From assembly GCF_020297485.1 (NCBI RefSeq), contig NZ_JAIWZC010000001.1, positions 2,418,001 through 2,482,000 on the forward strand: a stretch of DNA of 64,000 bases, read 5' to 3'. Shown here piece after piece: positions 1-64,000 of this stretch; within the stretch, counting starts at the first letter, position 1; each line of letters starts with the position of its first letter. A model generated the notes under the pieces. The model was not told the DNA's origin. It did not search any database and worked only from the letters and a program-made list of their open reading frames with translations. The stretch is from Enterocloster clostridioformis (GTDB taxonomy: Bacteria; Bacillota; Clostridia; Lachnospirales; Lachnospiraceae). A program made the position numbers and the translations under genes.

Positions 1-173
1 ACAGGCCGGTCTTCCAGGGTTATGGTACCATTTTCTTTATAGACGGCGGCTTTCATTGTCTTGGGCTGGGGAGTCCGGGACTGGGGAGCCGGGGACTGAG
101 GAACCGGGGATTGGGTCGCCTGAGACTGGGCCGCCTGGGATTGGGACACCTGAGTTTGCATATCGCTTTGCAT
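1..173 (-). CDS. Zinc-type alcohol/polyol dehydrogenase, N-terminal part only
   Basis: The gene runs off the left edge; about 57 codons are visible. From residue 40 the protein reads MKAAVYKENGTITLEDRPV, the usual beginning of medium-chain zinc dehydrogenases (alcohol, threonine or sorbitol dehydrogenase type), so NAD(P)-linked oxidation of an alcohol is inferred; metal ligands lie outside the window. The 39 residues in front are unusual: Gln, Ser, Pro and Ala in repeated QS-x-x/QSPxP blocks. I chose the start at 173 because a clear GGAGGT site (183-188) sits nine bases upstream, while the Met at 56, where the family normally starts, has no ribosome site. It follows the SDR gene (268-1092) on the same strand after an AT-rich 94-base gap and is probably co-transcribed with it. 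The substrate cannot be told. Confidence 0.75.
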   Translation of the reverse strand, partial: MQSDMQTQVSQSQAAQSQATQSPVPQSPAPQSRTPQPKTMKAAVYKENGTITLEDRP

Positions 174-267
174 CTTTACTATACCTCCGATTTGCTGCTG
201 TTTTCTCCAATATCATCTTATCATATATATATAAATATAAGGATATTATAGCATATATCAGGCATTC

Positions 268-1092
268 CTAAAAGGACGTCCATCCTCCGTCTGTCTGTAC
301 CGTGGCCCCTGTCATGTGGGTGGCGTCATCTGATACCAAAAACAGGATGGATGCCGCCTGCTCCTCTGCCGTGGCCTCCCGTTCCAGCATGGAGGTGAGC
401 TTCTGTCCGGCCATGGACTGGGCCTTTGCAGGGTCCATACCAGCTTTGATGGCTGCCTCTCTATGGTTCTTCACATATTCATATGCCTCGGCTACCATGG
501 GCGTGGTGGTGCCTGCGGGATTGACTGAGTTTATGCGGATTCCGTATCTGGCGTAATCAAGGGCCAGGTTCTTAGTCAGTCCGTTGACCGCATGTTTGGA
601 CGCCACATAGGCAGGATTGCCCGGAAGGCCTGTGAGCCCGGCAATGGATGCATTGTTGACAATGACGCCCCCATTCCCTTCCTTCATGAATTCCCTGATT
701 TCGTGCTTGCAGCAGAAAAATACGGAATAAAAGTTGTTCGCCATGGTGTAGTCCATCTGCTCCTGCTCTAACTCATGGAGCGGACTGGGATTTCCCTTGA
801 CGCCCGCGTTGTTAATGGCAATGTCCAGATGTCCATAAGTCTTCACTGCCGCATCCACCATCTGTTCTGCATGCTCCTCCGCGGACAGATCCAGATTCAG
901 GAAAATGGCTGTGCCTCCTTCTGCCCTGACAGCATTGAGTACACGCTCTCCCTCCTCCTTCAGCCGGTCAGCCAGCACCAGCTTCGCTCCTTCCTTCGCC
1001 GCCCGGATGGCTGTGGCCTCACCGATACCCCTGGCCGCGCCAGTCAGAATGATTACCTTATCTTTAAAACGGTTGGGATAAAATTGTTTCAT
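268..1092 (-). CDS. Short-chain dehydrogenase/reductase (SDR)
   Basis: A 274-residue classical SDR oxidoreductase. The nucleotide-binding glycine motif TGAARGIG is at residues 17-24, the structural NNAG motif near residues 94-97, the catalytic serine is S149 (NNASIAG) and the catalytic pair is Y162/K166 (YVASK). It ends in the usual TGATVQTDGGWTSF-type tail. The length is normal for the family. The start is supported by AGGAGGC at 1102-1108. The protein is cytosolic and uses NAD(H) or NADP(H); the substrate is unknown, although placement directly before a zinc alcohol dehydrogenase suggests sugar-alcohol or ketone metabolism. Family assignment is firm; specificity is not. Confidence 0.92.
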   Translation of the reverse strand: MKQFYPNRFKDKVIILTGAARGIGEATAIRAAKEGAKLVLADRLKEEGERVLNAVRAEGGTAIFLNLDLSAEEHAEQMVDAAVKTYGHLDIAINNAGVKGNPSPLHELEQEQMDYTMANNFYSVFFCCKHEIREFMKEGNGGVIVNNASIAGLTGLPGNPAYVASKHAVNGLTKNLALDYARYGIRINSVNPAGTTTPMVAEAYEYVKNHREAAIKAGMDPAKAQSMAGQKLTSMLEREATAEEQAASILFLVSDDATHMTGATVQTDGGWTSF

Positions 1093-1189
1093 GTATGAAT
1101 TGCCTCCTGTTATTTGGTGGGGTTATTTTATCCCAAATACAAAGGTATTTCCACCACGTCTGATTGTGAAAAAATTATTAAAATTTCAT

Positions 1190-1229
1190 AAAAAACACAG
1201 CAGTACAGAATTCCTCCATACTGCTGTGT
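1190..1229 (-). terminator. Rho-independent terminator downstream of the wall-protein remnant
   Basis: An 11-base perfect stem (1195-1205 with 1219-1229, ACACAGCAGTA) is followed on the minus strand by five T residues. It lies just past the decayed surface-protein gene (1276-2029) and before the SDR start, so it would have ended that gene's transcript. Confidence 0.8.
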
Positions 1230-1275
1230 CCCCTCACTTTATGGTTTATATTATGCCTTATTTATTATGCTTTAT

Positions 1276-2029
1276 TTAATGAGGCTTATTTAATCCGTCA
1301 TCAATAACTGCCATACCTGTTCTCCGGGGCCTCGGCCAGCGGAACAGGGTTTCCTCCAGGGTAACTACTCCTGGACCTGCATCTGCGGATACATACCTTC
1401 TGCCGGATCCGCCTCCTGAGCCGCCGCTTCCGCCAGAACCTCACCGCTGTTTCCTCTGATATCCGGAGTGTTACCGCGGTTCCATTTTTCCTGACACCCT
1501 GTACAGGCTCATAGGACTTGTACATCATTCCGGTATAGATATAATGGTTTCCGTCTGTCCCGTCGATTGATTCAGGAATCAGTCCGTTCAGCCTGCCGTC
1601 CGCTTCCGGATCCCGTCCCAAAGGGCACCTGCTCCAGAGCTTACTGTCAAGCACATTCGCCGGAACTTCCTTGTTTACCATCTCCACATTTACAGTATAC
1701 ATATTGATATCCCAAACCGCTTCAAAGGCAACATTGCCGGTAAACTCATGGTTGTTGATTTCTGATGCCTGATATAACTGATCTGGTTTAAAACCTGCAT
1801 CCGAGGATTCCACGACCTTCCAGCCGCTGAATCCGCTTCCCTCCAGTGAAGGAATCAGGTTGTCTGTAATCACCCCATATTTCTGCAGGCTGTAGGTCAG
1901 CAGCGGGTCCGTAGAATCATTCAGTGTTCCGCCTTTCAAATCAAAGACAACTGCTATGTTGTGCTTCAGCTCATCGTCTACATGCCGTTCATAAGGGCTA
2001 CTGAAAAAACAGTGGAAGTAGAGTCGGGT
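1276..2029 (-). pseudogene. Degraded remnant of a sortase-anchored repeat protein
   Basis: No intact gene is present. One frame (open from 2029, without a start) encodes a beta-grasp/InlB-repeat-like stretch with FDLKGGTL near its beginning and VAFEAVWDINMYTV further on. Near 1440 the sense changes frame: a second frame gives a Gly/Ser-rich linker followed by RRYVSADAGPGVVTL, and the first frame then supplies NPVPLAEAP, the second again VIDDG. This order (Gly linker, RRY, GPG, VPLA, IDDG) matches the C-terminus of the giant protein at 6787-16179, so at least two frameshifts have occurred. The copy ends before an LPXTG signal and lacks its 5' end. A terminator follows at 1190-1229. Its relation to the large gene is inferred from this motif order. 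Confidence 0.7.
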
Positions 2030-2111
2030 TTACAAAATTTGAAGACATGTAACATAAGTCAAAAAAACGGGGGAAGTCTACCACGAAAAAGTAAAATTGC
2101 CAAAAAACAAG

Positions 2112-2140
2112 TTGACCAACCCCTCCGCGCATGGTAATAT
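2112..2140 (+). promoter_or_regulatory. Promoter of the beta-glucoside operon
   Basis: TTGACC (2112-2117), a 17-base spacer and TAATAT (2135-2140) form a good sigma-A promoter. The predicted transcript begins near 2147, about 30 bases before the antiterminator element. Confidence 0.7.
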
Positions 2141-2178
2141 TACTATATAATTTAAACAAAAGGTCAGGTATAGCCGTA

Positions 2179-2210
2179 AGGTGTCACTGGTAAAGCAGGC
2201 AAGACTGGGT
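2179..2210 (+). promoter_or_regulatory. RAT ribonucleic antiterminator element (LicT/BglG target)
   Basis: The stretch contains CACTGGTAAAGCAGGCAAGA (2186-2205), closely matching the conserved RAT hairpin bound by LicT/SacT/BglG-type proteins. Its 3' side overlaps the 5' arm of the terminator at 2201-2269, so protein-stabilised RAT folding excludes terminator folding. The cognate antiterminator is encoded directly downstream. Confidence 0.85.
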
Positions 2211-2269
2211 TATCCTATTCTGTTGTATATACAATGCAGCAGTCTGGGATAATGCCGGTCTTTTGTTTT
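2201..2269 (+). terminator. Regulated terminator in the bgl leader
   Basis: AAGACTGG-GTTATCC (2201-2214) pairs with GGATAATGCCGGTCTT (2247-2262), allowing G-U pairs, and is followed by TTTTGTTTT. It overlaps the RAT and lies before the licT-like start at 2287, the standard arrangement for antitermination control. Confidence 0.8.
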
Positions 2270-2286
2270 GGGAAAAGGGACTGGTT

Positions 2287-3120
2287 ATGGAGATAATAAA
2301 GATCATTAATAACAATGTGGTCAGTGGATTGGATGAGAGCGGGCGGGAAACCATCTGGATCGGAACCGGAATCGGTTTTCACTACAAAACCGAAGGCGTG
2401 TTTGATGAAAGCATAATCCAGAAGAAGTTTCACCTGGAGGACTCAGAAGCAGTATCCAAATTTGCCGGAATTGCGGCTGGGATTCCCTATGAGTACATTC
2501 AGACGGCAGAGGAGATTATCAGCATTGCCCACAAAAAGCTGCGTCACAGGCTGGATCGCAGCATTCACATCGGACTGACAGAGCACCTTTGCTGTGCTGT
2601 GGAGCGGAAAAATCAGGGCATTGAATTGCCCAATGCGCTTCTGTGGGAAATCAAGAATTACTATCCGGAAGAATACGCTGTGGGAATCGAAGCCCTCAGT
2701 ATTATTGTGGAAAAGCTGAACATAGTCCTCTCGGAAGACGAAGCAGGATTTATCGCCATCCACATCGTCAATGCGGAGATGGGGAATTTCAATTCAAGGG
2801 GCTACGACATTGTTGTCATGACAAAAGATATCATCAATATCATCCAGTATCATTTCCAAAAAGATCTGGACCACAGGTCATTTGCGTTTGAGGAACTGAT
2901 GGTCTATATCAAACATATGCTGCGAAGAATCATCACCAATCAGATGCATCATGGTGAGGATGAGGAGATCTGCGCGCTGATTTGTACAAAATTTCTGGCG
3001 GCATATGATTGCAGCGCTAAAATTGCAAAATTCATCTTACAGCAGATGAAGGTACAGCCCAACATGGAGGAAATTGCTTACATGACTTTGAATATCAACA
3101 GAGCCATGCGAGACAAATGA
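2287..3120 (+). CDS. licT: BglG/LicT-family transcriptional antiterminator
   Basis: A 277-residue protein. The N-terminal RNA-binding (CAT) domain begins MEIIKIINNNVV and includes the typical G.GIGF.Y segment; two PTS-regulation domains follow (roughly residues 65-170 and 170-275), with conserved histidines such as those in IHIGLTEHL, EALSIIVEKL..FIAIHIVNA and the second PRD. When beta-glucoside is available the PRDs are dephosphorylated and the dimer binds the RAT RNA at 2179-2210, allowing read-through into this operon. I chose ATG 2287 rather than an in-frame ATG at 2263, because the family starts there and the upstream codons overlap the terminator T-run. The stop is 24 bases before the PTS gene. 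The role is well established for the family; bgl ligand identity is inferred from the neighbours. Confidence 0.93.
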   Translation: MEIIKIINNNVVSGLDESGRETIWIGTGIGFHYKTEGVFDESIIQKKFHLEDSEAVSKFAGIAAGIPYEYIQTAEEIISIAHKKLRHRLDRSIHIGLTEHLCCAVERKNQGIELPNALLWEIKNYYPEEYAVGIEALSIIVEKLNIVLSEDEAGFIAIHIVNAEMGNFNSRGYDIVVMTKDIINIIQYHFQKDLDHRSFAFEELMVYIKHMLRRIITNQMHHGEDEEICALICTKFLAAYDCSAKIAKFILQQMKVQPNMEEIAYMTLNINRAMRDK

Positions 3121-3126
3121 ACTTAA

Positions 3127-6512
<3,386 letters not shown>

Positions 6513-6526
6513 ATTTAAGCCGGCAC

Positions 6527-6553
6527 AGCTGGAAGAATCACATCCAGCTTTAT
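6527..6553 (+). terminator. Possible weak terminator after the bgl operon
   Basis: A seven-base stem (AGCTGGA 6527-6533 with TCCAGCT 6543-6549) followed by TTTAT lies 15 bases past the bglA stop. The U-run is short, so termination efficiency is doubtful. Confidence 0.35.
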
Positions 6554-6708
6554 CGGGCATCTTCCAAAATACATGCAGGATGCGCTTTCTGATGCTCAGT
6601 CGGCTGCCTGAAAGCTATTTTGTGTTCTAAAGTATTGAGTTTTCAAGGAACAATCCCATTTTAGCTATGGGAAGTTTGAGTTATTTCATTTGACTGCAAA
6701 TTTGATTG

Positions 6709-6741
6709 TAAAAGAACCCCTGACCATATTGGCCAGGGGTT
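6709..6741 (-). terminator. Terminator of the giant LPKTG protein gene
   Basis: AACCCCTG (6715-6722) pairs with CAGGGGTT (6734-6741); on the minus strand the hairpin is followed by TTCTTTTA. It lies 45 bases past the stop of the large surface-protein gene. Confidence 0.75.
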
Positions 6742-6786
6742 CCTGTTATACTGCTATTTTGTTTTTACATTGACTGTAATGGACCG

Positions 6787-9700
6787 TTATGAATCCTCTT
6801 CTTTACGTTTCCTGCTTAACGCTGTCACCGCAACGAAGATTCCTGATAATATCATGGTCAATGTGGTTCTCTTAGATGTCTGACCTGTCTTTGGCAGTGG
6901 TGCCAACGGTACTTCACCGTCATCGATTAAGGTTACATCTACTGGTAATTCTGGAAGAGGTGCTAACGGCACATCTTCTGGGGTGATGGTTGTGGAGCCT
7001 GGGCCACCAGGTGTACTTGTGTAGCGTCTATTGCCTGTGGTGCCACCACTGGTTCCGCCTCCACCGCCGCCGGTTCCGCCTCCACCGCCGTTATAATTAA
7101 ACTGTGCGGTAAAGGTTGTGCTCTGTGTGAACTCCGCAGCTTTGATTTCATCTGCGTTAGCATAGCTCCTGCTTCCATCTGTCCAGTTATTGAAAGAATA
7201 ACTTCCAATGCCGGATACTGTTACGTTAGCTGATGGATATACAGGTGCTTCCATATTGTAGCTTCCATCTTCATTCTGTGGCCTGGTTACTACTTCCTTG
7301 ACAGTTCCATAAACAGTACCACGGTTTGTGTCCTCAGACCTATATTCAAATACTACCTGATACTTATCTGGGATTCCATCTGGATTATCCGGATTTTCTG
7401 GATTAGTTCCTATTTCATCCTTATCAAAGTATACTGTAAAGGTGGTATTCTCTAAATAGGTATTTGTTTTAAAGGTGTCCATATTGATATGATAATCTTT
7501 GCTGCTTCCATCTACCGTCCAATAATCAAATGCATACTTATCATCTGCATTTACAGTTATATTAGCTTTTGGACTTGTAGGTGTAGGCTTAATATAATTG
7601 TCATTATCATCTCTAAATGTATGAACCTCTTTTATCTCTCCGTCTACGCTACCATTTCCTGCACTCACATAGGTGAACAGAATCTGGTATTTATCCGGGA
7701 TTTCGTCCTCATTGTCATCTAATGCATAATAAACATTAATGACGTTCTTCGACACATCAGTTCCAATAGTCAGTGGTAAGTTCTCCACATAATCAAGTGC
7801 ATACTTTGTTCTTGGCTTTACTTTATAAGTCGTTACTTGGCTCTCGAATTCTCCGATACCTTGCTCCAATGCCTGTTCATCCTCTACTTCATCATAGAAG
7901 TAATGCACACTGTACTTGAAAGTATCCTTGCTGTATACCACGTTTACGACGTCTCCGCCATCCGCGCTGATATTCTCCGCTCCGCTCCTGGCTCCGGGTA
8001 CTGCGTAACCCGCCGGGGCGAACTTTGTTAAATCGGCTGGGATTGCATCTCCAAAGGTTCCTGTTCCTTCCACCTTGTCAAGGTAGTTTCCTTCTTCTAT
8101 GCTGTCCTTGTAGTAGTTCACCGTGTAGCTCAGGTTCGTCTTCTTGCTGTATACCACGTTTACGACGTCTCCGCCATCCGCGCTGATATTCTCCGCTCCG
8201 CTCCTGGCTCCGGGTACTGCGTAACCCGCCGGGGCGAACTTTGTTAAATCGGCTGGGATTGCATCTTCAAAGGTTCCTGTTCCTTCCACCTTGTCAAGGT
8301 AGTTTCCTTCTTCTATGCTGTCCTTGTAATAGTTCACCGTGTAGCTCAGGTTCGTCTTCTTGCTGTATACCACGTTTACGACGTCTCCGCCATCCGCGCT
8401 GATATTCTCCGCTCCGCTCCTGGCTCCGGGTACTGCGTAGCCTGCCGGGGCGAACTTTGTTAAATCGGCTGGGATTGCACCTCCAAAGGTTCCTGTTCCT
8501 TCCACCTTGTCAAGGTAGTTTCCTTCTTCTATGCTGTCCTTGTAGTAGTTCACCGTGTAGCTCAGGTTCGTTTTCTTGCTGTATACCACGTTTACGACGT
8601 CTCCGCCATCCGCGCTGATATTCTCCGCTCCGCTCCTGGCTCCGGGTACTGCGTAGCCTGCCGGGGCGAACAGTGTTAAATCTGCCGGGATTGCATCTCC
8701 AAAGGTCCCTGTTCCTTCCACTTTGTCAAGGTAGTTTCCTTCTTCTATGCTGTCCTTGTAGTAGTTCACCGTGTAGCTCAGGTTCGTCTTCTTGCTGTAT
8801 ACCACGTTTACGACGTCTCCGCCATCCGCGCTGATATTCTCCGCTCCGCTCCTGGCTCCGGGTACTGCGTAGCCTGCCGGGGCGAACTTTGTTAAATCGG
8901 CTGGGATTGCATCTCCAAAGGTTCCTGTTCCTTCCACCTTGTCAAGGTAGTTTCCTTCTTCTATGCTGTCCTTGTAGTAGTTCACCGTGTAGCTCAGGTT
9001 CGTCTTCTTGCTGTATACCACGTTTACGACGTCCCCGCCATCCGCGCTGATATTCTCCGCTCCGCTCCTGGTTCCGGGTACTGCGTAACCCGCCGGGGCG
9101 AACTTTGTTAAATCGGCTGGGATTGCATCTCCAAAGGTCCCTGTTCCTTCCACCTTGTCAAGGTAGTTTCCTTCTTCTATGCTGTCCTTGTAGTAGTTCA
9201 CCGTGTAGCTCAGGTTCGTCTTCTTGCTGTATACCACGTTTACGACGTCTCCGCCATCCGCGCTGATATTCTCCGCTCCGCTCCTGGCTCCGGGTACTGC
9301 GTAACCCGCCGGGGCGAACTTTGTTAAATCGGCTGGGATTGCATCTCCAAAGGTCCCTGTTCCTTCCACCTTGTCAAGGTAGTTTCCTTCTTCTATGCTG
9401 TCCTTGTAGTAGTTCACCGTGTAGCTCAGGTTCGTCTTCTTGCTGTATACCACGTTTACGACGTCTCCGCCATCCGCGCTGATATTCTCCGCTCCGCTCC
9501 TGGCTCCGGGTACTGCGTAACCCGCCGGGGCAAACTTTGTTAAATCGGCTGGGATTGCATCTCCAAAGGTTCCTGTTCCTTCCACTTTGTCAAGGTAGTT
9601 TCCTTCTTCTATGCTGTCCTTGTAGTAGTTCACCGTGTAGCTCAGGTTCGTCTTCTTGCTGTATACCACGTTTACGACGTCCCCGCCATCCGCGCTGATA

Positions 9701-12700
9701 TTCTCCGCTCCGCTCCTGGTTCCGGGTACTGCGTAACCCGCCGGGGCGAACTTTGTTAAATCGGCTGGGATTGCATCTCCAAAGGTCCCTGTTCCTTCCG
9801 CCTTGTCAAGGTAGTTTCCTTCTTCTATGCTGTCCTTGTAGTAGTTCACCGTGTAGCTCAGGTTCGTTTTCTTGCTGTATACCACGTTTACGACGTCCCC
9901 GCCATCCGCGCTGATCTTCTCCGCTCCGCTCCTGGTTCCGGGTACTGCGTAACCCGCCGGGGCAAACAGTGTTAAATCGGCTGGGATTGCATCTCCAAAG
10001 GTTCCTGTTCCTTCTGCCTTGTCAAGGTAGTTTCCTTCTTCTATGCTGTCCTTGTAGTAGTTCACCGTGTAACTCAGGTTTGTCTTCTTTGTATAAAGGA
10101 CATCTATTACATTGTCTTTTTCTTTAATTATATATGGCCCTGCTGGCGTCTGGACACCATCTTTATATCCATCCGGCCTTTCTTTGTTAAGCAAGGTTGG
10201 ACCAAGGGTAACTCCTTCCCCAAAAGTCTTATTAGTTATTTCCTCACTTGCGCCAAGATAATGAGCTTCATCTATTACATCTCTATAATAGTGAATTTCA
10301 TAAGACAAATCTGTCCTTCTGGAATATACTACGTTTACGACGTCTCCGCCATCCGCGCTGATATTCTCCGCTCCGCTCCTGGCTCCGGGTACTGCGTAGC
10401 CTGCCGGGGCGAACTTTGTTAAATCGGCTGGGATTGCATCTCCAAAGGTTCCTGTTCCTTCCACCTTGTCAAGGTAGTTTCCTTCTTCTATGCTGTCCTT
10501 GTAGTAGTTCACCGTGTAGCTCAGGTTCGTTTTCTTGCTGTATACCACGTTTACGACGTCCCCGCCATCCGCGCTGATATTCTCCGCTCCGCTCCTGGCT
10601 CCGGGTACTGCGTAACCCGCCGGGGCAAACTTTGCTAAATCGGCTGGGATTGCATCTCCAAAGGTTCCTGTTCCTTCCACTTTGTCAAGGTAGTTTCCTT
10701 CTTCTATGCTGTCCTTGTAGTAGTTCACCGTGTAGCTCAGGTTCGTCTTCTTGCTGTATACCACGTTTACGACGTCTCCGCCATCCGCGCTGATATTCTC
10801 CGCCCCGCTCCTGGCTCCGGGTACTGCGTAACCCGCCGGGGCGAACTTTGTTAAATCGGCTGGGATTGCATCTCCAAAGGTTCCTGTTCCTTCCGCCTTG
10901 TCAAGGTAGTTTCCTTCTTCTATGCTGTCCTTGTAGTAGTTCACCGTGTAGCTCAGATTCGTTTTCTTGCTGTATACCACGTTCACGACGTCTCCGCCAT
11001 CCGCACTGATATTCTCCGCTCCGCTTCTGGCTCCGGGTACTGCGTAACCCGCCGGGGCGAACTTTGTTAAATCGGCTGGGATTGCATCTCCAAAGGTTCC
11101 TGTTCCTTCCGCCTTGTCAAGGTAGTTTCCTTCTTCTATGCTGTCCTTGTAGTAGTTCACCGTGTAGCTCAGGTTCGTCTTCTTGCTGTATACCACGTTT
11201 ACGACGTCTCCGCCATCCGCGCTGATATTCTCCGCTCCGCTCCTGGCTCCGGGTACTGCGTAGCCTGCCGGGGCGAACTTTGTTAAATCGGCTGGGATTG
11301 CATCTCCAAAGGTTCCTGTTCCTTCCACTTTGTCAAGGTAGTTTCCTTCTTCTATGCTGTCCTTGTAGTAGTTCACCGTGTAACTCAGGTTCGTCTTCTT
11401 GCTGTATACCACGTTTACGACGTCTCCGCCATCCGCGCTGATATTCTCCGCTCCGCTCCTGGCTCCGGGTACTGCGTAACCCGCCGGGGCGAACTTTGTT
11501 AAATCGGCTGGGATTGCATCTTCAAAGGTTCCTGTTCCTTCCACTTTGTCAAGGTAGTTTCCTTCTTCTATGCTGTCCTTGTAATAGTTCACCGTGTAGC
11601 TCAGGTTCGTCTTCTTGCTGTATACCACGTTTACGACGTCTCCGCCATCCGCGCTGATATTCTCCGCTCCGCTCCTGGCTCCGGGTACTGCGTAACCCGC
11701 CGGGGCAAACAGTGTTAAATCGGCTGGGATTGCATCTCCAAAGGTTCCTGTTCCTTCCGCCTTGTCAAGGTAGTTTCCTTCTTCTATGCTGTCCTTGTAG
11801 TAGTTCACCGTGTAACTCAGGTTTGTCTTCTTTGTATAAAGGACATCTATTACATTGTCTTTTTCTTTAATTATATATGGCCCTGCTGGCGTCTGGACAC
11901 CATCTTTATATCCATCCGGCCTTTCTTTGTTAAGCAAGGTTGGACCAAGGGTAACTCCTTCCCCAAAAGTCTTATTAGTTATTTCCTCACTTGCGCCAAG
12001 ATAATGAGCTTCATCTATTACATCTCTATAATAGTGAATTTCATAAGACAAATCTGTCCTTCTGGAATATACTACGTTTACGACGTCTCCGCCATCCGCG
12101 CTGATATTCTCCGCTCCGCTTCTGGTTCCGGGTACTGCGTAACCCGCCGGGGCAAACTTTGTTAAATCGGCTGGGATTGCATCTCCAAAGGTTCCTGTTC
12201 CTTCCACCTTGTCAAGGTAGTTTCCTTCTTCTATGCTGTCCTTGTAGTAGTTCACCGTGTAACTCAGGTTCGTTTTCTTGCTGTATACCACGTTTACGAC
12301 GTCTCCGCCATCCGCGCTGATATTCTCCGCTCCGCTCCTGGCTCCGGGTACTGCGTAACCCGCCGGGGCAAACTTTGTTAAATCGGCTGGGATTGCATCT
12401 CCAAAGGTTCCTGTTCCTTCCACCTTGTCAAGATAGTTTCCTTCTTCTATGCTGTCCTTGTAGTAGTTCACCGTGTAGCTCAGGTTCGTCTTCTTGCTGT
12501 ATACCACGTTTACGACGTCTCCGCCGTCAGCACTGATCTTCTCCGCTCCGCTCCTGGTTCCGGGTACTGCATAGCCTTCCGGGGCGAACAGTGTTAAATC
12601 TGCCGGGATTGTATCTCCAACAGAACCTGTTCCCTCAACTTCTCCAAGGAAATTACGGTCGCTTATGCTGTCCTTGTAGTAGTTCACCGTATATTCATGG

Positions 12701-15700
12701 GAGACACTCCTGTAATACAATTTTAATACAGTATTATTATCACTAACTGCCGCGCTCGAATACTCATAATTTAATGCATATTCTTTAAGACTTGATACAC
12801 TCTTCAGATCGGTATATATGATATATGTTTCACCATAATACCCCTCTATCTTTGTATTTTGCAGATTTCCATTACGTACATACCCGTTAAAATCAGTTCC
12901 TTCTCTTGTAAGTACGCCTAACGTAGAACTCTCCAACTCTCCTGTCAAAGGCTGACCATCTTCAGTTAAATACTGTATCTGCAAATTCGCTTCATTCGGT
13001 TTAATATAAATTCTTACTGTTACCGTCTGACTTGATTCGGTCCATCCAACGCTAAACCCATTTTCCCAATTAATTTCAACATTGTCGACAGTTACCTTAG
13101 AAACGGAATATGCGTTATCCAAATTAGGCGTAATATATATACCGCTTACTCCCGGATGTTTATCATGATAACTCGTCAATGATGATCCCATACTATTTCC
13201 GCTTAGTTCATCAATTAATTCATATTCAATTTTTCTTGTATTGTCATTACTATTCTCCCACCAATCGGACACAGCAATTTCAACCTGCTTCGCCAATTCT
13301 GTTCTCTGTAGGTAATAAAAAACTAATTGATCAGTTGCGGCAAAGTCTTTCCAACTTCCAGAAGATGTATAATATTGGATATTTTCGTTAAAAAACCTTA
13401 ACCTTTCGATTCTTTGCCCATTTTCTACACGGTTAATGCCTGCATTATTCGTTTGATGATAGTTTGCTGGAAGCACTCTGGCATGCCAAAAAATAAGTTC
13501 ATCATTCTCTCTTGTTCCTGTAGATGGAGCAATCTCGTCTACCGGCACACCGCTGTCTCCATACTGTGACAGGTCTGTACTGCTGATATTCTTTGACTGC
13601 TGTCCGTCCGAACCTGTAACTTCACGATTAGTAATCCAATACTCTGCATTAATGCCAGATGTATCTGTCACTATTATTGTATAGGAATATTCTCGCCCCC
13701 AACTACTAGCTGCCCTTACCATGGCTGTTCCTGGCTTAAGTCCAACTATCTCAATACTATTCCTATTCTGAGTACTGCCGCTTATAAAGCTAATAACATC
13801 GGAACCTGAAGTAACGCTCCAATCAGCATTTAACAGCGTATTTCTATTATTCTCATTATAAAGAGTTAATTTTTCACCAACGGCAATAGTGGTCGAATCA
13901 TACTGTTTATTACCGCTCACAACCGCATAAATAGTAAAATGCTCAGCCTCAAAGGAAATCTCGCCAACTGTCTGTTCTCCTGGAACATCCACTGTATCGC
14001 TTACAGTCTCAACCTTTACTATATCTTCTGGAGCAATTTCACTTTCCTGGGCGGCTGCCTTTTCTTTCTCTTCCTTATTACTATCCTGCACGGTTTCAAC
14101 ACATACAACCTCAACAACATCGGCCTCTGCACTCTGTTCTATAATCGGCTTACCTGTGAATGTAACATTTACAAGCCGACTTCCACTCCACATCTCAGCA
14201 TCAAGAAGTTTGTCTCCAAGCCACAGATTAATATCATAAGCCATGACTGAAGATACATTCTTTTTGGTATCAGCACTGATTATCTCCTGAACAGCTGTTT
14301 CTACATTATCATTGACGCGTACAGCTGTAGCTCTTACTCCTGCTGGCAACACCCCTTCTTCCGCCACTATGTGGATTACCATTCCGTCATCCATCACAAG
14401 CTCTGCATCAAAAGCCGGATGTATATCAGTTTCCACCGTATAGACTTCAACCTCCTGCTCCTCATAAACTTCTGGAACAGTATACCACGCAGTCTGCGAA
14501 CCATCCTCATTATCAGCTATCGAGTCAGCTTCCAATACTTCTCCATTAGCCGTAACACTCTCAACCGCAAATCCAATCTGATTCTTAACTCCAAAGGTTA
14601 AACTCTCTCCTTCTTCCACACCTCTGGCGCCATCCACGATACGTGCACCAGCTCCCGGATTAATGGAGTAAGTAATTTTGTAACCATCAAAGTCATCCAA
14701 AGCCTTCAACTGATTAATCGTAGTGGTATAAACCTTTGCAGTACTGCAATACCCCATACCAACCAAATCAGTTGTTGATGCTTTATTAACTGTCTCTTCC
14801 GGCTTAACCTCCGGTTTCGTAACATCGGAAGGGGTTCCTACCTGAACTTCTTCGGTTGCAGCGGGTGTTTCCGCTGCATCTGTCGTAGTCTCAGGAGTCG
14901 TAGTCTCGTCACCCTCTGACGGAGCAGCTGTAGTTCCCTCTGTGGTTGTTTCACTCGGGTCTGTGCTCTCCCCTGCCTCGGCAGTAGTTTCATCCGATGC
15001 AGCCGCTGGGGATTCTTCCTGTTTTCCTTCCTGTGCTTCCGTAGTACTTTCAGTCTCTGCTGGTGCTACCGGCTCTGTCTCTTTTTCTGTCGGAGCCTCT
15101 GTTTCCTTAACAGCTTCTGTCTTTTCTTCCGGCTCAGCTTCAGGTTCCTTAGCTTCTTCAACTTTTGGAGCTTCCTCAGCATTACCTTCCTCATTATCAG
15201 CTACTACCGGCGCATAATGACGGATGATGGATGCCACTGGCTCACCTGTTGCCGCTTCTGGCTCGGCTGCTTCCGGTTCAGGCGCATCTGCTTCTGCAGC
15301 CTCCTGAGTTTTTTCCTCAGTTGTTTCCGGAGCATCCGTTGCTTCTTCTGTCGTCGCTTCCTCTGTGGCAGCCGCTTCTGTAGATGTCTCAGTCACACCT
15401 TCTGTCGGAGCCGTGCTTCCCTCTTCCGGAGCAGTCGTCTGTTCCTCTCTTGGCGCATCCGTAGACTCACTCTCACCCGGAACAACTGTGGTGGTTTCAT
15501 CTACCGTTCCTTCTACGGTTGGTACTGTGGTATCAGGAGCTATGGTTTCCTCAGTGCCTGGTCCATTGACATCTTCCGGTGCAGTGGCTGTAGTCTCCTC
15601 CACTGGCTTGGAAATGTAATTAATCTCCTCATCACCATATGCCGCTTCAAAGCTCTTTACAGTAATTCTCTTGGTCTTTTTAACCTTTTCTACGCCATTC

Positions 15701-16179
15701 TCCATCCTTGTGATGTTTGTGGAGCAGCTGATAGTATCTTCCCCATTATTCACATATAAGAAGATAATCTCCTCATCGCCGGTTACCATATACATGTCAT
15801 CGGCATCTTCCGGCAGTCGAACGAATACTCTCAGTTCCGCATCCATACTGCCGCCGTCCGGATCCGGGAATACTTCTAATACTTTCCCCTCTCCGTAAAA
15901 CAAACTCTCGAATTTAGCAATGTCTCCATTGGTAAAGTCGAGATCGCCCGGTGATATTACATTGCCGTTTTCGATTGCTTCTTCGATAGCTGTCACCAAT
16001 TGGGAACCCGTCATTTCGAATGTGACAGACTCTGACGACGATGTAGCCCCATAAGCTGCGTTCAGGTCCGCACCAACATTGGTACAAACCATGGCTGCCG
16101 CTAACGCGAAGGCCACCAGACGCTTCCGCATGTTACAGACTGATTTCTTTAACATGCCAGACCTTTTTCGTCCTTCCAT
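6787..16179 (-). CDS. Giant LPKTG-anchored adhesin with MucBP-like tandem repeats
   Basis: A 3130-residue cell-wall protein. A basic signal peptide with hydrophobic core (LVAFALAAAMVC) occupies about residues 18-40. Residues 190-470 are Thr/Glu/Pro/Ala-rich low complexity, probably an extended stalk. A Big_2-like Ig domain (TIAVGEKLTLY...VGLKPGTAMVRA) lies near 770-840, followed by a non-repetitive region. Residues 1163-2753 are 22 tandem units of about 72 residues (YTVNYYKDSI...GGDVVNVVYS), like MucBP/beta-grasp modules. Then come two domains starting IPDKYQ (about 2823 and 2934), a Gly-rich linker (about 3032-3047), LPKTG at 3095-3099, a membrane helix and RKRKEEDS. Sortase would attach it to peptidoglycan; binding of mucin or matrix is inferred only. 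ATG 16179 has GAGAGGAG upstream. A terminator lies at 6709-6741. Confidence 0.93.
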   Translation of the reverse strand: MEGRKRSGMLKKSVCNMRKRLVAFALAAAMVCTNVGADLNAAYGATSSSESVTFEMTGSQLVTAIEEAIENGNVISPGDLDFTNGDIAKFESLFYGEGKVLEVFPDPDGGSMDAELRVFVRLPEDADDMYMVTGDEEIIFLYVNNGEDTISCSTNITRMENGVEKVKKTKRITVKSFEAAYGDEEINYISKPVEETTATAPEDVNGPGTEETIAPDTTVPTVEGTVDETTTVVPGESESTDAPREEQTTAPEEGSTAPTEGVTETSTEAAATEEATTEEATDAPETTEEKTQEAAEADAPEPEAAEPEAATGEPVASIIRHYAPVVADNEEGNAEEAPKVEEAKEPEAEPEEKTEAVKETEAPTEKETEPVAPAETESTTEAQEGKQEESPAAASDETTAEAGESTDPSETTTEGTTAAPSEGDETTTPETTTDAAETPAATEEVQVGTPSDVTKPEVKPEETVNKASTTDLVGMGYCSTAKVYTTTINQLKALDDFDGYKITYSINPGAGARIVDGARGVEEGESLTFGVKNQIGFAVESVTANGEVLEADSIADNEDGSQTAWYTVPEVYEEQEVEVYTVETDIHPAFDAELVMDDGMVIHIVAEEGVLPAGVRATAVRVNDNVETAVQEIISADTKKNVSSVMAYDINLWLGDKLLDAEMWSGSRLVNVTFTGKPIIEQSAEADVVEVVCVETVQDSNKEEKEKAAAQESEIAPEDIVKVETVSDTVDVPGEQTVGEISFEAEHFTIYAVVSGNKQYDSTTIAVGEKLTLYNENNRNTLLNADWSVTSGSDVISFISGSTQNRNSIEIVGLKPGTAMVRAASSWGREYSYTIIVTDTSGINAEYWITNREVTGSDGQQSKNISSTDLSQYGDSGVPVDEIAPSTGTRENDELIFWHARVLPANYHQTNNAGINRVENGQRIERLRFFNENIQYYTSSGSWKDFAATDQLVFYYLQRTELAKQVEIAVSDWWENSNDNTRKIEYELIDELSGNSMGSSLTSYHDKHPGVSGIYITPNLDNAYSVSKVTVDNVEINWENGFSVGWTESSQTVTVRIYIKPNEANLQIQYLTEDGQPLTGELESSTLGVLTREGTDFNGYVRNGNLQNTKIEGYYGETYIIYTDLKSVSSLKEYALNYEYSSAAVSDNNTVLKLYYRSVSHEYTVNYYKDSISDRNFLGEVEGTGSVGDTIPADLTLFAPEGYAVPGTRSGAEKISADGGDVVNVVYSKKTNLSYTVNYYKDSIEEGNYLDKVEGTGTFGDAIPADLTKFAPAGYAVPGARSGAENISADGGDVVNVVYSKKTNLSYTVNYYKDSIEEGNYLDKVEGTGTFGDAIPADLTKFAPAGYAVPGTRSGAENISADGGDVVNVVYSRRTDLSYEIHYYRDVIDEAHYLGASEEITNKTFGEGVTLGPTLLNKERPDGYKDGVQTPAGPYIIKEKDNVIDVLYTKKTNLSYTVNYYKDSIEEGNYLDKAEGTGTFGDAIPADLTLFAPAGYAVPGARSGAENISADGGDVVNVVYSKKTNLSYTVNYYKDSIEEGNYLDKVEGTGTFEDAIPADLTKFAPAGYAVPGARSGAENISADGGDVVNVVYSKKTNLSYTVNYYKDSIEEGNYLDKVEGTGTFGDAIPADLTKFAPAGYAVPGARSGAENISADGGDVVNVVYSKKTNLSYTVNYYKDSIEEGNYLDKAEGTGTFGDAIPADLTKFAPAGYAVPGARSGAENISADGGDVVNVVYSKKTNLSYTVNYYKDSIEEGNYLDKAEGTGTFGDAIPADLTKFAPAGYAVPGARSGAENISADGGDVVNVVYSKKTNLSYTVNYYKDSIEEGNYLDKVEGTGTFGDAIPADLAKFAPAGYAVPGARSGAENISADGGDVVNVVYSKKTNLSYTVNYYKDSIEEGNYLDKVEGTGTFGDAIPADLTKFAPAGYAVPGARSGAENISADGGDVVNVVYSRRTDLSYEIHYYRDVIDEAHYLGASEEITNKTFGEGVTLGPTLLNKERPDGYKDGVQTPAGPYIIKEKDNVIDVLYTKKTNLSYTVNYYKDSIEEGNYLDKAEGTGTFGDAIPADLTLFAPAGYAVPGTRSGAEKISADGGDVVNVVYSKKTNLSYTVNYYKDSIEEGNYLDKAEGTGTFGDAIPADLTKFAPAGYAVPGTRSGAENISADGGDVVNVVYSKKTNLSYTVNYYKDSIEEGNYLDKVEGTGTFGDAIPADLTKFAPAGYAVPGARSGAENISADGGDVVNVVYSKKTNLSYTVNYYKDSIEEGNYLDKVEGTGTFGDAIPADLTKFAPAGYAVPGARSGAENISADGGDVVNVVYSKKTNLSYTVNYYKDSIEEGNYLDKVEGTGTFGDAIPADLTKFAPAGYAVPGTRSGAENISADGGDVVNVVYSKKTNLSYTVNYYKDSIEEGNYLDKVEGTGTFGDAIPADLTKFAPAGYAVPGARSGAENISADGGDVVNVVYSKKTNLSYTVNYYKDSIEEGNYLDKVEGTGTFGDAIPADLTLFAPAGYAVPGARSGAENISADGGDVVNVVYSKKTNLSYTVNYYKDSIEEGNYLDKVEGTGTFGGAIPADLTKFAPAGYAVPGARSGAENISADGGDVVNVVYSKKTNLSYTVNYYKDSIEEGNYLDKVEGTGTFEDAIPADLTKFAPAGYAVPGARSGAENISADGGDVVNVVYSKKTNLSYTVNYYKDSIEEGNYLDKVEGTGTFGDAIPADLTKFAPAGYAVPGARSGAENISADGGDVVNVVYSKDTFKYSVHYFYDEVEDEQALEQGIGEFESQVTTYKVKPRTKYALDYVENLPLTIGTDVSKNVINVYYALDDNEDEIPDKYQILFTYVSAGNGSVDGEIKEVHTFRDDNDNYIKPTPTSPKANITVNADDKYAFDYWTVDGSSKDYHINMDTFKTNTYLENTTFTVYFDKDEIGTNPENPDNPDGIPDKYQVVFEYRSEDTNRGTVYGTVKEVVTRPQNEDGSYNMEAPVYPSANVTVSGIGSYSFNNWTDGSRSYANADEIKAAEFTQSTTFTAQFNYNGGGGGTGGGGGGTSGGTTGNRRYTSTPGGPGSTTITPEDVPLAPLPELPVDVTLIDDGEVPLAPLPKTGQTSKRTTLTMILSGIFVAVTALSRKRKEEDS
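10072..10302 (-). repeat. Variant 231-bp repeat unit, second copy
   Basis: The second copy of the 77-residue variant unit. Seven standard units separate it from the first copy, so the spacing equals seven 216-bp units plus one 231-bp unit. This shows that a block of eight units was duplicated as a whole. Confidence 0.9.
11815..12045 (-). repeat. Variant 231-bp repeat unit, first copy
   Basis: A 77-residue unit starting YEIHYYRDVI and containing GASEEITNK and GYKDGVQTPAGPY replaces a standard unit after unit 3. It is AT-richer than its neighbours. It is essentially identical to the copy at 10072-10302, exactly 1743 bp away. Confidence 0.9.
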
Positions 16180-16239
16180 ACTTACACTCCTCTCATAATT
16201 TTTTCTTTCTACATAATTCCAGATAAATCCAACTGGCTG

Positions 16240-16281
16240 AAACTAGTATAGCAAACCACAGTTACAATCTGGTTACAATTT
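16240..16281 (-). promoter_or_regulatory. Putative activator-dependent promoter of the giant adhesin
   Basis: On the minus strand two ATTGTAAC copies (16272-16279 and 16261-16268) repeat with an 11-bp period, and end about ten bases before TGC-TATACT (extended -10, hexamer 16245-16250). No -35 hexamer is present at the proper distance. Direct repeats one helical turn apart in the -35 region are the usual binding pattern of OmpR/PhoB-type response regulators. The regulator itself is not in the window; the assignment is inferred. Confidence 0.5.
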
Positions 16282-16308
16282 AAGAAAGTTTAAAATTTTT
16301 CTTAAATT
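16277..16308. promoter_or_regulatory. Inverted repeat in the divergent intergenic region
   Basis: AATTTAAGAA (16277-16286) and TTCTTAAATT (16299-16308) form a perfect ten-base inverted repeat with a 12-base centre, just upstream of the adhesin promoter. No T-run or gene context marks it as a terminator, so an operator is possible. The rest of the 428-base gap (16180-16607) is AT-rich without a credible reading frame. Confidence 0.4.
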
Positions 16309-16517
16309 AATTATGTAATTATAGATTCCCTCGCTATAATCATAGCAAAGAGGGCGTTATGCAAAGCGTTATTTTTCCATGATTTTTCGTTACTTTTTAT
16401 TTAGATCATTAAAATTTAGCCTGTTTTTTATAACCCTTCCATGTATTTGTATCCACACATTTCATTTATAAAATTTTAAGAAACTATCGAATGAATGAGA
16501 AAAAACCTCATTTTCAA

Positions 16518-16546
16518 TTGTATTATTATCAATAATATGGTAAAAT
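16518..16546 (+). promoter_or_regulatory. Promoter of the AAA ATPase gene
   Basis: TTGTAT (16518-16523), 17 bases and TAAAAT (16541-16546) lie 62 bases before the ATG at 16608. Confidence 0.55.
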
Positions 16547-16607
16547 GATTACAGATACATAAAGCTACATATTTTTGAGATTTTTTCTCACGTTTTGAGG
16601 TGCTATT

Positions 16608-17753
16608 ATGCTAATCCAGTTCAGTTTTAAAAATTTCAAAGCATTCAAAGAGGAAGTTTTGTTGGATTTCCTACCTGCCTCCATCAACGAACATAAAAAT
16701 ACCCTGTTGAAGGACCCGGCTGACGGCGAACGCATCCTTCCTCTTATCGGAATCTATGGCCCCAACAGCAGCGGTAAGTCCACGGTCCTCGATGCTTTAT
16801 CCTGTCTCTCCTCTCTGGTCACAGCATCTGTAACCGTACCAACCAGAATCAGAGATGTGCATTGTCTGTTTTCGGCAGATTGTAAGGATATTCCCACTCA
16901 GTTTGACGTGTTATTCCGCAGCCAGGGGTTCCTGTTCCGCTACCAGCTCCAGTTCTCAATGGGAACCATCGCTGAGGAGAATCTGTTCTACGGCAGTCTG
17001 GGCGGAAGTGATACGGGTATTCTTTTTAATAGGAAAGAATCCGTCATCCATCCCGGACGTGAACTCATCTCCTTCTCCCTTAAGGCCGTGCCTCCATCCG
17101 TAACTTTGCTGTCATGGCTCAATGCCTATACGGATTCCATACATGCCAGGGCCGCCTATTCCTGGTTCAGCAGAATACAGGGAAACAGTCCCAGGGAACT
17201 TCCTTCCGACATGGATACCCGGCGGAGACTGTGCGGTATCCTTAAGGATTTGGGACTTGATATAACGGATTACAGTATCATACCGGACTCAGACCACAAA
17301 TCCCCTGCTGCATTCCTTGTTCACAGTCCTTATGAAGGCTGCACCTTTGAACTGCCGTGGGAAGATGAATCCATGGGCACAAAAAAACTGCTCTCACTGC
17401 TGCCTTCAGTCCTGGCCAGTCTGGATGACGGAAGCCTGATGATGGCAGATGACCTCGACTGTATTCTTCACCCTCACGCACTCCGTTATCTGATTGCGCT
17501 CTATGCCAATCACGAGAAAAATCCTCACAATGCGCAACTGCTATTCACCGCCCATAACACTGCCATTTTACAGCCAACGCAGATGCGCCGGGATGAAATA
17601 TGGCTTTGCTGCCGTCAGGAAGGGCATGATACGGAATTATACCCTCTGTCCAGTTACAAAAAAGAAAATGGCCTCATCCCGCGTAATGATGAGGCCTATG
17701 GAAAGCAGTATCTGGAAGGCCGTTATGGTGCCATGCCCAATATACATGCCTAG
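16608..17753 (+). CDS. AAA family ATPase, OLD/RloA-like (AAA_15/AAA_21)
   Basis: A 381-residue ABC-type ATPase. It begins IQFSFKNFKAFKEE like RecF/OLD proteins, has the Walker A GPNSSGKS at 51-58, a Walker-B-like ADDLDCILHP near 278-288, and the conserved tail FTAHNTAIL, LRRDEIW-like MRRDEIWL, and YLEGRYGAMP. Relatives include RloA and AbiLii-type abortive-infection proteins, so phage defence is possible, but no nuclease or toxin partner is next to it and the role here is unknown. Where relatives have a D-E pair in Walker B, this protein has D-D. It has its own promoter and is convergent with the BTAD regulator. A weak GAGG ribosome site precedes ATG 16608. Confidence 0.85.
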   Translation: MLIQFSFKNFKAFKEEVLLDFLPASINEHKNTLLKDPADGERILPLIGIYGPNSSGKSTVLDALSCLSSLVTASVTVPTRIRDVHCLFSADCKDIPTQFDVLFRSQGFLFRYQLQFSMGTIAEENLFYGSLGGSDTGILFNRKESVIHPGRELISFSLKAVPPSVTLLSWLNAYTDSIHARAAYSWFSRIQGNSPRELPSDMDTRRRLCGILKDLGLDITDYSIIPDSDHKSPAAFLVHSPYEGCTFELPWEDESMGTKKLLSLLPSVLASLDDGSLMMADDLDCILHPHALRYLIALYANHEKNPHNAQLLFTAHNTAILQPTQMRRDEIWLCCRQEGHDTELYPLSSYKKENGLIPRNDEAYGKQYLEGRYGAMPNIHA

Positions 17754-17814
17754 AACGCGTTTAATTATTACATTCCAAAATCCGGATACCGTATTCTTTC
17801 TATATAATAACAAA

Positions 17815-17844
17815 GCCGCCGCAGATTCACTCTTCTGCGGCGGC
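17815..17844. terminator. Bidirectional terminator between convergent genes
   Basis: An 11-base GC-rich perfect stem (GCCGCCGCAGA at 17815-17825 with its complement at 17834-17844) lies between the convergent AAA ATPase and BTAD genes. The minus side is followed by TTTGTTATTAT, the plus side by TTATCTAAT. Confidence 0.75.
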
Positions 17845-17906
17845 TTATCTAATCCCAACCAATCTGTTCTATTACTAATCTTTCTGTCAGCTTCCCCTTA
17901 TTCTTC

Positions 17907-19121
17907 CTATATCAAACTCTCCGGCATCACCTGGTAATTGAGTTTCACCTTCCTGCCCCCATCCCAGAGACGCAGGTTCCTGTCTATCCTCTCATAAATC
18001 CGCAGGCAATACTCATTGGACGTGCCGTTTAGCATGACCAGATATTGGCTTGGATTATAGCAGGTAAATAAATCGCCTTTTCTGAGGGACTTGGCGATGG
18101 CATCGTGAAGCTTTTCTGACGCGGTCTTTAAAAGCTCCCCTCCTGTATCCAGAGGTTTTCCCCTGGCATCCAGCAAGGTACAGCACAGAAGCACACTGGA
18201 AAAATCCACTCTCTCAGCCATGCGGGCCAAAAGCCTGTAACAGTCGATAAATGCCGGATATGCACAGTAATAAGGGCCGTTAATCCGTTCCCTCTCGTGA
18301 AGGCTGTCCCTTATATCCTTAAGCGTATCCGATGTATAACGAATCTGTCCGCTCATAATGCGGAACCGTTCCAGCATCTTCTCGGAAGGAGGAAGTCCCT
18401 GTTCCTCAAAATACTGGGAAACTGCGGCGTCATACACCTGCATGGCTTCCTTGAAGCGCTTCATGGCAATGAGGCAGTCAATTTTCATAATCTGGCATTC
18501 CTCATACGGATACAGCTCGCAGGCATAATTACATATCTCCAGAAGGCCGTTATATTCCCGGTTTTTCTTCATGAGACTGCTGGCAGCCCGCAGGCAGCTA
18601 AAGTACAGCTCCTGATAGCGCACTCCCACCACTGATACCCATTTCTCGCCGGCAAGCTGGGCCAGAAACTCTCCCTGATACAGACCACAGGCCCGCTTTA
18701 AGAGTGCCTCATCATGGGTGCGCAGGGCCTCCTTTGCCGTATTCTCGAAATCCCTGGCATCAATATACACCGGCAGCTCCCCGCTGTCCCACCTGTAGAT
18801 TCCTCCGTCTGTGCGGATATACTCGCGGGGCGGCAGTTCACTGCCCTCCAAAAGCTTGCGGAGCCGGAATACCGCGGCCCGTAAACTTCCCGAAGGATTG
18901 GAGCATTCACCATTTCCGTAGAGCATATCCAGAAGCTCCTCCCTGTGTACGCCCTCCTCTCCTGAATACAGCAATATAAGTACCAGCTGCAGTACCTTTC
19001 CCGAAGGTCCTCCGGGAATCTGCAGCGGCTTCCTGTTATATTCCAGCATGATACTTCCCATCATAAATACGGTCAGACCTTCCCCTTCTCTGGCCGGATA
19101 ACATGTGCCTTCCCCCTTCAT
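17907..19121 (-). CDS. BTAD/SARP-like transcriptional regulator
   Basis: A 404-residue regulator. The N-terminal part (about 15-110) is an OmpR/SARP-type winged helix including SLRAAVFRLRKLL; residues about 115-270 form a bacterial transcriptional activation (BTAD) helical repeat domain, with LYQGEFL and the LYPYEECQIMKIDCLIAMKR segment. The last 110 residues (LLCCTLLDARG..., LRKGDLFTCYNPSQYLVML) resemble a GGDEF/nucleotide-cyclase fold without its GGDEF motif; this is a weak resemblance. It would bind DNA in the cytosol; its targets are not known. AAGGGGG precedes the ATG. The gene stands alone, separated from the MATE gene by about 70 bases. Confidence 0.8.
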   Translation of the reverse strand: MKGEGTCYPAREGEGLTVFMMGSIMLEYNRKPLQIPGGPSGKVLQLVLILLYSGEEGVHREELLDMLYGNGECSNPSGSLRAAVFRLRKLLEGSELPPREYIRTDGGIYRWDSGELPVYIDARDFENTAKEALRTHDEALLKRACGLYQGEFLAQLAGEKWVSVVGVRYQELYFSCLRAASSLMKKNREYNGLLEICNYACELYPYEECQIMKIDCLIAMKRFKEAMQVYDAAVSQYFEEQGLPPSEKMLERFRIMSGQIRYTSDTLKDIRDSLHERERINGPYYCAYPAFIDCYRLLARMAERVDFSSVLLCCTLLDARGKPLDTGGELLKTASEKLHDAIAKSLRKGDLFTCYNPSQYLVMLNGTSNEYCLRIYERIDRNLRLWDGGRKVKLNYQVMPESLI

Positions 19122-19192
19122 TTGTATCCCCCTTGTGGTAAAGCGTTATTTTATATATAACACATTTTACTACAGATTCCTATGTTTTTCCA

Positions 19193-20518
19193 TTATTTAT
19201 CTTTCATAGACCAAAAATAGTAAGGAACCTCAACCAAAAGCATGACACTCCAGCCTATGGCGCAGGCATATGCAACCCCCGGAAGTCCGATTCCGGGCGT
19301 TAACAGGTACACAAACACTACCCTGAGGCTGGTTTGGACAAAGGTTCCCAACAAAGTAACGCTCATCTTTCCCATTCCCCTGAAAAATCCCTGGATTCCA
19401 TTGGTAAATGCCGGAAACACATAAAATAACGCCATCATTCCCAGATAACTGCTGCCCAATGCCACAATCCCCTCATTTCCCGCCGTTACAAACAGCCCCA
19501 TAAGCGGCCTTCTGAACAATGTAATGGTTATGCAGATGAACACCCAGTAACATGCTTCCAGCATGAGCCCTCTCCTAAATCCCTTTCGGATGCGCTCCTT
19601 CCTGCCCGCCCCTCTGTTCTGCGCCACAAATGTGGTAATTCCATGTGAAATGCTCTGCTCAGGCGTAAACGCAAAATCATCAATTCGGTTAACCGCGTTG
19701 AACGCCGCAATCATATCCACGCCCAACGGATTGACAGCGCCCTGAATCAACAGCTTTCCGATGGGCTGGCAGGACTGCTGCAATGCCGTAATGCTGCCGT
19801 AACGCAGTGTCTGCCTGAGAAGCTGTCTGTCCATGTTAAACTCTCCATGCCTTAACTGCAGCATGGGAATTTTTCTGTATACATACGTTATGCATAGAAA
19901 GGCCGAAGCCGCCTCCGCCACCACCGTGGTAACAGCAGAACATACAATGCCGAATCCCATCCCCCCAATAAAAATCAAATCCAAAACCGCATTTAATATG
20001 GAAGAAAAAGCTAAAAACTTGAGCGGCGTTTTAGAATCCCCCACACTCTTAAGGGCAGCCGATACTGCATTATAAAAATAAGTGAACGGCGCGCCCAGAA
20101 AAATGATGGACAGGTAAGAAGCCGCCTTGCCCAGTATCTCATCCGGCACTCCCAGCACTCCGAGAAGAGGTTTTGAGAAAAATCCTCCAAGTATGGCTAT
20201 TAACACTGAAAAATAGCAGCCAAATATGACTGTGGTGGACATTTCCCGTTTCAGCTTTTCTTTCTGGCCGGCTCCATAAAACTCGCTCATCAGTACGGAC
20301 GCCCCCATACAGATGCCCGATATTCCGAGTATGACAATATTCATCACCGGACTTGCCGTACCTTCCGCTGCCAGCGCCTCCTTTCCAATGAATCTGCCGG
20401 CTATGATGGAGTCCACCGCATTGTAGGTGAGCTGGAACATATTGCCCAGAATCAGGGGAATGGAATAATCCACCAGATGTTTTGTGATTCCGCCTTCCGT
20501 CATGTTAACTGCCGCCAT
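19193..20518 (-). CDS. MATE family multidrug/cation antiporter
   Basis: A 441-residue membrane protein with about twelve hydrophobic helices in two matching halves. Typical MATE signatures are ITKHLVDYSIPLILGNMFQ at the start, YNAVDSIIAGRFIG, and in the second half NAVNRIDDF and FVAQNRGAGRKERIRKG. These transporters exchange cationic drugs or metabolites for sodium or protons. AAGGAGAAC precedes ATG 20518, and the length is complete, unlike the second MATE gene at 29761. The substrate is unknown. The upstream gene is greA, whose terminator (20562-20617) separates the two. Confidence 0.92.
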   Translation of the reverse strand: MAAVNMTEGGITKHLVDYSIPLILGNMFQLTYNAVDSIIAGRFIGKEALAAEGTASPVMNIVILGISGICMGASVLMSEFYGAGQKEKLKREMSTTVIFGCYFSVLIAILGGFFSKPLLGVLGVPDEILGKAASYLSIIFLGAPFTYFYNAVSAALKSVGDSKTPLKFLAFSSILNAVLDLIFIGGMGFGIVCSAVTTVVAEAASAFLCITYVYRKIPMLQLRHGEFNMDRQLLRQTLRYGSITALQQSCQPIGKLLIQGAVNPLGVDMIAAFNAVNRIDDFAFTPEQSISHGITTFVAQNRGAGRKERIRKGFRRGLMLEACYWVFICITITLFRRPLMGLFVTAGNEGIVALGSSYLGMMALFYVFPAFTNGIQGFFRGMGKMSVTLLGTFVQTSLRVVFVYLLTPGIGLPGVAYACAIGWSVMLLVEVPYYFWSMKDK

Positions 20519-20561
20519 ATGGTTCTCCTTCTGTCCCTCATTTTATATATAAATACCTTTA

Positions 20562-20617
20562 TCCAAGGAAAAGGCCCGGCAGGACCTTCTGAATCCTTTC
20601 AACCTTCTGCCGGGCCT
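20562..20617 (-). terminator. Terminator of greA
   Basis: AGGCCCGGCAG (20572-20582) pairs with CTGCCGGGCCT (20607-20617), followed on the minus strand by TTTTCCTT. It lies about 36 bases past the greA stop. Confidence 0.85.
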
Positions 20618-20652
20618 GATTCCATGTAGAATGGAATGTGAATGGTATTCTG

Positions 20653-21156
20653 TTAATAACTGCGCAGCTTATCTTCATCCTCTTCCGTGGTCTTATCAAT
20701 GGATCGAATCTCCACATCATATCCAAAACGGTCATCCACCTTTACATAGACCTTATCCCCTGCCTTGCGGCCCCTTATGGCCTTTCCCAGAGGCGAGTCA
20801 ATACTGATTAATCCCTGAAGTGAATTACCTCTGACAGTGGTTACAAGTTTATACCGTTCCGTCTCATCATCATCGGGAATATAGACCTCTACCGTATCTC
20901 CCAGGCCAACTTCCCCCTCCCTGGAGTTATCAGATATAATTCTGGCGGTTTTTATCATTTTCTCCAGATAACGAATCCTGCTCTCATTCCTGTTCTTATC
21001 CTGCTTGGCTGCCTTATATTCAAAATTCTCACTTAAATCCCCATGGGCCCTGGCTTCCTTCACCGCCTCCAGAGCTTCCTTGCGGACCACTAATTTACGG
21101 TATTCTATTTCTTCCTGCATTTTCTTTATATCACTGGCTGTCAGATTATCATACAT
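20653..21156 (-). CDS. greA: Transcription elongation factor GreA
   Basis: A 167-residue GreA/GreB protein. The N-terminal coiled coil (about 5-80) carries the conserved ARAHGDLSENFEYKAAKQ-type segment whose acidic tip enters the RNA polymerase secondary channel; the C-terminal FKBP-like domain includes ISIDSPLGKAIRGRKAGD. It stimulates transcript cleavage by backtracked polymerase. The start ATG 21156 has AGGGAAC upstream. Sixty bases separate it from the transglutaminase gene in front, so co-transcription is possible; its own terminator follows. Confidence 0.95.
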   Translation of the reverse strand: MYDNLTASDIKKMQEEIEYRKLVVRKEALEAVKEARAHGDLSENFEYKAAKQDKNRNESRIRYLEKMIKTARIISDNSREGEVGLGDTVEVYIPDDDETERYKLVTTVRGNSLQGLISIDSPLGKAIRGRKAGDKVYVKVDDRFGYDVEIRSIDKTTEEDEDKLRSY

Positions 21157-21215
21157 TATATTGTTCCCTGTCCTTTCTTTTCCCGAATTCCCGTCTGTGC
21201 CTTCATACAGCCGTT

Positions 21216-22286
21216 CTACGGATATATCCGAAGCTGTCCGCCGGCACTTAAGTCATACACTTTTCCGGGAGCCAGATTTCCATAATCCACATGGGCAATA
21301 TATGGATTGGCCTTATTATAGTAAGCGGCAAAAATACGCTCTACGTCCTGATTTGCCGTGGTCTTAAAACACCGGTCCGCCAGGGTCTGAGGCATCAGAC
21401 CGGTCACGGACAGATCCACCTTATACCAGCTGCCTCCCGCTTCCACGTAAACAAACATATGGTCCTTATCATTGTCATCCGGTGCACAGAAGCAATTAAG
21501 GCCCATGGCCCTGGTTAACATCTGATATGCCACGGAAATGCCCTCGCAGACCGCTTTATGATTTACCAGGCAGCCATAGGCAGTAAATGAGGGATCCCCA
21601 GAGGTATCCTCTCCGTTAACGAACCTGGAATACAATCCCTTATCATAAGTACAGCTGGAAGCAATGAAAAGAGCCGCATGCTTTGCCCGTTCCAGTTCGC
21701 TGGCGTCCCTCCAACGGTAACTGTTCAGATAATCCCGGACCACCAGGGCCAGGGCATTGCGCTGCTGCTTGTAGGTATCGCTTCCCACATTGTCCTGATA
21801 CAGAGCCACCTGGCCAAGCACCAGAAGGCTGTCGCCATCCACAGCCATTTCCCCGGTTCCTATCTGATCGCTTTCTCCGTACAATGCCTTGCACAGGTCG
21901 TCGGAAAGCCCAAAATAATTATACAGCCCATAATTATAATCCTGACGCAGGCGTCTTTCCATCACCGGTTCACCTTTTGCATTCCATCCCATGATTACAT
22001 CCACATACTGAAGCCCGGCCTGGTCCATATAATCCTTCAGGGGGTAGTTGGCATCATAGGACGCTTCCCATCCTCCAACCGTCCACGCCCCGTCCGCTCC
22101 CACCTGGGACCAGGCTCCCGCATAGACAGTAGCGGATAATAAAAGGGCTGCCGCAGATGCCGCTGCCAGCAACCTTACCACGGACCGGCCTATGTTTGAT
22201 TGTTTCATATCGGATTGCTTCATATCCGATTGCTTCATATCCGATTGCTTCATGTCTGTCTCTCCCCCGCCGAATCGTCCTACCAT
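21216..22286 (-). CDS. Secreted transglutaminase-like (cysteine protease fold) protein
   Basis: A 356-residue exported protein. After a short basic start it has four DMKQS pentapeptides, then a signal-type hydrophobic segment (LLAAASAAALLLSATVYA, about 40-58). The transglutaminase core has the expected triad C247 (KAVCEGIS), H276 (DKDHMFVY) and D291 (WYKVDLS). Such domains act as peptidases or peptidoglycan-linked hydrolases/cross-linkers; the substrate is not known. The start is uncertain: ATG 22286 (GCAGGAG upstream) and ATG 22253 (CGGGGGAG upstream) both have good ribosome sites, and each repeat adds another in-frame Met. It precedes greA on the same strand. Confidence 0.8.
   Translation of the reverse strand: MVGRFGGGETDMKQSDMKQSDMKQSDMKQSNIGRSVVRLLAAASAAALLLSATVYAGAWSQVGADGAWTVGGWEASYDANYPLKDYMDQAGLQYVDVIMGWNAKGEPVMERRLRQDYNYGLYNYFGLSDDLCKALYGESDQIGTGEMAVDGDSLLVLGQVALYQDNVGSDTYKQQRNALALVVRDYLNSYRWRDASELERAKHAALFIASSCTYDKGLYSRFVNGEDTSGDPSFTAYGCLVNHKAVCEGISVAYQMLTRAMGLNCFCAPDDNDKDHMFVYVEAGGSWYKVDLSVTGLMPQTLADRCFKTTANQDVERIFAAYYNKANPYIAHVDYGNLAPGKVYDLSAGGQLRIYP
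22197..22256 (-). repeat. 15-bp tandem repeat at the 5' end of the transglutaminase-like gene
   Basis: Four 15-bp units encode DMKQS four times in front of the signal peptide. The period is a multiple of three, so slippage changes length without breaking the frame and adds or removes possible start codons. Confidence 0.85.
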
Positions 22287-22377
22287 AATCCTGTCTCCTG
22301 CTTTTATAAATTGTTTATTTTCCCTTTAGTTTCTTTATTGATTCTTTAGCGTGTGCTCAAACTTTGGCCATATTTTC

Positions 22378-22423
22378 CCTGTATAGTAATACTTGTAAGG
22401 CGATAGACCTTTTACTATACAGG
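22378..22423 (+). promoter_or_regulatory. Long hairpin/inverted repeat in the sod leader
   Basis: CCTGTATAGTAA (22378-22389) and TTACTATACAGG (22412-22423) are perfect 12-base inverted arms, nearly extended on both sides by TTTTC and GAAAA. The 22-base centre has a smaller AAGG/CCTT pairing. It is the first of three consecutive hairpins before the SOD gene and may equally be a DNA operator. Confidence 0.6.
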
Positions 22424-22444
22424 AAAACACTTTTTCATACCTAT

Positions 22445-22470
22445 GACCGGCAGCTCCCCTTCTGCCGGTC
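22445..22470 (+). promoter_or_regulatory. Second hairpin of the sod leader
   Basis: GACCGGCAG (22445-22453) and CTGCCGGTC (22462-22470) form a perfect nine-base GC-rich stem with an eight-base loop. No U-run follows. Confidence 0.6.
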
Positions 22471-22485
22471 CCCTCCAAATGAAAG

Positions 22486-22519
22486 ATAAGTTTACCGATT
22501 CAGGTAAACTTATTTTTTT
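22486..22519 (+). terminator. Leader terminator upstream of the superoxide dismutase gene
   Basis: ATAAGTTTACC (22486-22496) and GGTAAACTTAT (22503-22513) form an 11-base perfect stem closed by a six-base loop and followed by seven T. It ends 44 bases before the SOD start, and no plus-strand gene lies upstream, so it ends either a leader transcript or a small RNA. Confidence 0.8.
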
Positions 22520-22563
22520 ATGCGCATATGCTATATAAAAATCATTTTTACAGGAGACACCAT

Positions 22564-23073
22564 ATGACCAACCAATCCGTCACTCCTGCTGACATCTTTG
22601 CCGATTTGCTGCGCTTTCGGGCCCCTGCCGCCATTGCCTGGGTCAGAGGCGGAAGTGCCGCGCCCAACCTAAGCGGCCTGGTAAAATTCTACCAGACTCC
22701 TTACGGTGGCGTACTGGTGGAAGCCGAAATCTTCAATCTGCCAAACAAACAGGCACCCGGCTCCACAGACTTTTATGCTATGCACATCCACCAGAACGGT
22801 GACTGTTCTGATGACTTCGCCAAAACAGGGGACCACTACAATCCATCCGGCAAGCCTCATCCGGACCATGCAGGCGACCTGCTTCCCCTTCTTGGAAACG
22901 AAGGTTATGCCTGGCTTTCCTTCTATGACAAGCGCTTCTCCACAGACGACATTATCGGCAGATCTGTAGTCATTCACAGCCATGCCGACGACTTTACATC
23001 CCAACCCGCCGGAAACTCCGGAACAAAAATCGGATGCGGTGTCATTGAAAAAGCGGATTATCTAAAAGTATAG
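22564..23073 (+). CDS. Cu/Zn-type superoxide dismutase family protein
   Basis: A 169-residue protein of the SodC family without signal peptide, so probably cytosolic. The metal site is complete: HIH (Cu ligands), the bridging His in GDHYNP, further His in HPDHAGD with its Asp (Zn), and the fourth Cu His in VIHSHADD. The disulfide pair is present (GDCSDDF and IGCGVI). The active-site Arg of classical enzymes (before the second Cys) appears as Lys in TKIGCG, so activity may be reduced. It would convert superoxide to peroxide and oxygen. ATG 22564 was chosen for the AGGAG site eight bases upstream, instead of an upstream in-frame ATG at 22528. A three-hairpin leader with a terminator precedes it. 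Confidence 0.88.
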   Translation: MTNQSVTPADIFADLLRFRAPAAIAWVRGGSAAPNLSGLVKFYQTPYGGVLVEAEIFNLPNKQAPGSTDFYAMHIHQNGDCSDDFAKTGDHYNPSGKPHPDHAGDLLPLLGNEGYAWLSFYDKRFSTDDIIGRSVVIHSHADDFTSQPAGNSGTKIGCGVIEKADYLKV

Positions 23074-23169
23074 CACAATGGCAGGAAAATATCATCCCTA
23101 CAGTTTTCACAAAAATACCCAGGAAATGCAGCAGAACAAATTACAGACAGAAAGTACCGGATACCGCCA

Positions 23170-24171
23170 TTAATACGTGCGGAATCCGGCACCTTCCATA
23201 ATATCCAGATCCCGGAACACAGCTGCCGCCGCTGCCTCGTATTCTTCCAATCTCTGTGATTTCTTTATTCTCTTAATGTATTTCCCATTGTCGGAAAAAA
23301 TCTGAATCATACAGGTCCACAGCTCCTTCATCTTAAACAGGACATTTCTGTCCCCGGACATGATTGTCCGGTAGCCTTCGTATATCATCTGGTGGAATTG
23401 CCTTAAGGTTTCTTTGCCGGTTCCCGCCCCACCGGAATCTGCCCCTGCCGCAATTCTGTCCAGCAGTCCGGGATTGGATATGATTCCACGACCCAGCATG
23501 ACTCTATCCAATTCCGGATAATCTCCGCATAATGTCTCGTAGCCAGATACAGTAAATATATCCCCATTATAACACACCGGAGCCCGGCTGCCGTCAAACC
23601 CGCTGCCAAATGCCGGCATGTTCGGGGTGTTTTTATAGTAATCCGTGCGGACTCTGGGATGGAGAATTAATTCCTTCAGCGGATAGCGGTTGTAGATTTC
23701 TAAAAGGCCCGTGAATTCATCCGGCGATACCAACCCCAGCCTCGTTTTAACAGACAGTTCCATACCCATCCCTTCCATCTTCCCGCATACCTCGTCCAGA
23801 AACCGGTCCAGGCTGTCCGGCAGCCCCAGGAAACCGGCTCCTTTATACTTGGACACCACGGTACCGGATGGGCAGCCCAGATTCAGGTTTATCTCAGAAT
23901 ATCCGTATTCCTGTAATTCCTTTGCCGTTCGTATAAAATCCTCTGCCTGGTTTGTGAGTATCTGAGGGACTACGTACATGCCCTGGTTGTGTTCTGGCAG
24001 AATGTCGTTTAACTCCCGGAAGCTTAGACTGCTGTTGGCCTTTGGGGACAGGAAGGGAGTGAAGTACTTGTCCATGGGATGATAGCAGGCGTGGTACGCG
24101 TTGCGGTATATATAGCCGGTGAGGCCCTCCATGGGCGCCATGTAATATTTCATTTTCATATCAGATATCAC
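23170..24171 (-). CDS. tRNA-dihydrouridine synthase family protein
   Basis: A 333-residue FMN-dependent Dus enzyme that reduces uridine in the tRNA D-loop. Visible motifs are APMEGLTGYIYRNA at the start, INLNLGCPSGTVVSKYKGAG with the catalytic Cys, VKTRLGL, ILHPRVRTDYY, YNGDIF and MLGRGIISNPGLL. The start is GTG 24171, which overlaps the stop of the upstream 1078-residue gene (GTGA), with GAGG nearby; ATG 24159 is an alternative. This overlap implies translational coupling to the HD-GHKL ATPase. Which Dus subfamily and which uridine cannot be told. Confidence 0.9.
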   Translation of the reverse strand: MISDMKMKYYMAPMEGLTGYIYRNAYHACYHPMDKYFTPFLSPKANSSLSFRELNDILPEHNQGMYVVPQILTNQAEDFIRTAKELQEYGYSEINLNLGCPSGTVVSKYKGAGFLGLPDSLDRFLDEVCGKMEGMGMELSVKTRLGLVSPDEFTGLLEIYNRYPLKELILHPRVRTDYYKNTPNMPAFGSGFDGSRAPVCYNGDIFTVSGYETLCGDYPELDRVMLGRGIISNPGLLDRIAAGADSGGAGTGKETLRQFHQMIYEGYRTIMSGDRNVLFKMKELWTCMIQIFSDNGKYIKRIKKSQRLEEYEAAAAAVFRDLDIMEGAGFRTY

Positions 24172-27100
24172 TCAATCCTCAAAAAATCACTGCCCTTTAA
24201 GTCAATATCATTGGGCACCCTCACCTTACACCTTGATATCATCCTTAAATTCTGTAATATTTTATTGATTTCTGCTGTCATTATATCCCCATCCTCCTCC
24301 CGCAGGCATTTAATAATTGCATTCAGACTTCCCCTGTAACTCCTTTCTAATTCTATGGCATTATCTGTCAGCCATCGTGAAAATGGATGGCTGGCATTGA
24401 TTATATTTCGGCCTATGCTGTTTTCTTCCGTCAAAATGCGGCTGTCCGCCTCATCTGATTCCGCAAATAACAGAGGAGGAAATACAAGTTCGCTTTCCGT
24501 GAATCCATCTTCCCTCAACCCTATGGCGTACAAAGACATACTGCATCCGTTACTGCTCATTTTACACTTCAGTCTGCAATTCTTTTGGACCAATGCCCGA
24601 ACTATGTTTTCATCCGGTCTGTTTTCAATTTCAAAAGAATTACTGTGAGACAGTGAACCTGTGTTTAAGCATATGCCATTATCTTCATCGTTCTCCTTAA
24701 GCATGGTCTTTAATTTTTCAATTGTCAGATTTATCCCGCACAGATAAACCGATTCCGCCGCCTTGGAAAACTCAGCATTATTCAATAATATCAAATACTC
24801 ACTTAAAGGACAGTTATCATAATATCCTATCTGTCCATAATCCAGTTCTGTTCCCGGAAGCCGGCGTTCCAATACAGACAGGTATCCCATGGTCTCCACG
24901 GAAAAGTGCTTAACACGTTCCCTGCTCATATTCAACATCGGTTTAAACCTTCCCTGTAAAAGTACGATTGTATAATTAACCCATTGTCTCAACCAGCTGT
25001 AGTCTGACCAATTCCAGTTAACTTTAATTCCGTTATAGGCTGTGACGGACACCCCGTTTATGCCCCTTTCCCTGCCCTCCATATAGTGATACATATATTT
25101 TTCAGCTAACCTTTTCAGCTGAGGATTTCTCTCCAGGGGAACCGAAATGTTTACTGTGCTGCGATTTGAAAGTTCTGTCCTCTCTAACCCATTATATATC
25201 TCCAGCCCTCTGTTTACTATTTCCTCCAGTTCATCTGATGCAACATCCCCGTCATTGCCGTTCAATTCCTGCAGCAGCTGTTCTTTGCTGTATTTCTTCG
25301 TCTGAAGCATTTCTCCGCATTGTCTGTGGATATGGCTTATATCTTTATATTTCTGAAACATTTCTTTTACAACTGACTCAAGGCCGCCTACATTCAAGCC
25401 GCTGTCACTGACACCATCCCAGTGCATTTCATATGACATAAGTATATGCAGCATTTTATTCTCAAAACTTATCTCCTGGTTCAGAGAACGTCCCACCCGG
25501 ATATCTCCTATCCTGAAATCCAGGTCATGCGCAAGCTCTCCATCAACCGTAATCAGAAAGGTGCCGCCCCTTATAGAAGGAACAGGTACATAGTCCTGAA
25601 TATTCCTGCATTCCAGGACAATTTCCGGCCTTTTAACCCAGCATATCTCTTTGAAACTCCGGCTTATATAATCTATCTCCTCATCTGTAAACGGAATCCG
25701 AATCACCTGGTTTGCTTTTATGTCCTCAATCAGTTCCTCCGCCATAGGAAAATAAATCGTCTCATAGCTGTCCTTATACACAATGGGCACGTCCGGGAAA
25801 AGCACATAATCCTTCACGATGTTCTTTACGCTGCCGCTATTCCCGTGACGAAATAAATTCATCCTAACCGCAATGGATGTTCCCGGTGTCTGACGGAACG
25901 GCTCCCGCCCGGATTCATCCATGGATGGCATCATTTCCCCGGTATCTCCATTTTCCTCATCTGCAAGGCTATAATACCCGCTGGTGCCAATCATACCGAA
26001 ACGGATTCCGTGGCCCTCCTTATAGTGTCTTGTGCTTACCTCTATCCTGTCTCCGCATAAGAAACACGACAGGATTCCGATACCAAACTGGCTGATTGGT
26101 TTATAGTCATAGTAATCCTTATTTCTGTAATACCCCTGATAAAATTCAGGAGATGTATAGTAAGAGCGGCCAACCTTTAAAAAATAATCCAGAATTATCT
26201 TCTCAGTCATACCAATCCCATTATCGTCCACCCTCAGCCAATCATTCCCATCCGGATCCATCCATGTGGTAATTACAACAGACGGCTTTTCCTTCATCCA
26301 ACTGTCAAAACCGTAATTCCTGTCAAGCATTCTGCGGGTACCAATGGCATCCAGAGAATTCTGCAGCAATTCACGGATAAACACCGCTGAATGGGTATAT
26401 AAATCATTTCCCACCAAAAGCTCAAGAACCCGCTCAGAATCCATGGTTAAGTGGTATTCCCCGGTCCGATATCCATTACTCTCAATTCCGCTTCTGTCAA
26501 TCTGGATTGGCAGGGCAAGGTTTCTCCATCTGTCAGAGCAGTTATTGCTTATTACCTCGGAACAATTCCTCAGCTCTAAATCTATATAGTCCAGGAACAT
26601 ATGAATAAAGTGTTCTGTCTGCATGCTGTTGCTCACGGCTCTAAACGCAAGGGCGTCCCTGCTAGCCTGTTTGGGATACCTGAATCCCAGTGACGACTGA
26701 TGCTTCCTCCACTCAATTACAGACTGACGGTCCTGGGCATCTTCGATTTTCTGGTATTCATATAGAATTTCCGGACTTCTGGTCACGTCGAAATCCAATA
26801 TGTCCCCCAACCGCAGCAACACGGCACAGAAGCAGTAATCAATCTCGTTGAAATTGTCGTATGGTATTTCTTTTACCCTTTCGATATTCTCTCCATGGCT
26901 TTGGCATACTTTAATCAGCCTGTCCCTGCGGACATTGGAAACATCCAGGGAGTCTTTCAGAATCTTTGCAATTCTCTCATGGTGAATGCTCCTGAAAAAA
27001 TCAACCTGAATCTTTGCCGGTATTTCCCCCTCATTTTCAAACATTAGGACATCCGCAGACGGATGCTGTTCCAAATACCGTTTGAATCGGATACTGTTTA

Positions 27101-27404
27101 ATTCCGACTGTTTTTCCTGTTTTGAGTAACACATGCCTATATCATGATAACATGCCGCCAATAAGAGAAGTTCGGTTTCCCCTTCAGTTAACTTCCCGAT
27201 TCCCTCTTCTCCCAGTAAATTTTCTATTGCGTGTATAACGTTGACAACATGTACTTCGTCATGCAGGGTATAGGTGGGAAATGTATCCCGTACTGTTTTT
27301 AACATGGTAATCGCCGCGTCGCATAAGGATTCCATGGCATGCTGATTCTTTACGCTTATATTTCCTTCCAGTTTCTTCCATAATAAAGTATCTTTATATT
27401 TCAT
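24168..27404 (-). CDS. HD-domain plus Hsp90-like (GHKL) ATPase protein
   Basis: A 1078-residue cytosolic protein of unknown function. Residues about 20-240 look like an HD phosphohydrolase fold: H48-D49, H87-D88 in CYHDIGM, HHER near 140, and LRLGDILDFD. A GHKL ATP-binding domain follows: N-box ELLQNSLDAIG near 342-352, G1 VDDNGIGM near 391-398, and FGIGILSCF near 438-446, as in Hsp90/MutL/MORC proteins. The remaining 600 residues show no recognised domain. The region is AT-richer than the neighbouring housekeeping genes. The gene overlaps the Dus gene by four bases. Similar HD-ATPase proteins are poorly described; a stress, RNA-related or defence role is only a guess. Confidence 0.85.
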   Translation of the reverse strand: MKYKDTLLWKKLEGNISVKNQHAMESLCDAAITMLKTVRDTFPTYTLHDEVHVVNVIHAIENLLGEEGIGKLTEGETELLLLAACYHDIGMCYSKQEKQSELNSIRFKRYLEQHPSADVLMFENEGEIPAKIQVDFFRSIHHERIAKILKDSLDVSNVRRDRLIKVCQSHGENIERVKEIPYDNFNEIDYCFCAVLLRLGDILDFDVTRSPEILYEYQKIEDAQDRQSVIEWRKHQSSLGFRYPKQASRDALAFRAVSNSMQTEHFIHMFLDYIDLELRNCSEVISNNCSDRWRNLALPIQIDRSGIESNGYRTGEYHLTMDSERVLELLVGNDLYTHSAVFIRELLQNSLDAIGTRRMLDRNYGFDSWMKEKPSVVITTWMDPDGNDWLRVDDNGIGMTEKIILDYFLKVGRSYYTSPEFYQGYYRNKDYYDYKPISQFGIGILSCFLCGDRIEVSTRHYKEGHGIRFGMIGTSGYYSLADEENGDTGEMMPSMDESGREPFRQTPGTSIAVRMNLFRHGNSGSVKNIVKDYVLFPDVPIVYKDSYETIYFPMAEELIEDIKANQVIRIPFTDEEIDYISRSFKEICWVKRPEIVLECRNIQDYVPVPSIRGGTFLITVDGELAHDLDFRIGDIRVGRSLNQEISFENKMLHILMSYEMHWDGVSDSGLNVGGLESVVKEMFQKYKDISHIHRQCGEMLQTKKYSKEQLLQELNGNDGDVASDELEEIVNRGLEIYNGLERTELSNRSTVNISVPLERNPQLKRLAEKYMYHYMEGRERGINGVSVTAYNGIKVNWNWSDYSWLRQWVNYTIVLLQGRFKPMLNMSRERVKHFSVETMGYLSVLERRLPGTELDYGQIGYYDNCPLSEYLILLNNAEFSKAAESVYLCGINLTIEKLKTMLKENDEDNGICLNTGSLSHSNSFEIENRPDENIVRALVQKNCRLKCKMSSNGCSMSLYAIGLREDGFTESELVFPPLLFAESDEADSRILTEENSIGRNIINASHPFSRWLTDNAIELERSYRGSLNAIIKCLREEDGDIMTAEINKILQNLRMISRCKVRVPNDIDLKGSDFLRIE

Positions 27405-27781
27405 CTGACAATCCCCGATTTCCGTTTTACCGTATTTGGTTAATCCTGGTTATATTATACTATAAAATATTATCCGCGTATATTGGTGATTTGCGTAAAC
27501 CAGCAGCAGACCGGAAACGCAAACCGAAAGCAGCCAGATGGAGACAAATAACCAACAGTCAGCCTAAGTTACTCCTCTTCAAAAGGAAAATAGAATCCCC
27601 AGGGAGCTGCAACTCCCTGGGGATTCGTCTGTGCACCATTGAAACACATTCGCTTTTCTCTGCTAATATTATATTACGTCATATAATCATAAATGTCAAT
27701 AAGATAACTTACATCAATTTTTCTGTTCCAACCACAGAAAATTCTTTTTCCTTATTAAACCAACTATTTACAAGGAGGTTC
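27405..27781. other. Intergenic region without a credible gene
   Basis: This 377-base gap holds an AT-rich stretch upstream of the HD-GHKL gene with TATAGT/TATAAT-like -10 elements near 27452-27462 on the minus strand, the strong terminator at 27584-27626, and a second short hairpin near 27719-27741 (TTTTCTGT with ACAGAAAA). I see no coding sequence. Confidence 0.6.
27584..27626 (-). terminator. Terminator downstream of the GGGtGRT gene
   Basis: A 14-base perfect stem (27593-27606 with 27613-27626, GAATCCCCAGGGAG) is followed on the minus strand by TATTTTCCTTTT. It is the first strong terminator past the GGGtGRT stop, 155 bases away. Confidence 0.8.
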
Positions 27782-28792
27782 CTAGAATTTCCCAGCCTTC
27801 GCCGCTTCCTCGATGCTAACCGCAATCGCCACTGTCATACCAACCATTGGGTTATTACCAGCGCCGATAAGCCCCATCATCTCAACATGTGCAGGTACGG
27901 AAGAAGAACCCGCGAACTGAGCGTCAGAATGCATACGTCCCATGGTATCGGTCATGCCGTAGGAAGCAGGACCAGCTGCCATGTTGTCCGGATGCAGAGT
28001 ACGGCCTGTACCACCGCCGGATGCAACGGAGAAGTACTTCTTGCCCTTCTCTACGCATTCCTTCTTATAGGTTCCCGCAACCGGGTGCTGGAATCTGGTT
28101 GGATTGGTGGAGTTACCGGTAATGGAAACATCAACGCCTTCCTTCCACATGATAGCAACGCCTTCTGTTACGTCATTAGCGCCGTAGCAGTTAACCTTTG
28201 CGCGAAGTCCCTCGGAGTAAGACTTTCTCCACAGCTCTTTAACCTCGCCTGTATAGTAATCCATCTCTGTCTCCACATAAGTAAATCCGTTGATTCTGGA
28301 GATAATCTGTGCAGCATCCTTTCCTAAACCGTTCAGGATAACGCGCAGTGGTTTCTGGCGAACCTTGTTTGCCTTCTCAGCGATACCGATAGCGCCCTCA
28401 GCGGCGGCAAAGGACTCATGGCCTGCCAGGAAGCAGAAACAGTCAGTCTCTTCTTCCAAAAGCATCTTGCCCAGGTTGCCGTGTCCTAAACCAACCTTAC
28501 GCTGGTCAGCAACAGAACCCGGAATACAGAATGACTGAAGGCCCTCGCCGATAGCTGCAGCTGCATCAGCTGCCCTTCTGCAATCCTTTTTAATAGCAAT
28601 AGCAGCACCTACTATGTATGCCCAACAGGCGTTCTCAAAACAGATTGGCTGGATTTTCTTAACCTGATCATAAATGTCCAGGCCTGCATCTTTCGTAATC
28701 TTCTCAGCTTCTTCAATGGAAGCAATGCCATAGCTGTTTAATACAGAATTGATTTTGTCAATTCTTCTCTCATATGATTCAAATAATGCCAT
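27782..28792 (-). CDS. GGGtGRT family protein (function unknown)
   Basis: A 336-residue protein with the name-giving GGGTGRTLHPDN motif about 60 residues before the C-terminus, plus conserved Gly-rich and Cys-containing segments (LGHGNLGKMLLEEETDCFCFLAGHESFAAAEG and PICFENACWAY in pieces). The family is known only by this motif and is common in anaerobic Firmicutes. A GGAGG site precedes ATG 28792. The gene lies 27 bases after an NifU-like scaffold gene, and this pairing recurs in anaerobes, which suggests a joint function in metal-sulfur cluster chemistry; that function is inferred. No signal peptide or membrane segment is seen. Confidence 0.9.
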   Translation of the reverse strand: MALFESYERRIDKINSVLNSYGIASIEEAEKITKDAGLDIYDQVKKIQPICFENACWAYIVGAAIAIKKDCRRAADAAAAIGEGLQSFCIPGSVADQRKVGLGHGNLGKMLLEEETDCFCFLAGHESFAAAEGAIGIAEKANKVRQKPLRVILNGLGKDAAQIISRINGFTYVETEMDYYTGEVKELWRKSYSEGLRAKVNCYGANDVTEGVAIMWKEGVDVSITGNSTNPTRFQHPVAGTYKKECVEKGKKYFSVASGGGTGRTLHPDNMAAGPASYGMTDTMGRMHSDAQFAGSSSVPAHVEMMGLIGAGNNPMVGMTVAIAVSIEEAAKAGKF

Positions 28793-28819
28793 CTTCTTAT
28801 TCCTCCTATTCGGTCTTCA

Positions 28820-29512
28820 TCATTCTTTACGTGGATCGATAATCTTAACAGCGTCAGCAACGCGGCCGTACTGGCCCTGTGCCTTCTCCCATGCTGTGTT
28901 AGGATCGTCGCCCTTCTTGATGAAATCAGTCATCTTGCCAAGGCTTACGAACTGATAACCAATGATCTGATCGTCTGCATCCAGTGCAATACCGGTTACA
29001 TAACCTTCAGCCATCTCCAAATAGCGGGGACCTTTCTTCAGGGTTCCGTACATGGTTCCAACCTGGGAACGGAGGCCCTTTCCTAAATCTTCCAGACCAG
29101 CTCCTACAGGAAGTCCATCCTCAGAGAATGCACTCTGTGTTCTTCCGTAAACAATCTGAAGGAACAGTTCTCTCATAGCTGTATTGATAGCGTCACATAC
29201 CAGGTCTGTATTTAAAGCTTCTAACACAGTACGGCCCGGCAGAATCTCTGCTGCCATAGCGGCGGAGTGTGTCATGCCTGAACATCCGATGGTCTCAACC
29301 AGGGCTTCCTGGATGATTCCTTCCTTTACATTCAGTGTCAGCTTGCAGGCACCCTGCTGAGGAGCACACCAGCCTACGCCGTGGGTCAGGCCGGAAATGT
29401 CTTTGACTTCTTTTGATTTTACCCATTTTGCTTCTTCCGGAATTGGAGCAGCGCCATGATGAACGCCCTGTGCAACTGTGCACATCTCTTCTACTTCATG
29501 TGAATAAATCAT
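28820..29512 (-). CDS. NifU-like iron-sulfur cluster scaffold protein
   Basis: A 230-residue protein of the iron-sulfur assembly scaffold (IscU/NifU N-terminal-like) superfamily. Likely cluster-ligand cysteines are in VGWCAPQQGAC and TIGCSGMTHSAAMAAEIL; another Cys is in EEMCTVAQ near the start. The C-terminal 100 residues have no recognised motif. It would assemble or transfer an Fe-S cluster for an unknown client, most likely the GGGtGRT protein encoded directly downstream. AAAGGAGT precedes ATG 29512. The two genes form an operon ending at 27584-27626. Confidence 0.88.
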   Translation of the reverse strand: MIYSHEVEEMCTVAQGVHHGAAPIPEEAKWVKSKEVKDISGLTHGVGWCAPQQGACKLTLNVKEGIIQEALVETIGCSGMTHSAAMAAEILPGRTVLEALNTDLVCDAINTAMRELFLQIVYGRTQSAFSEDGLPVGAGLEDLGKGLRSQVGTMYGTLKKGPRYLEMAEGYVTGIALDADDQIIGYQFVSLGKMTDFIKKGDDPNTAWEKAQGQYGRVADAVKIIDPRKE

Positions 29513-29760
29513 GTGTTAAAACTCCTTTCAAAAATGAATTTGATCAAGTACAGTGCCCATTCGTTAAATTTATCACATCATACTTGGTTCTATTCTCTCA
29601 CAAAATCCGACATTATGCAAGTGGTTTATTCTCTGGTATTCCTTATATTTTCGACATGATTTAGTATCATTTTTACCAATTTTATAATCTGGTATTTTGT
29701 TTATTAACGATTCATCCGGTACAGCAAGGCTGTCAAGCCACAGCATATCAGCCGCGGCAC

Positions 29761-30900
29761 CTATGCCTTCATCCTCTTCATAATATGAAGATAATACCCA
29801 AAGAAAATAATTCCTTTTACAATGCTTGAAATAGTCAGGGCCCACCAAATGCCATTCAGGCCCAGGGCCGTTCCACCCAGTATCACGGCAAGCGGAATGC
29901 GCGCCGTTGTGAGAATAATGGTTATGACAGACGCCTCCATTGTCTTTCCCATACCGGACAGGGCTCCCACAGTCATCAGTTCCACACACATGAACATTTC
30001 CGAAAATCCGATAATGCGAAGATAATCAGCTCCGGCCGGTATAACCTCCGGCTCATGGATAAACAGGCTGAATATGGGCGCTGCCCCAAATATAAGGAGG
30101 CATGTGGTAAAGATACCCCATATAAACATAATGGCAGATGCCGTCATATACCCCTTTTTTACCCGCTTCAGGTTTCCCGCGCCATAGTTTTGCCCTACAA
30201 ATGCATTGATGGCTGTCCCGAAACCATCTGCTGTCATCCACGAAATGGATTCAATCTGTCCTCCTACTCTCTGGGCTGTCACCGTAGCAACGGCTGCACC
30301 GGCTACTCCCATGCCGTGAATTGGCCCCAGGCCAAAGATAAGCAGAGGATCCAACACAATATTGGCCCCCATACCGATGCAGTTGGCCACAAAGGGAGTC
30401 CTGCTGTTGCCGGAAGCCGTATACAAGCCCGTCAGTGTCTGTCCAATAAACGCAAAGAGAATAAGGCCGCATGCAATTCTCAGATACACAATTGCATCTT
30501 TGACCACCAAAGACGAATTGAGGTGGAAAAAGCCTATCAGGGGTCCCGCAAAAAGATTTGTTATGATTCCATACGCAGCGGCCAGAACCAGAGCCAGCTG
30601 CAAGGCTCCCTTTCCGTACTGTACCGCTTCCCTTCTGTTTCCTTCCCCATAGGCATGAGCAGATTTCACCTGTCCCCCCATCCTGGCCAGGGCGGCAACA
30701 CCGGAGGACAGCCAGGTATACATGGCAGCCGCTCCAACCGCTGCCACTGCATCGCTTCCCACCATGCCAATCCAGGCCATATCCGTCAGATTATAGGCAG
30801 TCTGGACCAGTGATGTGGCCATGATTGGCAGTGCCAGCTCAGTCAGGGATGTGAGTATATTTCCATTTAGTAAGTCTATATTCTTTTTCACTAATGTCAC
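29761..30900 (-). CDS. MATE family transporter with an internal deletion
   Basis: The 379-residue product is about 70 residues short for the family. The first half is normal through GVAGAAVATVTAQ (end of the sixth helix), but continues directly with RVGGQIESISWMTADGFG, which in full MATE proteins comes after the cytoplasmic loop and the seventh helix. The frame is kept, so an in-frame deletion joined two short GCCCAG/CAG-type matches. The product likely has the wrong topology for its second half and may be inactive. The start is GTG 30900, or GTG 30891, which fits the AGGTGA ribosome site better. A promoter is present at 30934-30962. Confidence 0.8.
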   Translation of the reverse strand: MTLVKKNIDLLNGNILTSLTELALPIMATSLVQTAYNLTDMAWIGMVGSDAVAAVGAAAMYTWLSSGVAALARMGGQVKSAHAYGEGNRREAVQYGKGALQLALVLAAAYGIITNLFAGPLIGFFHLNSSLVVKDAIVYLRIACGLILFAFIGQTLTGLYTASGNSRTPFVANCIGMGANIVLDPLLIFGLGPIHGMGVAGAAVATVTAQRVGGQIESISWMTADGFGTAINAFVGQNYGAGNLKRVKKGYMTASAIMFIWGIFTTCLLIFGAAPIFSLFIHEPEVIPAGADYLRIIGFSEMFMCVELMTVGALSGMGKTMEASVITIILTTARIPLAVILGGTALGLNGIWWALTISSIVKGIIFFGYYLHIMKRMKA

Positions 30901-30933
30901 CTATTGCCACCGTATTTGCATAATGCTTCTATT

Positions 30934-30962
30934 ACTATACTATTTTTCTGCTTTATATGCAA
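30934..30962 (-). promoter_or_regulatory. Promoter of the deleted MATE gene
   Basis: On the minus strand TTGCAT (30957-30962), 17 bases and TATAGT (30934-30939) lie 34 bases before the start codon. Confidence 0.65.
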
Positions 30963-31104
30963 TATACATGACAGCCAGGGGCAGCGTTAACTTTTTTGTT
31001 TTACACGCCCCATCCCCACCAATCCCAACAACCAGCGTCACACCCATTCAAAAAATCCAGAAAAAAATGTGCTGTCCACCTCAGAAAATACTACTATACG
31101 GGTA

Positions 31105-34100
31105 TCACATACCATGCAGCAGCGCCTGCACAATCAGATATTGGTCTTTGCCGTAGCAAGTTGAAAGCGTTATAAGTTTCTCATCCCCTTCTGGAATGAT
31201 TCCCGTCTCATAGAGGGACGCTGCCCCCATTTTCTCAAGATAGGGCAGCCACTCCTCCTCCATAAAGTTAGTGCCATAGGCTCCGGCGTCGCTCTGATGA
31301 CGGAGCTGACAGGAAAAAATGGGACATTCCAGCCACTTTCCCCTGTAAAATACCTGTATGACAGGATTTTCCCGAAAAAAAGCTTCCTCGCCATATTTTT
31401 TCAAATCAGCAAACATACTTCCGTCCTTCATGTTATGCCCATACAGCACCGTGTTGTCCACAGCCAGGGGAACAGCCGAGGAATCCGCAAAAACGCAGCC
31501 TGATATATGCTGTTCCTGATAAAAGTTATGATTCAGATAATATTCGTTATCTTCATGCCGCACCACCGGATAATCAATTTCGGTTCCAGGTACAGACAGC
31601 CAGAACTGGTATTCCGGATTGATGGAAACCAGGGCCGCTTCATTCAGGTCAGGCTTTCCACAGGCAGAATTACCTTTAGGGTTTTCCTTCCCGTCAGTAT
31701 ACCTCACCTCATCCGAGTATCCCTCTCCATTAACATCCACCGCCTCAGCAGCATATCCTTCCCGGATTTCCTTCACTTCCCTTCCATAAGCCTCATCCTG
31801 TACCATACGATACCCCCTGCGCCCATCAGCATAGTCCAACCCCGTCTTAACCAGAAAACGCAGGCTGAACACAACTCCCGCGAAGAACATGAACATAGCC
31901 ACCGCCATACCATACGGTCTTGTCCGCTTAATCATAGTCAGAGCCACGGCTGCAATCAATACCACAGAACAAATCCCAACTACAAACGCAGTTATCCCCG
32001 AAAACAGCGGCCGCACACTGTTTTTAACAACATACCTCTCGTCAATCCCTGAATATCCAATCTGTCCGCTCTCGTCATCCCCTTCGATGTCATCCAGAAA
32101 TACGCTCCTGCTAATCTCCCCTCCATAAACTGCTGTGCAGTCCGCAACCAATTTACGTCCGACCGCTGTCAAATTTCGGCACAGCACCCCATCCTTCTCA
32201 TAAATCTCACCATTCCACTGGAATTGCTCAATCCTGTACGCTTCCGAATCCAGGCCTGCCTGACTTAAAATTTCCGTCTCATGGCTTGTCAGGCTCTCCC
32301 TAATATCCTCCTTCCGTGCTTCAATCCTCACCCCGCCAACTTCATAAAAACCTGCGTCATAATCCGCCACCGTCAAATCCAGCCGGAACCCGTCCTCCCA
32401 ATGTTTATCAGAAAAATGATAACTTACCAGTGGCAGCAGAACATTCCGTTCCTTTCCTGATATATCGTCTCTGGCTAATATCCAGGCGGTTTGCGGGACA
32501 GGCTCTATGTCTTCCATAGAGGTATATATCATCTTCCCTGAGACAGATAAGGTATCCGTTTCCTCCGCCATCACATCAAAGGCCAGATAAATTGTTATGG
32601 GTATCAAAATCAGAATAAATACCATCCATTTCCTGCCCTGACTCCATTCCTTCTTTCGTTTCATACGCAGACACATACTAAAGCCCGCCACACATAAAAC
32701 TGTCATTGCTGCTGCCGCTGCCACGGGCAGGTCGTCTCCGGTCCTTACCGTATCCCTGTGGCCGGACCCAAAATGATATGTTCCTTTTCCAAACCGGTTT
32801 CCCGCTTGATACACAGCTGTAATGCTTCCTATTTTCCTGACCGGCGGCTTTTCCTTCCAATTATATATAATTATTCCGTCCTGTGTGATTATACCATCCT
32901 GCATCACCGCACCGTCCTGCGTCATTGCTCCACCCAGTATCCGCCCCACCGCATCCAGTGTAAACTCGTATACCTCATCAGCCAGCTGATATCCCTGAGG
33001 TGCCTCTGTCTCACGAATGACATACAGGCCGGGTGTTGCTGAATGATAAGTAAATGTACCGTCCGCGCCGGTTACAGCTTCGGTTCCCCCCTCGCCCTCA
33101 GTCTCCAGCCCCTTATCCGCAACACCGCTTACTCCTTTTTCGATCCTGAACCTGGCTCCCATAAGAGGCAGGCCGCTGTCTCCATCCAGCTTTGTAATTG
33201 TAAACTCCAATTCCTTATCCACAACCTCATATGTACCCCTTATGACATCACTGCCATTGACTGTAAAACTGAATATGTCTGGATTTAATGCATATCCGTT
33301 TGGCGCCTTTGTTTCCCGGAAGGTGTATGTACCATTTTCGGGCCTTCTTATGCGGAACGTTCCTGTGCTGTCGCTGACAGAGGTACCGATTGCCCGGCCC
33401 GTCTGGTCATAAAATGTGAATTCCGCCCCCCGGAGTACCCTTCCGGAAACATCTGTTTTCTTAAATGTAATGTACTCCACCTTTGGTCTTGGCCTGTTGC
33501 CTCCGCCGGATGAGGATGCTGTCCGGTTCTCAAACCGGAATACCTGAACCATATTGTGCAATACCTTATCATCCCCCCGGCCCATTTCCGGTCCCTCTGT
33601 CCCGGTCCAGTCTTTTACCACAATTTCCCGATCCTCAGTCCTCTCATATCCGGATGGGGCCTGAAGTTCATGGATGATATATGTGCCCGGTTTCAACCCG
33701 TAAAAACGCTGTCCGCTTCCTGCCTCGGATGTCCACTCCCGGACCACCTTTCCGTCAGACTTATCAATGAGCTGCAATCTGGCGCCTCCCAGCAGGTTTC
33801 CTGTTTCCGCCGACGTCTTTTCCACATCTACGATGGTTGTATAATTGCGCATAACCAGACGGGGAATCTCGGTCATTCCGTCCCTGATAGTAAATTCGAC
33901 AGGAGTTTCCTGCAGTTCATATCCCTCCGGCGCTTTCACCTCAACCAGACGGTATTCTCCTGCACTCAGATTCTTTGTATAATGCCCCTGCCTGCCGGTT
34001 GTCCATTCTTCCGCTGTCTTCCATCCTGATTCTGTCCTGCGCTCGATTCTGAGTACTGCGCCTTCCAGCATTTCCTCTGTATCACCTGACAGCTTGTCCG

Positions 34101-37100
34101 TAACTACCCGGTTGGTGTCGTTGGCGGGGTTATATTCACAGACAATGATGTCTGTCAGCTCATTCCTGTAATGAAATTGGAATTCATACGGTTCAAGGGT
34201 CAGCATGTGCCCGGGGGCTGCCTTTGTCTCACTGCACACATAGGTATAGGGTTTAAAATTCCCATCCCGGTCCACATAGCCAATGGGTTGTGGACCAAAC
34301 TGCGCCTGTCCCTGCTGGTCCGTGGTTACGGTACCGCATATGGAGCCCGTTGTCTGGTTCACCAGGCAAAACTCTGCTCCCTGCAGTTTTTCATCCGGCT
34401 GGTCCGAATCACTTTTTATAATACGGAGAATTCCATCCGGGATTTCATCTGTCATTTCTGTTTTTTGCAGTATCCGGCTGTCCGTAATAGTAAAGGGAAT
34501 ATCTACCGACTGCAGAAATCCGTACGGAGTTGTTATCTCCCTGAGGATATAATCACCTTCCGGGATGTACTCCAATATATGAGGTTTTAAATCCCCTGGC
34601 TGAAAACCTGGCGGGATAAGCCCTTGGTACTCATCCTCCTTCGTGTACCTTCCGTCCAGTCCCGAAATCCAGACCGCCTCAATATCCTGATATTGTCCAT
34701 CTTCTGAGGGTTGGTGGAGCACAAGAGGCATTTCCGATACATTTCCCCTTTCATCCACCGGATAAATGGCAAGTTTTGCACCGTTTACCTCCTTACCGCC
34801 GGTGATATCCGCCTTGGAGACCTCCAGTTCAAGCGGCTTATCCCCCATCTTAAAATATTGTATCTCTTTCAAGTGCCCTTTTTCTTCTATATTAATAAGT
34901 ATGGGGTCCGCTGTGGCATAGCCCTCAGGATTTTCTGTCTCTGCCAGCACATAATTTCCTACAGGCAGATACTCCAGGCGCACGGTCCCTTGCTCCGTAT
35001 AATAATACCGTCCCTGATATGTGCCGGGAATTTCCCGGAAATCATAATCATACTTTATGATTGGATGATTTCCGCCTGCGTCCGGGACCACGCGGCCTGT
35101 GGCCGCCACCTCCTGACCATCCTTATATGTAGCGGCCCGGAATGTGAATATCCTTCCCGTTTCATCGTACCTGGGAATTCCATTTTCCAGCACCGGAAAT
35201 CCCTTTTCATCCAGTATTGGACGGTATAAGGTCAGGTACGCTTCGCTGTCCCCGTAGATTACATCACCATTTCTTGTGTCGTATTTCAGAATATCAATGG
35301 ATGTAAAATCATCCTCCATCTCAAAGCTCTGAACATCCCCTGTTTCCAGTACGTCAATATTCACCGCCTCTGACTGAACATATCCCTGTTCATAAGGACA
35401 AATGGTTTCCTCCAGTACATAATATCCAACTGGAATGTGGTCAATCCAATGGGGTTCTGTTGTCGTTACAGGTTCCCCGTGTTCATCCATCTTCATGTTT
35501 CCGTTATCATCGTACTGGTATCCGCTAATCCATGAGGCATAGACCTGGCCTTTTTTGTATATGCCATCCTGCTCCTTAAGGGGGGATCCGTCACTGTCCA
35601 GACCGGCCCGGTACAGGGTCATGACCGCTCCTCTTACCTCCTTCTGGGTCCGCACATCCAGCTTCGCAAAGGCAGTTTTGGTAAATTCATTCTGCATGAA
35701 ATATTTCTGTACCTCGTCTGTGTCCCTGAGTATAAGCCCCATATGCCTGGCCTGGATATATCCCTGATCATAGGGGACGCCCTGCTCTTCAAGTATATAG
35801 GCGCCAAAGGGCAGGCGGGCAATCGAATGTCCGGCGCCGGACGTTTCCGGAGTTCCGTAAGAGTCCATGCTGTTGTCTGTTGTCCAGGACTCATCCTTTG
35901 CCGCTACGTTTTTGCCTGTATAATAGATGGGCAGTCCATTTTCATCATCCACTGTTGTTTTATTCTCATAAATCGTCTGTCCATTTTCATCCTTCCGTAC
36001 CTGTATGGATTTGACCAGTATCTTATTTCCCTCATCATCCACTGTGTATGCCAGCATACGTCCATAGTCATCATAGACATATGCCATGCCGGTGACGGAA
36101 TCCGCGAAACACAGCGGATTCCCTTTTTTATCCAGCACCAGCAGCTCTCCCGTATCCGGGTCTTCCCTGGTATCCACCTGATTCAAATCATAGAAATACA
36201 GATTTACCGGGGCATTATCCACAATGACGGTATCCCACACATTCCACGAGGCCTTATGTGTTTTCATGGCGTTACCCGGACTGTTTTCCTCACCAACCAC
36301 ACGTATTTCCTTATGAGTACCGGTATTTGTATCCGTAATCCCCGTTACCCTGCCGTCCTTGACAGTAGCGCTTACGCCCTTATAGACATGTTCCCCCGTT
36401 TTTTCAATTTCTATGGCATGGTACAGGGACAATCCTGCGCCGGATACGGAAATGTCAAAGCGGATTCCCCTGCCTGAAAAGGTACCGTCTGGCAGATACA
36501 GCGGTTTTACGCCGGGCATGGCCTTTAGCGCCTTTTCCGTCCCCTCCACTATATGTTCTGAGTATTCGTCAAATGGCTTAGTCACATACCCATCCCACTG
36601 CATGGTTTCCGGATTGTAAACAATATCTCTCACATCCCCCCGTTCCTCCAGCTTTTCCTTACGGCCGCTTACCTTATAAGCCAACCGGTCCCCGGCGTCA
36701 TTGACCGTGACATTTTCCTCAAAACCTCCGCTTGTTTCCGCCATGCCCTGTGCATCGGTCTTCTGAAGGATGTTCTGGTTTCCCACCAGGGAATCCCCGT
36801 CCTCCACTTTATGAATTTCCATCCTGGAAGGATAGTCCTCCACCTTTATCCGGCTGACAGTCCGGGTCCGGACTTTATTGGTACTGCCGGCCACTGGAAT
36901 GGCATACTGGTATTTCACAGCCGTATCCTCTTCCCATCCATCCGTGGTTCCGTCCGTATTTCTTTTTTCCCTGTAAAACGATACGCTGTCCGCGTACACT
37001 TCAAACGCCACCGGACGGCTCTTTACATACCCTTCCGGGGCCTGGATCTCCACCAGCACATAGGCGCCTGCTCCCAACGGCTTATACGTCTCAATGTATC

Positions 37101-40100
37101 CCACCGGCACCTTTTTCACCTGACCGTCTATAACTATTTCCCTGATTGTGGAGTATGCCCTGAAAATTCCTGTCTCATTCCCCTCCTGGTCCTCCTGCCT
37201 AATCAGCTGGCTTTCATCATACTGCGGGATCCCTTCCTTATCCAGACGCACAGGCAGGTCGTCCGTACTCCCATTATTCTTACCTACTCTCGGATACAGA
37301 ATCCTCTTCCCGTCTGCATCCGTCACGGGATTTCCCCTCCAGTCCACAGCCTCGCCGTACAACACATTTCCGGACCCTGCGACCGTGCTCATTCCCTTTT
37401 TCTCCACATCCCTTTTAGCCGCATATATCTTAAACAATGCGCCGTCATGGATAATGGAATCGCCTGTCTCGGAATCCAGCTTCTCAATACGAAGTCTGGA
37501 ATTATAATACTCGTCCTCAAAATCCTCCTGGGCAAAGGCCACGAAATTAAAATCCCCGCCAGTTCCGGAGGGAATCAGAGTCTCCACATTTCCCGTGTCC
37601 GGATTGATTCTGTCCACCGCGGGAGGCAGCACGGTCCACGGAACCAGCATAGAGGCAAATTTACCGTCTATGGCTGTCTGCATCCCTTTCATCGCTGCCA
37701 CCTGGTCCCTGACTTCCATCTGTCCGTCTGCTGTTTCATATCCGTCATAGACCACCCCGTCCATGATTCCGGCGTCTTCGCTCTGGGAGGTATATCCGGC
37801 ATAATATCCCTTTACGGCATTATTTCCGCCATCCATATATTCTTCTTCATAGGGTGCTTGGGATGTCAGGCTGCGGCCCGGCCGCACATCCTTATCCAGG
37901 CCGTATTTATATATCTCGAATCTTCCATCCTGTCCATTGGCCTGTATGATATGGGTCTCCTCATTGAAACGTATTTTATATTTGCGGATCAGGTCTTCCG
38001 GCGTATCCGTGCTGTCATACCGGAAATAGGGACTGCCTGTCTGATAATTGACATCCGCTTCCCCCGTGCCCTCATCCCGGCCGATATCCGGCACAAACGG
38101 AAGGGTGATCTCCCTGGGATAGTCCCTGGTAAAATGCCGGTTTGCCAGCTCCCTGTCCACGTCCGCGGGAACCTGCTCCACGATAACGTATGTGCCATAC
38201 GCAAGCATGATGGAATGATTGTAATAATCATCCTTCCCATTCCTGGTGTTGCATTGCAGTGTGGTCACATCATTGTCAGCCCCTCCGCCAGCGTCGCTGT
38301 CCCAGGCAATGGCCAGCCTGTCATCCAGTCCGGTAAAAACAGACAGATAGCTCCCGGCCTCTTTCACAGCCCGAAGTAGCGCCTTTTCGTAGGCCGCATC
38401 GCTGTTAAGTCCAGGTTCCGCCGCAAGAATTTCCATTTTATAGGTATCTATATCATAGTAATCCACAGCAAACTGCCGTATCGCCTCCTGCGGCTTTTTC
38501 CCTTTTTCCACCTGCACTGCCGCGTACATGGCGTCAAAGAATTTTGTGTAATCATAGCTTCCATCTTCTTTTGTTTCCAAAAGCCGCTGTCCGTTTCCGT
38601 CCTTAGGAGGCAGAAAGATTTTCTGGACATCTCCTTTAAAATCCGCTGTTCCTATATCTTCTGAAATGATGCTGCCAGCGCTGTCCACAAAGATATTTTC
38701 CAGATTACTCTTCAGATATGCCTTGAATTTAAACTGACTCAGCAGCTTTGCGCCCTGGGAACTGCCGTCTCCCTTAAATAAACCCAGCAGCACGGTCAGC
38801 GGGTCGTTGTGGACAGCTCCGTATGTATTTACGCCGTCATAGGATGACTGGGAAATATCTTTTGTGACCTTTACGGACTGCTTGATGACTCTCTGCAATA
38901 CCAGCAGCGGACCAGAACCAGTACCGGCTTCCTGCACCGGCTGATTCTGCCCCGGATAATTCAAAGCCTGGAATACTACATAGCTTCCTTCATCCAACGG
39001 AGGAACCGCAGCAAAGGCGCTTACCCCGACTCCAGCTATGTCTGTCAGGTACTGGCTGTAAGGCAATTCCTCCCCTTCCCAGTCAATGGATTTCTCTTTT
39101 GTCACCACCCGGAATTCCGTATATACCGGCTCTGTCCTGTCACTCCAGTCCATGGAATTCTCCACATGAATCACATAGCTCCCCGTGGCCCCATCATAAA
39201 CAGCAGAAACCGGCTCCAGCTTATCTGTTTCATATGTTTCTGTTCTGTCTTCATACTCATAGACACGCTCCAGGAGAGGAATGGGATTCCCCTCCCTGTC
39301 AAGGACAATATCCCCTTCTCTGTAAGTCTCATACAGCGGCTGATACACGGTTTCGGCCGCAGCTTCTATATTGCTCCCAAAAGGAATGGCCGTGTTTATT
39401 TCCCGTTTTTCTCCTACTGACACAACGGCGCTTTTCAGGCTGTATTCACCCTTTTGATACTCAATCCAGTAACCAACCATCCCGGCCAGCCCCCCTGACA
39501 CCTCTGCCGTTTTTCGGACATACAGTTTACGGTTCACGGAGTCATAGACCGCGGGGAAGGCGGCATCGGCCAATGAATAATCATGGCGCAGCAAAGCAAA
39601 GAAACTACCCTCCATCTCATATATATCCTCCACAGACCCGCAGTCAAAGAAGTTATGGACCGTGTACCAATCCATGATTTCCTCTGCCGCCTGTGCGTTG
39701 GTCTGGCCCGAAAGCCGGATTTTTGTCCACGGCGAAGTGTCTGAAACCGGTCTGTATCCAATCTGTTCCAACATGCCATTAATCTGTTCTGACAGATAAT
39801 GTGGTTCAATGGCCTGTCCCCATTTACTCATATCAGCCGGTACAGCCGTACCGCTGGGATATGGGGCTGTCCTGAAACGGTAGGGCAGGGTCTCCCCATA
39901 GGGAATCCGCTCCTCCGTGCCACTGCCCGTAGCAGTATCCGACCGGATAATGGGATTACCGTCAGTCCCAATCTTATACTCACCTCCTTTTGCCGTCTGA
40001 TAGACAGGGCGGCCCTGGTCATCTACTTTCATCTGAAGGGAACTTCCCAAAACCGCCCTGTACGTTTTTGTCTCTGTTCCTGTTTTTATTTCATAAAACT

Positions 40101-43100
40101 CCGCCCCCTGGGGATATCCGGTCAGGGTGATATCATATCCATTTTCAGTTTTGTAGCTCTCTACAATAAAATTATTCCAGGAGCCGTCTGCATCCATGGA
40201 ATTATAATCGGACAAGCCGCCTGATATGCGGGCCTGTCCGGCCTCATGTATCCTGCTGACCGCATCCTGAGTCCGGTTGCTTTCCTTTAAGGAAATGCCG
40301 CTGACAGACAATTCATATCCCTCTGACCTGCTAAGCTCCATAACATAATAGCTGCCCATAATAAGGGGCCGCCCAATCCACTGTTCTCCATTTAAAGACA
40401 CATAGTCGGGATAAACATCTGTGCCGAATCCCTGGTCCGATGAGGTGATGGACGAACCATTATAAAGATTTTCAGGTCCGGCGGCATTCTCCGGTGATAT
40501 TATGTTTCCGTCATCATCCAGCCTGGACCCTGGTTTTTCCGTGTATGCCAGGAAAGAGGCATTTCCCTGTTTATCCGTGGCGGCTACGGCTGTCAAATCA
40601 TTCTGGTTATAAACAGTACCTGATTTGCCATCCGGGTGAATGATATCCTGGGCCGCAAACAGGCCATAGACAGCGCCCTCCAGTGTGGCATCCCCCTGGG
40701 TCAGTCCGTAACTTCTGTCCCCGTCCGCGCGGTGCAGCTCTAAGTCCCTTTTATTGATGTGCAGCCTGCCCTCTGTCCGATGATTCCAGACCTTAAAGGT
40801 GTAGAGTATAGTATCCGGTTTCCCATAGCCCGATACATCCATGGATCCCAGGTCATCGTCCATAAACGACGGCAGGGACACGGTTATGGAGTCGTCGTCA
40901 TCCTCTTCTCCTGAAAACAGGGACCTGATAAACCGCACTGCACGGTTTTCTTCCCCATCCGGTTCTCCGGTATCTTTCTCAGTGTCTTCCAGGAAATATT
41001 CAAATTCAACCGCGCCATAGGATGGTGAGACTGGCTTTCTGGCATATTCATATTCTTCATATATTTCACTTTGAACGCCATCCTCTCCATCCCTATCACC
41101 TTGAACGGCTCTGCTCTGATTTTCTTTATCAGAATTCCTCTCAGCTTCATCCAGGATATCCGCGGTATCTGTGGTGTTGTCTTTTATGTCCTGCATATCC
41201 TTATCTGTGCTGTTTTCTGTGTCCTCATCTATATTTTCCCTTGCAATGCCGTTTTTCTGAGTTTCCGTATCTTCTGGTTTCTTTTGGGTTTGATGTTTGA
41301 AATTATCTGTGTGTGCTTCTGATGAAATGCCGGAAAATAGAATGGTTCTCCCATGTCCTGATTTTAATAGATTTGGTGGTGGGGACACCGGCGATTTGGC
41401 CTGAAGATTCCCGTTTTTATCCGCCTCACTTTCCTGACTTTCATTGCCGTCCTCATCCTGCCCCCCGTTTCCGGGTGTGCCTTCATCCTCCCCTTGTGTT
41501 CCATCTCCATCCTCCTGTTCCCCCGCGCTGCCGGAAGCATTTTCCTGTTCCTGAGAAATACCGCCGTCAACGGCTTCCTTTAACGGAACATCTGCCTTCT
41601 TCTTTTCCTTCTTATCTCCCAATAGGCTGAATATACTGCGCTGTTCCTCAAGCTCCATCTCCTGACCATCCGGAACCGGATATTTGTAAGACCTTCTTTC
41701 TCTCATTGCCGCCACATACGTGTATACAGGCTCAATTGCCTTTCCCACAAACGAGCTGGGCCTATATACAGCTGCACGGGCATTTCCTCCCGCCTGGGCG
41801 GATGACAGCAGGACATTTTCTATCTCCTTGTCATCGCTGTGCTTTCCGTGGAGAATATATCCTGTCCGCGCCGTCTTTTCCTGTAAATGATAACTGTACT
41901 CCAATTCTATGAACCGTTCATATGTCTCATCCCTGTCCGCCAGCATGGCTTCCATAGCCGATGTGTCCTGTTCACGGTTATCCTCATCATGGTTCGGGGC
42001 ATGGAAATCGCATGTGGCTGCGCACAATTCCTGTTCTGCCCTCCACTGCCCGCGAAGCCGGTCATTTTCCTCATCACAGCTGCAATCCTCATCCTCCTCG
42101 TGGTCGCATTCAATCCATTCCGGGGCAGGATGGCCCATGCAGTATGTTTTGCTGTAATTATAATATCTGGCATCGCTGTGCCTGGCATATCCATCTGTAT
42201 CCGTGGTCAGGATGTCACAGATATAATTGTTTTCCGGTTCCGGCGACATGCAGTTTATATAGACCTGTCCGCTGGTCCCATCCGGTTCGCCTTCCTCATA
42301 CCCCTGCTCATTTACCTGGGAAAAATCAAAATCTTCCCACACGTTGAATACAGTTCCCTCTAGCGGCTGATTCGTCTCGGCACAATATTTCTCCAAATCG
42401 ATGTTATAAGTGCTCTCAAATGTTTCAGAATGGCGGTATAACTCCAAATTACCGCTGCCCGGCATGACCGCATCTGTTCCAACTGAAAAGGAGACAGATG
42501 CCATGGGGCGGCTAAAATCCAGCCATCCCAACTGCTTCTGAAAGTTTTCGGAAGCGGCCGGGGTAAATATATAAGCGTAAAAGCGGTTTTCGATTCCCTG
42601 GATTTGTGCAGACTCAATTGTTCCCTGGGGTTCCTGGTTTCCATTGTACTGAAATGTCACACTTCTGCCATCCGGCGCCAGTTGATATGACCACTGATTA
42701 TCCGGAAAGGACCAGGAAGCACTCTGAAGCTGCGGACAGCTGCTGATATCCAATGTTAGCTCATAATGTCCGTCTTTCAGGACCATTTTCTGGACAGAAC
42801 CAGCCCACGCAGGCAGTAAAGAACTGCCCGTACCATTATACTCGGCTTCCCCTTCCAGGATGTGGGCCTTCATTTCCTCAAAATAGGCCATAACCATGGG
42901 ATCCCCATTCATTACTGCCTGGAACTTTTCCATGGCCTGCTTCTGCAATGCCCAGTTATGTTCATATCCATTCATGCATCCCCAGTAATAGACCTGGACG
43001 ACCCCATAGCGCGCCGGAACATAATAGTTATCCGATACCAGCCACTCATAGGCAAGCACCATGGGCAGATAACGCTCAAACGGCCCAATGACGGGAACCG

Positions 43101-43395
43101 GCTTCCCCGGCTCCACATAATATTGCTCATATTTCGCCGGACTTCCGTCCGGAAGTTTGTGGCCTTCCTGTATGCATAATGCCGGCAGGGCTCCCGCGCC
43201 TTCCCCCACCTGGTAAATGTTCATATCCCGGTGTGTCCTTCCAAATGCATTCAGGTTCTTACCCCGGAACACCTGGCGGTATGGGTTCAAATTAATTAGA
43301 TCCCCGGCTCCGCTGGTGGTCCGTACTGCCGTACATACCAATACTGTTGCAAGAAATAACGCCATCACGCGTTTCAATGTATTCCTTATCCTCAT
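31105..43395 (-). CDS. Thioester/Cna-B adhesin fused to a class B sortase
   Basis: A single 4096-residue reading frame. Signal peptide about 1-28. An N-terminal thioester domain has C74 (ALCIQEG) and Q134 (VVQVYYWG), the expected cross-link pair. Residues about 585-775 are acidic low complexity. Many Cna-B/SpaA-like modules (E-x-x-APxGY endings such as ETKAPNGY, EIQAPEGY) run from about 320 to 3530. A wall-sorting-like VRTGDDLP, helix and KRKK stand near 3546-3580. Instead of ending, the chain continues: helix (about 3590-3605), a 190-residue outer domain, two helices (3800-3850), then a SrtB-like domain with LYGHNM near 3985 and STCYG near 4078. The usual catalytic Arg (R-F/Y-V-V) reads Q-Y-L-I-V. 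ATG 43395 has GGAGGAG upstream; GTG 43425 is an alternative. Confidence 0.9.
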   Translation of the reverse strand: MRIRNTLKRVMALFLATVLVCTAVRTTSGAGDLINLNPYRQVFRGKNLNAFGRTHRDMNIYQVGEGAGALPALCIQEGHKLPDGSPAKYEQYYVEPGKPVPVIGPFERYLPMVLAYEWLVSDNYYVPARYGVVQVYYWGCMNGYEHNWALQKQAMEKFQAVMNGDPMVMAYFEEMKAHILEGEAEYNGTGSSLLPAWAGSVQKMVLKDGHYELTLDISSCPQLQSASWSFPDNQWSYQLAPDGRSVTFQYNGNQEPQGTIESAQIQGIENRFYAYIFTPAASENFQKQLGWLDFSRPMASVSFSVGTDAVMPGSGNLELYRHSETFESTYNIDLEKYCAETNQPLEGTVFNVWEDFDFSQVNEQGYEEGEPDGTSGQVYINCMSPEPENNYICDILTTDTDGYARHSDARYYNYSKTYCMGHPAPEWIECDHEEDEDCSCDEENDRLRGQWRAEQELCAATCDFHAPNHDEDNREQDTSAMEAMLADRDETYERFIELEYSYHLQEKTARTGYILHGKHSDDKEIENVLLSSAQAGGNARAAVYRPSSFVGKAIEPVYTYVAAMRERRSYKYPVPDGQEMELEEQRSIFSLLGDKKEKKKADVPLKEAVDGGISQEQENASGSAGEQEDGDGTQGEDEGTPGNGGQDEDGNESQESEADKNGNLQAKSPVSPPPNLLKSGHGRTILFSGISSEAHTDNFKHQTQKKPEDTETQKNGIARENIDEDTENSTDKDMQDIKDNTTDTADILDEAERNSDKENQSRAVQGDRDGEDGVQSEIYEEYEYARKPVSPSYGAVEFEYFLEDTEKDTGEPDGEENRAVRFIRSLFSGEEDDDDSITVSLPSFMDDDLGSMDVSGYGKPDTILYTFKVWNHRTEGRLHINKRDLELHRADGDRSYGLTQGDATLEGAVYGLFAAQDIIHPDGKSGTVYNQNDLTAVAATDKQGNASFLAYTEKPGSRLDDDGNIISPENAAGPENLYNGSSITSSDQGFGTDVYPDYVSLNGEQWIGRPLIMGSYYVMELSRSEGYELSVSGISLKESNRTQDAVSRIHEAGQARISGGLSDYNSMDADGSWNNFIVESYKTENGYDITLTGYPQGAEFYEIKTGTETKTYRAVLGSSLQMKVDDQGRPVYQTAKGGEYKIGTDGNPIIRSDTATGSGTEERIPYGETLPYRFRTAPYPSGTAVPADMSKWGQAIEPHYLSEQINGMLEQIGYRPVSDTSPWTKIRLSGQTNAQAAEEIMDWYTVHNFFDCGSVEDIYEMEGSFFALLRHDYSLADAAFPAVYDSVNRKLYVRKTAEVSGGLAGMVGYWIEYQKGEYSLKSAVVSVGEKREINTAIPFGSNIEAAAETVYQPLYETYREGDIVLDREGNPIPLLERVYEYEDRTETYETDKLEPVSAVYDGATGSYVIHVENSMDWSDRTEPVYTEFRVVTKEKSIDWEGEELPYSQYLTDIAGVGVSAFAAVPPLDEGSYVVFQALNYPGQNQPVQEAGTGSGPLLVLQRVIKQSVKVTKDISQSSYDGVNTYGAVHNDPLTVLLGLFKGDGSSQGAKLLSQFKFKAYLKSNLENIFVDSAGSIISEDIGTADFKGDVQKIFLPPKDGNGQRLLETKEDGSYDYTKFFDAMYAAVQVEKGKKPQEAIRQFAVDYYDIDTYKMEILAAEPGLNSDAAYEKALLRAVKEAGSYLSVFTGLDDRLAIAWDSDAGGGADNDVTTLQCNTRNGKDDYYNHSIMLAYGTYVIVEQVPADVDRELANRHFTRDYPREITLPFVPDIGRDEGTGEADVNYQTGSPYFRYDSTDTPEDLIRKYKIRFNEETHIIQANGQDGRFEIYKYGLDKDVRPGRSLTSQAPYEEEYMDGGNNAVKGYYAGYTSQSEDAGIMDGVVYDGYETADGQMEVRDQVAAMKGMQTAIDGKFASMLVPWTVLPPAVDRINPDTGNVETLIPSGTGGDFNFVAFAQEDFEDEYYNSRLRIEKLDSETGDSIIHDGALFKIYAAKRDVEKKGMSTVAGSGNVLYGEAVDWRGNPVTDADGKRILYPRVGKNNGSTDDLPVRLDKEGIPQYDESQLIRQEDQEGNETGIFRAYSTIREIVIDGQVKKVPVGYIETYKPLGAGAYVLVEIQAPEGYVKSRPVAFEVYADSVSFYREKRNTDGTTDGWEEDTAVKYQYAIPVAGSTNKVRTRTVSRIKVEDYPSRMEIHKVEDGDSLVGNQNILQKTDAQGMAETSGGFEENVTVNDAGDRLAYKVSGRKEKLEERGDVRDIVYNPETMQWDGYVTKPFDEYSEHIVEGTEKALKAMPGVKPLYLPDGTFSGRGIRFDISVSGAGLSLYHAIEIEKTGEHVYKGVSATVKDGRVTGITDTNTGTHKEIRVVGEENSPGNAMKTHKASWNVWDTVIVDNAPVNLYFYDLNQVDTREDPDTGELLVLDKKGNPLCFADSVTGMAYVYDDYGRMLAYTVDDEGNKILVKSIQVRKDENGQTIYENKTTVDDENGLPIYYTGKNVAAKDESWTTDNSMDSYGTPETSGAGHSIARLPFGAYILEEQGVPYDQGYIQARHMGLILRDTDEVQKYFMQNEFTKTAFAKLDVRTQKEVRGAVMTLYRAGLDSDGSPLKEQDGIYKKGQVYASWISGYQYDDNGNMKMDEHGEPVTTTEPHWIDHIPVGYYVLEETICPYEQGYVQSEAVNIDVLETGDVQSFEMEDDFTSIDILKYDTRNGDVIYGDSEAYLTLYRPILDEKGFPVLENGIPRYDETGRIFTFRAATYKDGQEVAATGRVVPDAGGNHPIIKYDYDFREIPGTYQGRYYYTEQGTVRLEYLPVGNYVLAETENPEGYATADPILINIEEKGHLKEIQYFKMGDKPLELEVSKADITGGKEVNGAKLAIYPVDERGNVSEMPLVLHQPSEDGQYQDIEAVWISGLDGRYTKEDEYQGLIPPGFQPGDLKPHILEYIPEGDYILREITTPYGFLQSVDIPFTITDSRILQKTEMTDEIPDGILRIIKSDSDQPDEKLQGAEFCLVNQTTGSICGTVTTDQQGQAQFGPQPIGYVDRDGNFKPYTYVCSETKAAPGHMLTLEPYEFQFHYRNELTDIIVCEYNPANDTNRVVTDKLSGDTEEMLEGAVLRIERRTESGWKTAEEWTTGRQGHYTKNLSAGEYRLVEVKAPEGYELQETPVEFTIRDGMTEIPRLVMRNYTTIVDVEKTSAETGNLLGGARLQLIDKSDGKVVREWTSEAGSGQRFYGLKPGTYIIHELQAPSGYERTEDREIVVKDWTGTEGPEMGRGDDKVLHNMVQVFRFENRTASSSGGGNRPRPKVEYITFKKTDVSGRVLRGAEFTFYDQTGRAIGTSVSDSTGTFRIRRPENGTYTFRETKAPNGYALNPDIFSFTVNGSDVIRGTYEVVDKELEFTITKLDGDSGLPLMGARFRIEKGVSGVADKGLETEGEGGTEAVTGADGTFTYHSATPGLYVIRETEAPQGYQLADEVYEFTLDAVGRILGGAMTQDGAVMQDGIITQDGIIIYNWKEKPPVRKIGSITAVYQAGNRFGKGTYHFGSGHRDTVRTGDDLPVAAAAAMTVLCVAGFSMCLRMKRKKEWSQGRKWMVFILILIPITIYLAFDVMAEETDTLSVSGKMIYTSMEDIEPVPQTAWILARDDISGKERNVLLPLVSYHFSDKHWEDGFRLDLTVADYDAGFYEVGGVRIEARKEDIRESLTSHETEILSQAGLDSEAYRIEQFQWNGEIYEKDGVLCRNLTAVGRKLVADCTAVYGGEISRSVFLDDIEGDDESGQIGYSGIDERYVVKNSVRPLFSGITAFVVGICSVVLIAAVALTMIKRTRPYGMAVAMFMFFAGVVFSLRFLVKTGLDYADGRRGYRMVQDEAYGREVKEIREGYAAEAVDVNGEGYSDEVRYTDGKENPKGNSACGKPDLNEAALVSINPEYQFWLSVPGTEIDYPVVRHEDNEYYLNHNFYQEQHISGCVFADSSAVPLAVDNTVLYGHNMKDGSMFADLKKYGEEAFFRENPVIQVFYRGKWLECPIFSCQLRHQSDAGAYGTNFMEEEWLPYLEKMGAASLYETGIIPEGDEKLITLSTCYGKDQYLIVQALLHGM

Positions 43396-43723
43396 TTTTT
43401 CTCCTCCGGTAAAAAAACTTTGCACTACATGCCTCCTCTGTCCCGGCTGCGGGATTTCCCATCCATTATCCAGGCTCCATCGTCATTCCGCCACCAACGC
43501 CCGTTGCCAACCTGCATCCGCTGACCGGCATAAACTGACCGGCATAAACCGGCTTTACTGCCATAATTCTCTCGATGTTTTTCTTTTCGTTATTTTTCTT
43601 CCTGTTATTCTTCTTCCTGTATCCCTTTGCCCGCCGCTGCCCTTAAGTTTGTTTCTGGCAATTCATCCCTTCACCTGCAGAGGTGGGAAATTTCCGCTTC
43701 TTCTGTTAAAATGAATATTCCGG

Positions 43724-43757
43724 GCGCACAAAATAATTTCAAAGCGTGCAAAATAAT
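43724..43757. repeat. Direct repeat upstream of the adhesin
   Basis: GCGCACAAAATAAT (43724-43737) and GCGTGCAAAATAAT (43744-43757) repeat with a 20-bp period, two helical turns. This may be a protein-binding site. Confidence 0.45.
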
Positions 43758-44029
43758 ATGCTTCAATTTTAAGATACATATAATCTCTCTGATTTTTTCA
43801 AGAATATTGATTTACGAACGTGACTGACTACTGATAAACAGCGCTGACTTTAGGAAACTGAGAAACTAACAGATATCATAAAAACACACCTCTATATCCT
43901 GAATAACACACGAAAACACACACCACCACCTTTTTCAATTATTCCTGCGTGAAAAACGGCTGAACCAGCCAAATGACCATAAAACTGCAAATAAGAATCC
44001 TGCACAGAGATTTCCATGCGATTTTATAT

Positions 44030-44059
44030 AGAATACCATATATACCCTTAAAACGTCAA
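44030..44059 (-). promoter_or_regulatory. Possible promoter of the adhesin-sortase gene
   Basis: TTGACG (44054-44059), an 18-base spacer and TATTCT (44030-44035) on the minus strand. It is the best match upstream of the adhesin but lies 635 bases from the start codon, so the assignment is tentative. Confidence 0.4.
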
Positions 44060-44193
44060 TACCCAACTCTTTTTCTTTCTCTCTTGTTTCCATAGCCCTC
44101 TTTCCGTTGAATAAATGTAATAATAAATTCCGTTATTTTTTCAAATGGAAATTAACTCCCCTGCCTGCCCGCCCCAGCTATTGACAAAGAGCC

Positions 44194-44249
44194 AAAAAGC
44201 CGGCATCCAGGGTGTTCTGTCCGCTACAGACAGTCCCCGGATACCGGCT
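44194..44249 (-). terminator. Terminator of the nfn operon
   Basis: AGCCGGCATCCAGGG (44199-44213) pairs with CCCCGGATACCGGCT (44235-44249), allowing G-U pairs, and is followed on the minus strand by five T. It lies 26 bases past the end of the nfnB-like gene. Confidence 0.85.
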
Positions 44250-44275
44250 CTCTACATTTCAGATTCCATATTTAC

Positions 44276-45664
44276 TTATTTATTTCCATTGAGATACTCA
44301 TCGATTCCTCTTGCACCTGCACGGCCTGCCTCCATGGCAAGGATTACGGTTGCAGCGCCTGTTACGGCATCGCCGCCTGCGTATACGCCTTCCTTGGTGG
44401 TCTTCCCGTTGCTCTCATCTGCAATGATACATTTCCACTTGTTGGTCTCAAGGCCCTCTGTGGTGGAAGATATAAGTGGGTTTGGTGAGGTTCCAAGGGA
44501 CATGATGACAGCGTCCACGTCGATGGTGTAATCAGATCCGGCAACCTCTACCGGTCTGCGGCGGCCTGATGCATCCGGCTCGCCTAATTCCATCTTGCGC
44601 ACTACCATTCCCTTAACCCAGCCGTTGTCGTCGGTCAGAATCTCTACCGGATTGGTCAGCAGGTTGAAGATGATTCCCTCTTCCTTGGCATGATGTACTT
44701 CCTCCACACGGGCAGGCAGCTCGGCTTCACTTCTTCTGTACACTATATGCACCTCCGCACCCAGACGAAGTGCTGTTCTGGCAGCATCCATGGCAACGTT
44801 TCCGCCGCCTACAACCGCCACCTTCTTGCCCAGGTAAATTGGCGTATCGTAATCATCGCGGAAGGCCTTCATCAGGTTGCTTCTGGTCAGATACTCGTTA
44901 GCGGAGAATACGCCGTTGGCGTTCTCGCCCGGAATTCCCATAAACTTGGGAAGTCCTGCGCCGGAACCGATGAATACGGCCTTATAGCCTTCCTCATCCA
45001 TCAGCTCGTCTATGGTCACGGATTTTCCGATGATAACATTGGTCTCAATCTTAACGCCCAGCTTCCTTACGTTGTCGATTTCAGGCCGTACTACGCCGGA
45101 CTTGGGAAGACGGAATTCAGGAATTCCGTATGTAAGCACGCCGCCTGGCTCATGAAGGGCTTCAAAAATGGTTACTTCGTATCCCATCTTTGCGAGGTCG
45201 CCCGCGCAGGTAAGTCCTGCAGGGCCGGAACCGATTACAGCTACCTTGATGCCGTTGGTTTTCTCCGGCTTAGCCGGTACGAATCCGTTTTCCCTGGACC
45301 AGTCCGCCACGAAACGCTCCAGTTTTCCGATGGAGATAGGCTCGCCTTTGATGCCGCGGATACATTTACCCTCGCACTGGCTCTCCTGCGGGCATACACG
45401 TCCGCATACTGCTGGCAGGGCGCTGGATTCTGCTATGGTATTTGCCGCATCCTCAAATTTTCCTTCTTTTACTTCTGCAATGAACTTTGGAATGTTGATG
45501 GCAACCGGGCATCCCTGGATACATTTGGCATTCTTACAGTTAATGCAGCGGGAAGCTTCTTCCTGTGCCTCTTCCTGGTTATATCCCAGACATACTTCCT
45601 TGAAATTCGTTGCCCTTTCCTTTGGGTCCTGTTCCCTTACGGGTATCTTCTTTAATACGTCCAT
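44276..45664 (-). CDS. nfnB: NADPH-dependent oxidoreductase, NfnB/GltD-like large subunit
   Basis: A 462-residue flavoprotein homologous to the glutamate synthase small subunit. The N-terminus has two four-cysteine groups (CINCKNAKCIQGCP and CGRVCPQESQCEGKC) for 4Fe-4S clusters; two dinucleotide-binding motifs follow, VIGSGPAGLTCAG (FAD) and VVGGGNVAMDAART (NADPH), and a late MSLGTSPNP and YAGGDAVTGAATV. No glutamate synthase large subunit is nearby; instead the partner gene is an NfnA-like protein, overlapping by one base (TAATG). Together they fit the electron-bifurcating NADH-dependent reduced ferredoxin:NADP+ oxidoreductase of anaerobes. A GltD-type role remains possible but is less likely. 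Confidence 0.9.
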   Translation of the reverse strand: MDVLKKIPVREQDPKERATNFKEVCLGYNQEEAQEEASRCINCKNAKCIQGCPVAINIPKFIAEVKEGKFEDAANTIAESSALPAVCGRVCPQESQCEGKCIRGIKGEPISIGKLERFVADWSRENGFVPAKPEKTNGIKVAVIGSGPAGLTCAGDLAKMGYEVTIFEALHEPGGVLTYGIPEFRLPKSGVVRPEIDNVRKLGVKIETNVIIGKSVTIDELMDEEGYKAVFIGSGAGLPKFMGIPGENANGVFSANEYLTRSNLMKAFRDDYDTPIYLGKKVAVVGGGNVAMDAARTALRLGAEVHIVYRRSEAELPARVEEVHHAKEEGIIFNLLTNPVEILTDDNGWVKGMVVRKMELGEPDASGRRRPVEVAGSDYTIDVDAVIMSLGTSPNPLISSTTEGLETNKWKCIIADESNGKTTKEGVYAGGDAVTGAATVILAMEAGRAGARGIDEYLNGNK

Positions 45665-46554
45665 TATTCCTCACCTCCGCAGTTTCCGCATCCGCCGTGA
45701 TGGGTAGCTCCCTCACGCAGCCGTAAGATGGCCCTGCCCTCTTCTGTCTTGTACATCTGCTGGCGCTTCATAGCCTGGTCAAAATCTACCAGATGGCCGT
45801 CAAACTCAGGTCCGTCCACACATGCGAACTTCACTTCCCCGCCAACGCTTACACGGCAGGCGCCGCACATTCCTGTACCGTCCACCATGATTGGGTTCAT
45901 GCTGACGATGGTTGGTATTCCCAGCTCCTTGGTGAGCCTGCAGACAAATTTCATCATAATCATAGGTCCGATGGCAACGCAGACATCGTACTTCTTGCCC
46001 TGGTTCTCCACCAAATCCTTAACAACGTCGGTTACCATGCCCTTGCGTACATAGGAACCGTCATCTGTGGTAATATAAAGGTTTCCTGCAACGGATCTCA
46101 TTTCCTCTTCCAAAATCAGCATATCCTTGGTCTTGGCGCCTTCTACTACATCCACGTCAATGCCGCGCTCTTTCAGCCATTTTACCTGTGGGTAAACAGG
46201 CGCGCTGCCCACGCCGCCGGCCACAAAGAGATAACGTCTCTTCTTCACCTCCTCCAGGTCATCCTTCACGAATTCGGAAGGCTGTCCCAGCGGACCTACG
46301 AAATCTGCAAAGCTGTCCCCGGCCTTCAGTCCGGCCATGCGCTCTGTGGATGCTCCCACAATCTGGAATACTATGGTTATCAGGCCCTTCTCACGGTCAT
46401 AGTCACAGATGGTTAACGGGATTCTCTCTCCTGCTTCGTCCATCTTGACAATAACAAATTCGCCTGGTTGACAGGCCCTGGCTATACGCGGTGCCTCCAC
46501 GTCCATCAGATATATCTTATCTGCCAGGCATTCTGATTTTACAATCTTATACAT
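45664..46554 (-). CDS. nfnA: NfnA-like ferredoxin-NADP+ reductase small subunit
   Basis: A 296-residue FAD/NAD-binding protein of the dihydroorotate dehydrogenase electron-transfer/sulfide dehydrogenase type. The flavin domain is followed by the NAD-binding AGGVGSAPVYPQVKWL segment; the C-terminal GTGMCGACRVSVGG...FACVDGPEF provides 2Fe-2S ligands, and the tail ends GGCGNCGGEE. It would take electrons from NADH and pass them to NfnB. I chose ATG 46554, where the family starts (MYKIVKSECL) and where GGAGGAG lies six bases upstream; the frame is open further, to 46671, without support. Confidence 0.9.
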   Translation of the reverse strand: MYKIVKSECLADKIYLMDVEAPRIARACQPGEFVIVKMDEAGERIPLTICDYDREKGLITIVFQIVGASTERMAGLKAGDSFADFVGPLGQPSEFVKDDLEEVKKRRYLFVAGGVGSAPVYPQVKWLKERGIDVDVVEGAKTKDMLILEEEMRSVAGNLYITTDDGSYVRKGMVTDVVKDLVENQGKKYDVCVAIGPMIMMKFVCRLTKELGIPTIVSMNPIMVDGTGMCGACRVSVGGEVKFACVDGPEFDGHLVDFDQAMKRQQMYKTEEGRAILRLREGATHHGGCGNCGGEE

Positions 46555-46628
46555 GGTTCTCCTCCTAGTAATATATACTCGCGTCCTCAGCTGGTGTTCC
46601 GCCGCGCGTCCGGACGTGACATTCATTG

Positions 46629-47540
46629 TTATTCCACCCGTATCCGGTAGCTCTTCTGCCAGTTTTCCCATCCGGGCAACGATATGATTCCCCTTCTGTC
46701 CTTCAATTCCCCCTTATATCCATCTGATGCGCAGATACCGTACCATGGTTCCAGACATACAAAGGGATGGGTGGCCTCCATTGTCCATATTCCCAAATAC
46801 GGGAAATCGCTGCATTCCAACGTCACATAGGGGCTTCCATCCACAATCAGGCTTACGCTGCTGACCTGTGCTTCATCAAACATATATGTAAGAGCTGTAT
46901 CGAAAAATCCTTTTGTCAGCGGCACCCGGCCCTCTGACAGCTTTAAATCTCCCTGAAGTTCTTCCTTCTCATAGCCCTTTGCATTAGGCGCAAGATAATG
47001 GAGACAATCCGTAAACTGCCCCTCCCTGCACCCTCTCCGGTTAAATTCAAAGGTGAAATCGTATATGCTCTTCCCTTCCGGCACCTGAAAAGCAGGATGT
47101 CCGCCCATCATAAACAGCATCTCTCCCGAATCCGTATTGGTGACCTTCCACATGACCTCGATGGTCCTGCCTTCCAGCCTGTGTCCAATCTCCACCTCAA
47201 AATGGAACGGATACTTCTCATATGTCTCCGGCGTGTCCTTCAAACGGAACCAGCATTCGTCCATATCACAGAGAAGGGGTTCAAAATCCATATCCCTTGC
47301 AAAGCCGTGGGGCGTCATGCTGTATTCTTTCCCATCATGGACATACGTCCCCTCATAACATTTTCCCACAAACGGAAAAAGCACAGGTGCGTGTCTGTCC
47401 CACACAGACGGTTCAGCGCGCCAAAGCACTTCGCGGTCCGCCTTCTTGTCATAAATCCTGGTAAGTTCTGCACCGTGGCGGGCAACAGTAACTAGAAGCT
47501 TATCATTTTCAAGTGTAAATAATGTTCCATCCTGTTTCAC
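46629..47540 (-). CDS. Aldose 1-epimerase family protein (LacX/YeaD-like)
   Basis: A 303-residue protein with the galactose mutarotase beta-sandwich fold. Recognisable parts are GAELTRIYDKKADREVLW, LFPFVGKCYEGTY, TPHGFARDMDFE with its His, GGHPAFQVP with a second conserved His, and CLEPWYGICAS. It probably interconverts anomers of a hexose or hexose phosphate; the substrate is not known. The start is GTG 47540 with a GGGGGAA site. It has its own promoter (47605-47633) and an operator-like inverted repeat. The nfn genes follow after 74 bases, so read-through is possible. Confidence 0.85.
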   Translation of the reverse strand: MKQDGTLFTLENDKLLVTVARHGAELTRIYDKKADREVLWRAEPSVWDRHAPVLFPFVGKCYEGTYVHDGKEYSMTPHGFARDMDFEPLLCDMDECWFRLKDTPETYEKYPFHFEVEIGHRLEGRTIEVMWKVTNTDSGEMLFMMGGHPAFQVPEGKSIYDFTFEFNRRGCREGQFTDCLHYLAPNAKGYEKEELQGDLKLSEGRVPLTKGFFDTALTYMFDEAQVSSVSLIVDGSPYVTLECSDFPYLGIWTMEATHPFVCLEPWYGICASDGYKGELKDRRGIISLPGWENWQKSYRIRVE

Positions 47541-47571
47541 TATATATTCCCCCGTTCTCCTGTTTTTTAAG

Positions 47572-47603
47572 AAGCTTGTGAGAATTTACCCTCGCACAAG
47601 CTT
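47572..47603. promoter_or_regulatory. Operator-like inverted repeat before the mutarotase gene
   Basis: AAGCTTGTG (47572-47580) and CACAAGCTT (47595-47603) are perfect nine-base arms 14 bases apart, starting two bases downstream of the -10 element. No T-run follows on the minus strand, so this is more likely a repressor site than a terminator. Confidence 0.55.
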
Positions 47604-47604
47604 T

Positions 47605-47633
47605 ATATTAACATTTTCTGCTTCATGTTACAA
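47605..47633 (-). promoter_or_regulatory. Promoter of the mutarotase-like gene
   Basis: TTGTAA (47628-47633), 17 bases and TAATAT (47605-47610) on the minus strand, 65 bases before the GTG start. Confidence 0.65.
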
Positions 47634-47692
47634 CCGGTTTTTAAATTTTTCCAAAAATTATTTTCTTTTTTTCAGCGTGTTGAACAATTTTT

Positions 47693-48187
47693 TTATTGCT
47701 CCTTTCTCTGGAACCTCCGGAAGGTATAACAGAGGTCAAAATAAGTCTGTTCATCGCCCTCTTCCGCCAAATACCATCCCTCTTCCTTTTCCAAGTCAGG
47801 AAAATATGCATCCCCGTCATAGGTATAATCAATACTGGTCACAAGGGCCGTTGTACAATAGGGGAGGAACTGCCGGTAAATGCTTTTCCCTCCTATGATA
47901 TAGATATCACTTTCGTCGTAATTCTCCAGCGTCTTAAGCGCCTCCTCCAGGCTGTGGCAGACTACCGCGCCCTTTACCTTATACTGCATATCATGGGTCA
48001 GGACAATATTTACCCGGTTTCCAAAGGGCTGCCCTCCCGGCAGTCCCTCCAGGGTCCTGCGCCCCATAAGCACCACCTTGCCGGCTGTCTCCTTAAGGAA
48101 CATCTGCCGGTCGGCCGGAATGGTCACCAGAGGCCTTCCGTCCTTGCCAATGGCCCAATGCCTGTCCGCTGTCACGCAAAGATTCAA
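47693..48187 (-). CDS. Dihydrofolate reductase paralogue (second copy)
   Basis: A 164-residue DHFR-fold protein, downstream copy of a tandem pair. It keeps WAIGKDG, the LMGRRTLEGLPGG NADPH loop and IIGGKSIYRQFLPYC, but the segment with the catalytic acid reads TIPADRQMFLKE instead of the usual LPEDM-x-x-F, and its sequence is clearly diverged. It may reduce dihydrofolate or have a narrower or altered role. The start is TTG 48187; its N-terminus aligns with the first copy, and AGGTGAGGGG in front includes the stop codon of that copy, seven bases away, so translation is coupled. Confidence 0.85.
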   Translation of the reverse strand: MNLCVTADRHWAIGKDGRPLVTIPADRQMFLKETAGKVVLMGRRTLEGLPGGQPFGNRVNIVLTHDMQYKVKGAVVCHSLEEALKTLENYDESDIYIIGGKSIYRQFLPYCTTALVTSIDYTYDGDAYFPDLEKEEGWYLAEEGDEQTYFDLCYTFRRFQRKEQ

Positions 48188-48194
48188 TGTCCCC

Positions 48195-48686
48195 TCACCT
48201 TACCCTTCTGTATACTCTGAATTCAAACGAAATACCCTCATGCTCCTTACCATCGCTGACCGACTCCAGTTTCCAGTTTTCATCCTGATCCAGATTTTCA
48301 AAATCCGTGTCCACATCAAAGGCGCGGTGAATGTAGGTCACATATGCCTTACTGCAATATGGAAGAAACTCCCTGTATATCATGCCTCCGCCGATGATGA
48401 ACACATCCTCCTCACGGCAGTCCCTTAATGCCTCCAGCACATCCTCCACACTATGGTACACCCGGACGCCCTCAGGGGCATACGCCTCATCTCTGGAAAG
48501 GACCATATTCACACGGTTCTTCAGGGGCTTTCCCCCCGGAAAGCTCTCCAGTGTCCTGCGTCCCATGACCACGGTCCTTCCCCTGGTCGTCTCCCTGAAA
48601 TACTTCATATCCTCCGGGAGATGCGCGAGGAGACCGCCGTCCTTACCAATTCCCCATTTTTCATCCACTGCAACAATCAGATTCAT
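48195..48686 (-). CDS. folA: Dihydrofolate reductase
   Basis: A 163-residue DHFR that reduces dihydrofolate to tetrahydrofolate with NADPH. Standard features are MNLIVAVDEKWGIGKDG, HLPEDMKYFRETT with the catalytic Asp, VVMGRRTLESFPGGKPL and FIIGGGMIYREFLPYC. GGGAGG precedes ATG 48686. It is the upstream gene of a tandem DHFR pair and is divergent from thyA (48830), the enzyme that generates dihydrofolate. Functional assignment is firm; which copy is the main one is inferred from better conservation. Confidence 0.93.
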   Translation of the reverse strand: MNLIVAVDEKWGIGKDGGLLAHLPEDMKYFRETTRGRTVVMGRRTLESFPGGKPLKNRVNMVLSRDEAYAPEGVRVYHSVEDVLEALRDCREEDVFIIGGGMIYREFLPYCSKAYVTYIHRAFDVDTDFENLDQDENWKLESVSDGKEHEGISFEFRVYRRVR

Positions 48687-48769
48687 ATATGAGTACCTCC
48701 CATTTTCTTCTAATGTCTGTTCATCCCTGCCCCGTTCACCGGTCTTGACAGATTATATCATGAAACCCT

Positions 48770-48798
48770 TTGAAAGAAAAGGTGTCCTCTGTTATAAT
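48770..48798 (+). promoter_or_regulatory. Promoter of thyA
   Basis: TTGAAA (48770-48775), 17 bases and the consensus TATAAT (48793-48798), about 30 bases before the thyA start. Confidence 0.75.
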
Positions 48799-48829
48799 GG
48801 TTCCATATTTAAAATGGAGGACAATGAAC

Positions 48830-49660
48830 ATGAGCTACGCAGACCAGATATTCATACAAAACTGCAACGATATATTAGAGCACGGCGTCTGGGATACAGA
48901 CTATGACGTGCGTCCCGTATGGGAGGACGGCACCCCGGCCCACACCATCAAGCGCTTCGGCATCGTGAACCGCTACGATCTTACCAGGGAATTTCCCGTC
49001 ATCACCCTGCGGCGCACTGCCTTTAAGTCGGCGGTGGATGAGCTTCTGTGGATATGGCAGAAGAAATCCAACAACATCCATGACCTGAACAGCCACATCT
49101 GGGATTCATGGGCAGATGAGGACGGCAGCATAGGCAAAGCCTACGGCTACCAGCTGGGTGTAAAGCATCATTATAAGGAAGGGGATTTTGACCAGGTAGA
49201 CCGCATCCTGTATGATCTGAAGCACAATCCCTTAAGCCGCCGAATCATGTCCAACATCTACAACCACCATGATTTATGCGAGATGAACCTCTATCCCTGT
49301 GCCTACAGCATGACCTTTAATGTCTCCGGAAAAACCCTGAACGGCATCTTAAACCAGCGCTCCCAGGACATGCTGACAGCCAACAGCTGGAATGTATGCC
49401 AGTACGCTGTCCTGCTCCACATGCTGGCACAGGTAAGCGGTCTGAAACCCGGCGAACTGGTCCATGTCATTGCAGACGCCCATATCTACGACCGGCATAT
49501 ACCGATGGTAAAGGAGCTGCTGAAGCGGGAGCCTTACCCAGGTCCAACCCTGGCCATGGATACTTCCATCCAGGATTTCTACCAGTTCACCACTGGCAGC
49601 TTCCGGCTGGAAAATTATCAGTATCACACCTTCGGCGAGAAGATTCCTGTGGCTATATAA
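48830..49660 (+). CDS. thyA: Thymidylate synthase (ThyA type)
   Basis: A 276-residue enzyme that methylates dUMP with methylene-tetrahydrofolate, giving dTMP and dihydrofolate. The catalytic cysteine is C157 in NLYPCAYSM, where most enzymes have PPC; the dUMP-binding QRSQDM, the Asn in WNVCQYA, and HIYDRH are present. ATG 48830 has GGAGG nine bases upstream; ATG 48824 is too close to this site. It is divergent from the two DHFR genes and has its own promoter and terminator. The length is close to the family norm. Confidence 0.93.
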   Translation: MSYADQIFIQNCNDILEHGVWDTDYDVRPVWEDGTPAHTIKRFGIVNRYDLTREFPVITLRRTAFKSAVDELLWIWQKKSNNIHDLNSHIWDSWADEDGSIGKAYGYQLGVKHHYKEGDFDQVDRILYDLKHNPLSRRIMSNIYNHHDLCEMNLYPCAYSMTFNVSGKTLNGILNQRSQDMLTANSWNVCQYAVLLHMLAQVSGLKPGELVHVIADAHIYDRHIPMVKELLKREPYPGPTLAMDTSIQDFYQFTTGSFRLENYQYHTFGEKIPVAI

Positions 49661-49676
49661 ACAGGCTGTAAACAAA

Positions 49677-49710
49677 AGACGGATGGCCAATTCCAGCGGT
49701 CCATCCGTCT
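49677..49710. terminator. Bidirectional terminator between thyA and panE-like genes
   Basis: AGACGGATGG (49677-49686) and CCATCCGTCT (49701-49710) form a perfect ten-base stem; TTCTTTATTT follows on the plus side and TTTTGTTT on the minus side. It serves two convergent transcription units. Confidence 0.85.
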
Positions 49711-49759
49711 TTCTTTATTTCCGTCTGCCTTCCCCCGGCGCATCTGACGCCGTATGTTC

Positions 49760-50704
49760 CTAAAACAGCCCCTCATTCTTCTGCTCCAGCACCTTGATTC
49801 CATGGTAGAACATTTCATTATAAGGCGTAGGCACTCCCAGCTCACGGCCCATGCGGATGATGGTGCCTCCGAACATCTCCACCTCCGTCTTGCGGCCCGC
49901 CTCAATGTCCTGGAGGGTGGACGGCTTATTTTCAGGCGGCACATCCCTAAGAATGCTGGCCTGTTTTTCCATATCCTTTTCTGAAAGGCTGATTCCCTTC
50001 TTTCGGGCAATGGCTATAACCTCCCGCATCAGTTCCTCACGGATGAAATTGGCATCGGCGCTTACGCTCCAGGCCCCGAAGGGAATGCCCAGGACAGCGG
50101 CGCTCTGGTTCTCACTGACATTGCACATGTATTTATACCAGATGGCCCGTTCCATGTCCTCCGGGACAACGGTACGTATGCCCGCCCGTTCAAACAGTTC
50201 CTTCACGGCCTGTACCCTGGGGGACATTGTCTCATTGTGCTTTTCTCCCATTTCAATCCGGGCAGCCTTTGGATTAAAGGAGGCGCAGCCGTCCTTCATG
50301 ACCACGCTTACCTTTGCCAGGGAATACAGCAGATTATCCCAGCCAAATACCTCTGCCACCTTATCCTCTGCCTCCACCCCGTTTAGCGGAGCCATAATAA
50401 GGGTATCCGGCCCAATCTGGTTTCTCATGTCCTCCAGAGCCTGGGGCAGCGCCGGAAACTTGGTGATGATAATAGCTAAATCCGGATAATTCTGACCGCA
50501 GTTTTCCTCCGGTGATACAATATTGAAATGGTGGCGGACCCCATTGACTATAACTCCCTCCCGCTCCAGGCGCTCGCGGCGGCTTCCTCCCGCAATCACG
50601 CGCAAATCACTCCCCAGCAAATGGCCCAGATGACTGGCCAGGAAACAGCCGATGGCTCCCAGTCCAATGAGGGATACGGTCCTTATTTCTCTTTTCTGTT
50701 TCAT
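49760..50704 (-). CDS. 2-dehydropantoate 2-reductase family protein
   Basis: A 314-residue NADPH-dependent reductase of the ketopantoate reductase (ApbA/PanE) family. The N-terminal Rossmann motif is SLIGLGAIGCFLASHLG; family landmarks include the Lys in IIITKFPALPQAL, LNGVEAEDKV, the Lys in IWYKYMCNVSENQ and a late KPSTLQDIEAGRKTEVEMFGG in pieces. It may make pantoate for coenzyme A or act on another 2-oxo acid; substrate cannot be fixed without other pan genes nearby. ATG 50704 has AAGGA upstream; ATG 50722 overlaps the addA stop by four bases and is the alternative. It is the last gene of the addBA operon. Confidence 0.85.
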   Translation of the reverse strand: MKQKREIRTVSLIGLGAIGCFLASHLGHLLGSDLRVIAGGSRRERLEREGVIVNGVRHHFNIVSPEENCGQNYPDLAIIITKFPALPQALEDMRNQIGPDTLIMAPLNGVEAEDKVAEVFGWDNLLYSLAKVSVVMKDGCASFNPKAARIEMGEKHNETMSPRVQAVKELFERAGIRTVVPEDMERAIWYKYMCNVSENQSAAVLGIPFGAWSVSADANFIREELMREVIAIARKKGISLSEKDMEKQASILRDVPPENKPSTLQDIEAGRKTEVEMFGGTIIRMGRELGVPTPYNEMFYHGIKVLEQKNEGLF

Positions 50705-50718
50705 CCTGATTCCTTCTT

Positions 50719-53700
50719 TCATACGTTAATACTCATCTGAAGCGCAAGGGAATAAATAATGCGCTCCTTTACATGTTTCCCAGTCAGCTGTGTCAACGCG
50801 CGCTCATAATAGTCCAGCTGGACCCTGTAGCGCTCTGCCAGCATCTTTGCTCCCTGCTTCGGATCTCCTTCCGGCACATGGTCTGTCTTATAATCAATCA
50901 GGACCAGTCCGTCCTCCTCCTCCAGATAGGCATCGATGATTCCCTGTATGAGTACCAGCTCATCTGAGTCACCCAGTCCCATTTCCCTGGCAGGTATACC
51001 TATGATAAACTGCTGCTCCTTATGGATACGTCCCTCTGACTGTGCCTTCGCCATACGCTTTCCCAAGGGACTGGACAGGAAATTCCAAATGACCTTGGGA
51101 TTGATGAAGTCATGGGCCTCCTGGTCCAGGAACCCGCCCTCCAGAAGCTTATCCACCACCGGCTTTACCTCTGCCAGGCCGTGTATCTCATGAAAATGGA
51201 TGTGCTCCAGGACTGCGTGGTATGCGGTTCCGCGCAGGGCTGCCCGGTTTGGACCGGCCGAGACTGTTTTTTTCTGTTCTCCGGATTCCCCGGGGCCGGA
51301 GCCTGTCATATCCCGGCTCCCGGTCAGCGCCTTTAACTCACCAAGGGCTATTCCCTCCAGATTACCACTGTCCGTTCCAATGGCATCCTCTGTCCGTCCT
51401 ATCTGGCTCTGCTTTTTGAGTTCGGATACAGACACCATGGCGTACAGTCCGATATCCGATTCATACGGGTACTCATATTCCAGTACTTCCCTGAGACGTG
51501 TTCCGAATGCAGCATCGTACACTCTCTTCCCATCCAGGTTCAGAAGATCTTCCTTTTTCATCTTCCGTATGATTTGCCGGGTGATTTCCTCGCCAATCAG
51601 GTCTTTTACCTGAATCTGGCGCATTTCCATATGGGAAGCCGGGATTGCGGGCTGCGCCATAAGGAGCCAGTCCAGACAGGAGTTGGCCGAAGCCAGTATG
51701 GTATAGGGCAGCTGGCCCTGGGACAGGGGGATATCCTTCCATTTTCCCAGCTTATTCTCCAGTGACTTATCCGCGGCTGTCATAATCAGCTTTTCCTTTG
51801 CCCTGGTCATGGCCACATAGAGCACCCTGAGCTCCTCCCCCATTGTTTCCAGCTCCGTCCGGCGCTTAAGTGCCTGCTTTTTAAGAGTTGGCGCCTTGAC
51901 CCGCAGCTCCAAATCCAGGAAATCCGCCGCCGCCCCTAAATCCGCATCCAGAAGAATCTGGCCGTACGCATCCTGCTTGTTAAACCGCTTGCCCAGACCT
52001 GCCAGAAATACCACAGGAAATTCCAGACCCTTGCTCTTGTGAATACTCATGATGCGCACCGTGTTGTCCTGCTCACCTGCCACACTGGCCTCTCCAAAGT
52101 CCGTATCAAATTTCTTCAGTTTTTCAATGTACCTTACAAAATGAAACAGCCCCTTGTAGCTGGTGGATTCATAGGCAGCAGCCTTTTCCACCAGCATGTC
52201 CAGGTTGGCCCGTCTCGTCTCCCCGGCCGGCATGGCGGATACGTAATCGTAATATCCGCTCTCCCTGTATACCCGGTACAGCAGCTCATGGATGGGCAGA
52301 TGTCTCGCCTCCCCCCGCAGCCGTTCCATAAGGACCGACAGCCTTCGGGATTTAAACGATATAGAGTGGGCAGTCTTTACAGGTATGCCGGATAAGCCCA
52401 CTGTGATCCATCCTTCCTCCAGCCAGAGCTTCCACGCCCCGTATACCCCCCGGTCCTGGCCCTTTTTGGAATTCCGCTTGTAGACGGCCATCATCCAGGC
52501 CATCTCCTCATCGTCCATTCCCACAATGGGCGAGCGCATGACTGCGGCCAGCGGAATATCCTGCATGGGATTATCAACAACAGACAGAAGGCTGAGAATC
52601 GTCTCCACTTCAACCGTATTGAAGTATCCGGTCCTGGTCTGGGCAAACGCCGGGATGCCTTCATTCATCAGCACATTTACAAACACCTCTGACCATCCGC
52701 TCATGCTTCTGAGAAGGATAACCATGTCGCCGTAACGTGCCCTGTGGTAACCTCCCCTGGATTTATCCCACACCAAAATCCCCTGGTCCTCGCTTACCAG
52801 CTGGCGTATCCTTCCGGCAATCAGCCGGGCTTCCAGCTCCTTTGCCGTATAATCAAGGGAATCTTCATCCAGCTGTCTCAGTGTGTCCGCGCCCGTATCC
52901 ACAAGAAGAAGCTCCGTAGGCGTTCCGGCTTTTAAGGAAACCGGTGCTGCTTCCCGGCTGCCGGACTTTCCCGCATCCGCCTCCGGGTCCAAAACCGTTT
53001 TCCCGCTCACCTCCTCAAATTTCGCGCCGGGATAAAGGGCTGTCTCAGGCGTATAGGTGATTCCTCCCAGGTTCTTTGTCATGATTTGATAAAACACATC
53101 ATTGACACTGGTCAGCACAGACTCCCTGCTCCGGAAGTTCTGCTGCAGTTCAATCATCTGGCGCGGTCCCCTTTCCCTGGAATATGTTTCGTATTTATCC
53201 ATGAACAGCTCCGGCCTGGCCAGACGGAACCTGTATATACTCTGCTTCACATCCCCCACCATGAACACGTTGGGATGGCCGGACCGTTCCCTGGAAATGC
53301 CGGTAATCAATGCTTCCTGGACATAGTTGCTGTCCTGATATTCGTCCACCAAAATTTCTTCATACTGCCGGCTCAGCTCGTCTGCCACCTGAGACGGACG
53401 GCGGAAAACCGTCTCCTCCCCGTCCCCTGTTTCCTCCCGTTCATACAGAACCTCCAGCGCCAGATGCTCCAAATCATTAAAATCCAGTACGTTCCGCTCC
53501 CTCTTGGCATCCCTGTACGCCTGGTCGAACATACCTGTAAGCCTTAAGAGTTCCCGTATGACCGTTCTGGTCCCTCTCATGCTTTCCACCACTTCCTCCG
53601 GGCTCTGCTGGCCGTAGAGTTCCCTGCATTTTGCCACGGCCTTCTTGACCCGGTCCCTGCATGCGCTTACAAATGCCTTCTTATCACCGTCAATATCCTT

Positions 53701-54570
53701 GCTCCGTATGGATGCCAGACGGCCGAAGCTCATATTCTGAAGGCTGTTATACAGGGCTTCAAAGCTTCCTGTGGCCGCGGCCCTTCCTATGGCCTCTATT
53801 TTACTCCTGTCGCTTATGAGCATGGGCTCATATGCCAGGGGGCCGTTTTCCTCCAGGCACACCTGAAGTGCTTCCCCCAACTGCCCGGAAAGCTCCTCCA
53901 TCTGTCTGGCCACATCCTCCATCAGAAAAACCATCCAGGGGCTTTCCTCCATTTCCAGGATGCTTTCCTCCTCCAGCTCCTTCTGACAGGATGCCAGCCA
54001 TTCCCCCGGCCATGGATGGCTCTGGGAAAACTGCCACGCCTGGAGAATCACATCCTCAATTCCCCGGTCTGATTTTCCGCGGCCGAAATGCTCCACGAAT
54101 CTGGCAAATTCCGCATCCGCCTCATCGTAGCAGTTTTCCAGCATTTCACCCATACAGTCCCCCCTCAAAAGGGACAGCTCCCCCTCATCCCCCATGCGGA
54201 AGGCCGGATCTATGTCCAGGCTGTTATAATGGCTGCGGATGATATTCAGGCAGAAGCTGTCAATGGTGGTAATCTGAGCCTGGGGAATCAGGGCGGCCTG
54301 GAGCCACAGATGCTCGTCCTCAGGACGCTCCTTCAGCTTCTGCTCCACCGCGGCGCCTATCCTCTCCCGCATCTCTGCCGCGGCCGCATTGGTAAACGTC
54401 ATTACCAGCAGCTGGTCAATATCCAGTGGACGGTCTCCTTCGCTTATCATCTGGATGATACGTTCCACCAGCACGGCCGTCTTGCCGCTGCCCGCTGCCG
54501 CGGACACCAGTAGGTTCCGGTTCCTGCTGTCTATTACCTCTTGCTGTTTACTGGTCCAATTCACTGCCAT
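50719..54570 (-). CDS. addA: Helicase-nuclease subunit AddA
   Basis: A 1283-residue UvrD-type 3'-5' helicase with a C-terminal RecB-family nuclease. Walker A AAAGSGKT is at about 24-31, the helicase DEYQDSN motif (VDEYQDSNYVQEA) near 400, VFMVGDVKQSIYRFR shortly after, SIHKSKGLEFPVVF and VAMTRAKEK in the second helicase half, and the nuclease site GIIDAYLEE...LIDYKTD near the end. With AddB it resects double-strand breaks up to Chi and prepares RecA loading. ATG 54570 was taken because the family starts MxxxWTxxQ and GGAGACGAGG lies upstream; the frame is open further. It overlaps the end of addB by 23 bases. Confidence 0.95.
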   Translation of the reverse strand: MAVNWTSKQQEVIDSRNRNLLVSAAAGSGKTAVLVERIIQMISEGDRPLDIDQLLVMTFTNAAAAEMRERIGAAVEQKLKERPEDEHLWLQAALIPQAQITTIDSFCLNIIRSHYNSLDIDPAFRMGDEGELSLLRGDCMGEMLENCYDEADAEFARFVEHFGRGKSDRGIEDVILQAWQFSQSHPWPGEWLASCQKELEEESILEMEESPWMVFLMEDVARQMEELSGQLGEALQVCLEENGPLAYEPMLISDRSKIEAIGRAAATGSFEALYNSLQNMSFGRLASIRSKDIDGDKKAFVSACRDRVKKAVAKCRELYGQQSPEEVVESMRGTRTVIRELLRLTGMFDQAYRDAKRERNVLDFNDLEHLALEVLYEREETGDGEETVFRRPSQVADELSRQYEEILVDEYQDSNYVQEALITGISRERSGHPNVFMVGDVKQSIYRFRLARPELFMDKYETYSRERGPRQMIELQQNFRSRESVLTSVNDVFYQIMTKNLGGITYTPETALYPGAKFEEVSGKTVLDPEADAGKSGSREAAPVSLKAGTPTELLLVDTGADTLRQLDEDSLDYTAKELEARLIAGRIRQLVSEDQGILVWDKSRGGYHRARYGDMVILLRSMSGWSEVFVNVLMNEGIPAFAQTRTGYFNTVEVETILSLLSVVDNPMQDIPLAAVMRSPIVGMDDEEMAWMMAVYKRNSKKGQDRGVYGAWKLWLEEGWITVGLSGIPVKTAHSISFKSRRLSVLMERLRGEARHLPIHELLYRVYRESGYYDYVSAMPAGETRRANLDMLVEKAAAYESTSYKGLFHFVRYIEKLKKFDTDFGEASVAGEQDNTVRIMSIHKSKGLEFPVVFLAGLGKRFNKQDAYGQILLDADLGAAADFLDLELRVKAPTLKKQALKRRTELETMGEELRVLYVAMTRAKEKLIMTAADKSLENKLGKWKDIPLSQGQLPYTILASANSCLDWLLMAQPAIPASHMEMRQIQVKDLIGEEITRQIIRKMKKEDLLNLDGKRVYDAAFGTRLREVLEYEYPYESDIGLYAMVSVSELKKQSQIGRTEDAIGTDSGNLEGIALGELKALTGSRDMTGSGPGESGEQKKTVSAGPNRAALRGTAYHAVLEHIHFHEIHGLAEVKPVVDKLLEGGFLDQEAHDFINPKVIWNFLSSPLGKRMAKAQSEGRIHKEQQFIIGIPAREMGLGDSDELVLIQGIIDAYLEEEDGLVLIDYKTDHVPEGDPKQGAKMLAERYRVQLDYYERALTQLTGKHVKERIIYSLALQMSINV

Positions 54571-57500
54571 CTGTTTCCTCGTCTCCTTCAGCTTCCAATT
54601 CCGCCCAGATTTCCTCAGGCTTAAGCCCCTTGAGCTTGCGGTATCCATAGCCTGCTGTCTTGGTGTCAAAACCGCACACAGCATGGTAGGGACAGTAGTC
54701 GCAGGCCGTCCTGTTTCCCTGTTTGTAAGGCTTTAAGTCCACATTTCCCATCAGGATATCCTGCCCGGCCTCCCTGAGCTTCCGGTTCACGAACCGGCGC
54801 AGGTCCTGGAAGCGTCTGGTGCTGGCCACGGACGAGCGGCTTTCCTGGACATAACCGTCCTTGATTGCTACGGGTATCACATCGGATTCCTTCTCAATCT
54901 CCCTGTCCAGATGATGGATAATATCCAGTTCACTGTTTACCAGCCCGTTCATCCTGAGCTGCTTTAATATCTGTTTCTCGATATCCTTTTCATCCATGCC
55001 TTCCTGCTTATCCGCTATCGGGTCACCTATGTGGTAGTAGAAGATGCCGGCAGGCACCACCTCCTTGTCCGGGTGTCTCCTCTCCTCCATCTCCACCGCC
55101 GCGTCCATATAAACCACCAGCTGGAGCTGCAATCCATAAAACAGGGCGGCCAGGTCAAAGGATGTGGTTCCTGACTTATAATCAATGATCTTCACATAGA
55201 CATGATCCTCGTCCCTGCACAGGTCCATGCGGTCAATGCGCCCCCGAAGCTGCAGCTCCTCATCCTCTGACAGGCCGATGCGCATGGCCTTCAGGTTATC
55301 AATGGCTGAAAAGGACACCTCGAACCCCACCGGCTCAAAATCGCCCTTTTTCACCTGCTCTGCCAGAGCCCATATGGTGCGGTCCGTAATCCGCTCCACC
55401 CTTCCTGCCAGGTACGCGTTGCGGGCTGAGCTGGACATGATTGTGTTGCCGTATTCCTCCGTCACCTGGGTCACGCATTCCTTTACAAGGCTCTTTCTCC
55501 CCTCTTCGGTCAAATCCCGCCAATCCTGCCCCCTGTCCTTCATACAGGCAAAGCACCTGTCGATGGACTGGTGGAACAGGTTGCCCATGTCCACCGCTTC
55601 CAGCTCGTACTCCTGCCTCTCCATCAATTCCAGTCCATACCGCAGGAAATGGGCGTAGGCACAGGAGGCAAACTGTTCCAGACGGGTCACGCTGCCCTGT
55701 AGTTCCCTGCCGTAAAGGGCCCTGGCAGCCGCCCGGCCGATTCCCCTTTCCTCATAGGAATAGAAAGCAGCGTCCACCAGCTGCCTCACCTTATCCCGGT
55801 GCTCCGCCGATGTATAAAAATGCTGGAAAAGCTGCATAAAGGCCGCTTCCTCCCGCTCCCTGTCATCCTCACCCGGCTCCTGCATTCCCCGGAGTCCCTT
55901 TATAAGCAGCTCCCTGGCATCCCTCCCGGTCCGCACCGGCCACTCCACGGAATGCTCGTCCAGGATTTCCATTCCCGGAAACAGCTTTCCCACTTCGCCC
56001 ATGAGATTGGAGGGTCTCTGGCTCTTGCCGTCCGATGTAAGTCCGGCATAGGTGATCACCAGCTGTCCGGAGGGCTTTGACATCATAAGATACAGGTAAA
56101 ATTTCTGAATACAGCCATCCTCTTTCACTGTGGGAGCCAGCTCTATATCCATTTTTCTGAGAGCCGCCCTGTCACGGTCCGATAAAAGGCTTGCTCCGCT
56201 CTTTCTCTGAGGAACCGTACCCTCGTTCACCCCCACAAAAAACAGTACCTTCACTGCCTCCAGACGGCTTCGGGTGATATCCCCCACCATGACCTGGTCA
56301 ACCGTGGCCGGAATCACTCCCACCTGGATTTCCTGGAAACCGGCGTCCAGAATCTGGATATAGTTCTTCATGTCCGCCTTTTCCGCCCCCAGCAGTCCTT
56401 CCAGCCGTTCAAACAGTTCCAGAACACGGTCATAGACCTGGCCGTATTCCCTGGCCAGGTTCTCATCCCCCGGCTCTCCTCGCTCCAGAAAGAAATCCCT
56501 GTATTCCTCCAGCTTTTCCCTCAGCCTCATATGCTCTAAAAATTGGCGCAGGGCTGCCGTGACAGAGGCAATGGTGGCTTCCTCTGCCTTAAAAGCCTCC
56601 CGCAGCGGCCGCAGCGGCTCCAGAATCCACATACGGTATCCGTTCAGCTCCTTCATGTTCAGCTTTTCTCCGCCTCTGTACTGCCGTTCCCAACAGGAAT
56701 CCCAGCGCTTCCACCCCCGGATGCCCAGAGCCCGCACATAATTTTCCAGCCGGTCCGTCATCTGCTCCACATGTTCCCTGGAACCGTCAAATATGTTCTC
56801 ATCATCTGCCTGTGCGGTGTTCCCGTCCGCTTCTGACTCTATCCGCTTCCCATCCTTCTCATACACCAGACCTGTCTTCAGATACCGGAACACGCTCTCG
56901 TAGGAGAAATCCTTCACCATCTCCAGCGCTGCCCGTATCAGCTCCACCATGGGATTTTCCAGAATACTCTTCTTATCATCCAGGAAATAAGGAATCCCGG
57001 CCTCATCGAACTGGTGGGCCAGCTCCCGTCCATAGGATGGAAGGTCCCCGGTAATAACGGCAGCATCCCGGTAACGCATCCCTTCCTCCTTTATCATCTG
57101 CTCAATCCTGCTGCACACATAGGCTGCCTCCCCTGCCGGGTTGCGTCCCTTGTACACCTGGATGCGCTCCACATTCCCCTCCCAGGTTCTGCCAGAATAC
57201 CGGTACAGGTTCTGTTCCAGAAAATCCAGCTCCGGGCTCTCATCATACCGCCAGGCCGGACGCCGGTTACAGATTATGTCCTCCTTCTTCGGTATTCCAT
57301 GCCGCTTTGCCATGGAGGCCACACGGCACACCGTATGGCGGCTCATATAAAAGAGATGCTGGATACTGCTCTCCTTGTAGGCGTTTTCCCTGGAATCAAT
57401 GGTAACCGTGCACACCACATCCCTGGCGTGCATCAGGAACAGCTCCACCAGTCTGTACTGAACCGGAGTAAAGCCAGTGTATCCGTCCAGAAGAATGATA

Positions 57501-58087
57501 CTGTCCTTAAGGGGCTCCCACCTTGGAAGCTCCCTGCACAGAATGTCCAGAATCTCCTCTGCCGTGATGTAGTGGCTCTCTATATACTCCCTGAAACCGC
57601 TGTAAATCACCTCCAGATCCTCCAGCTTCTGGGCCAGAAGAGGGGCGTCCGTCTCCCCCCGCACCTCTCTCAGCATGTCCGGCGTGATACCGTACTGGGA
57701 CAGCTCCGAAATCTGGGACTTAAGCTGGCTGATGAAGCCGGACTGCTCCAGATGGCCCTTATAGAGGGACAGCTTTCCTCTCTTTAATCCTGCCACCTTG
57801 CGCAGCACCATGGATTTTCCCATATCATCCAGAACAACCGGGATTCTGACTCCCAGGTCCTCGAATACCCGGTAAGCCAGACGCTTAAAGCTGAGGATGT
57901 CTATATTCATAATCCCGTGTCTGGGGTGGAGCCGGATGATTTCCTTCTGTGTCTGCATGGTAAACTGCTCCGGCACCACCACCAGGTACTTTTGTTCCGG
58001 ATGCTCCATGGACTCCCTTATGACCCTGTCATAGAGCATCCTGGTCTTTCCCGAGCCTGCCCCTCCCAATATGAACTGTAACGCCAC
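54548..58087 (-). CDS. addB: Helicase-nuclease subunit AddB
   Basis: A 1179-residue AddB subunit. Its P-loop GGAGSGKT is at 8-15, followed by VVVPEQFTMQTQ, LSFKRLAYRV and the family's GYTGFTPVQ. The C-terminal nuclease has RIDRMDLC and IDYKSG; the four iron-sulfur cysteines are SCAYAHF (near 809) and CDYCPYHAVC (about 1130-1139). AddB scans for the Chi-like sequence and cuts the 5' strand in the AddAB complex. The start is GTG 58087 with GGAGAG upstream (VALQFILGGAGSGKT); the frame is open to 58150 but those residues are not family-like. First gene of the addB-addA-panE-like operon. Confidence 0.95.
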   Translation of the reverse strand: MALQFILGGAGSGKTRMLYDRVIRESMEHPEQKYLVVVPEQFTMQTQKEIIRLHPRHGIMNIDILSFKRLAYRVFEDLGVRIPVVLDDMGKSMVLRKVAGLKRGKLSLYKGHLEQSGFISQLKSQISELSQYGITPDMLREVRGETDAPLLAQKLEDLEVIYSGFREYIESHYITAEEILDILCRELPRWEPLKDSIILLDGYTGFTPVQYRLVELFLMHARDVVCTVTIDSRENAYKESSIQHLFYMSRHTVCRVASMAKRHGIPKKEDIICNRRPAWRYDESPELDFLEQNLYRYSGRTWEGNVERIQVYKGRNPAGEAAYVCSRIEQMIKEEGMRYRDAAVITGDLPSYGRELAHQFDEAGIPYFLDDKKSILENPMVELIRAALEMVKDFSYESVFRYLKTGLVYEKDGKRIESEADGNTAQADDENIFDGSREHVEQMTDRLENYVRALGIRGWKRWDSCWERQYRGGEKLNMKELNGYRMWILEPLRPLREAFKAEEATIASVTAALRQFLEHMRLREKLEEYRDFFLERGEPGDENLAREYGQVYDRVLELFERLEGLLGAEKADMKNYIQILDAGFQEIQVGVIPATVDQVMVGDITRSRLEAVKVLFFVGVNEGTVPQRKSGASLLSDRDRAALRKMDIELAPTVKEDGCIQKFYLYLMMSKPSGQLVITYAGLTSDGKSQRPSNLMGEVGKLFPGMEILDEHSVEWPVRTGRDARELLIKGLRGMQEPGEDDREREEAAFMQLFQHFYTSAEHRDKVRQLVDAAFYSYEERGIGRAAARALYGRELQGSVTRLEQFASCAYAHFLRYGLELMERQEYELEAVDMGNLFHQSIDRCFACMKDRGQDWRDLTEEGRKSLVKECVTQVTEEYGNTIMSSSARNAYLAGRVERITDRTIWALAEQVKKGDFEPVGFEVSFSAIDNLKAMRIGLSEDEELQLRGRIDRMDLCRDEDHVYVKIIDYKSGTTSFDLAALFYGLQLQLVVYMDAAVEMEERRHPDKEVVPAGIFYYHIGDPIADKQEGMDEKDIEKQILKQLRMNGLVNSELDIIHHLDREIEKESDVIPVAIKDGYVQESRSSVASTRRFQDLRRFVNRKLREAGQDILMGNVDLKPYKQGNRTACDYCPYHAVCGFDTKTAGYGYRKLKGLKPEEIWAELEAEGDEETDGSELDQ

Positions 58088-58185
58088 GTTTTCTCTCTCC
58101 TTCCGGCAGGCGGGACAACGAAAACTTCTCATATTTTCCCGCTCTGCCACATAAGCTTTAACAAACTATCTTAGAGGTCCTGACT

Positions 58186-58623
58186 ATGAGCTCTAAAACC
58201 AAAATTGTGGTACTAAGGATGAAGGAAATCATCTACACCGCAATCTTCGTAGGCCTTGCCATCCTTTTAATTACCCTCTGTTTCATCATGTTCCGGCCTG
58301 GGAAGGACAACGTTTCCGTTTCCGCTGAACCTGCAGGCTACCTGCCGGGCGTATACAGCGCGGCCCTGACCCTTGGCAGCGAAGATGTGAATGTAAAGGT
58401 AACTGTGGATGCCAACCGCATCACCTCCATTGACCTGGTTCCATTAAGCGAAGCCGTCACAACCATGTACCCGCTGATGCAGCCCACCCTGAATGACCTG
58501 GCCGGCCAGATTATAAGCAATCAGTCCACGGAGAACCTTACATATCCCAGCACCTCCCGCTATACCTCCACGGCCCTGTTAAATGCCATCAATACGGCGC
58601 TGGACAAAGCAAAAGTGGATTAA
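58186..58623 (+). CDS. Membrane-anchored FMN-binding-domain protein
   Basis: A 145-residue protein with one N-terminal membrane segment (about 15-38, IIYTAIFVGLAILLITLCFI) and an outer domain resembling FMN_bind: GVYSAALTLGSEDVNVKVTV, ITSIDLVPLSEAV and a final RYTSTALLNAINTAL in the place of the SGATYTS site that in NqrC/RnfG carries covalent FMN. The exact FMN threonine motif is not clearly kept. It may transfer electrons outside the membrane or be structural. It is divergent from addB. ATG 58186 has AGAGG upstream; a terminator follows at 58669-58702. Confidence 0.8.
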   Translation: MSSKTKIVVLRMKEIIYTAIFVGLAILLITLCFIMFRPGKDNVSVSAEPAGYLPGVYSAALTLGSEDVNVKVTVDANRITSIDLVPLSEAVTTMYPLMQPTLNDLAGQIISNQSTENLTYPSTSRYTSTALLNAINTALDKAKVD

Positions 58624-58668
58624 TAAAAGCGGGCGGATGTATCCCAAAGCACTCCGGCACGTCTTAAA

Positions 58669-58702
58669 GCTCCTGCCCCATATCATGAAGGCGGGGGCTT
58701 TT
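58669..58702 (+). terminator. Terminator of the FMN-binding-domain gene
   Basis: GCTCCTGCC (58669-58677) pairs with GGCGGGGGC (58690-58698) using two G-U pairs and is followed by TTTTC. Confidence 0.65.
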
Positions 58703-58719
58703 CTGACGTACCAAAATGT

Positions 58720-58747
58720 AAAAAAACGGCAGATTGCTCTACCGTCT
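58720..58747 (-). terminator. Minus-strand terminator after a frameshifted small gene
   Basis: On the minus strand ACGGTA (58740-58745) pairs with TGCCGT (58726-58731) and is followed by six or seven T. Its only minus-strand partner is the small frame-broken gene at 58846-59027. Confidence 0.6.
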
Positions 58748-58845
58748 TATCCTGCAAAAGAATATGTTTTATCGTACCATGTTTCCCGACCTGTGTCAAG
58801 TTAGCAAACACACGTTTAGTCCCTTTCCCAGCCGTGCAGGGACGT

Positions 58846-59027
58846 TTAAGCCCCTGGACCCAGATAGATATAGGGGTACATGGTTCCGTCCTTTATGCGC
58901 ACGCCCATAAGCCTGGGAGATTCTTTGGCAAAAACAGCTTCCTCTTCCTGCCCTATGCCAGGCAGACAGGCTTCCATACATAACCGTCAGTTAAGAAAAT
59001 CCTCCCGCTGTTTAACGGCTCCTCCAT
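58846..59027 (-). pseudogene. Small gene of about 60 residues with a -1 frameshift
   Basis: Starting at ATG 59027 one frame reads MEEPLNSGRIFLTDGYVWKP then VCLA and a stop; a second frame, entered by a one-base backward shift near 58954, continues GIGQEEEAVFAKESPRLMGV and then RIKDGTMYPYIYLGPGA to a stop at 58846. Joined, they give one well-formed soluble protein of about 60 residues. A promoter (59048-59075), a GAAAGG ribosome site and a terminator (58720-58747) frame it, so it was a gene and not chance. The shift is either a one-base loss (or sequencing error) or programmed frameshifting; no obvious slippery heptamer is visible. I do not recognise the family. Confidence 0.6.
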
Positions 59028-59047
59028 TGCGCAGCGCCTTTCTATGG

Positions 59048-59075
59048 TCTATACTAACTATATCCGGCCGGACAA
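59048..59075 (-). promoter_or_regulatory. Promoter of the frameshifted small gene
   Basis: TTGTCC (59070-59075), a 16-base spacer and TATAGA (59048-59053) on the minus strand, 20 bases before ATG 59027. Confidence 0.5.
59063..59072. promoter_or_regulatory. Palindromic site in the divergent promoter region
   Basis: TCCGGCCGGA is a perfect ten-base palindrome between the small gene and the XRE regulator gene, overlapping the -35 of the former. An autoregulatory site for the XRE protein is possible. Confidence 0.4.
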
Positions 59076-59101
59076 TTATGTTATACAGAGGAGATTATTA
59101 T

Positions 59102-60181
59102 ATGGAAATTAAATTAGGCCCGCGCATTGCATCACTGCGCAAATCCAAATCTATGACGCAGGAACAGTTAGCCCTTGCCCTGGGCGTGTCGCCTCCTGCT
59201 GTCAGCAAATGGGAGACAGGTGCCTCCTGTCCGGACATTGCTCTTTTATGCCCTCTGGCCCGCGCCCTGGGAACCAATGTGGATACCCTGCTGCAGTTCG
59301 AGGAAACCCTTACAGAAGAACAGATTGATGCCCGGCTGAATGAAATCGTTGAGACAGCCCGGAATCAAGGGTATGAAGCCGCGGACGGCATGGTACAATC
59401 GCTTCTGCATACCTATCCCTCAAGCATCCCCTTAAAATCCAGGGCAGTTACCTTGTTTGACCTGTTCGCGATGCTGTTTCCCGCCCAGCCCCAGCAGATT
59501 AAGGATGGCTGGATTAAGCAGAAGAAACAGCTTCTGGAGGACGTGCGTGCAAGCGGTGCCGCGGCCTTCTGGCAGGCAGCGGTATCCCACCTGGCTTCCA
59601 TCACCATAGTGGAAGGCGAGCTGGAGAAGGCAGAGAGCCTTTTAAAGGAACTGCCCCAGCACAGCACTGACTCCACCTCTATCTGGGCAATGCTGTACCT
59701 GAAAAAAGGAGAAGCACCCCAGGCCTTGGAGGTCATACAGAAACGCCTGTATGTGCTGACACGCCAGGTACAGAGCTTCCTGACTCAGATGATGAACCCG
59801 GAAATGACCCCTGACACCGCAAGGACACTGGAACTGTGCGTCATTTACCGCCAGCTGGAAGAACTGCTGGGCGTGGGAAATGGCATGAGCCCGGGCTTCT
59901 TTGCCCAGGCTTACCAGCGGGCCGGAAAAGACCAACAGGCATTGGACAGCATGATTCAGTTTGTGGACGCCATCACCGGCACGGTCCAGAAGCCTAATCC
60001 CATCCTGTTCTCTCCTGCGGTAAAGATAGATGGGGAACATCCTGCCGCCACAAAGGAAATGCGTGAACTGCTCCTTAAGGGTCTGCTGGAGGATGAGTAC
60101 TATAAACAGTTTCTGAATGATGAACGGTTCCAGGCTGCAGTGGATAAGCTCAGGGGCAGCATCCAAGAAGAGACGGCCTGA
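59102..60181 (+). CDS. XRE-family regulator with helical C-terminal domain
   Basis: A 359-residue protein. The N-terminal helix-turn-helix (about 5-60: RIASLRKSKSMTQEQLALALGVSPPAVSKWE in pieces) is of the phage-repressor XRE type. The rest is helical, with TPR-like pairs such as VEGELEKAESLLKELP and LYLKKGEAPQALEVIQKR, comparable to regulators that sense a peptide or protein ligand. ATG 59102 has AGAGGAG upstream; the frame extends further upstream but without a start site. It is divergent from the frameshifted small gene, sharing a control region with a palindrome. Its targets are unknown. Confidence 0.85.
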   Translation: MEIKLGPRIASLRKSKSMTQEQLALALGVSPPAVSKWETGASCPDIALLCPLARALGTNVDTLLQFEETLTEEQIDARLNEIVETARNQGYEAADGMVQSLLHTYPSSIPLKSRAVTLFDLFAMLFPAQPQQIKDGWIKQKKQLLEDVRASGAAAFWQAAVSHLASITIVEGELEKAESLLKELPQHSTDSTSIWAMLYLKKGEAPQALEVIQKRLYVLTRQVQSFLTQMMNPEMTPDTARTLELCVIYRQLEELLGVGNGMSPGFFAQAYQRAGKDQQALDSMIQFVDAITGTVQKPNPILFSPAVKIDGEHPAATKEMRELLLKGLLEDEYYKQFLNDERFQAAVDKLRGSIQEETA

Positions 60182-60195
60182 GCATCCGATATAGC

Positions 60196-60242
60196 AAAAG
60201 GACAGCCGCGCGGTAAAAATACCCTGCGGGCCGTCCTTTTTT
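60196..60242 (+). terminator. Terminator of the XRE regulator gene
   Basis: AAAAGGAC-AGCCGCG (from 60196) pairs imperfectly with CGGGCCGTCCTTTT, ending in TTTTTT. It starts 15 bases past the stop codon. Confidence 0.75.
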
Positions 60243-60245
60243 ACA

Positions 60246-60490
60246 TCTTTTACCTATTTGCATTAAAATAAGAAACTTTCTTACTGTGTCAATTCCATCC
60301 TGGTGCCCCTCCTGCTGCGTCACAATCCCTCTGAGCAGGATTGTCTTCCAAAGACTCACCATGGATTTAATGAAACAAATCAGCAGCGGATTCCCGTTTG
60401 CCTCGGCTATGCAGATAAGGGAGCGGCGGTCCGCGTCATTCCCGACAAATCCCCATCCTCTCACCAAAGATGTCTTATCAGGAATTCCTA
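60246..60490. other. Intergenic region without a convincing gene
   Basis: Several frames are open through this stretch, and a segment such as RIPVCLGYADKGAAVRVIPDK on the plus strand looks protein-like, but no start with a ribosome site, no neighbours in operon and no recognised family support a gene. It may be a short gene remnant. Confidence 0.4.
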
Positions 60491-60703
60491 TTATCTTTCC
60501 TTTCGGAATTTCTTACTTTTAAACACATACACATGGGCAGCCAATGTGGCTCCGAACACAACCAGCAAAATGGTTTCCACCCCATCCGGAAACCGGTTAA
60601 ATCCCACTCCGAAGCTGCAGGCAGCGTCCACAAGGAAGATCCATTTCTCCATCTGGAACACCTTCTTCAGGTCGAAGTCCTCCTTTTTGGTGGAGCAATA
60701 CAT
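60491..60703 (-). CDS. Small membrane protein downstream of nrdD
   Basis: A 70-residue protein beginning MYCSTKKEDFDLKKVFQM. It has two hydrophobic stretches (about 18-34 and 43-60) and ends in the very basic KSKKFRKER, so a small membrane protein with a cytosolic tail is likely. The start lies 14 bases past the nrdD stop with AAGGGCTGG in front, consistent with co-transcription. I do not recognise the family, and the gene could be dispensable. Confidence 0.6.
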   Translation of the reverse strand: MYCSTKKEDFDLKKVFQMEKWIFLVDAACSFGVGFNRFPDGVETILLVVFGATLAAHVYVFKSKKFRKER

Positions 60704-60717
60704 CCATCTTCCAGCCC

Positions 60718-63138
60718 TTATGCCTTTACTGTACTTGTATGGTTCTGCTCCACAAACCTGCGGATGTTGGAAGCATTGGCAAACTTTTGTACGATGCCGT
60801 CGCTGACAATCACCAGGGTAGGCGCCTGCATGATGCCGAATTTTTCTGCCAGGTCAGGACGCTCCTCCGCGTCGATAATCTGGTAATCCTGTCCCTTCAG
60901 GAACTCCTTGGCCGATACACAGTTGGGGCAGGTTTTGGTGGTAAAGAGATACAGGCGGGCTGAGGCGCCTCCCTTTTCCTTCCCCTGGTGGGAAACCTCT
61001 GTTCTGGCACTGTTGGCCCGTTCCCTGGTATCTGCCACGATTCTGGACACGCCATGCTTTAACTGGGATCGGCCTATGTTGTAGTTGGTACGGTTCTTGT
61101 ACTCCTGGGTCTTGCCTTCGTTCCAGTTCTGAACCGGACGGTAGTAGCCGGTAATACGGCTGTAGACCTCTGCCTTCTCCCCGCAGATAGGACAGGTGAA
61201 ATGCTCCCCAATCAGGTATCCGTGGCACTTGCAGATGGAATATGTAGGCGACAGCGTATAGTAAGGCAGCTTATAGTTCTCAGCCACCGTGCGCACCAGG
61301 TTGGCCGCGGCCTTCCAGTCAGGCATCTTCTCACCCAGGAACGCGTGGAACACGGTTCCCGATGTGTACAGGGTCTGAAGCTCATCCTGGATGTCCAGAG
61401 CGTCAAATACATCCTCCGTATAATCCACGGGAAGATGGGAGCTGTTGGTGTAATACGGCGTATCCCCCTCTGCCCCGGCAGTGATAATGTCGGGATAGCG
61501 CTGCTTGTCATGCTTGGCCAGACGGTAGGTGGTGGACTCAGCCGGCGTAGCCTCCAGGTTGTAAAGGTCGCCGTACAGCTCCTGGTAATCCGACAGCCGT
61601 TCCCTCATATGGTTCAGCACGTTCTTGGTGAACTCCTGGCATTCCCTGTGGGTCAAGTCCTTTCCGACCCATCTGGCATTAAGGCCTGCCTCGTTCATGC
61701 CTATGAGGCCGATGGTGGAAAAATGATTCTCAAAGGTACCCAGATATCTCTTGGTGTAAGGATACAGGCCCTGGTTCAAAAGCTTTGTTATGACCTGGCG
61801 CTTGGTCTTTAAGGAACGGGCAGACACATCCATCATGTGATCCAGCTTTGCATAGAAGTCAGCCTCGTCCTTGGCCTGGTAAGCGATTCTCGGCATGTTG
61901 ATGGTCACGACGCCCACGGAACCGGTGCTCTCGCCGGAGCCGAAGAATCCGCCTGTCTTCTTGCGCAGCTCTCTGAGGTCCAGACGGAGACGGCAGCACA
62001 TGCTGCGGACATCGCTGGGCTGCATATCGCTGTTGATATAGTTGGAGAAGTAGGGCGTTCCGTACTTGGATGTCATCTCAAACAAAAGCCGGTTGTTCTC
62101 TGTATCTGACCAGTCAAACTCATTGGTAATGGAATACGTGGGGATGGGGTACTGGAATCCCCGTCCATTGGCATCGCCTTCAATCATGGTCTCGATGAAC
62201 GCCTTGTTAATCATGTCCATTTCCTTCTTGCAGTCTTTATACTTGAAGTCCATCTCCCTGCCGCCTACAATGGCATTCATCTCTGCCATGTCATTTGGAA
62301 CAGTCCAGTCCAGGGTGATATTTGAGAAGGGCGCCTGGGTGCCCCAGCGGCTGGGGGTGTTCACTCCGTAGATAAAGGACTCAATGCACTTTTTTACCTC
62401 CGGGTAGGTTAAATTATCTGCCTTCACAAAGGGAGCAAGGTATGTATCAAAGGAAGAAAATGCCTGGGCTCCGGCCCATTCATTCTGCATGATTCCCAGG
62501 AAGTTAACCATCTGGTTACAGAGTACGGACAGGTGCTTTGCCGGCGAGGAGGTGATCTTTCCCGTGATGCCTCCCAGGCCCTCCATAAGGAGCTGCTTTA
62601 AGGACCAGCCCGCACAGTATCCTGTGAGCATGGACAAATCGTGGATGTGGATGTCCGCGTTGCGGTGTGCCTCCGCTATCTCCTGGTCGTAAATCTCGCT
62701 GAGCCAATAGTTGGCTGTCACGGCGCCTGAGTTGCTGAGAATCAGCCCTCCCACAGAATAGGTAACCGTGGAATTCTCCTTCACGCGCCAGTCCTCCACC
62801 TTCACATAGCTGTTCACCACATCCTTGTAATCCAGAATCGTGCTGTTCATGTTCCGTATCTTTTCCCGCTGCTTCCTATATAAAATGTAGGCCTTCGCCA
62901 CATCTGTATATCCGGTCTGTTCAAGAACGTGCTCCACGCTGTCCTGGATTTCTTCCACAGAAATCTTTCCATCCTTCATCTTATTCTGAAAATCCGCAGT
63001 CACCCTCAAGGATAATAACTCCAGAATCTCATTGTTGTAATCTTTGGAGGTTGCCCTGAATGCCTTCTTGATGGCCTCTGTTATCTTATTCAGACTAAAC
63101 TCGGCAACTTCCCCATCCCTTTTAACTACCTGAATCAT
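60718..63138 (-). CDS. nrdD: Anaerobic ribonucleoside-triphosphate reductase with fused redoxin domain
   Basis: An 806-residue class III reductase converting NTPs to dNTPs by a glycyl radical. The ATP-cone is at about 1-95. The zinc site has C636, C638, C649 and C652 (CKCHGYLIGE, CPICGEK) and the radical glycine is G664 in RITGYYRP. A further 80-residue thioredoxin/glutaredoxin-like domain (RLYLFTTKTCPNC, C737/C740; QAPTLVI) follows, which may supply electrons in cis. The activase gene nrdG, normally next to nrdD, is not within the window. ATG 63138 has GAAAGGAG upstream; a TTG at 63156 is the alternative. NrdR boxes and a strong promoter precede it. Confidence 0.94.
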   Translation of the reverse strand: MIQVVKRDGEVAEFSLNKITEAIKKAFRATSKDYNNEILELLSLRVTADFQNKMKDGKISVEEIQDSVEHVLEQTGYTDVAKAYILYRKQREKIRNMNSTILDYKDVVNSYVKVEDWRVKENSTVTYSVGGLILSNSGAVTANYWLSEIYDQEIAEAHRNADIHIHDLSMLTGYCAGWSLKQLLMEGLGGITGKITSSPAKHLSVLCNQMVNFLGIMQNEWAGAQAFSSFDTYLAPFVKADNLTYPEVKKCIESFIYGVNTPSRWGTQAPFSNITLDWTVPNDMAEMNAIVGGREMDFKYKDCKKEMDMINKAFIETMIEGDANGRGFQYPIPTYSITNEFDWSDTENNRLLFEMTSKYGTPYFSNYINSDMQPSDVRSMCCRLRLDLRELRKKTGGFFGSGESTGSVGVVTINMPRIAYQAKDEADFYAKLDHMMDVSARSLKTKRQVITKLLNQGLYPYTKRYLGTFENHFSTIGLIGMNEAGLNARWVGKDLTHRECQEFTKNVLNHMRERLSDYQELYGDLYNLEATPAESTTYRLAKHDKQRYPDIITAGAEGDTPYYTNSSHLPVDYTEDVFDALDIQDELQTLYTSGTVFHAFLGEKMPDWKAAANLVRTVAENYKLPYYTLSPTYSICKCHGYLIGEHFTCPICGEKAEVYSRITGYYRPVQNWNEGKTQEYKNRTNYNIGRSQLKHGVSRIVADTRERANSARTEVSHQGKEKGGASARLYLFTTKTCPNCVSAKEFLKGQDYQIIDAEERPDLAEKFGIMQAPTLVIVSDGIVQKFANASNIRRFVEQNHTSTVKA

Positions 63139-63270
63139 GCCACTTGCTCCTTTCAACCCACGTACACTTTATTCAACTCTTTTTCCGCGTCTCTTAAACC
63201 CGGAATGACACAGCTGTCTCACGGCTGTGAAAACGCAGGGCCCGCCCCATATGGAGCGAGCTACGCACTC

Positions 63271-63299
63271 ATTATAGCAGATGGAAATGCAAAACACAA
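63271..63299 (-). promoter_or_regulatory. Promoter of nrdD
   Basis: TTGTGT (63294-63299), 17 bases and the consensus TATAAT (63271-63276) on the minus strand, about 130 bases before the nrdD start. The -35 lies inside an NrdR box. Confidence 0.75.
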
Positions 63300-63339
63300 T
63301 ATCTATGAATAACATTTTATATTATCCCAGATATTGTGT
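63294..63339. promoter_or_regulatory. Pair of NrdR boxes
   Basis: ACACAATATCT (63294-63304) and AGATATTGTGT (63329-63339) are perfect inverted copies, close to the NrdR consensus half and about three helical turns apart, the spacing used by the NrdR repressor. One overlaps the nrdD -35. Confidence 0.8.
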
Positions 63340-63440
63340 CTTATTAACTGTACTTATAACCACTTTTCCCAGATCCCCGCAAAGTCGCATACCTGCGTGG
63401 TTTTCCGGACAGGGGGCATTTTAATTAAATTCCACTCAAT

Positions 63441-64000
63441 TCAGTCGGAATAAAGCTTTCCAAAAAGCTCTGCCGGCACATATGCCTTTACCGCGATTCC
63501 GTCCTCCTGGTATTCCTCCTCCAGAAGCTGGCCATACTTACGGATGGTCTGAATGCGTCCGGCCCGGCTGTATGGGAATACCTTTTCCAGCAGAATCCGT
63601 CTGCTGCGTATAATGGCCTGGAGCACCTTCTGCAGCTCTTCCATCCCCTCTCCGGTCCTGGCTGAAATCCGCACCTGGTAGTCCGATAAGAAATCCCTGG
63701 GTATCTGCATGACACTGCTGTCCCCCATGGCCTCCAGCTCACGGAACCGGTCCACCTTGTTGAACACAGTGACTATGGTCTTATCCACAATCTCCAGTTC
63801 CTTCAGCGTCTCCTTCACCACATGCATCTGCATGTCCATCTGGGGATTGGAGCAATCCACCACATGCAGGACGATATCGCTGTAGCGCGCCTCCTCCAAT
63901 GTACTCTTAAAGGCCTCAATCAGATGATGGGGAAGCTTGCGGATAAATCCTACGGTGTCTGTAAGCAGTATCTGCTGTCCATCCTCCAGGGTATAGCTTC
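63441..64000 (-). CDS. hflX: GTPase HflX, C-terminal part
   Basis: The gene runs off the right edge; about 186 C-terminal codons are visible. The G3 motif DTVGF is followed by IRKLPHHLIEAFKSTLEEA, the HflX-specific segment; G4 is NKVD and G5 SARTGEG. The C-terminal domain ends AYVPAELFGKLYSD. HflX is a ribosome-associated GTPase that splits stalled or stressed ribosomes. No terminator is obvious in the AT-rich 100 bases after the stop, where the NrdR region of nrdD begins. Confidence 0.93.
   Translation of the reverse strand, partial: SYTLEDGQQILLTDTVGFIRKLPHHLIEAFKSTLEEARYSDIVLHVVDCSNPQMDMQMHVVKETLKELEIVDKTIVTVFNKVDRFRELEAMGDSSVMQIPRDFLSDYQVRISARTGEGMEELQKVLQAIIRSRRILLEKVFPYSRAGRIQTIRKYGQLLEEEYQEDGIAVKAYVPAELFGKLYSD

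What the first reader, a model, noticed from the sequence alone, without database searches (positions are those of the whole stretch)
31105..43395. A wall adhesin and a class B sortase in one 4096-residue chain
The frame runs without a stop from a thioester/Cna-B adhesin through an internal sorting-like signal (VRTGDD, helix, KRKK) into a second helix, an outer domain, two more helices and a SrtB domain with LYGHNM and STCYG. Predicted topology puts both the adhesin and the sortase outside the cell. Cleavage at the internal TG would anchor the adhesin and at the same time free a membrane-bound sortase, a self-processing substrate-enzyme polyprotein. The fused order is read directly; the mechanism is inference.
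Basis: partly seen in the sequence, partly recalled or inferred. Interest (0 to 1): 0.8.

Follow-up and report, generated by a model that had tools for sequence, protein, structure and literature searches.

The report
Surface adhesin fused to its sortase
A gut bacterium and its relatives make a giant surface protein and a copy of the sortase-type enzyme that would fix it to the cell wall as one chain, and the chain carries what looks like a built-in signal-peptidase cut site that would separate the two.

Summary
In detail: one stop-free frame (4,096 aa from ATG 43395) runs from a nine-SpaA adhesin through an internal sorting signal (VRTGDD-helix-KRKK) and a second helix into an unknown outer domain, two helices and a class B-like sortase. 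It is no artefact: 12 of 17 genomes of the genus (Enterocloster by named relatives) and 7 named relatives, down to 31% identity, have it in one frame.

Two findings change the mechanism. (1) The second helix looks like an internal signal peptide: at its end Ala is invariant in 14 of 14 aligned homologues, the only invariant column of 38, with a small residue two before. The outer domain also exists alone, typically behind an N-terminal signal peptide. So signal peptidase I, not the sortase, probably separates adhesin from sortase; the sortase would then anchor the adhesin. (2) In the window's clade the sortase's catalytic Arg is Tyr (42 of 58 homologues; Arg in 10), yet this domain is the most constrained of eight segments tested (dN/dS 0.07-0.08), so its activity is uncertain.

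A separate adhesin-sortase fusion of about 1,640 aa occurs in several other genera. Ten full-text searches listed no natural fusion of this kind.

The parts
31105..43395 (-). whole fused gene (ATG start, 4,096 aa; GTG start at 43425 gives 4,106)
43312..43380 (-). N-terminal signal peptide (residues 16-38, GTG numbering)
   Evidence: hydropathy
42440..43305 (-). N-terminal domain of the adhesin; thioester identity not confirmed
32944..37089 (-). SpaA (prealbumin-like) domains, nine Pfam stretches
32731..32748 (-). sorting motif VRTGDD; predicted sortase cut between T and G
   Evidence: [VIL]xTGD in 58 of 58 homologues
32662..32733 (-). helix 1, hydrophobic part of the sorting signal (residues 3565-3588), followed by KRKK
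32566..32637 (-). helix 2, predicted internal signal peptide ending ...AFDVMA (residues 3597-3620)
32563..32568 (-). predicted signal peptidase I cut, A3620|E3621
32020..32565 (-). outer domain (residues 3621-3802), no Pfam family over cut-off, no confident structural match
31921..32019 (-). helix 3 (residues 3803-3835), predicted out to in
31837..31917 (-). helix 4 (residues 3837-3863), predicted in to out, membrane anchor of the sortase
31108..31650 (-). class B-like sortase domain (residues 3926-4106)
31435..31437 (-). catalytic His (LYGHNM)
31156..31158 (-). catalytic Cys (STCYG)
31138..31140 (-). Tyr at the position of the catalytic Arg (six residues after the Cys)

Best explanation
The gene encodes a surface polyprotein: adhesin, sorting signal, internal signal peptide, outer domain, two-helix membrane anchor and class B-like sortase. 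Shown: the continuous frame, its long conservation, the sorting motif, and the conserved Ala/small-residue site at the end of helix 2. Inferred: (1) the chain is exported by Sec; (2) signal peptidase I cuts after A3620, giving an adhesin precursor held by its sorting signal and a separate outer-domain/sortase membrane protein, made one to one; (3) the sortase cuts VRT|G and joins the adhesin to the wall, in cis or between neighbouring chains. It would thus act as a dedicated enzyme for the only protein of the genome in which SpaA domains were found. Step 3 is the least certain in the window's own clade, where the catalytic Arg is Tyr.
For: Fusion; the 15 fused sortases of the tree form one clade, 100/93. 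Cut site: in the 14-row MAFFT alignment A3620 is the only invariant column of 3591-3628, and Ala with a small or aliphatic residue two before occurs there in 14/14, against at best 11, 7 and 6 of 14 along the other helices; four more homologues, placed on the site by eye, also have one (18/18 in all). Stand-alone outer-domain proteins (66 found, 42 of them at least 300 aa): 38 of those 42 have an N-terminal hydrophobic segment with such a site near its end by a loose scan. The parts occur in several fusion states: adhesin|sortase separate (Hungatella), adhesin+outer with a separate sortase (G119:C14, G403:C19) or none in the stretch fetched (G398:C1), adhesin | outer+sortase (G410), all in one (window); this fits products that end up separate. 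The genome has two Peptidase_S26 (signal peptidase I family) genes, and all nine SpaA matches lie in this protein. Strong purifying selection on the sortase: dN/dS 0.069 and 0.083. Two hydrophobic segments precede the sortase in 50 of 52 homologues with an intact end; a third segment is counted in P0054 and P0058.
Against: Tyr replaces the catalytic Arg in the window and 42 of 58 homologues; [quoted passage not shown] No signal-peptide predictor was available; the site rests on the recalled -3/-1 rule plus conservation. Two relatives (G397, fused; G410, outer+sortase) have only one helix between outer domain and sortase, which would place that sortase inside the cell. No expression or processing data.
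Confidence: 0.6

Rival explanations
1. One reading: no signal peptidase step; the tethered sortase cuts T|G itself, which both anchors the adhesin and frees the sortase.
For: Sorting motif [VIL]xTGD in 58 of 58; His and Cys kept. Engineered sortase self-cleaving fusions exist (PMC2901362, title and abstract start in the listing). The separate 1,640-aa fusions have no outer domain between helix 2 and the sortase, and keep His, Cys and Arg in 120 of 120 listed.
Against: Conserved signal-peptidase-type site between the two parts; catalytic Arg lost in the window clade.
Confidence: 0.2
2. The sortase domain of the window clade is no longer an enzyme; it stays as a membrane anchor or substrate-holding part, and another of the genome's three sortases anchors the adhesin.
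For: Arg to Tyr in window, L050 and L051, all close kin, and in 42 of 58 homologues; three other sortase genes with Arg are in the genome.
Against: His, Cys and the rest are the most constrained of the eight segments tested, dN/dS 0.07-0.09, hard to explain for a mere anchor.
Confidence: 0.25
3. Two products by internal translation start within the fused frame.
For: In-frame ATG at residue 3601 with AGGA five bases upstream; Met also there in P0045 and P0046 (3 of 14 rows).
Against: The residue is Val in L050 and Ala in L051, the closest named relatives, and not Met in 11 of 14 rows; the frame stays open and constrained through the junction.
Confidence: 0.05
4. Assembly or sequencing artefact joining two genes.
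For: Two relatives have frames broken in this region: L052 at about 7x coverage, and L055 with many breaks along the adhesin.
Against: Same fusion in 12 of 17 genus genomes and 7 named relatives; 52 of 58 long homologues, down to 31% identity, keep the sortase end.
Confidence: 0.01

Closest known systems
Class B sortase (TIGR03064; solved SrtB 5gyj, recalled as C. difficile)
   Same: Domain similarity E 1.4e-33 to 5gyj; His and Cys kept
   Different: C-terminal part of a 4,096-aa chain; below the TIGR03064 cut-off (132.8 against 153.75 bits); Tyr in place of Arg
SpaA/SpaH-type pilin or adhesin operons with a dedicated sortase (Hungatella pair; Spy0129 pilus operon of S. pyogenes, PMC3019223 passages)
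   Same: Surface protein genes with sorting signals next to a dedicated class B sortase
   Different: Here substrate and enzyme are one reading frame with an extra outer domain
Bacterial polyproteins cut by signal peptidase at an internal signal (cytochrome b/c1 precursor FbcH of Bradyrhizobium; recalled, one search found no paper)
   Same: Internal signal peptide predicted to separate two membrane or exported products
   Different: Surface adhesin and anchoring enzyme; no relation by sequence claimed
Engineered self-cleaving sortase fusions (BISOP, PMC2901362; title and abstract start in the listing)
   Same: Sortase and its motif in one chain
   Different: Man-made purification constructs
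1,640-aa TED-SpaA-VPQTGDD-helix-helix-SrtB protein (annotated 'class B sortase' in several genera)
   Same: Adhesin, sorting signal and sortase in one chain
   Different: Separate sortase clade, no outer domain, catalytic Arg kept

Membership tests
Sortase superfamily (PF04203) | profile match over cut-off | tested here: met
   43.5 against 26.6 bits
Class B sortase (TIGR03064) | score over NCBI's equivalog cut-off | tested here: not met
   132.8 bits against 153.75 (136.8 for the C-terminal part alone)
Sortase superfamily (PF04203) | catalytic His-Cys-Arg | tested here: not met
   His and Cys present, Arg position is Tyr
Sortase superfamily (PF04203) | transpeptidase activity | not testable with these tools
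   needs purified protein
SpaA-type wall-anchored pilin/adhesin | SpaA domains plus sorting signal (motif, helix, positive tail) | tested here: met
   NF033902 109.3 over 95 bits, (partial-length match)
Thioester-domain adhesin (PF08341) | TED profile match | tested here: inconclusive
   no match, hhalign probability 0.4%; a Cys and a Gln are conserved between the two sequences
Signal-peptidase-cleaved polyprotein | internal hydrophobic segment ending in a small-x-Ala site | tested here: met
Signal-peptidase-cleaved polyprotein | cleavage in the cell | not testable with these tools
   needs N-terminal sequencing

The most novel reading that the evidence does not exclude
A natural bacterial surface polyprotein delivers a wall adhesin and its own anchoring sortase in a 1:1 ratio. 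Signal peptidase first cuts it at an internal signal peptide and then its own sortase completes anchoring. The arrangement of adhesin plus sortase in one chain arose independently at least twice (Enterocloster; the 1,640-aa type), and in the window's clade the sortase works without the canonical arginine.
Probability: 0.3. Interest if true: 0.85.

Novelty: new variant of a known kind. Interest (0 to 1): 0.7.

Why it matters
Sortases are normally separate, multiple-turnover enzymes. A conserved, repeatedly evolved fusion with the substrate suggests selection for stoichiometric, co-delivered anchoring, and makes cis against trans sorting directly testable. The internal signal peptide makes it a bacterial polyprotein in the literal sense. 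A strongly constrained sortase without the catalytic Arg tests how essential that residue is.

Tried and rejected

Limits of the counts: the protein searches accept only candidates of 0.55 to 1.75 times the query's full length and score only those sharing most words, so they could not return separate sortases; they show how widely the long form occurs, not how often sortases are fused. Searches have no such limit, but 7, 26 and 70 list only the best rows.

Rows dropped: six of the 58 proteins have lost the sortase end by frame changes (P0014, P0044, P0047, P0048, P0049, P0056). In one search five sequences were skipped as short or truncated (P0014, P0047, P0048, P0049, P0056), five lacked the pattern used to place the sorting signal (L056, L058, P0057, P0058, G119:C14), and the rest were reduced at 90% identity to 14; L056, L058, P0058 and G119:C14 were added by eye. 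Three mis-framed rows for the genome's own sortases were dropped and read correctly (all have Arg, by eye). L052 and L055 were not counted as split versions because their frames are broken (for L055 all along the adhesin).

Full report
What is there. The minus-strand frame 31105..43425 is open for 4,106 codons. The ATG at 43395 has a ggagg box upstream, so the protein is 4,096 aa; residue numbers here count from the GTG. Pfam finds nine SpaA stretches and a sortase domain. The sorting motif VRTGDD (3560-3565) is followed by a helix, KRKK, a second helix, an outer domain, two helices and the sortase with LYGHNM and STCYG. The window lies in a 5.87-Mb genome held in two contigs.

It is a conserved fusion. 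A search of the protein database with residues 3545-4106 gave 58 proteins of 2,273-4,331 aa at 31-100% identity; the tool admits only candidates of similar total length, so separate sortases could not appear. The [VIL]xTGD motif is in 58 of 58, and the sortase Cys is found in 52; six are cut short by frame changes. Named sources include Enterocloster bolteae 90B7 (one of the six) and E. hominis. In named genomes, where no length limit applies, seven relatives have outer domain and sortase in one open frame with the adhesin: L050 C. clostridioforme, L051, L053 C. citroniae, L054 C. porci, L056 E. alcoholdehydrogenati, L057, L058. Two more (L052, L055) have broken frames. In the genus, 12 of 17 genomes carry it in one frame; two of these frames (G403:C2, G408) are cut by a contig end and one (G397) may be a fusion of its own. 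G404 and G407 are broken, G409 is a contig fragment, G410 is split as adhesin | outer+sortase, and G401 lacks this type. In a tree of 100 sortase domains the 15 fused ones form one clade (100/93); the tool flags several long branches among the other rows. In a second, smaller tree the G397 fused sortase falls outside that clade on a long branch.

The junction is a former gene end. In Hungatella, the nearest unfused relatives apart from G119:C14, the SpaA adhesin (eight SpaA stretches in L059) stops right after the same kind of sorting signal, and in L059 the sortase starts in the overlapping TAATG. An internal start at M3601 is unlikely: Met in 3 of 14 rows, Val in L050, Ala in L051. dN/dS through the junction is 0.27 and 0.24, outer domain 0.21 and 0.18, sortase 0.069 and 0.083, against L050 and L051; the sortase is the lowest of eight segments tested between residues 1000 and 4106.

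Helix 2 looks like a signal peptide. In the MAFFT alignment of 14 non-redundant homologues, A3620 is the only invariant one of the 38 columns 3591-3628. Scanning the four helices for Ala with a small or aliphatic residue two before, the best counts are 11 (helix 1), 14 (helix 2, A3620), 7 (helix 3) and 6 (helix 4) of 14. Four more homologues, placed by eye, have such a site too; over all 18 the residue before the predicted cut is Ala, -3 is V, A, S or T, and -2 varies. The outer domain also exists alone: 66 proteins, no Pfam domain apart from one unrelated one in one row. Of the 42 with at least 300 residues, 38 have a hydrophobic N-terminal segment with such a site near its end, by a loose scan; one stand-alone copy lies elsewhere in the same genome (L041). 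In the fused chain this peptide would come to lie inside. Two Peptidase_S26 genes are present. The -3/-1 rule itself is recalled knowledge.

Fusion states are interchangeable: separate adhesin and sortase (Hungatella), adhesin+outer with a separate sortase (G119:C14, G403:C19), adhesin+outer with no sortase in the fetched stretch (G398:C1), adhesin | outer+sortase (G410; ten SpaA stretches in its adhesin), and all in one. I take this as indirect evidence that the products end up separate.

The sortase is odd. The position of the catalytic Arg, six residues after the Cys, is Tyr in the window, L050 and L051; it is Arg in the other 12 of 15 fused rows, 10 of 10 of the 1,640-aa type, and 71 of 72 separate ones (Lys in the G119:C14 sortase; three mis-framed own-genome rows dropped). 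The genome's three other sortases have Arg. Among the 58, Tyr 42, Arg 10, none 6. [quoted passage not shown] Yet this domain is the most constrained segment tested. So either the chemistry is altered or the domain has another role.

A second fusion. Proteins of 1,634-1,648 aa combine SpaA domains, PVPQTGDD (AVPQTGDD in one), two helices and a sortase, with a TED domain in the Pfam column of 119 of the 120 listed. The search, length-limited like, gave 543 in all; the 120 listed all have the motif, YGHNM, Cys, Arg and two helices, but only 9 distinct C-terminal 330-residue ends. They occur in C. innocuum, Coprococcus and a M. gnavus MAG, named 'class B sortase', and the 10 in the tree form a separate clade (100/100). 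Frames of 1,644-1,670 aa with this sortase are in 5 genomes among the rows listed for the 397 genomes of the family (G262, G176 twice, G067, G028, G013). In a search of 295 genomes of the order with this sortase part at E 1e-30, one genome (G028) has it in such a frame and one (G473, not examined) in a 1,362-aa frame; the other matches listed lie in frames of 237-525 aa, the size of ordinary separate sortases or somewhat longer.

Caveats. G397 and G410 have only one helix between outer domain and sortase, which gives the wrong parity for an outside sortase, while 52 of 52 intact homologues have at least two hydrophobic segments in that part. The outer domain's fold and role are unknown. All processing steps are predictions.

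Literature. Ten full-text searches (48 on the catalytic Arg and 49 on signal-peptidase polyproteins, both without results) listed no natural sortase-substrate fusion; most subscription papers are not in that library. Apart from the listings, only passages of PMC3019223 and PMC13121745 were read. PMC13121745 (passages) reports eight putative sortase genes in M. gnavus with candidate substrates encoded nearby.

Noticed in passing
window 6787-16179 (-): 3,130-aa repeat-rich surface protein (a 12-residue word found 20 times) with doubled LPxTG anchor (NF033073, 91.3 over 48 bits; LPKTG, helix, RKRKEE): a second giant sortase substrate in the window with a different motif.
   Followed up: partly
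L042:2437-7392 (+) and L043-L046: 1,640-aa TED-SpaA-sortase fusion, a separate adhesin-sortase chain in several genera, perhaps mobile.
   Followed up: partly
L175:4346-9058 (+): 1,570-aa secreted protein with a C-terminal sortase-like domain and no membrane helix other than its N-terminal signal: another unusual sortase architecture.
   Followed up: no
P0014, P0044, P0047, P0048, P0049, P0056: Fused proteins that lose the sortase end by frame changes at different places; phase variation, decay or sequencing error not resolved.
   Followed up: no
L178:2128-3396 and 3108-15311 (-): G397: a fused adhesin-sortase gene overlaps a stand-alone outer-domain gene, next to genes that look like those flanking the window genome's stand-alone copy (L041).
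   Followed up: partly
window 24168-27404 (-): 1,078-aa HD-CE/ATPase-like protein; weak PADLOC match only.
   Followed up: no
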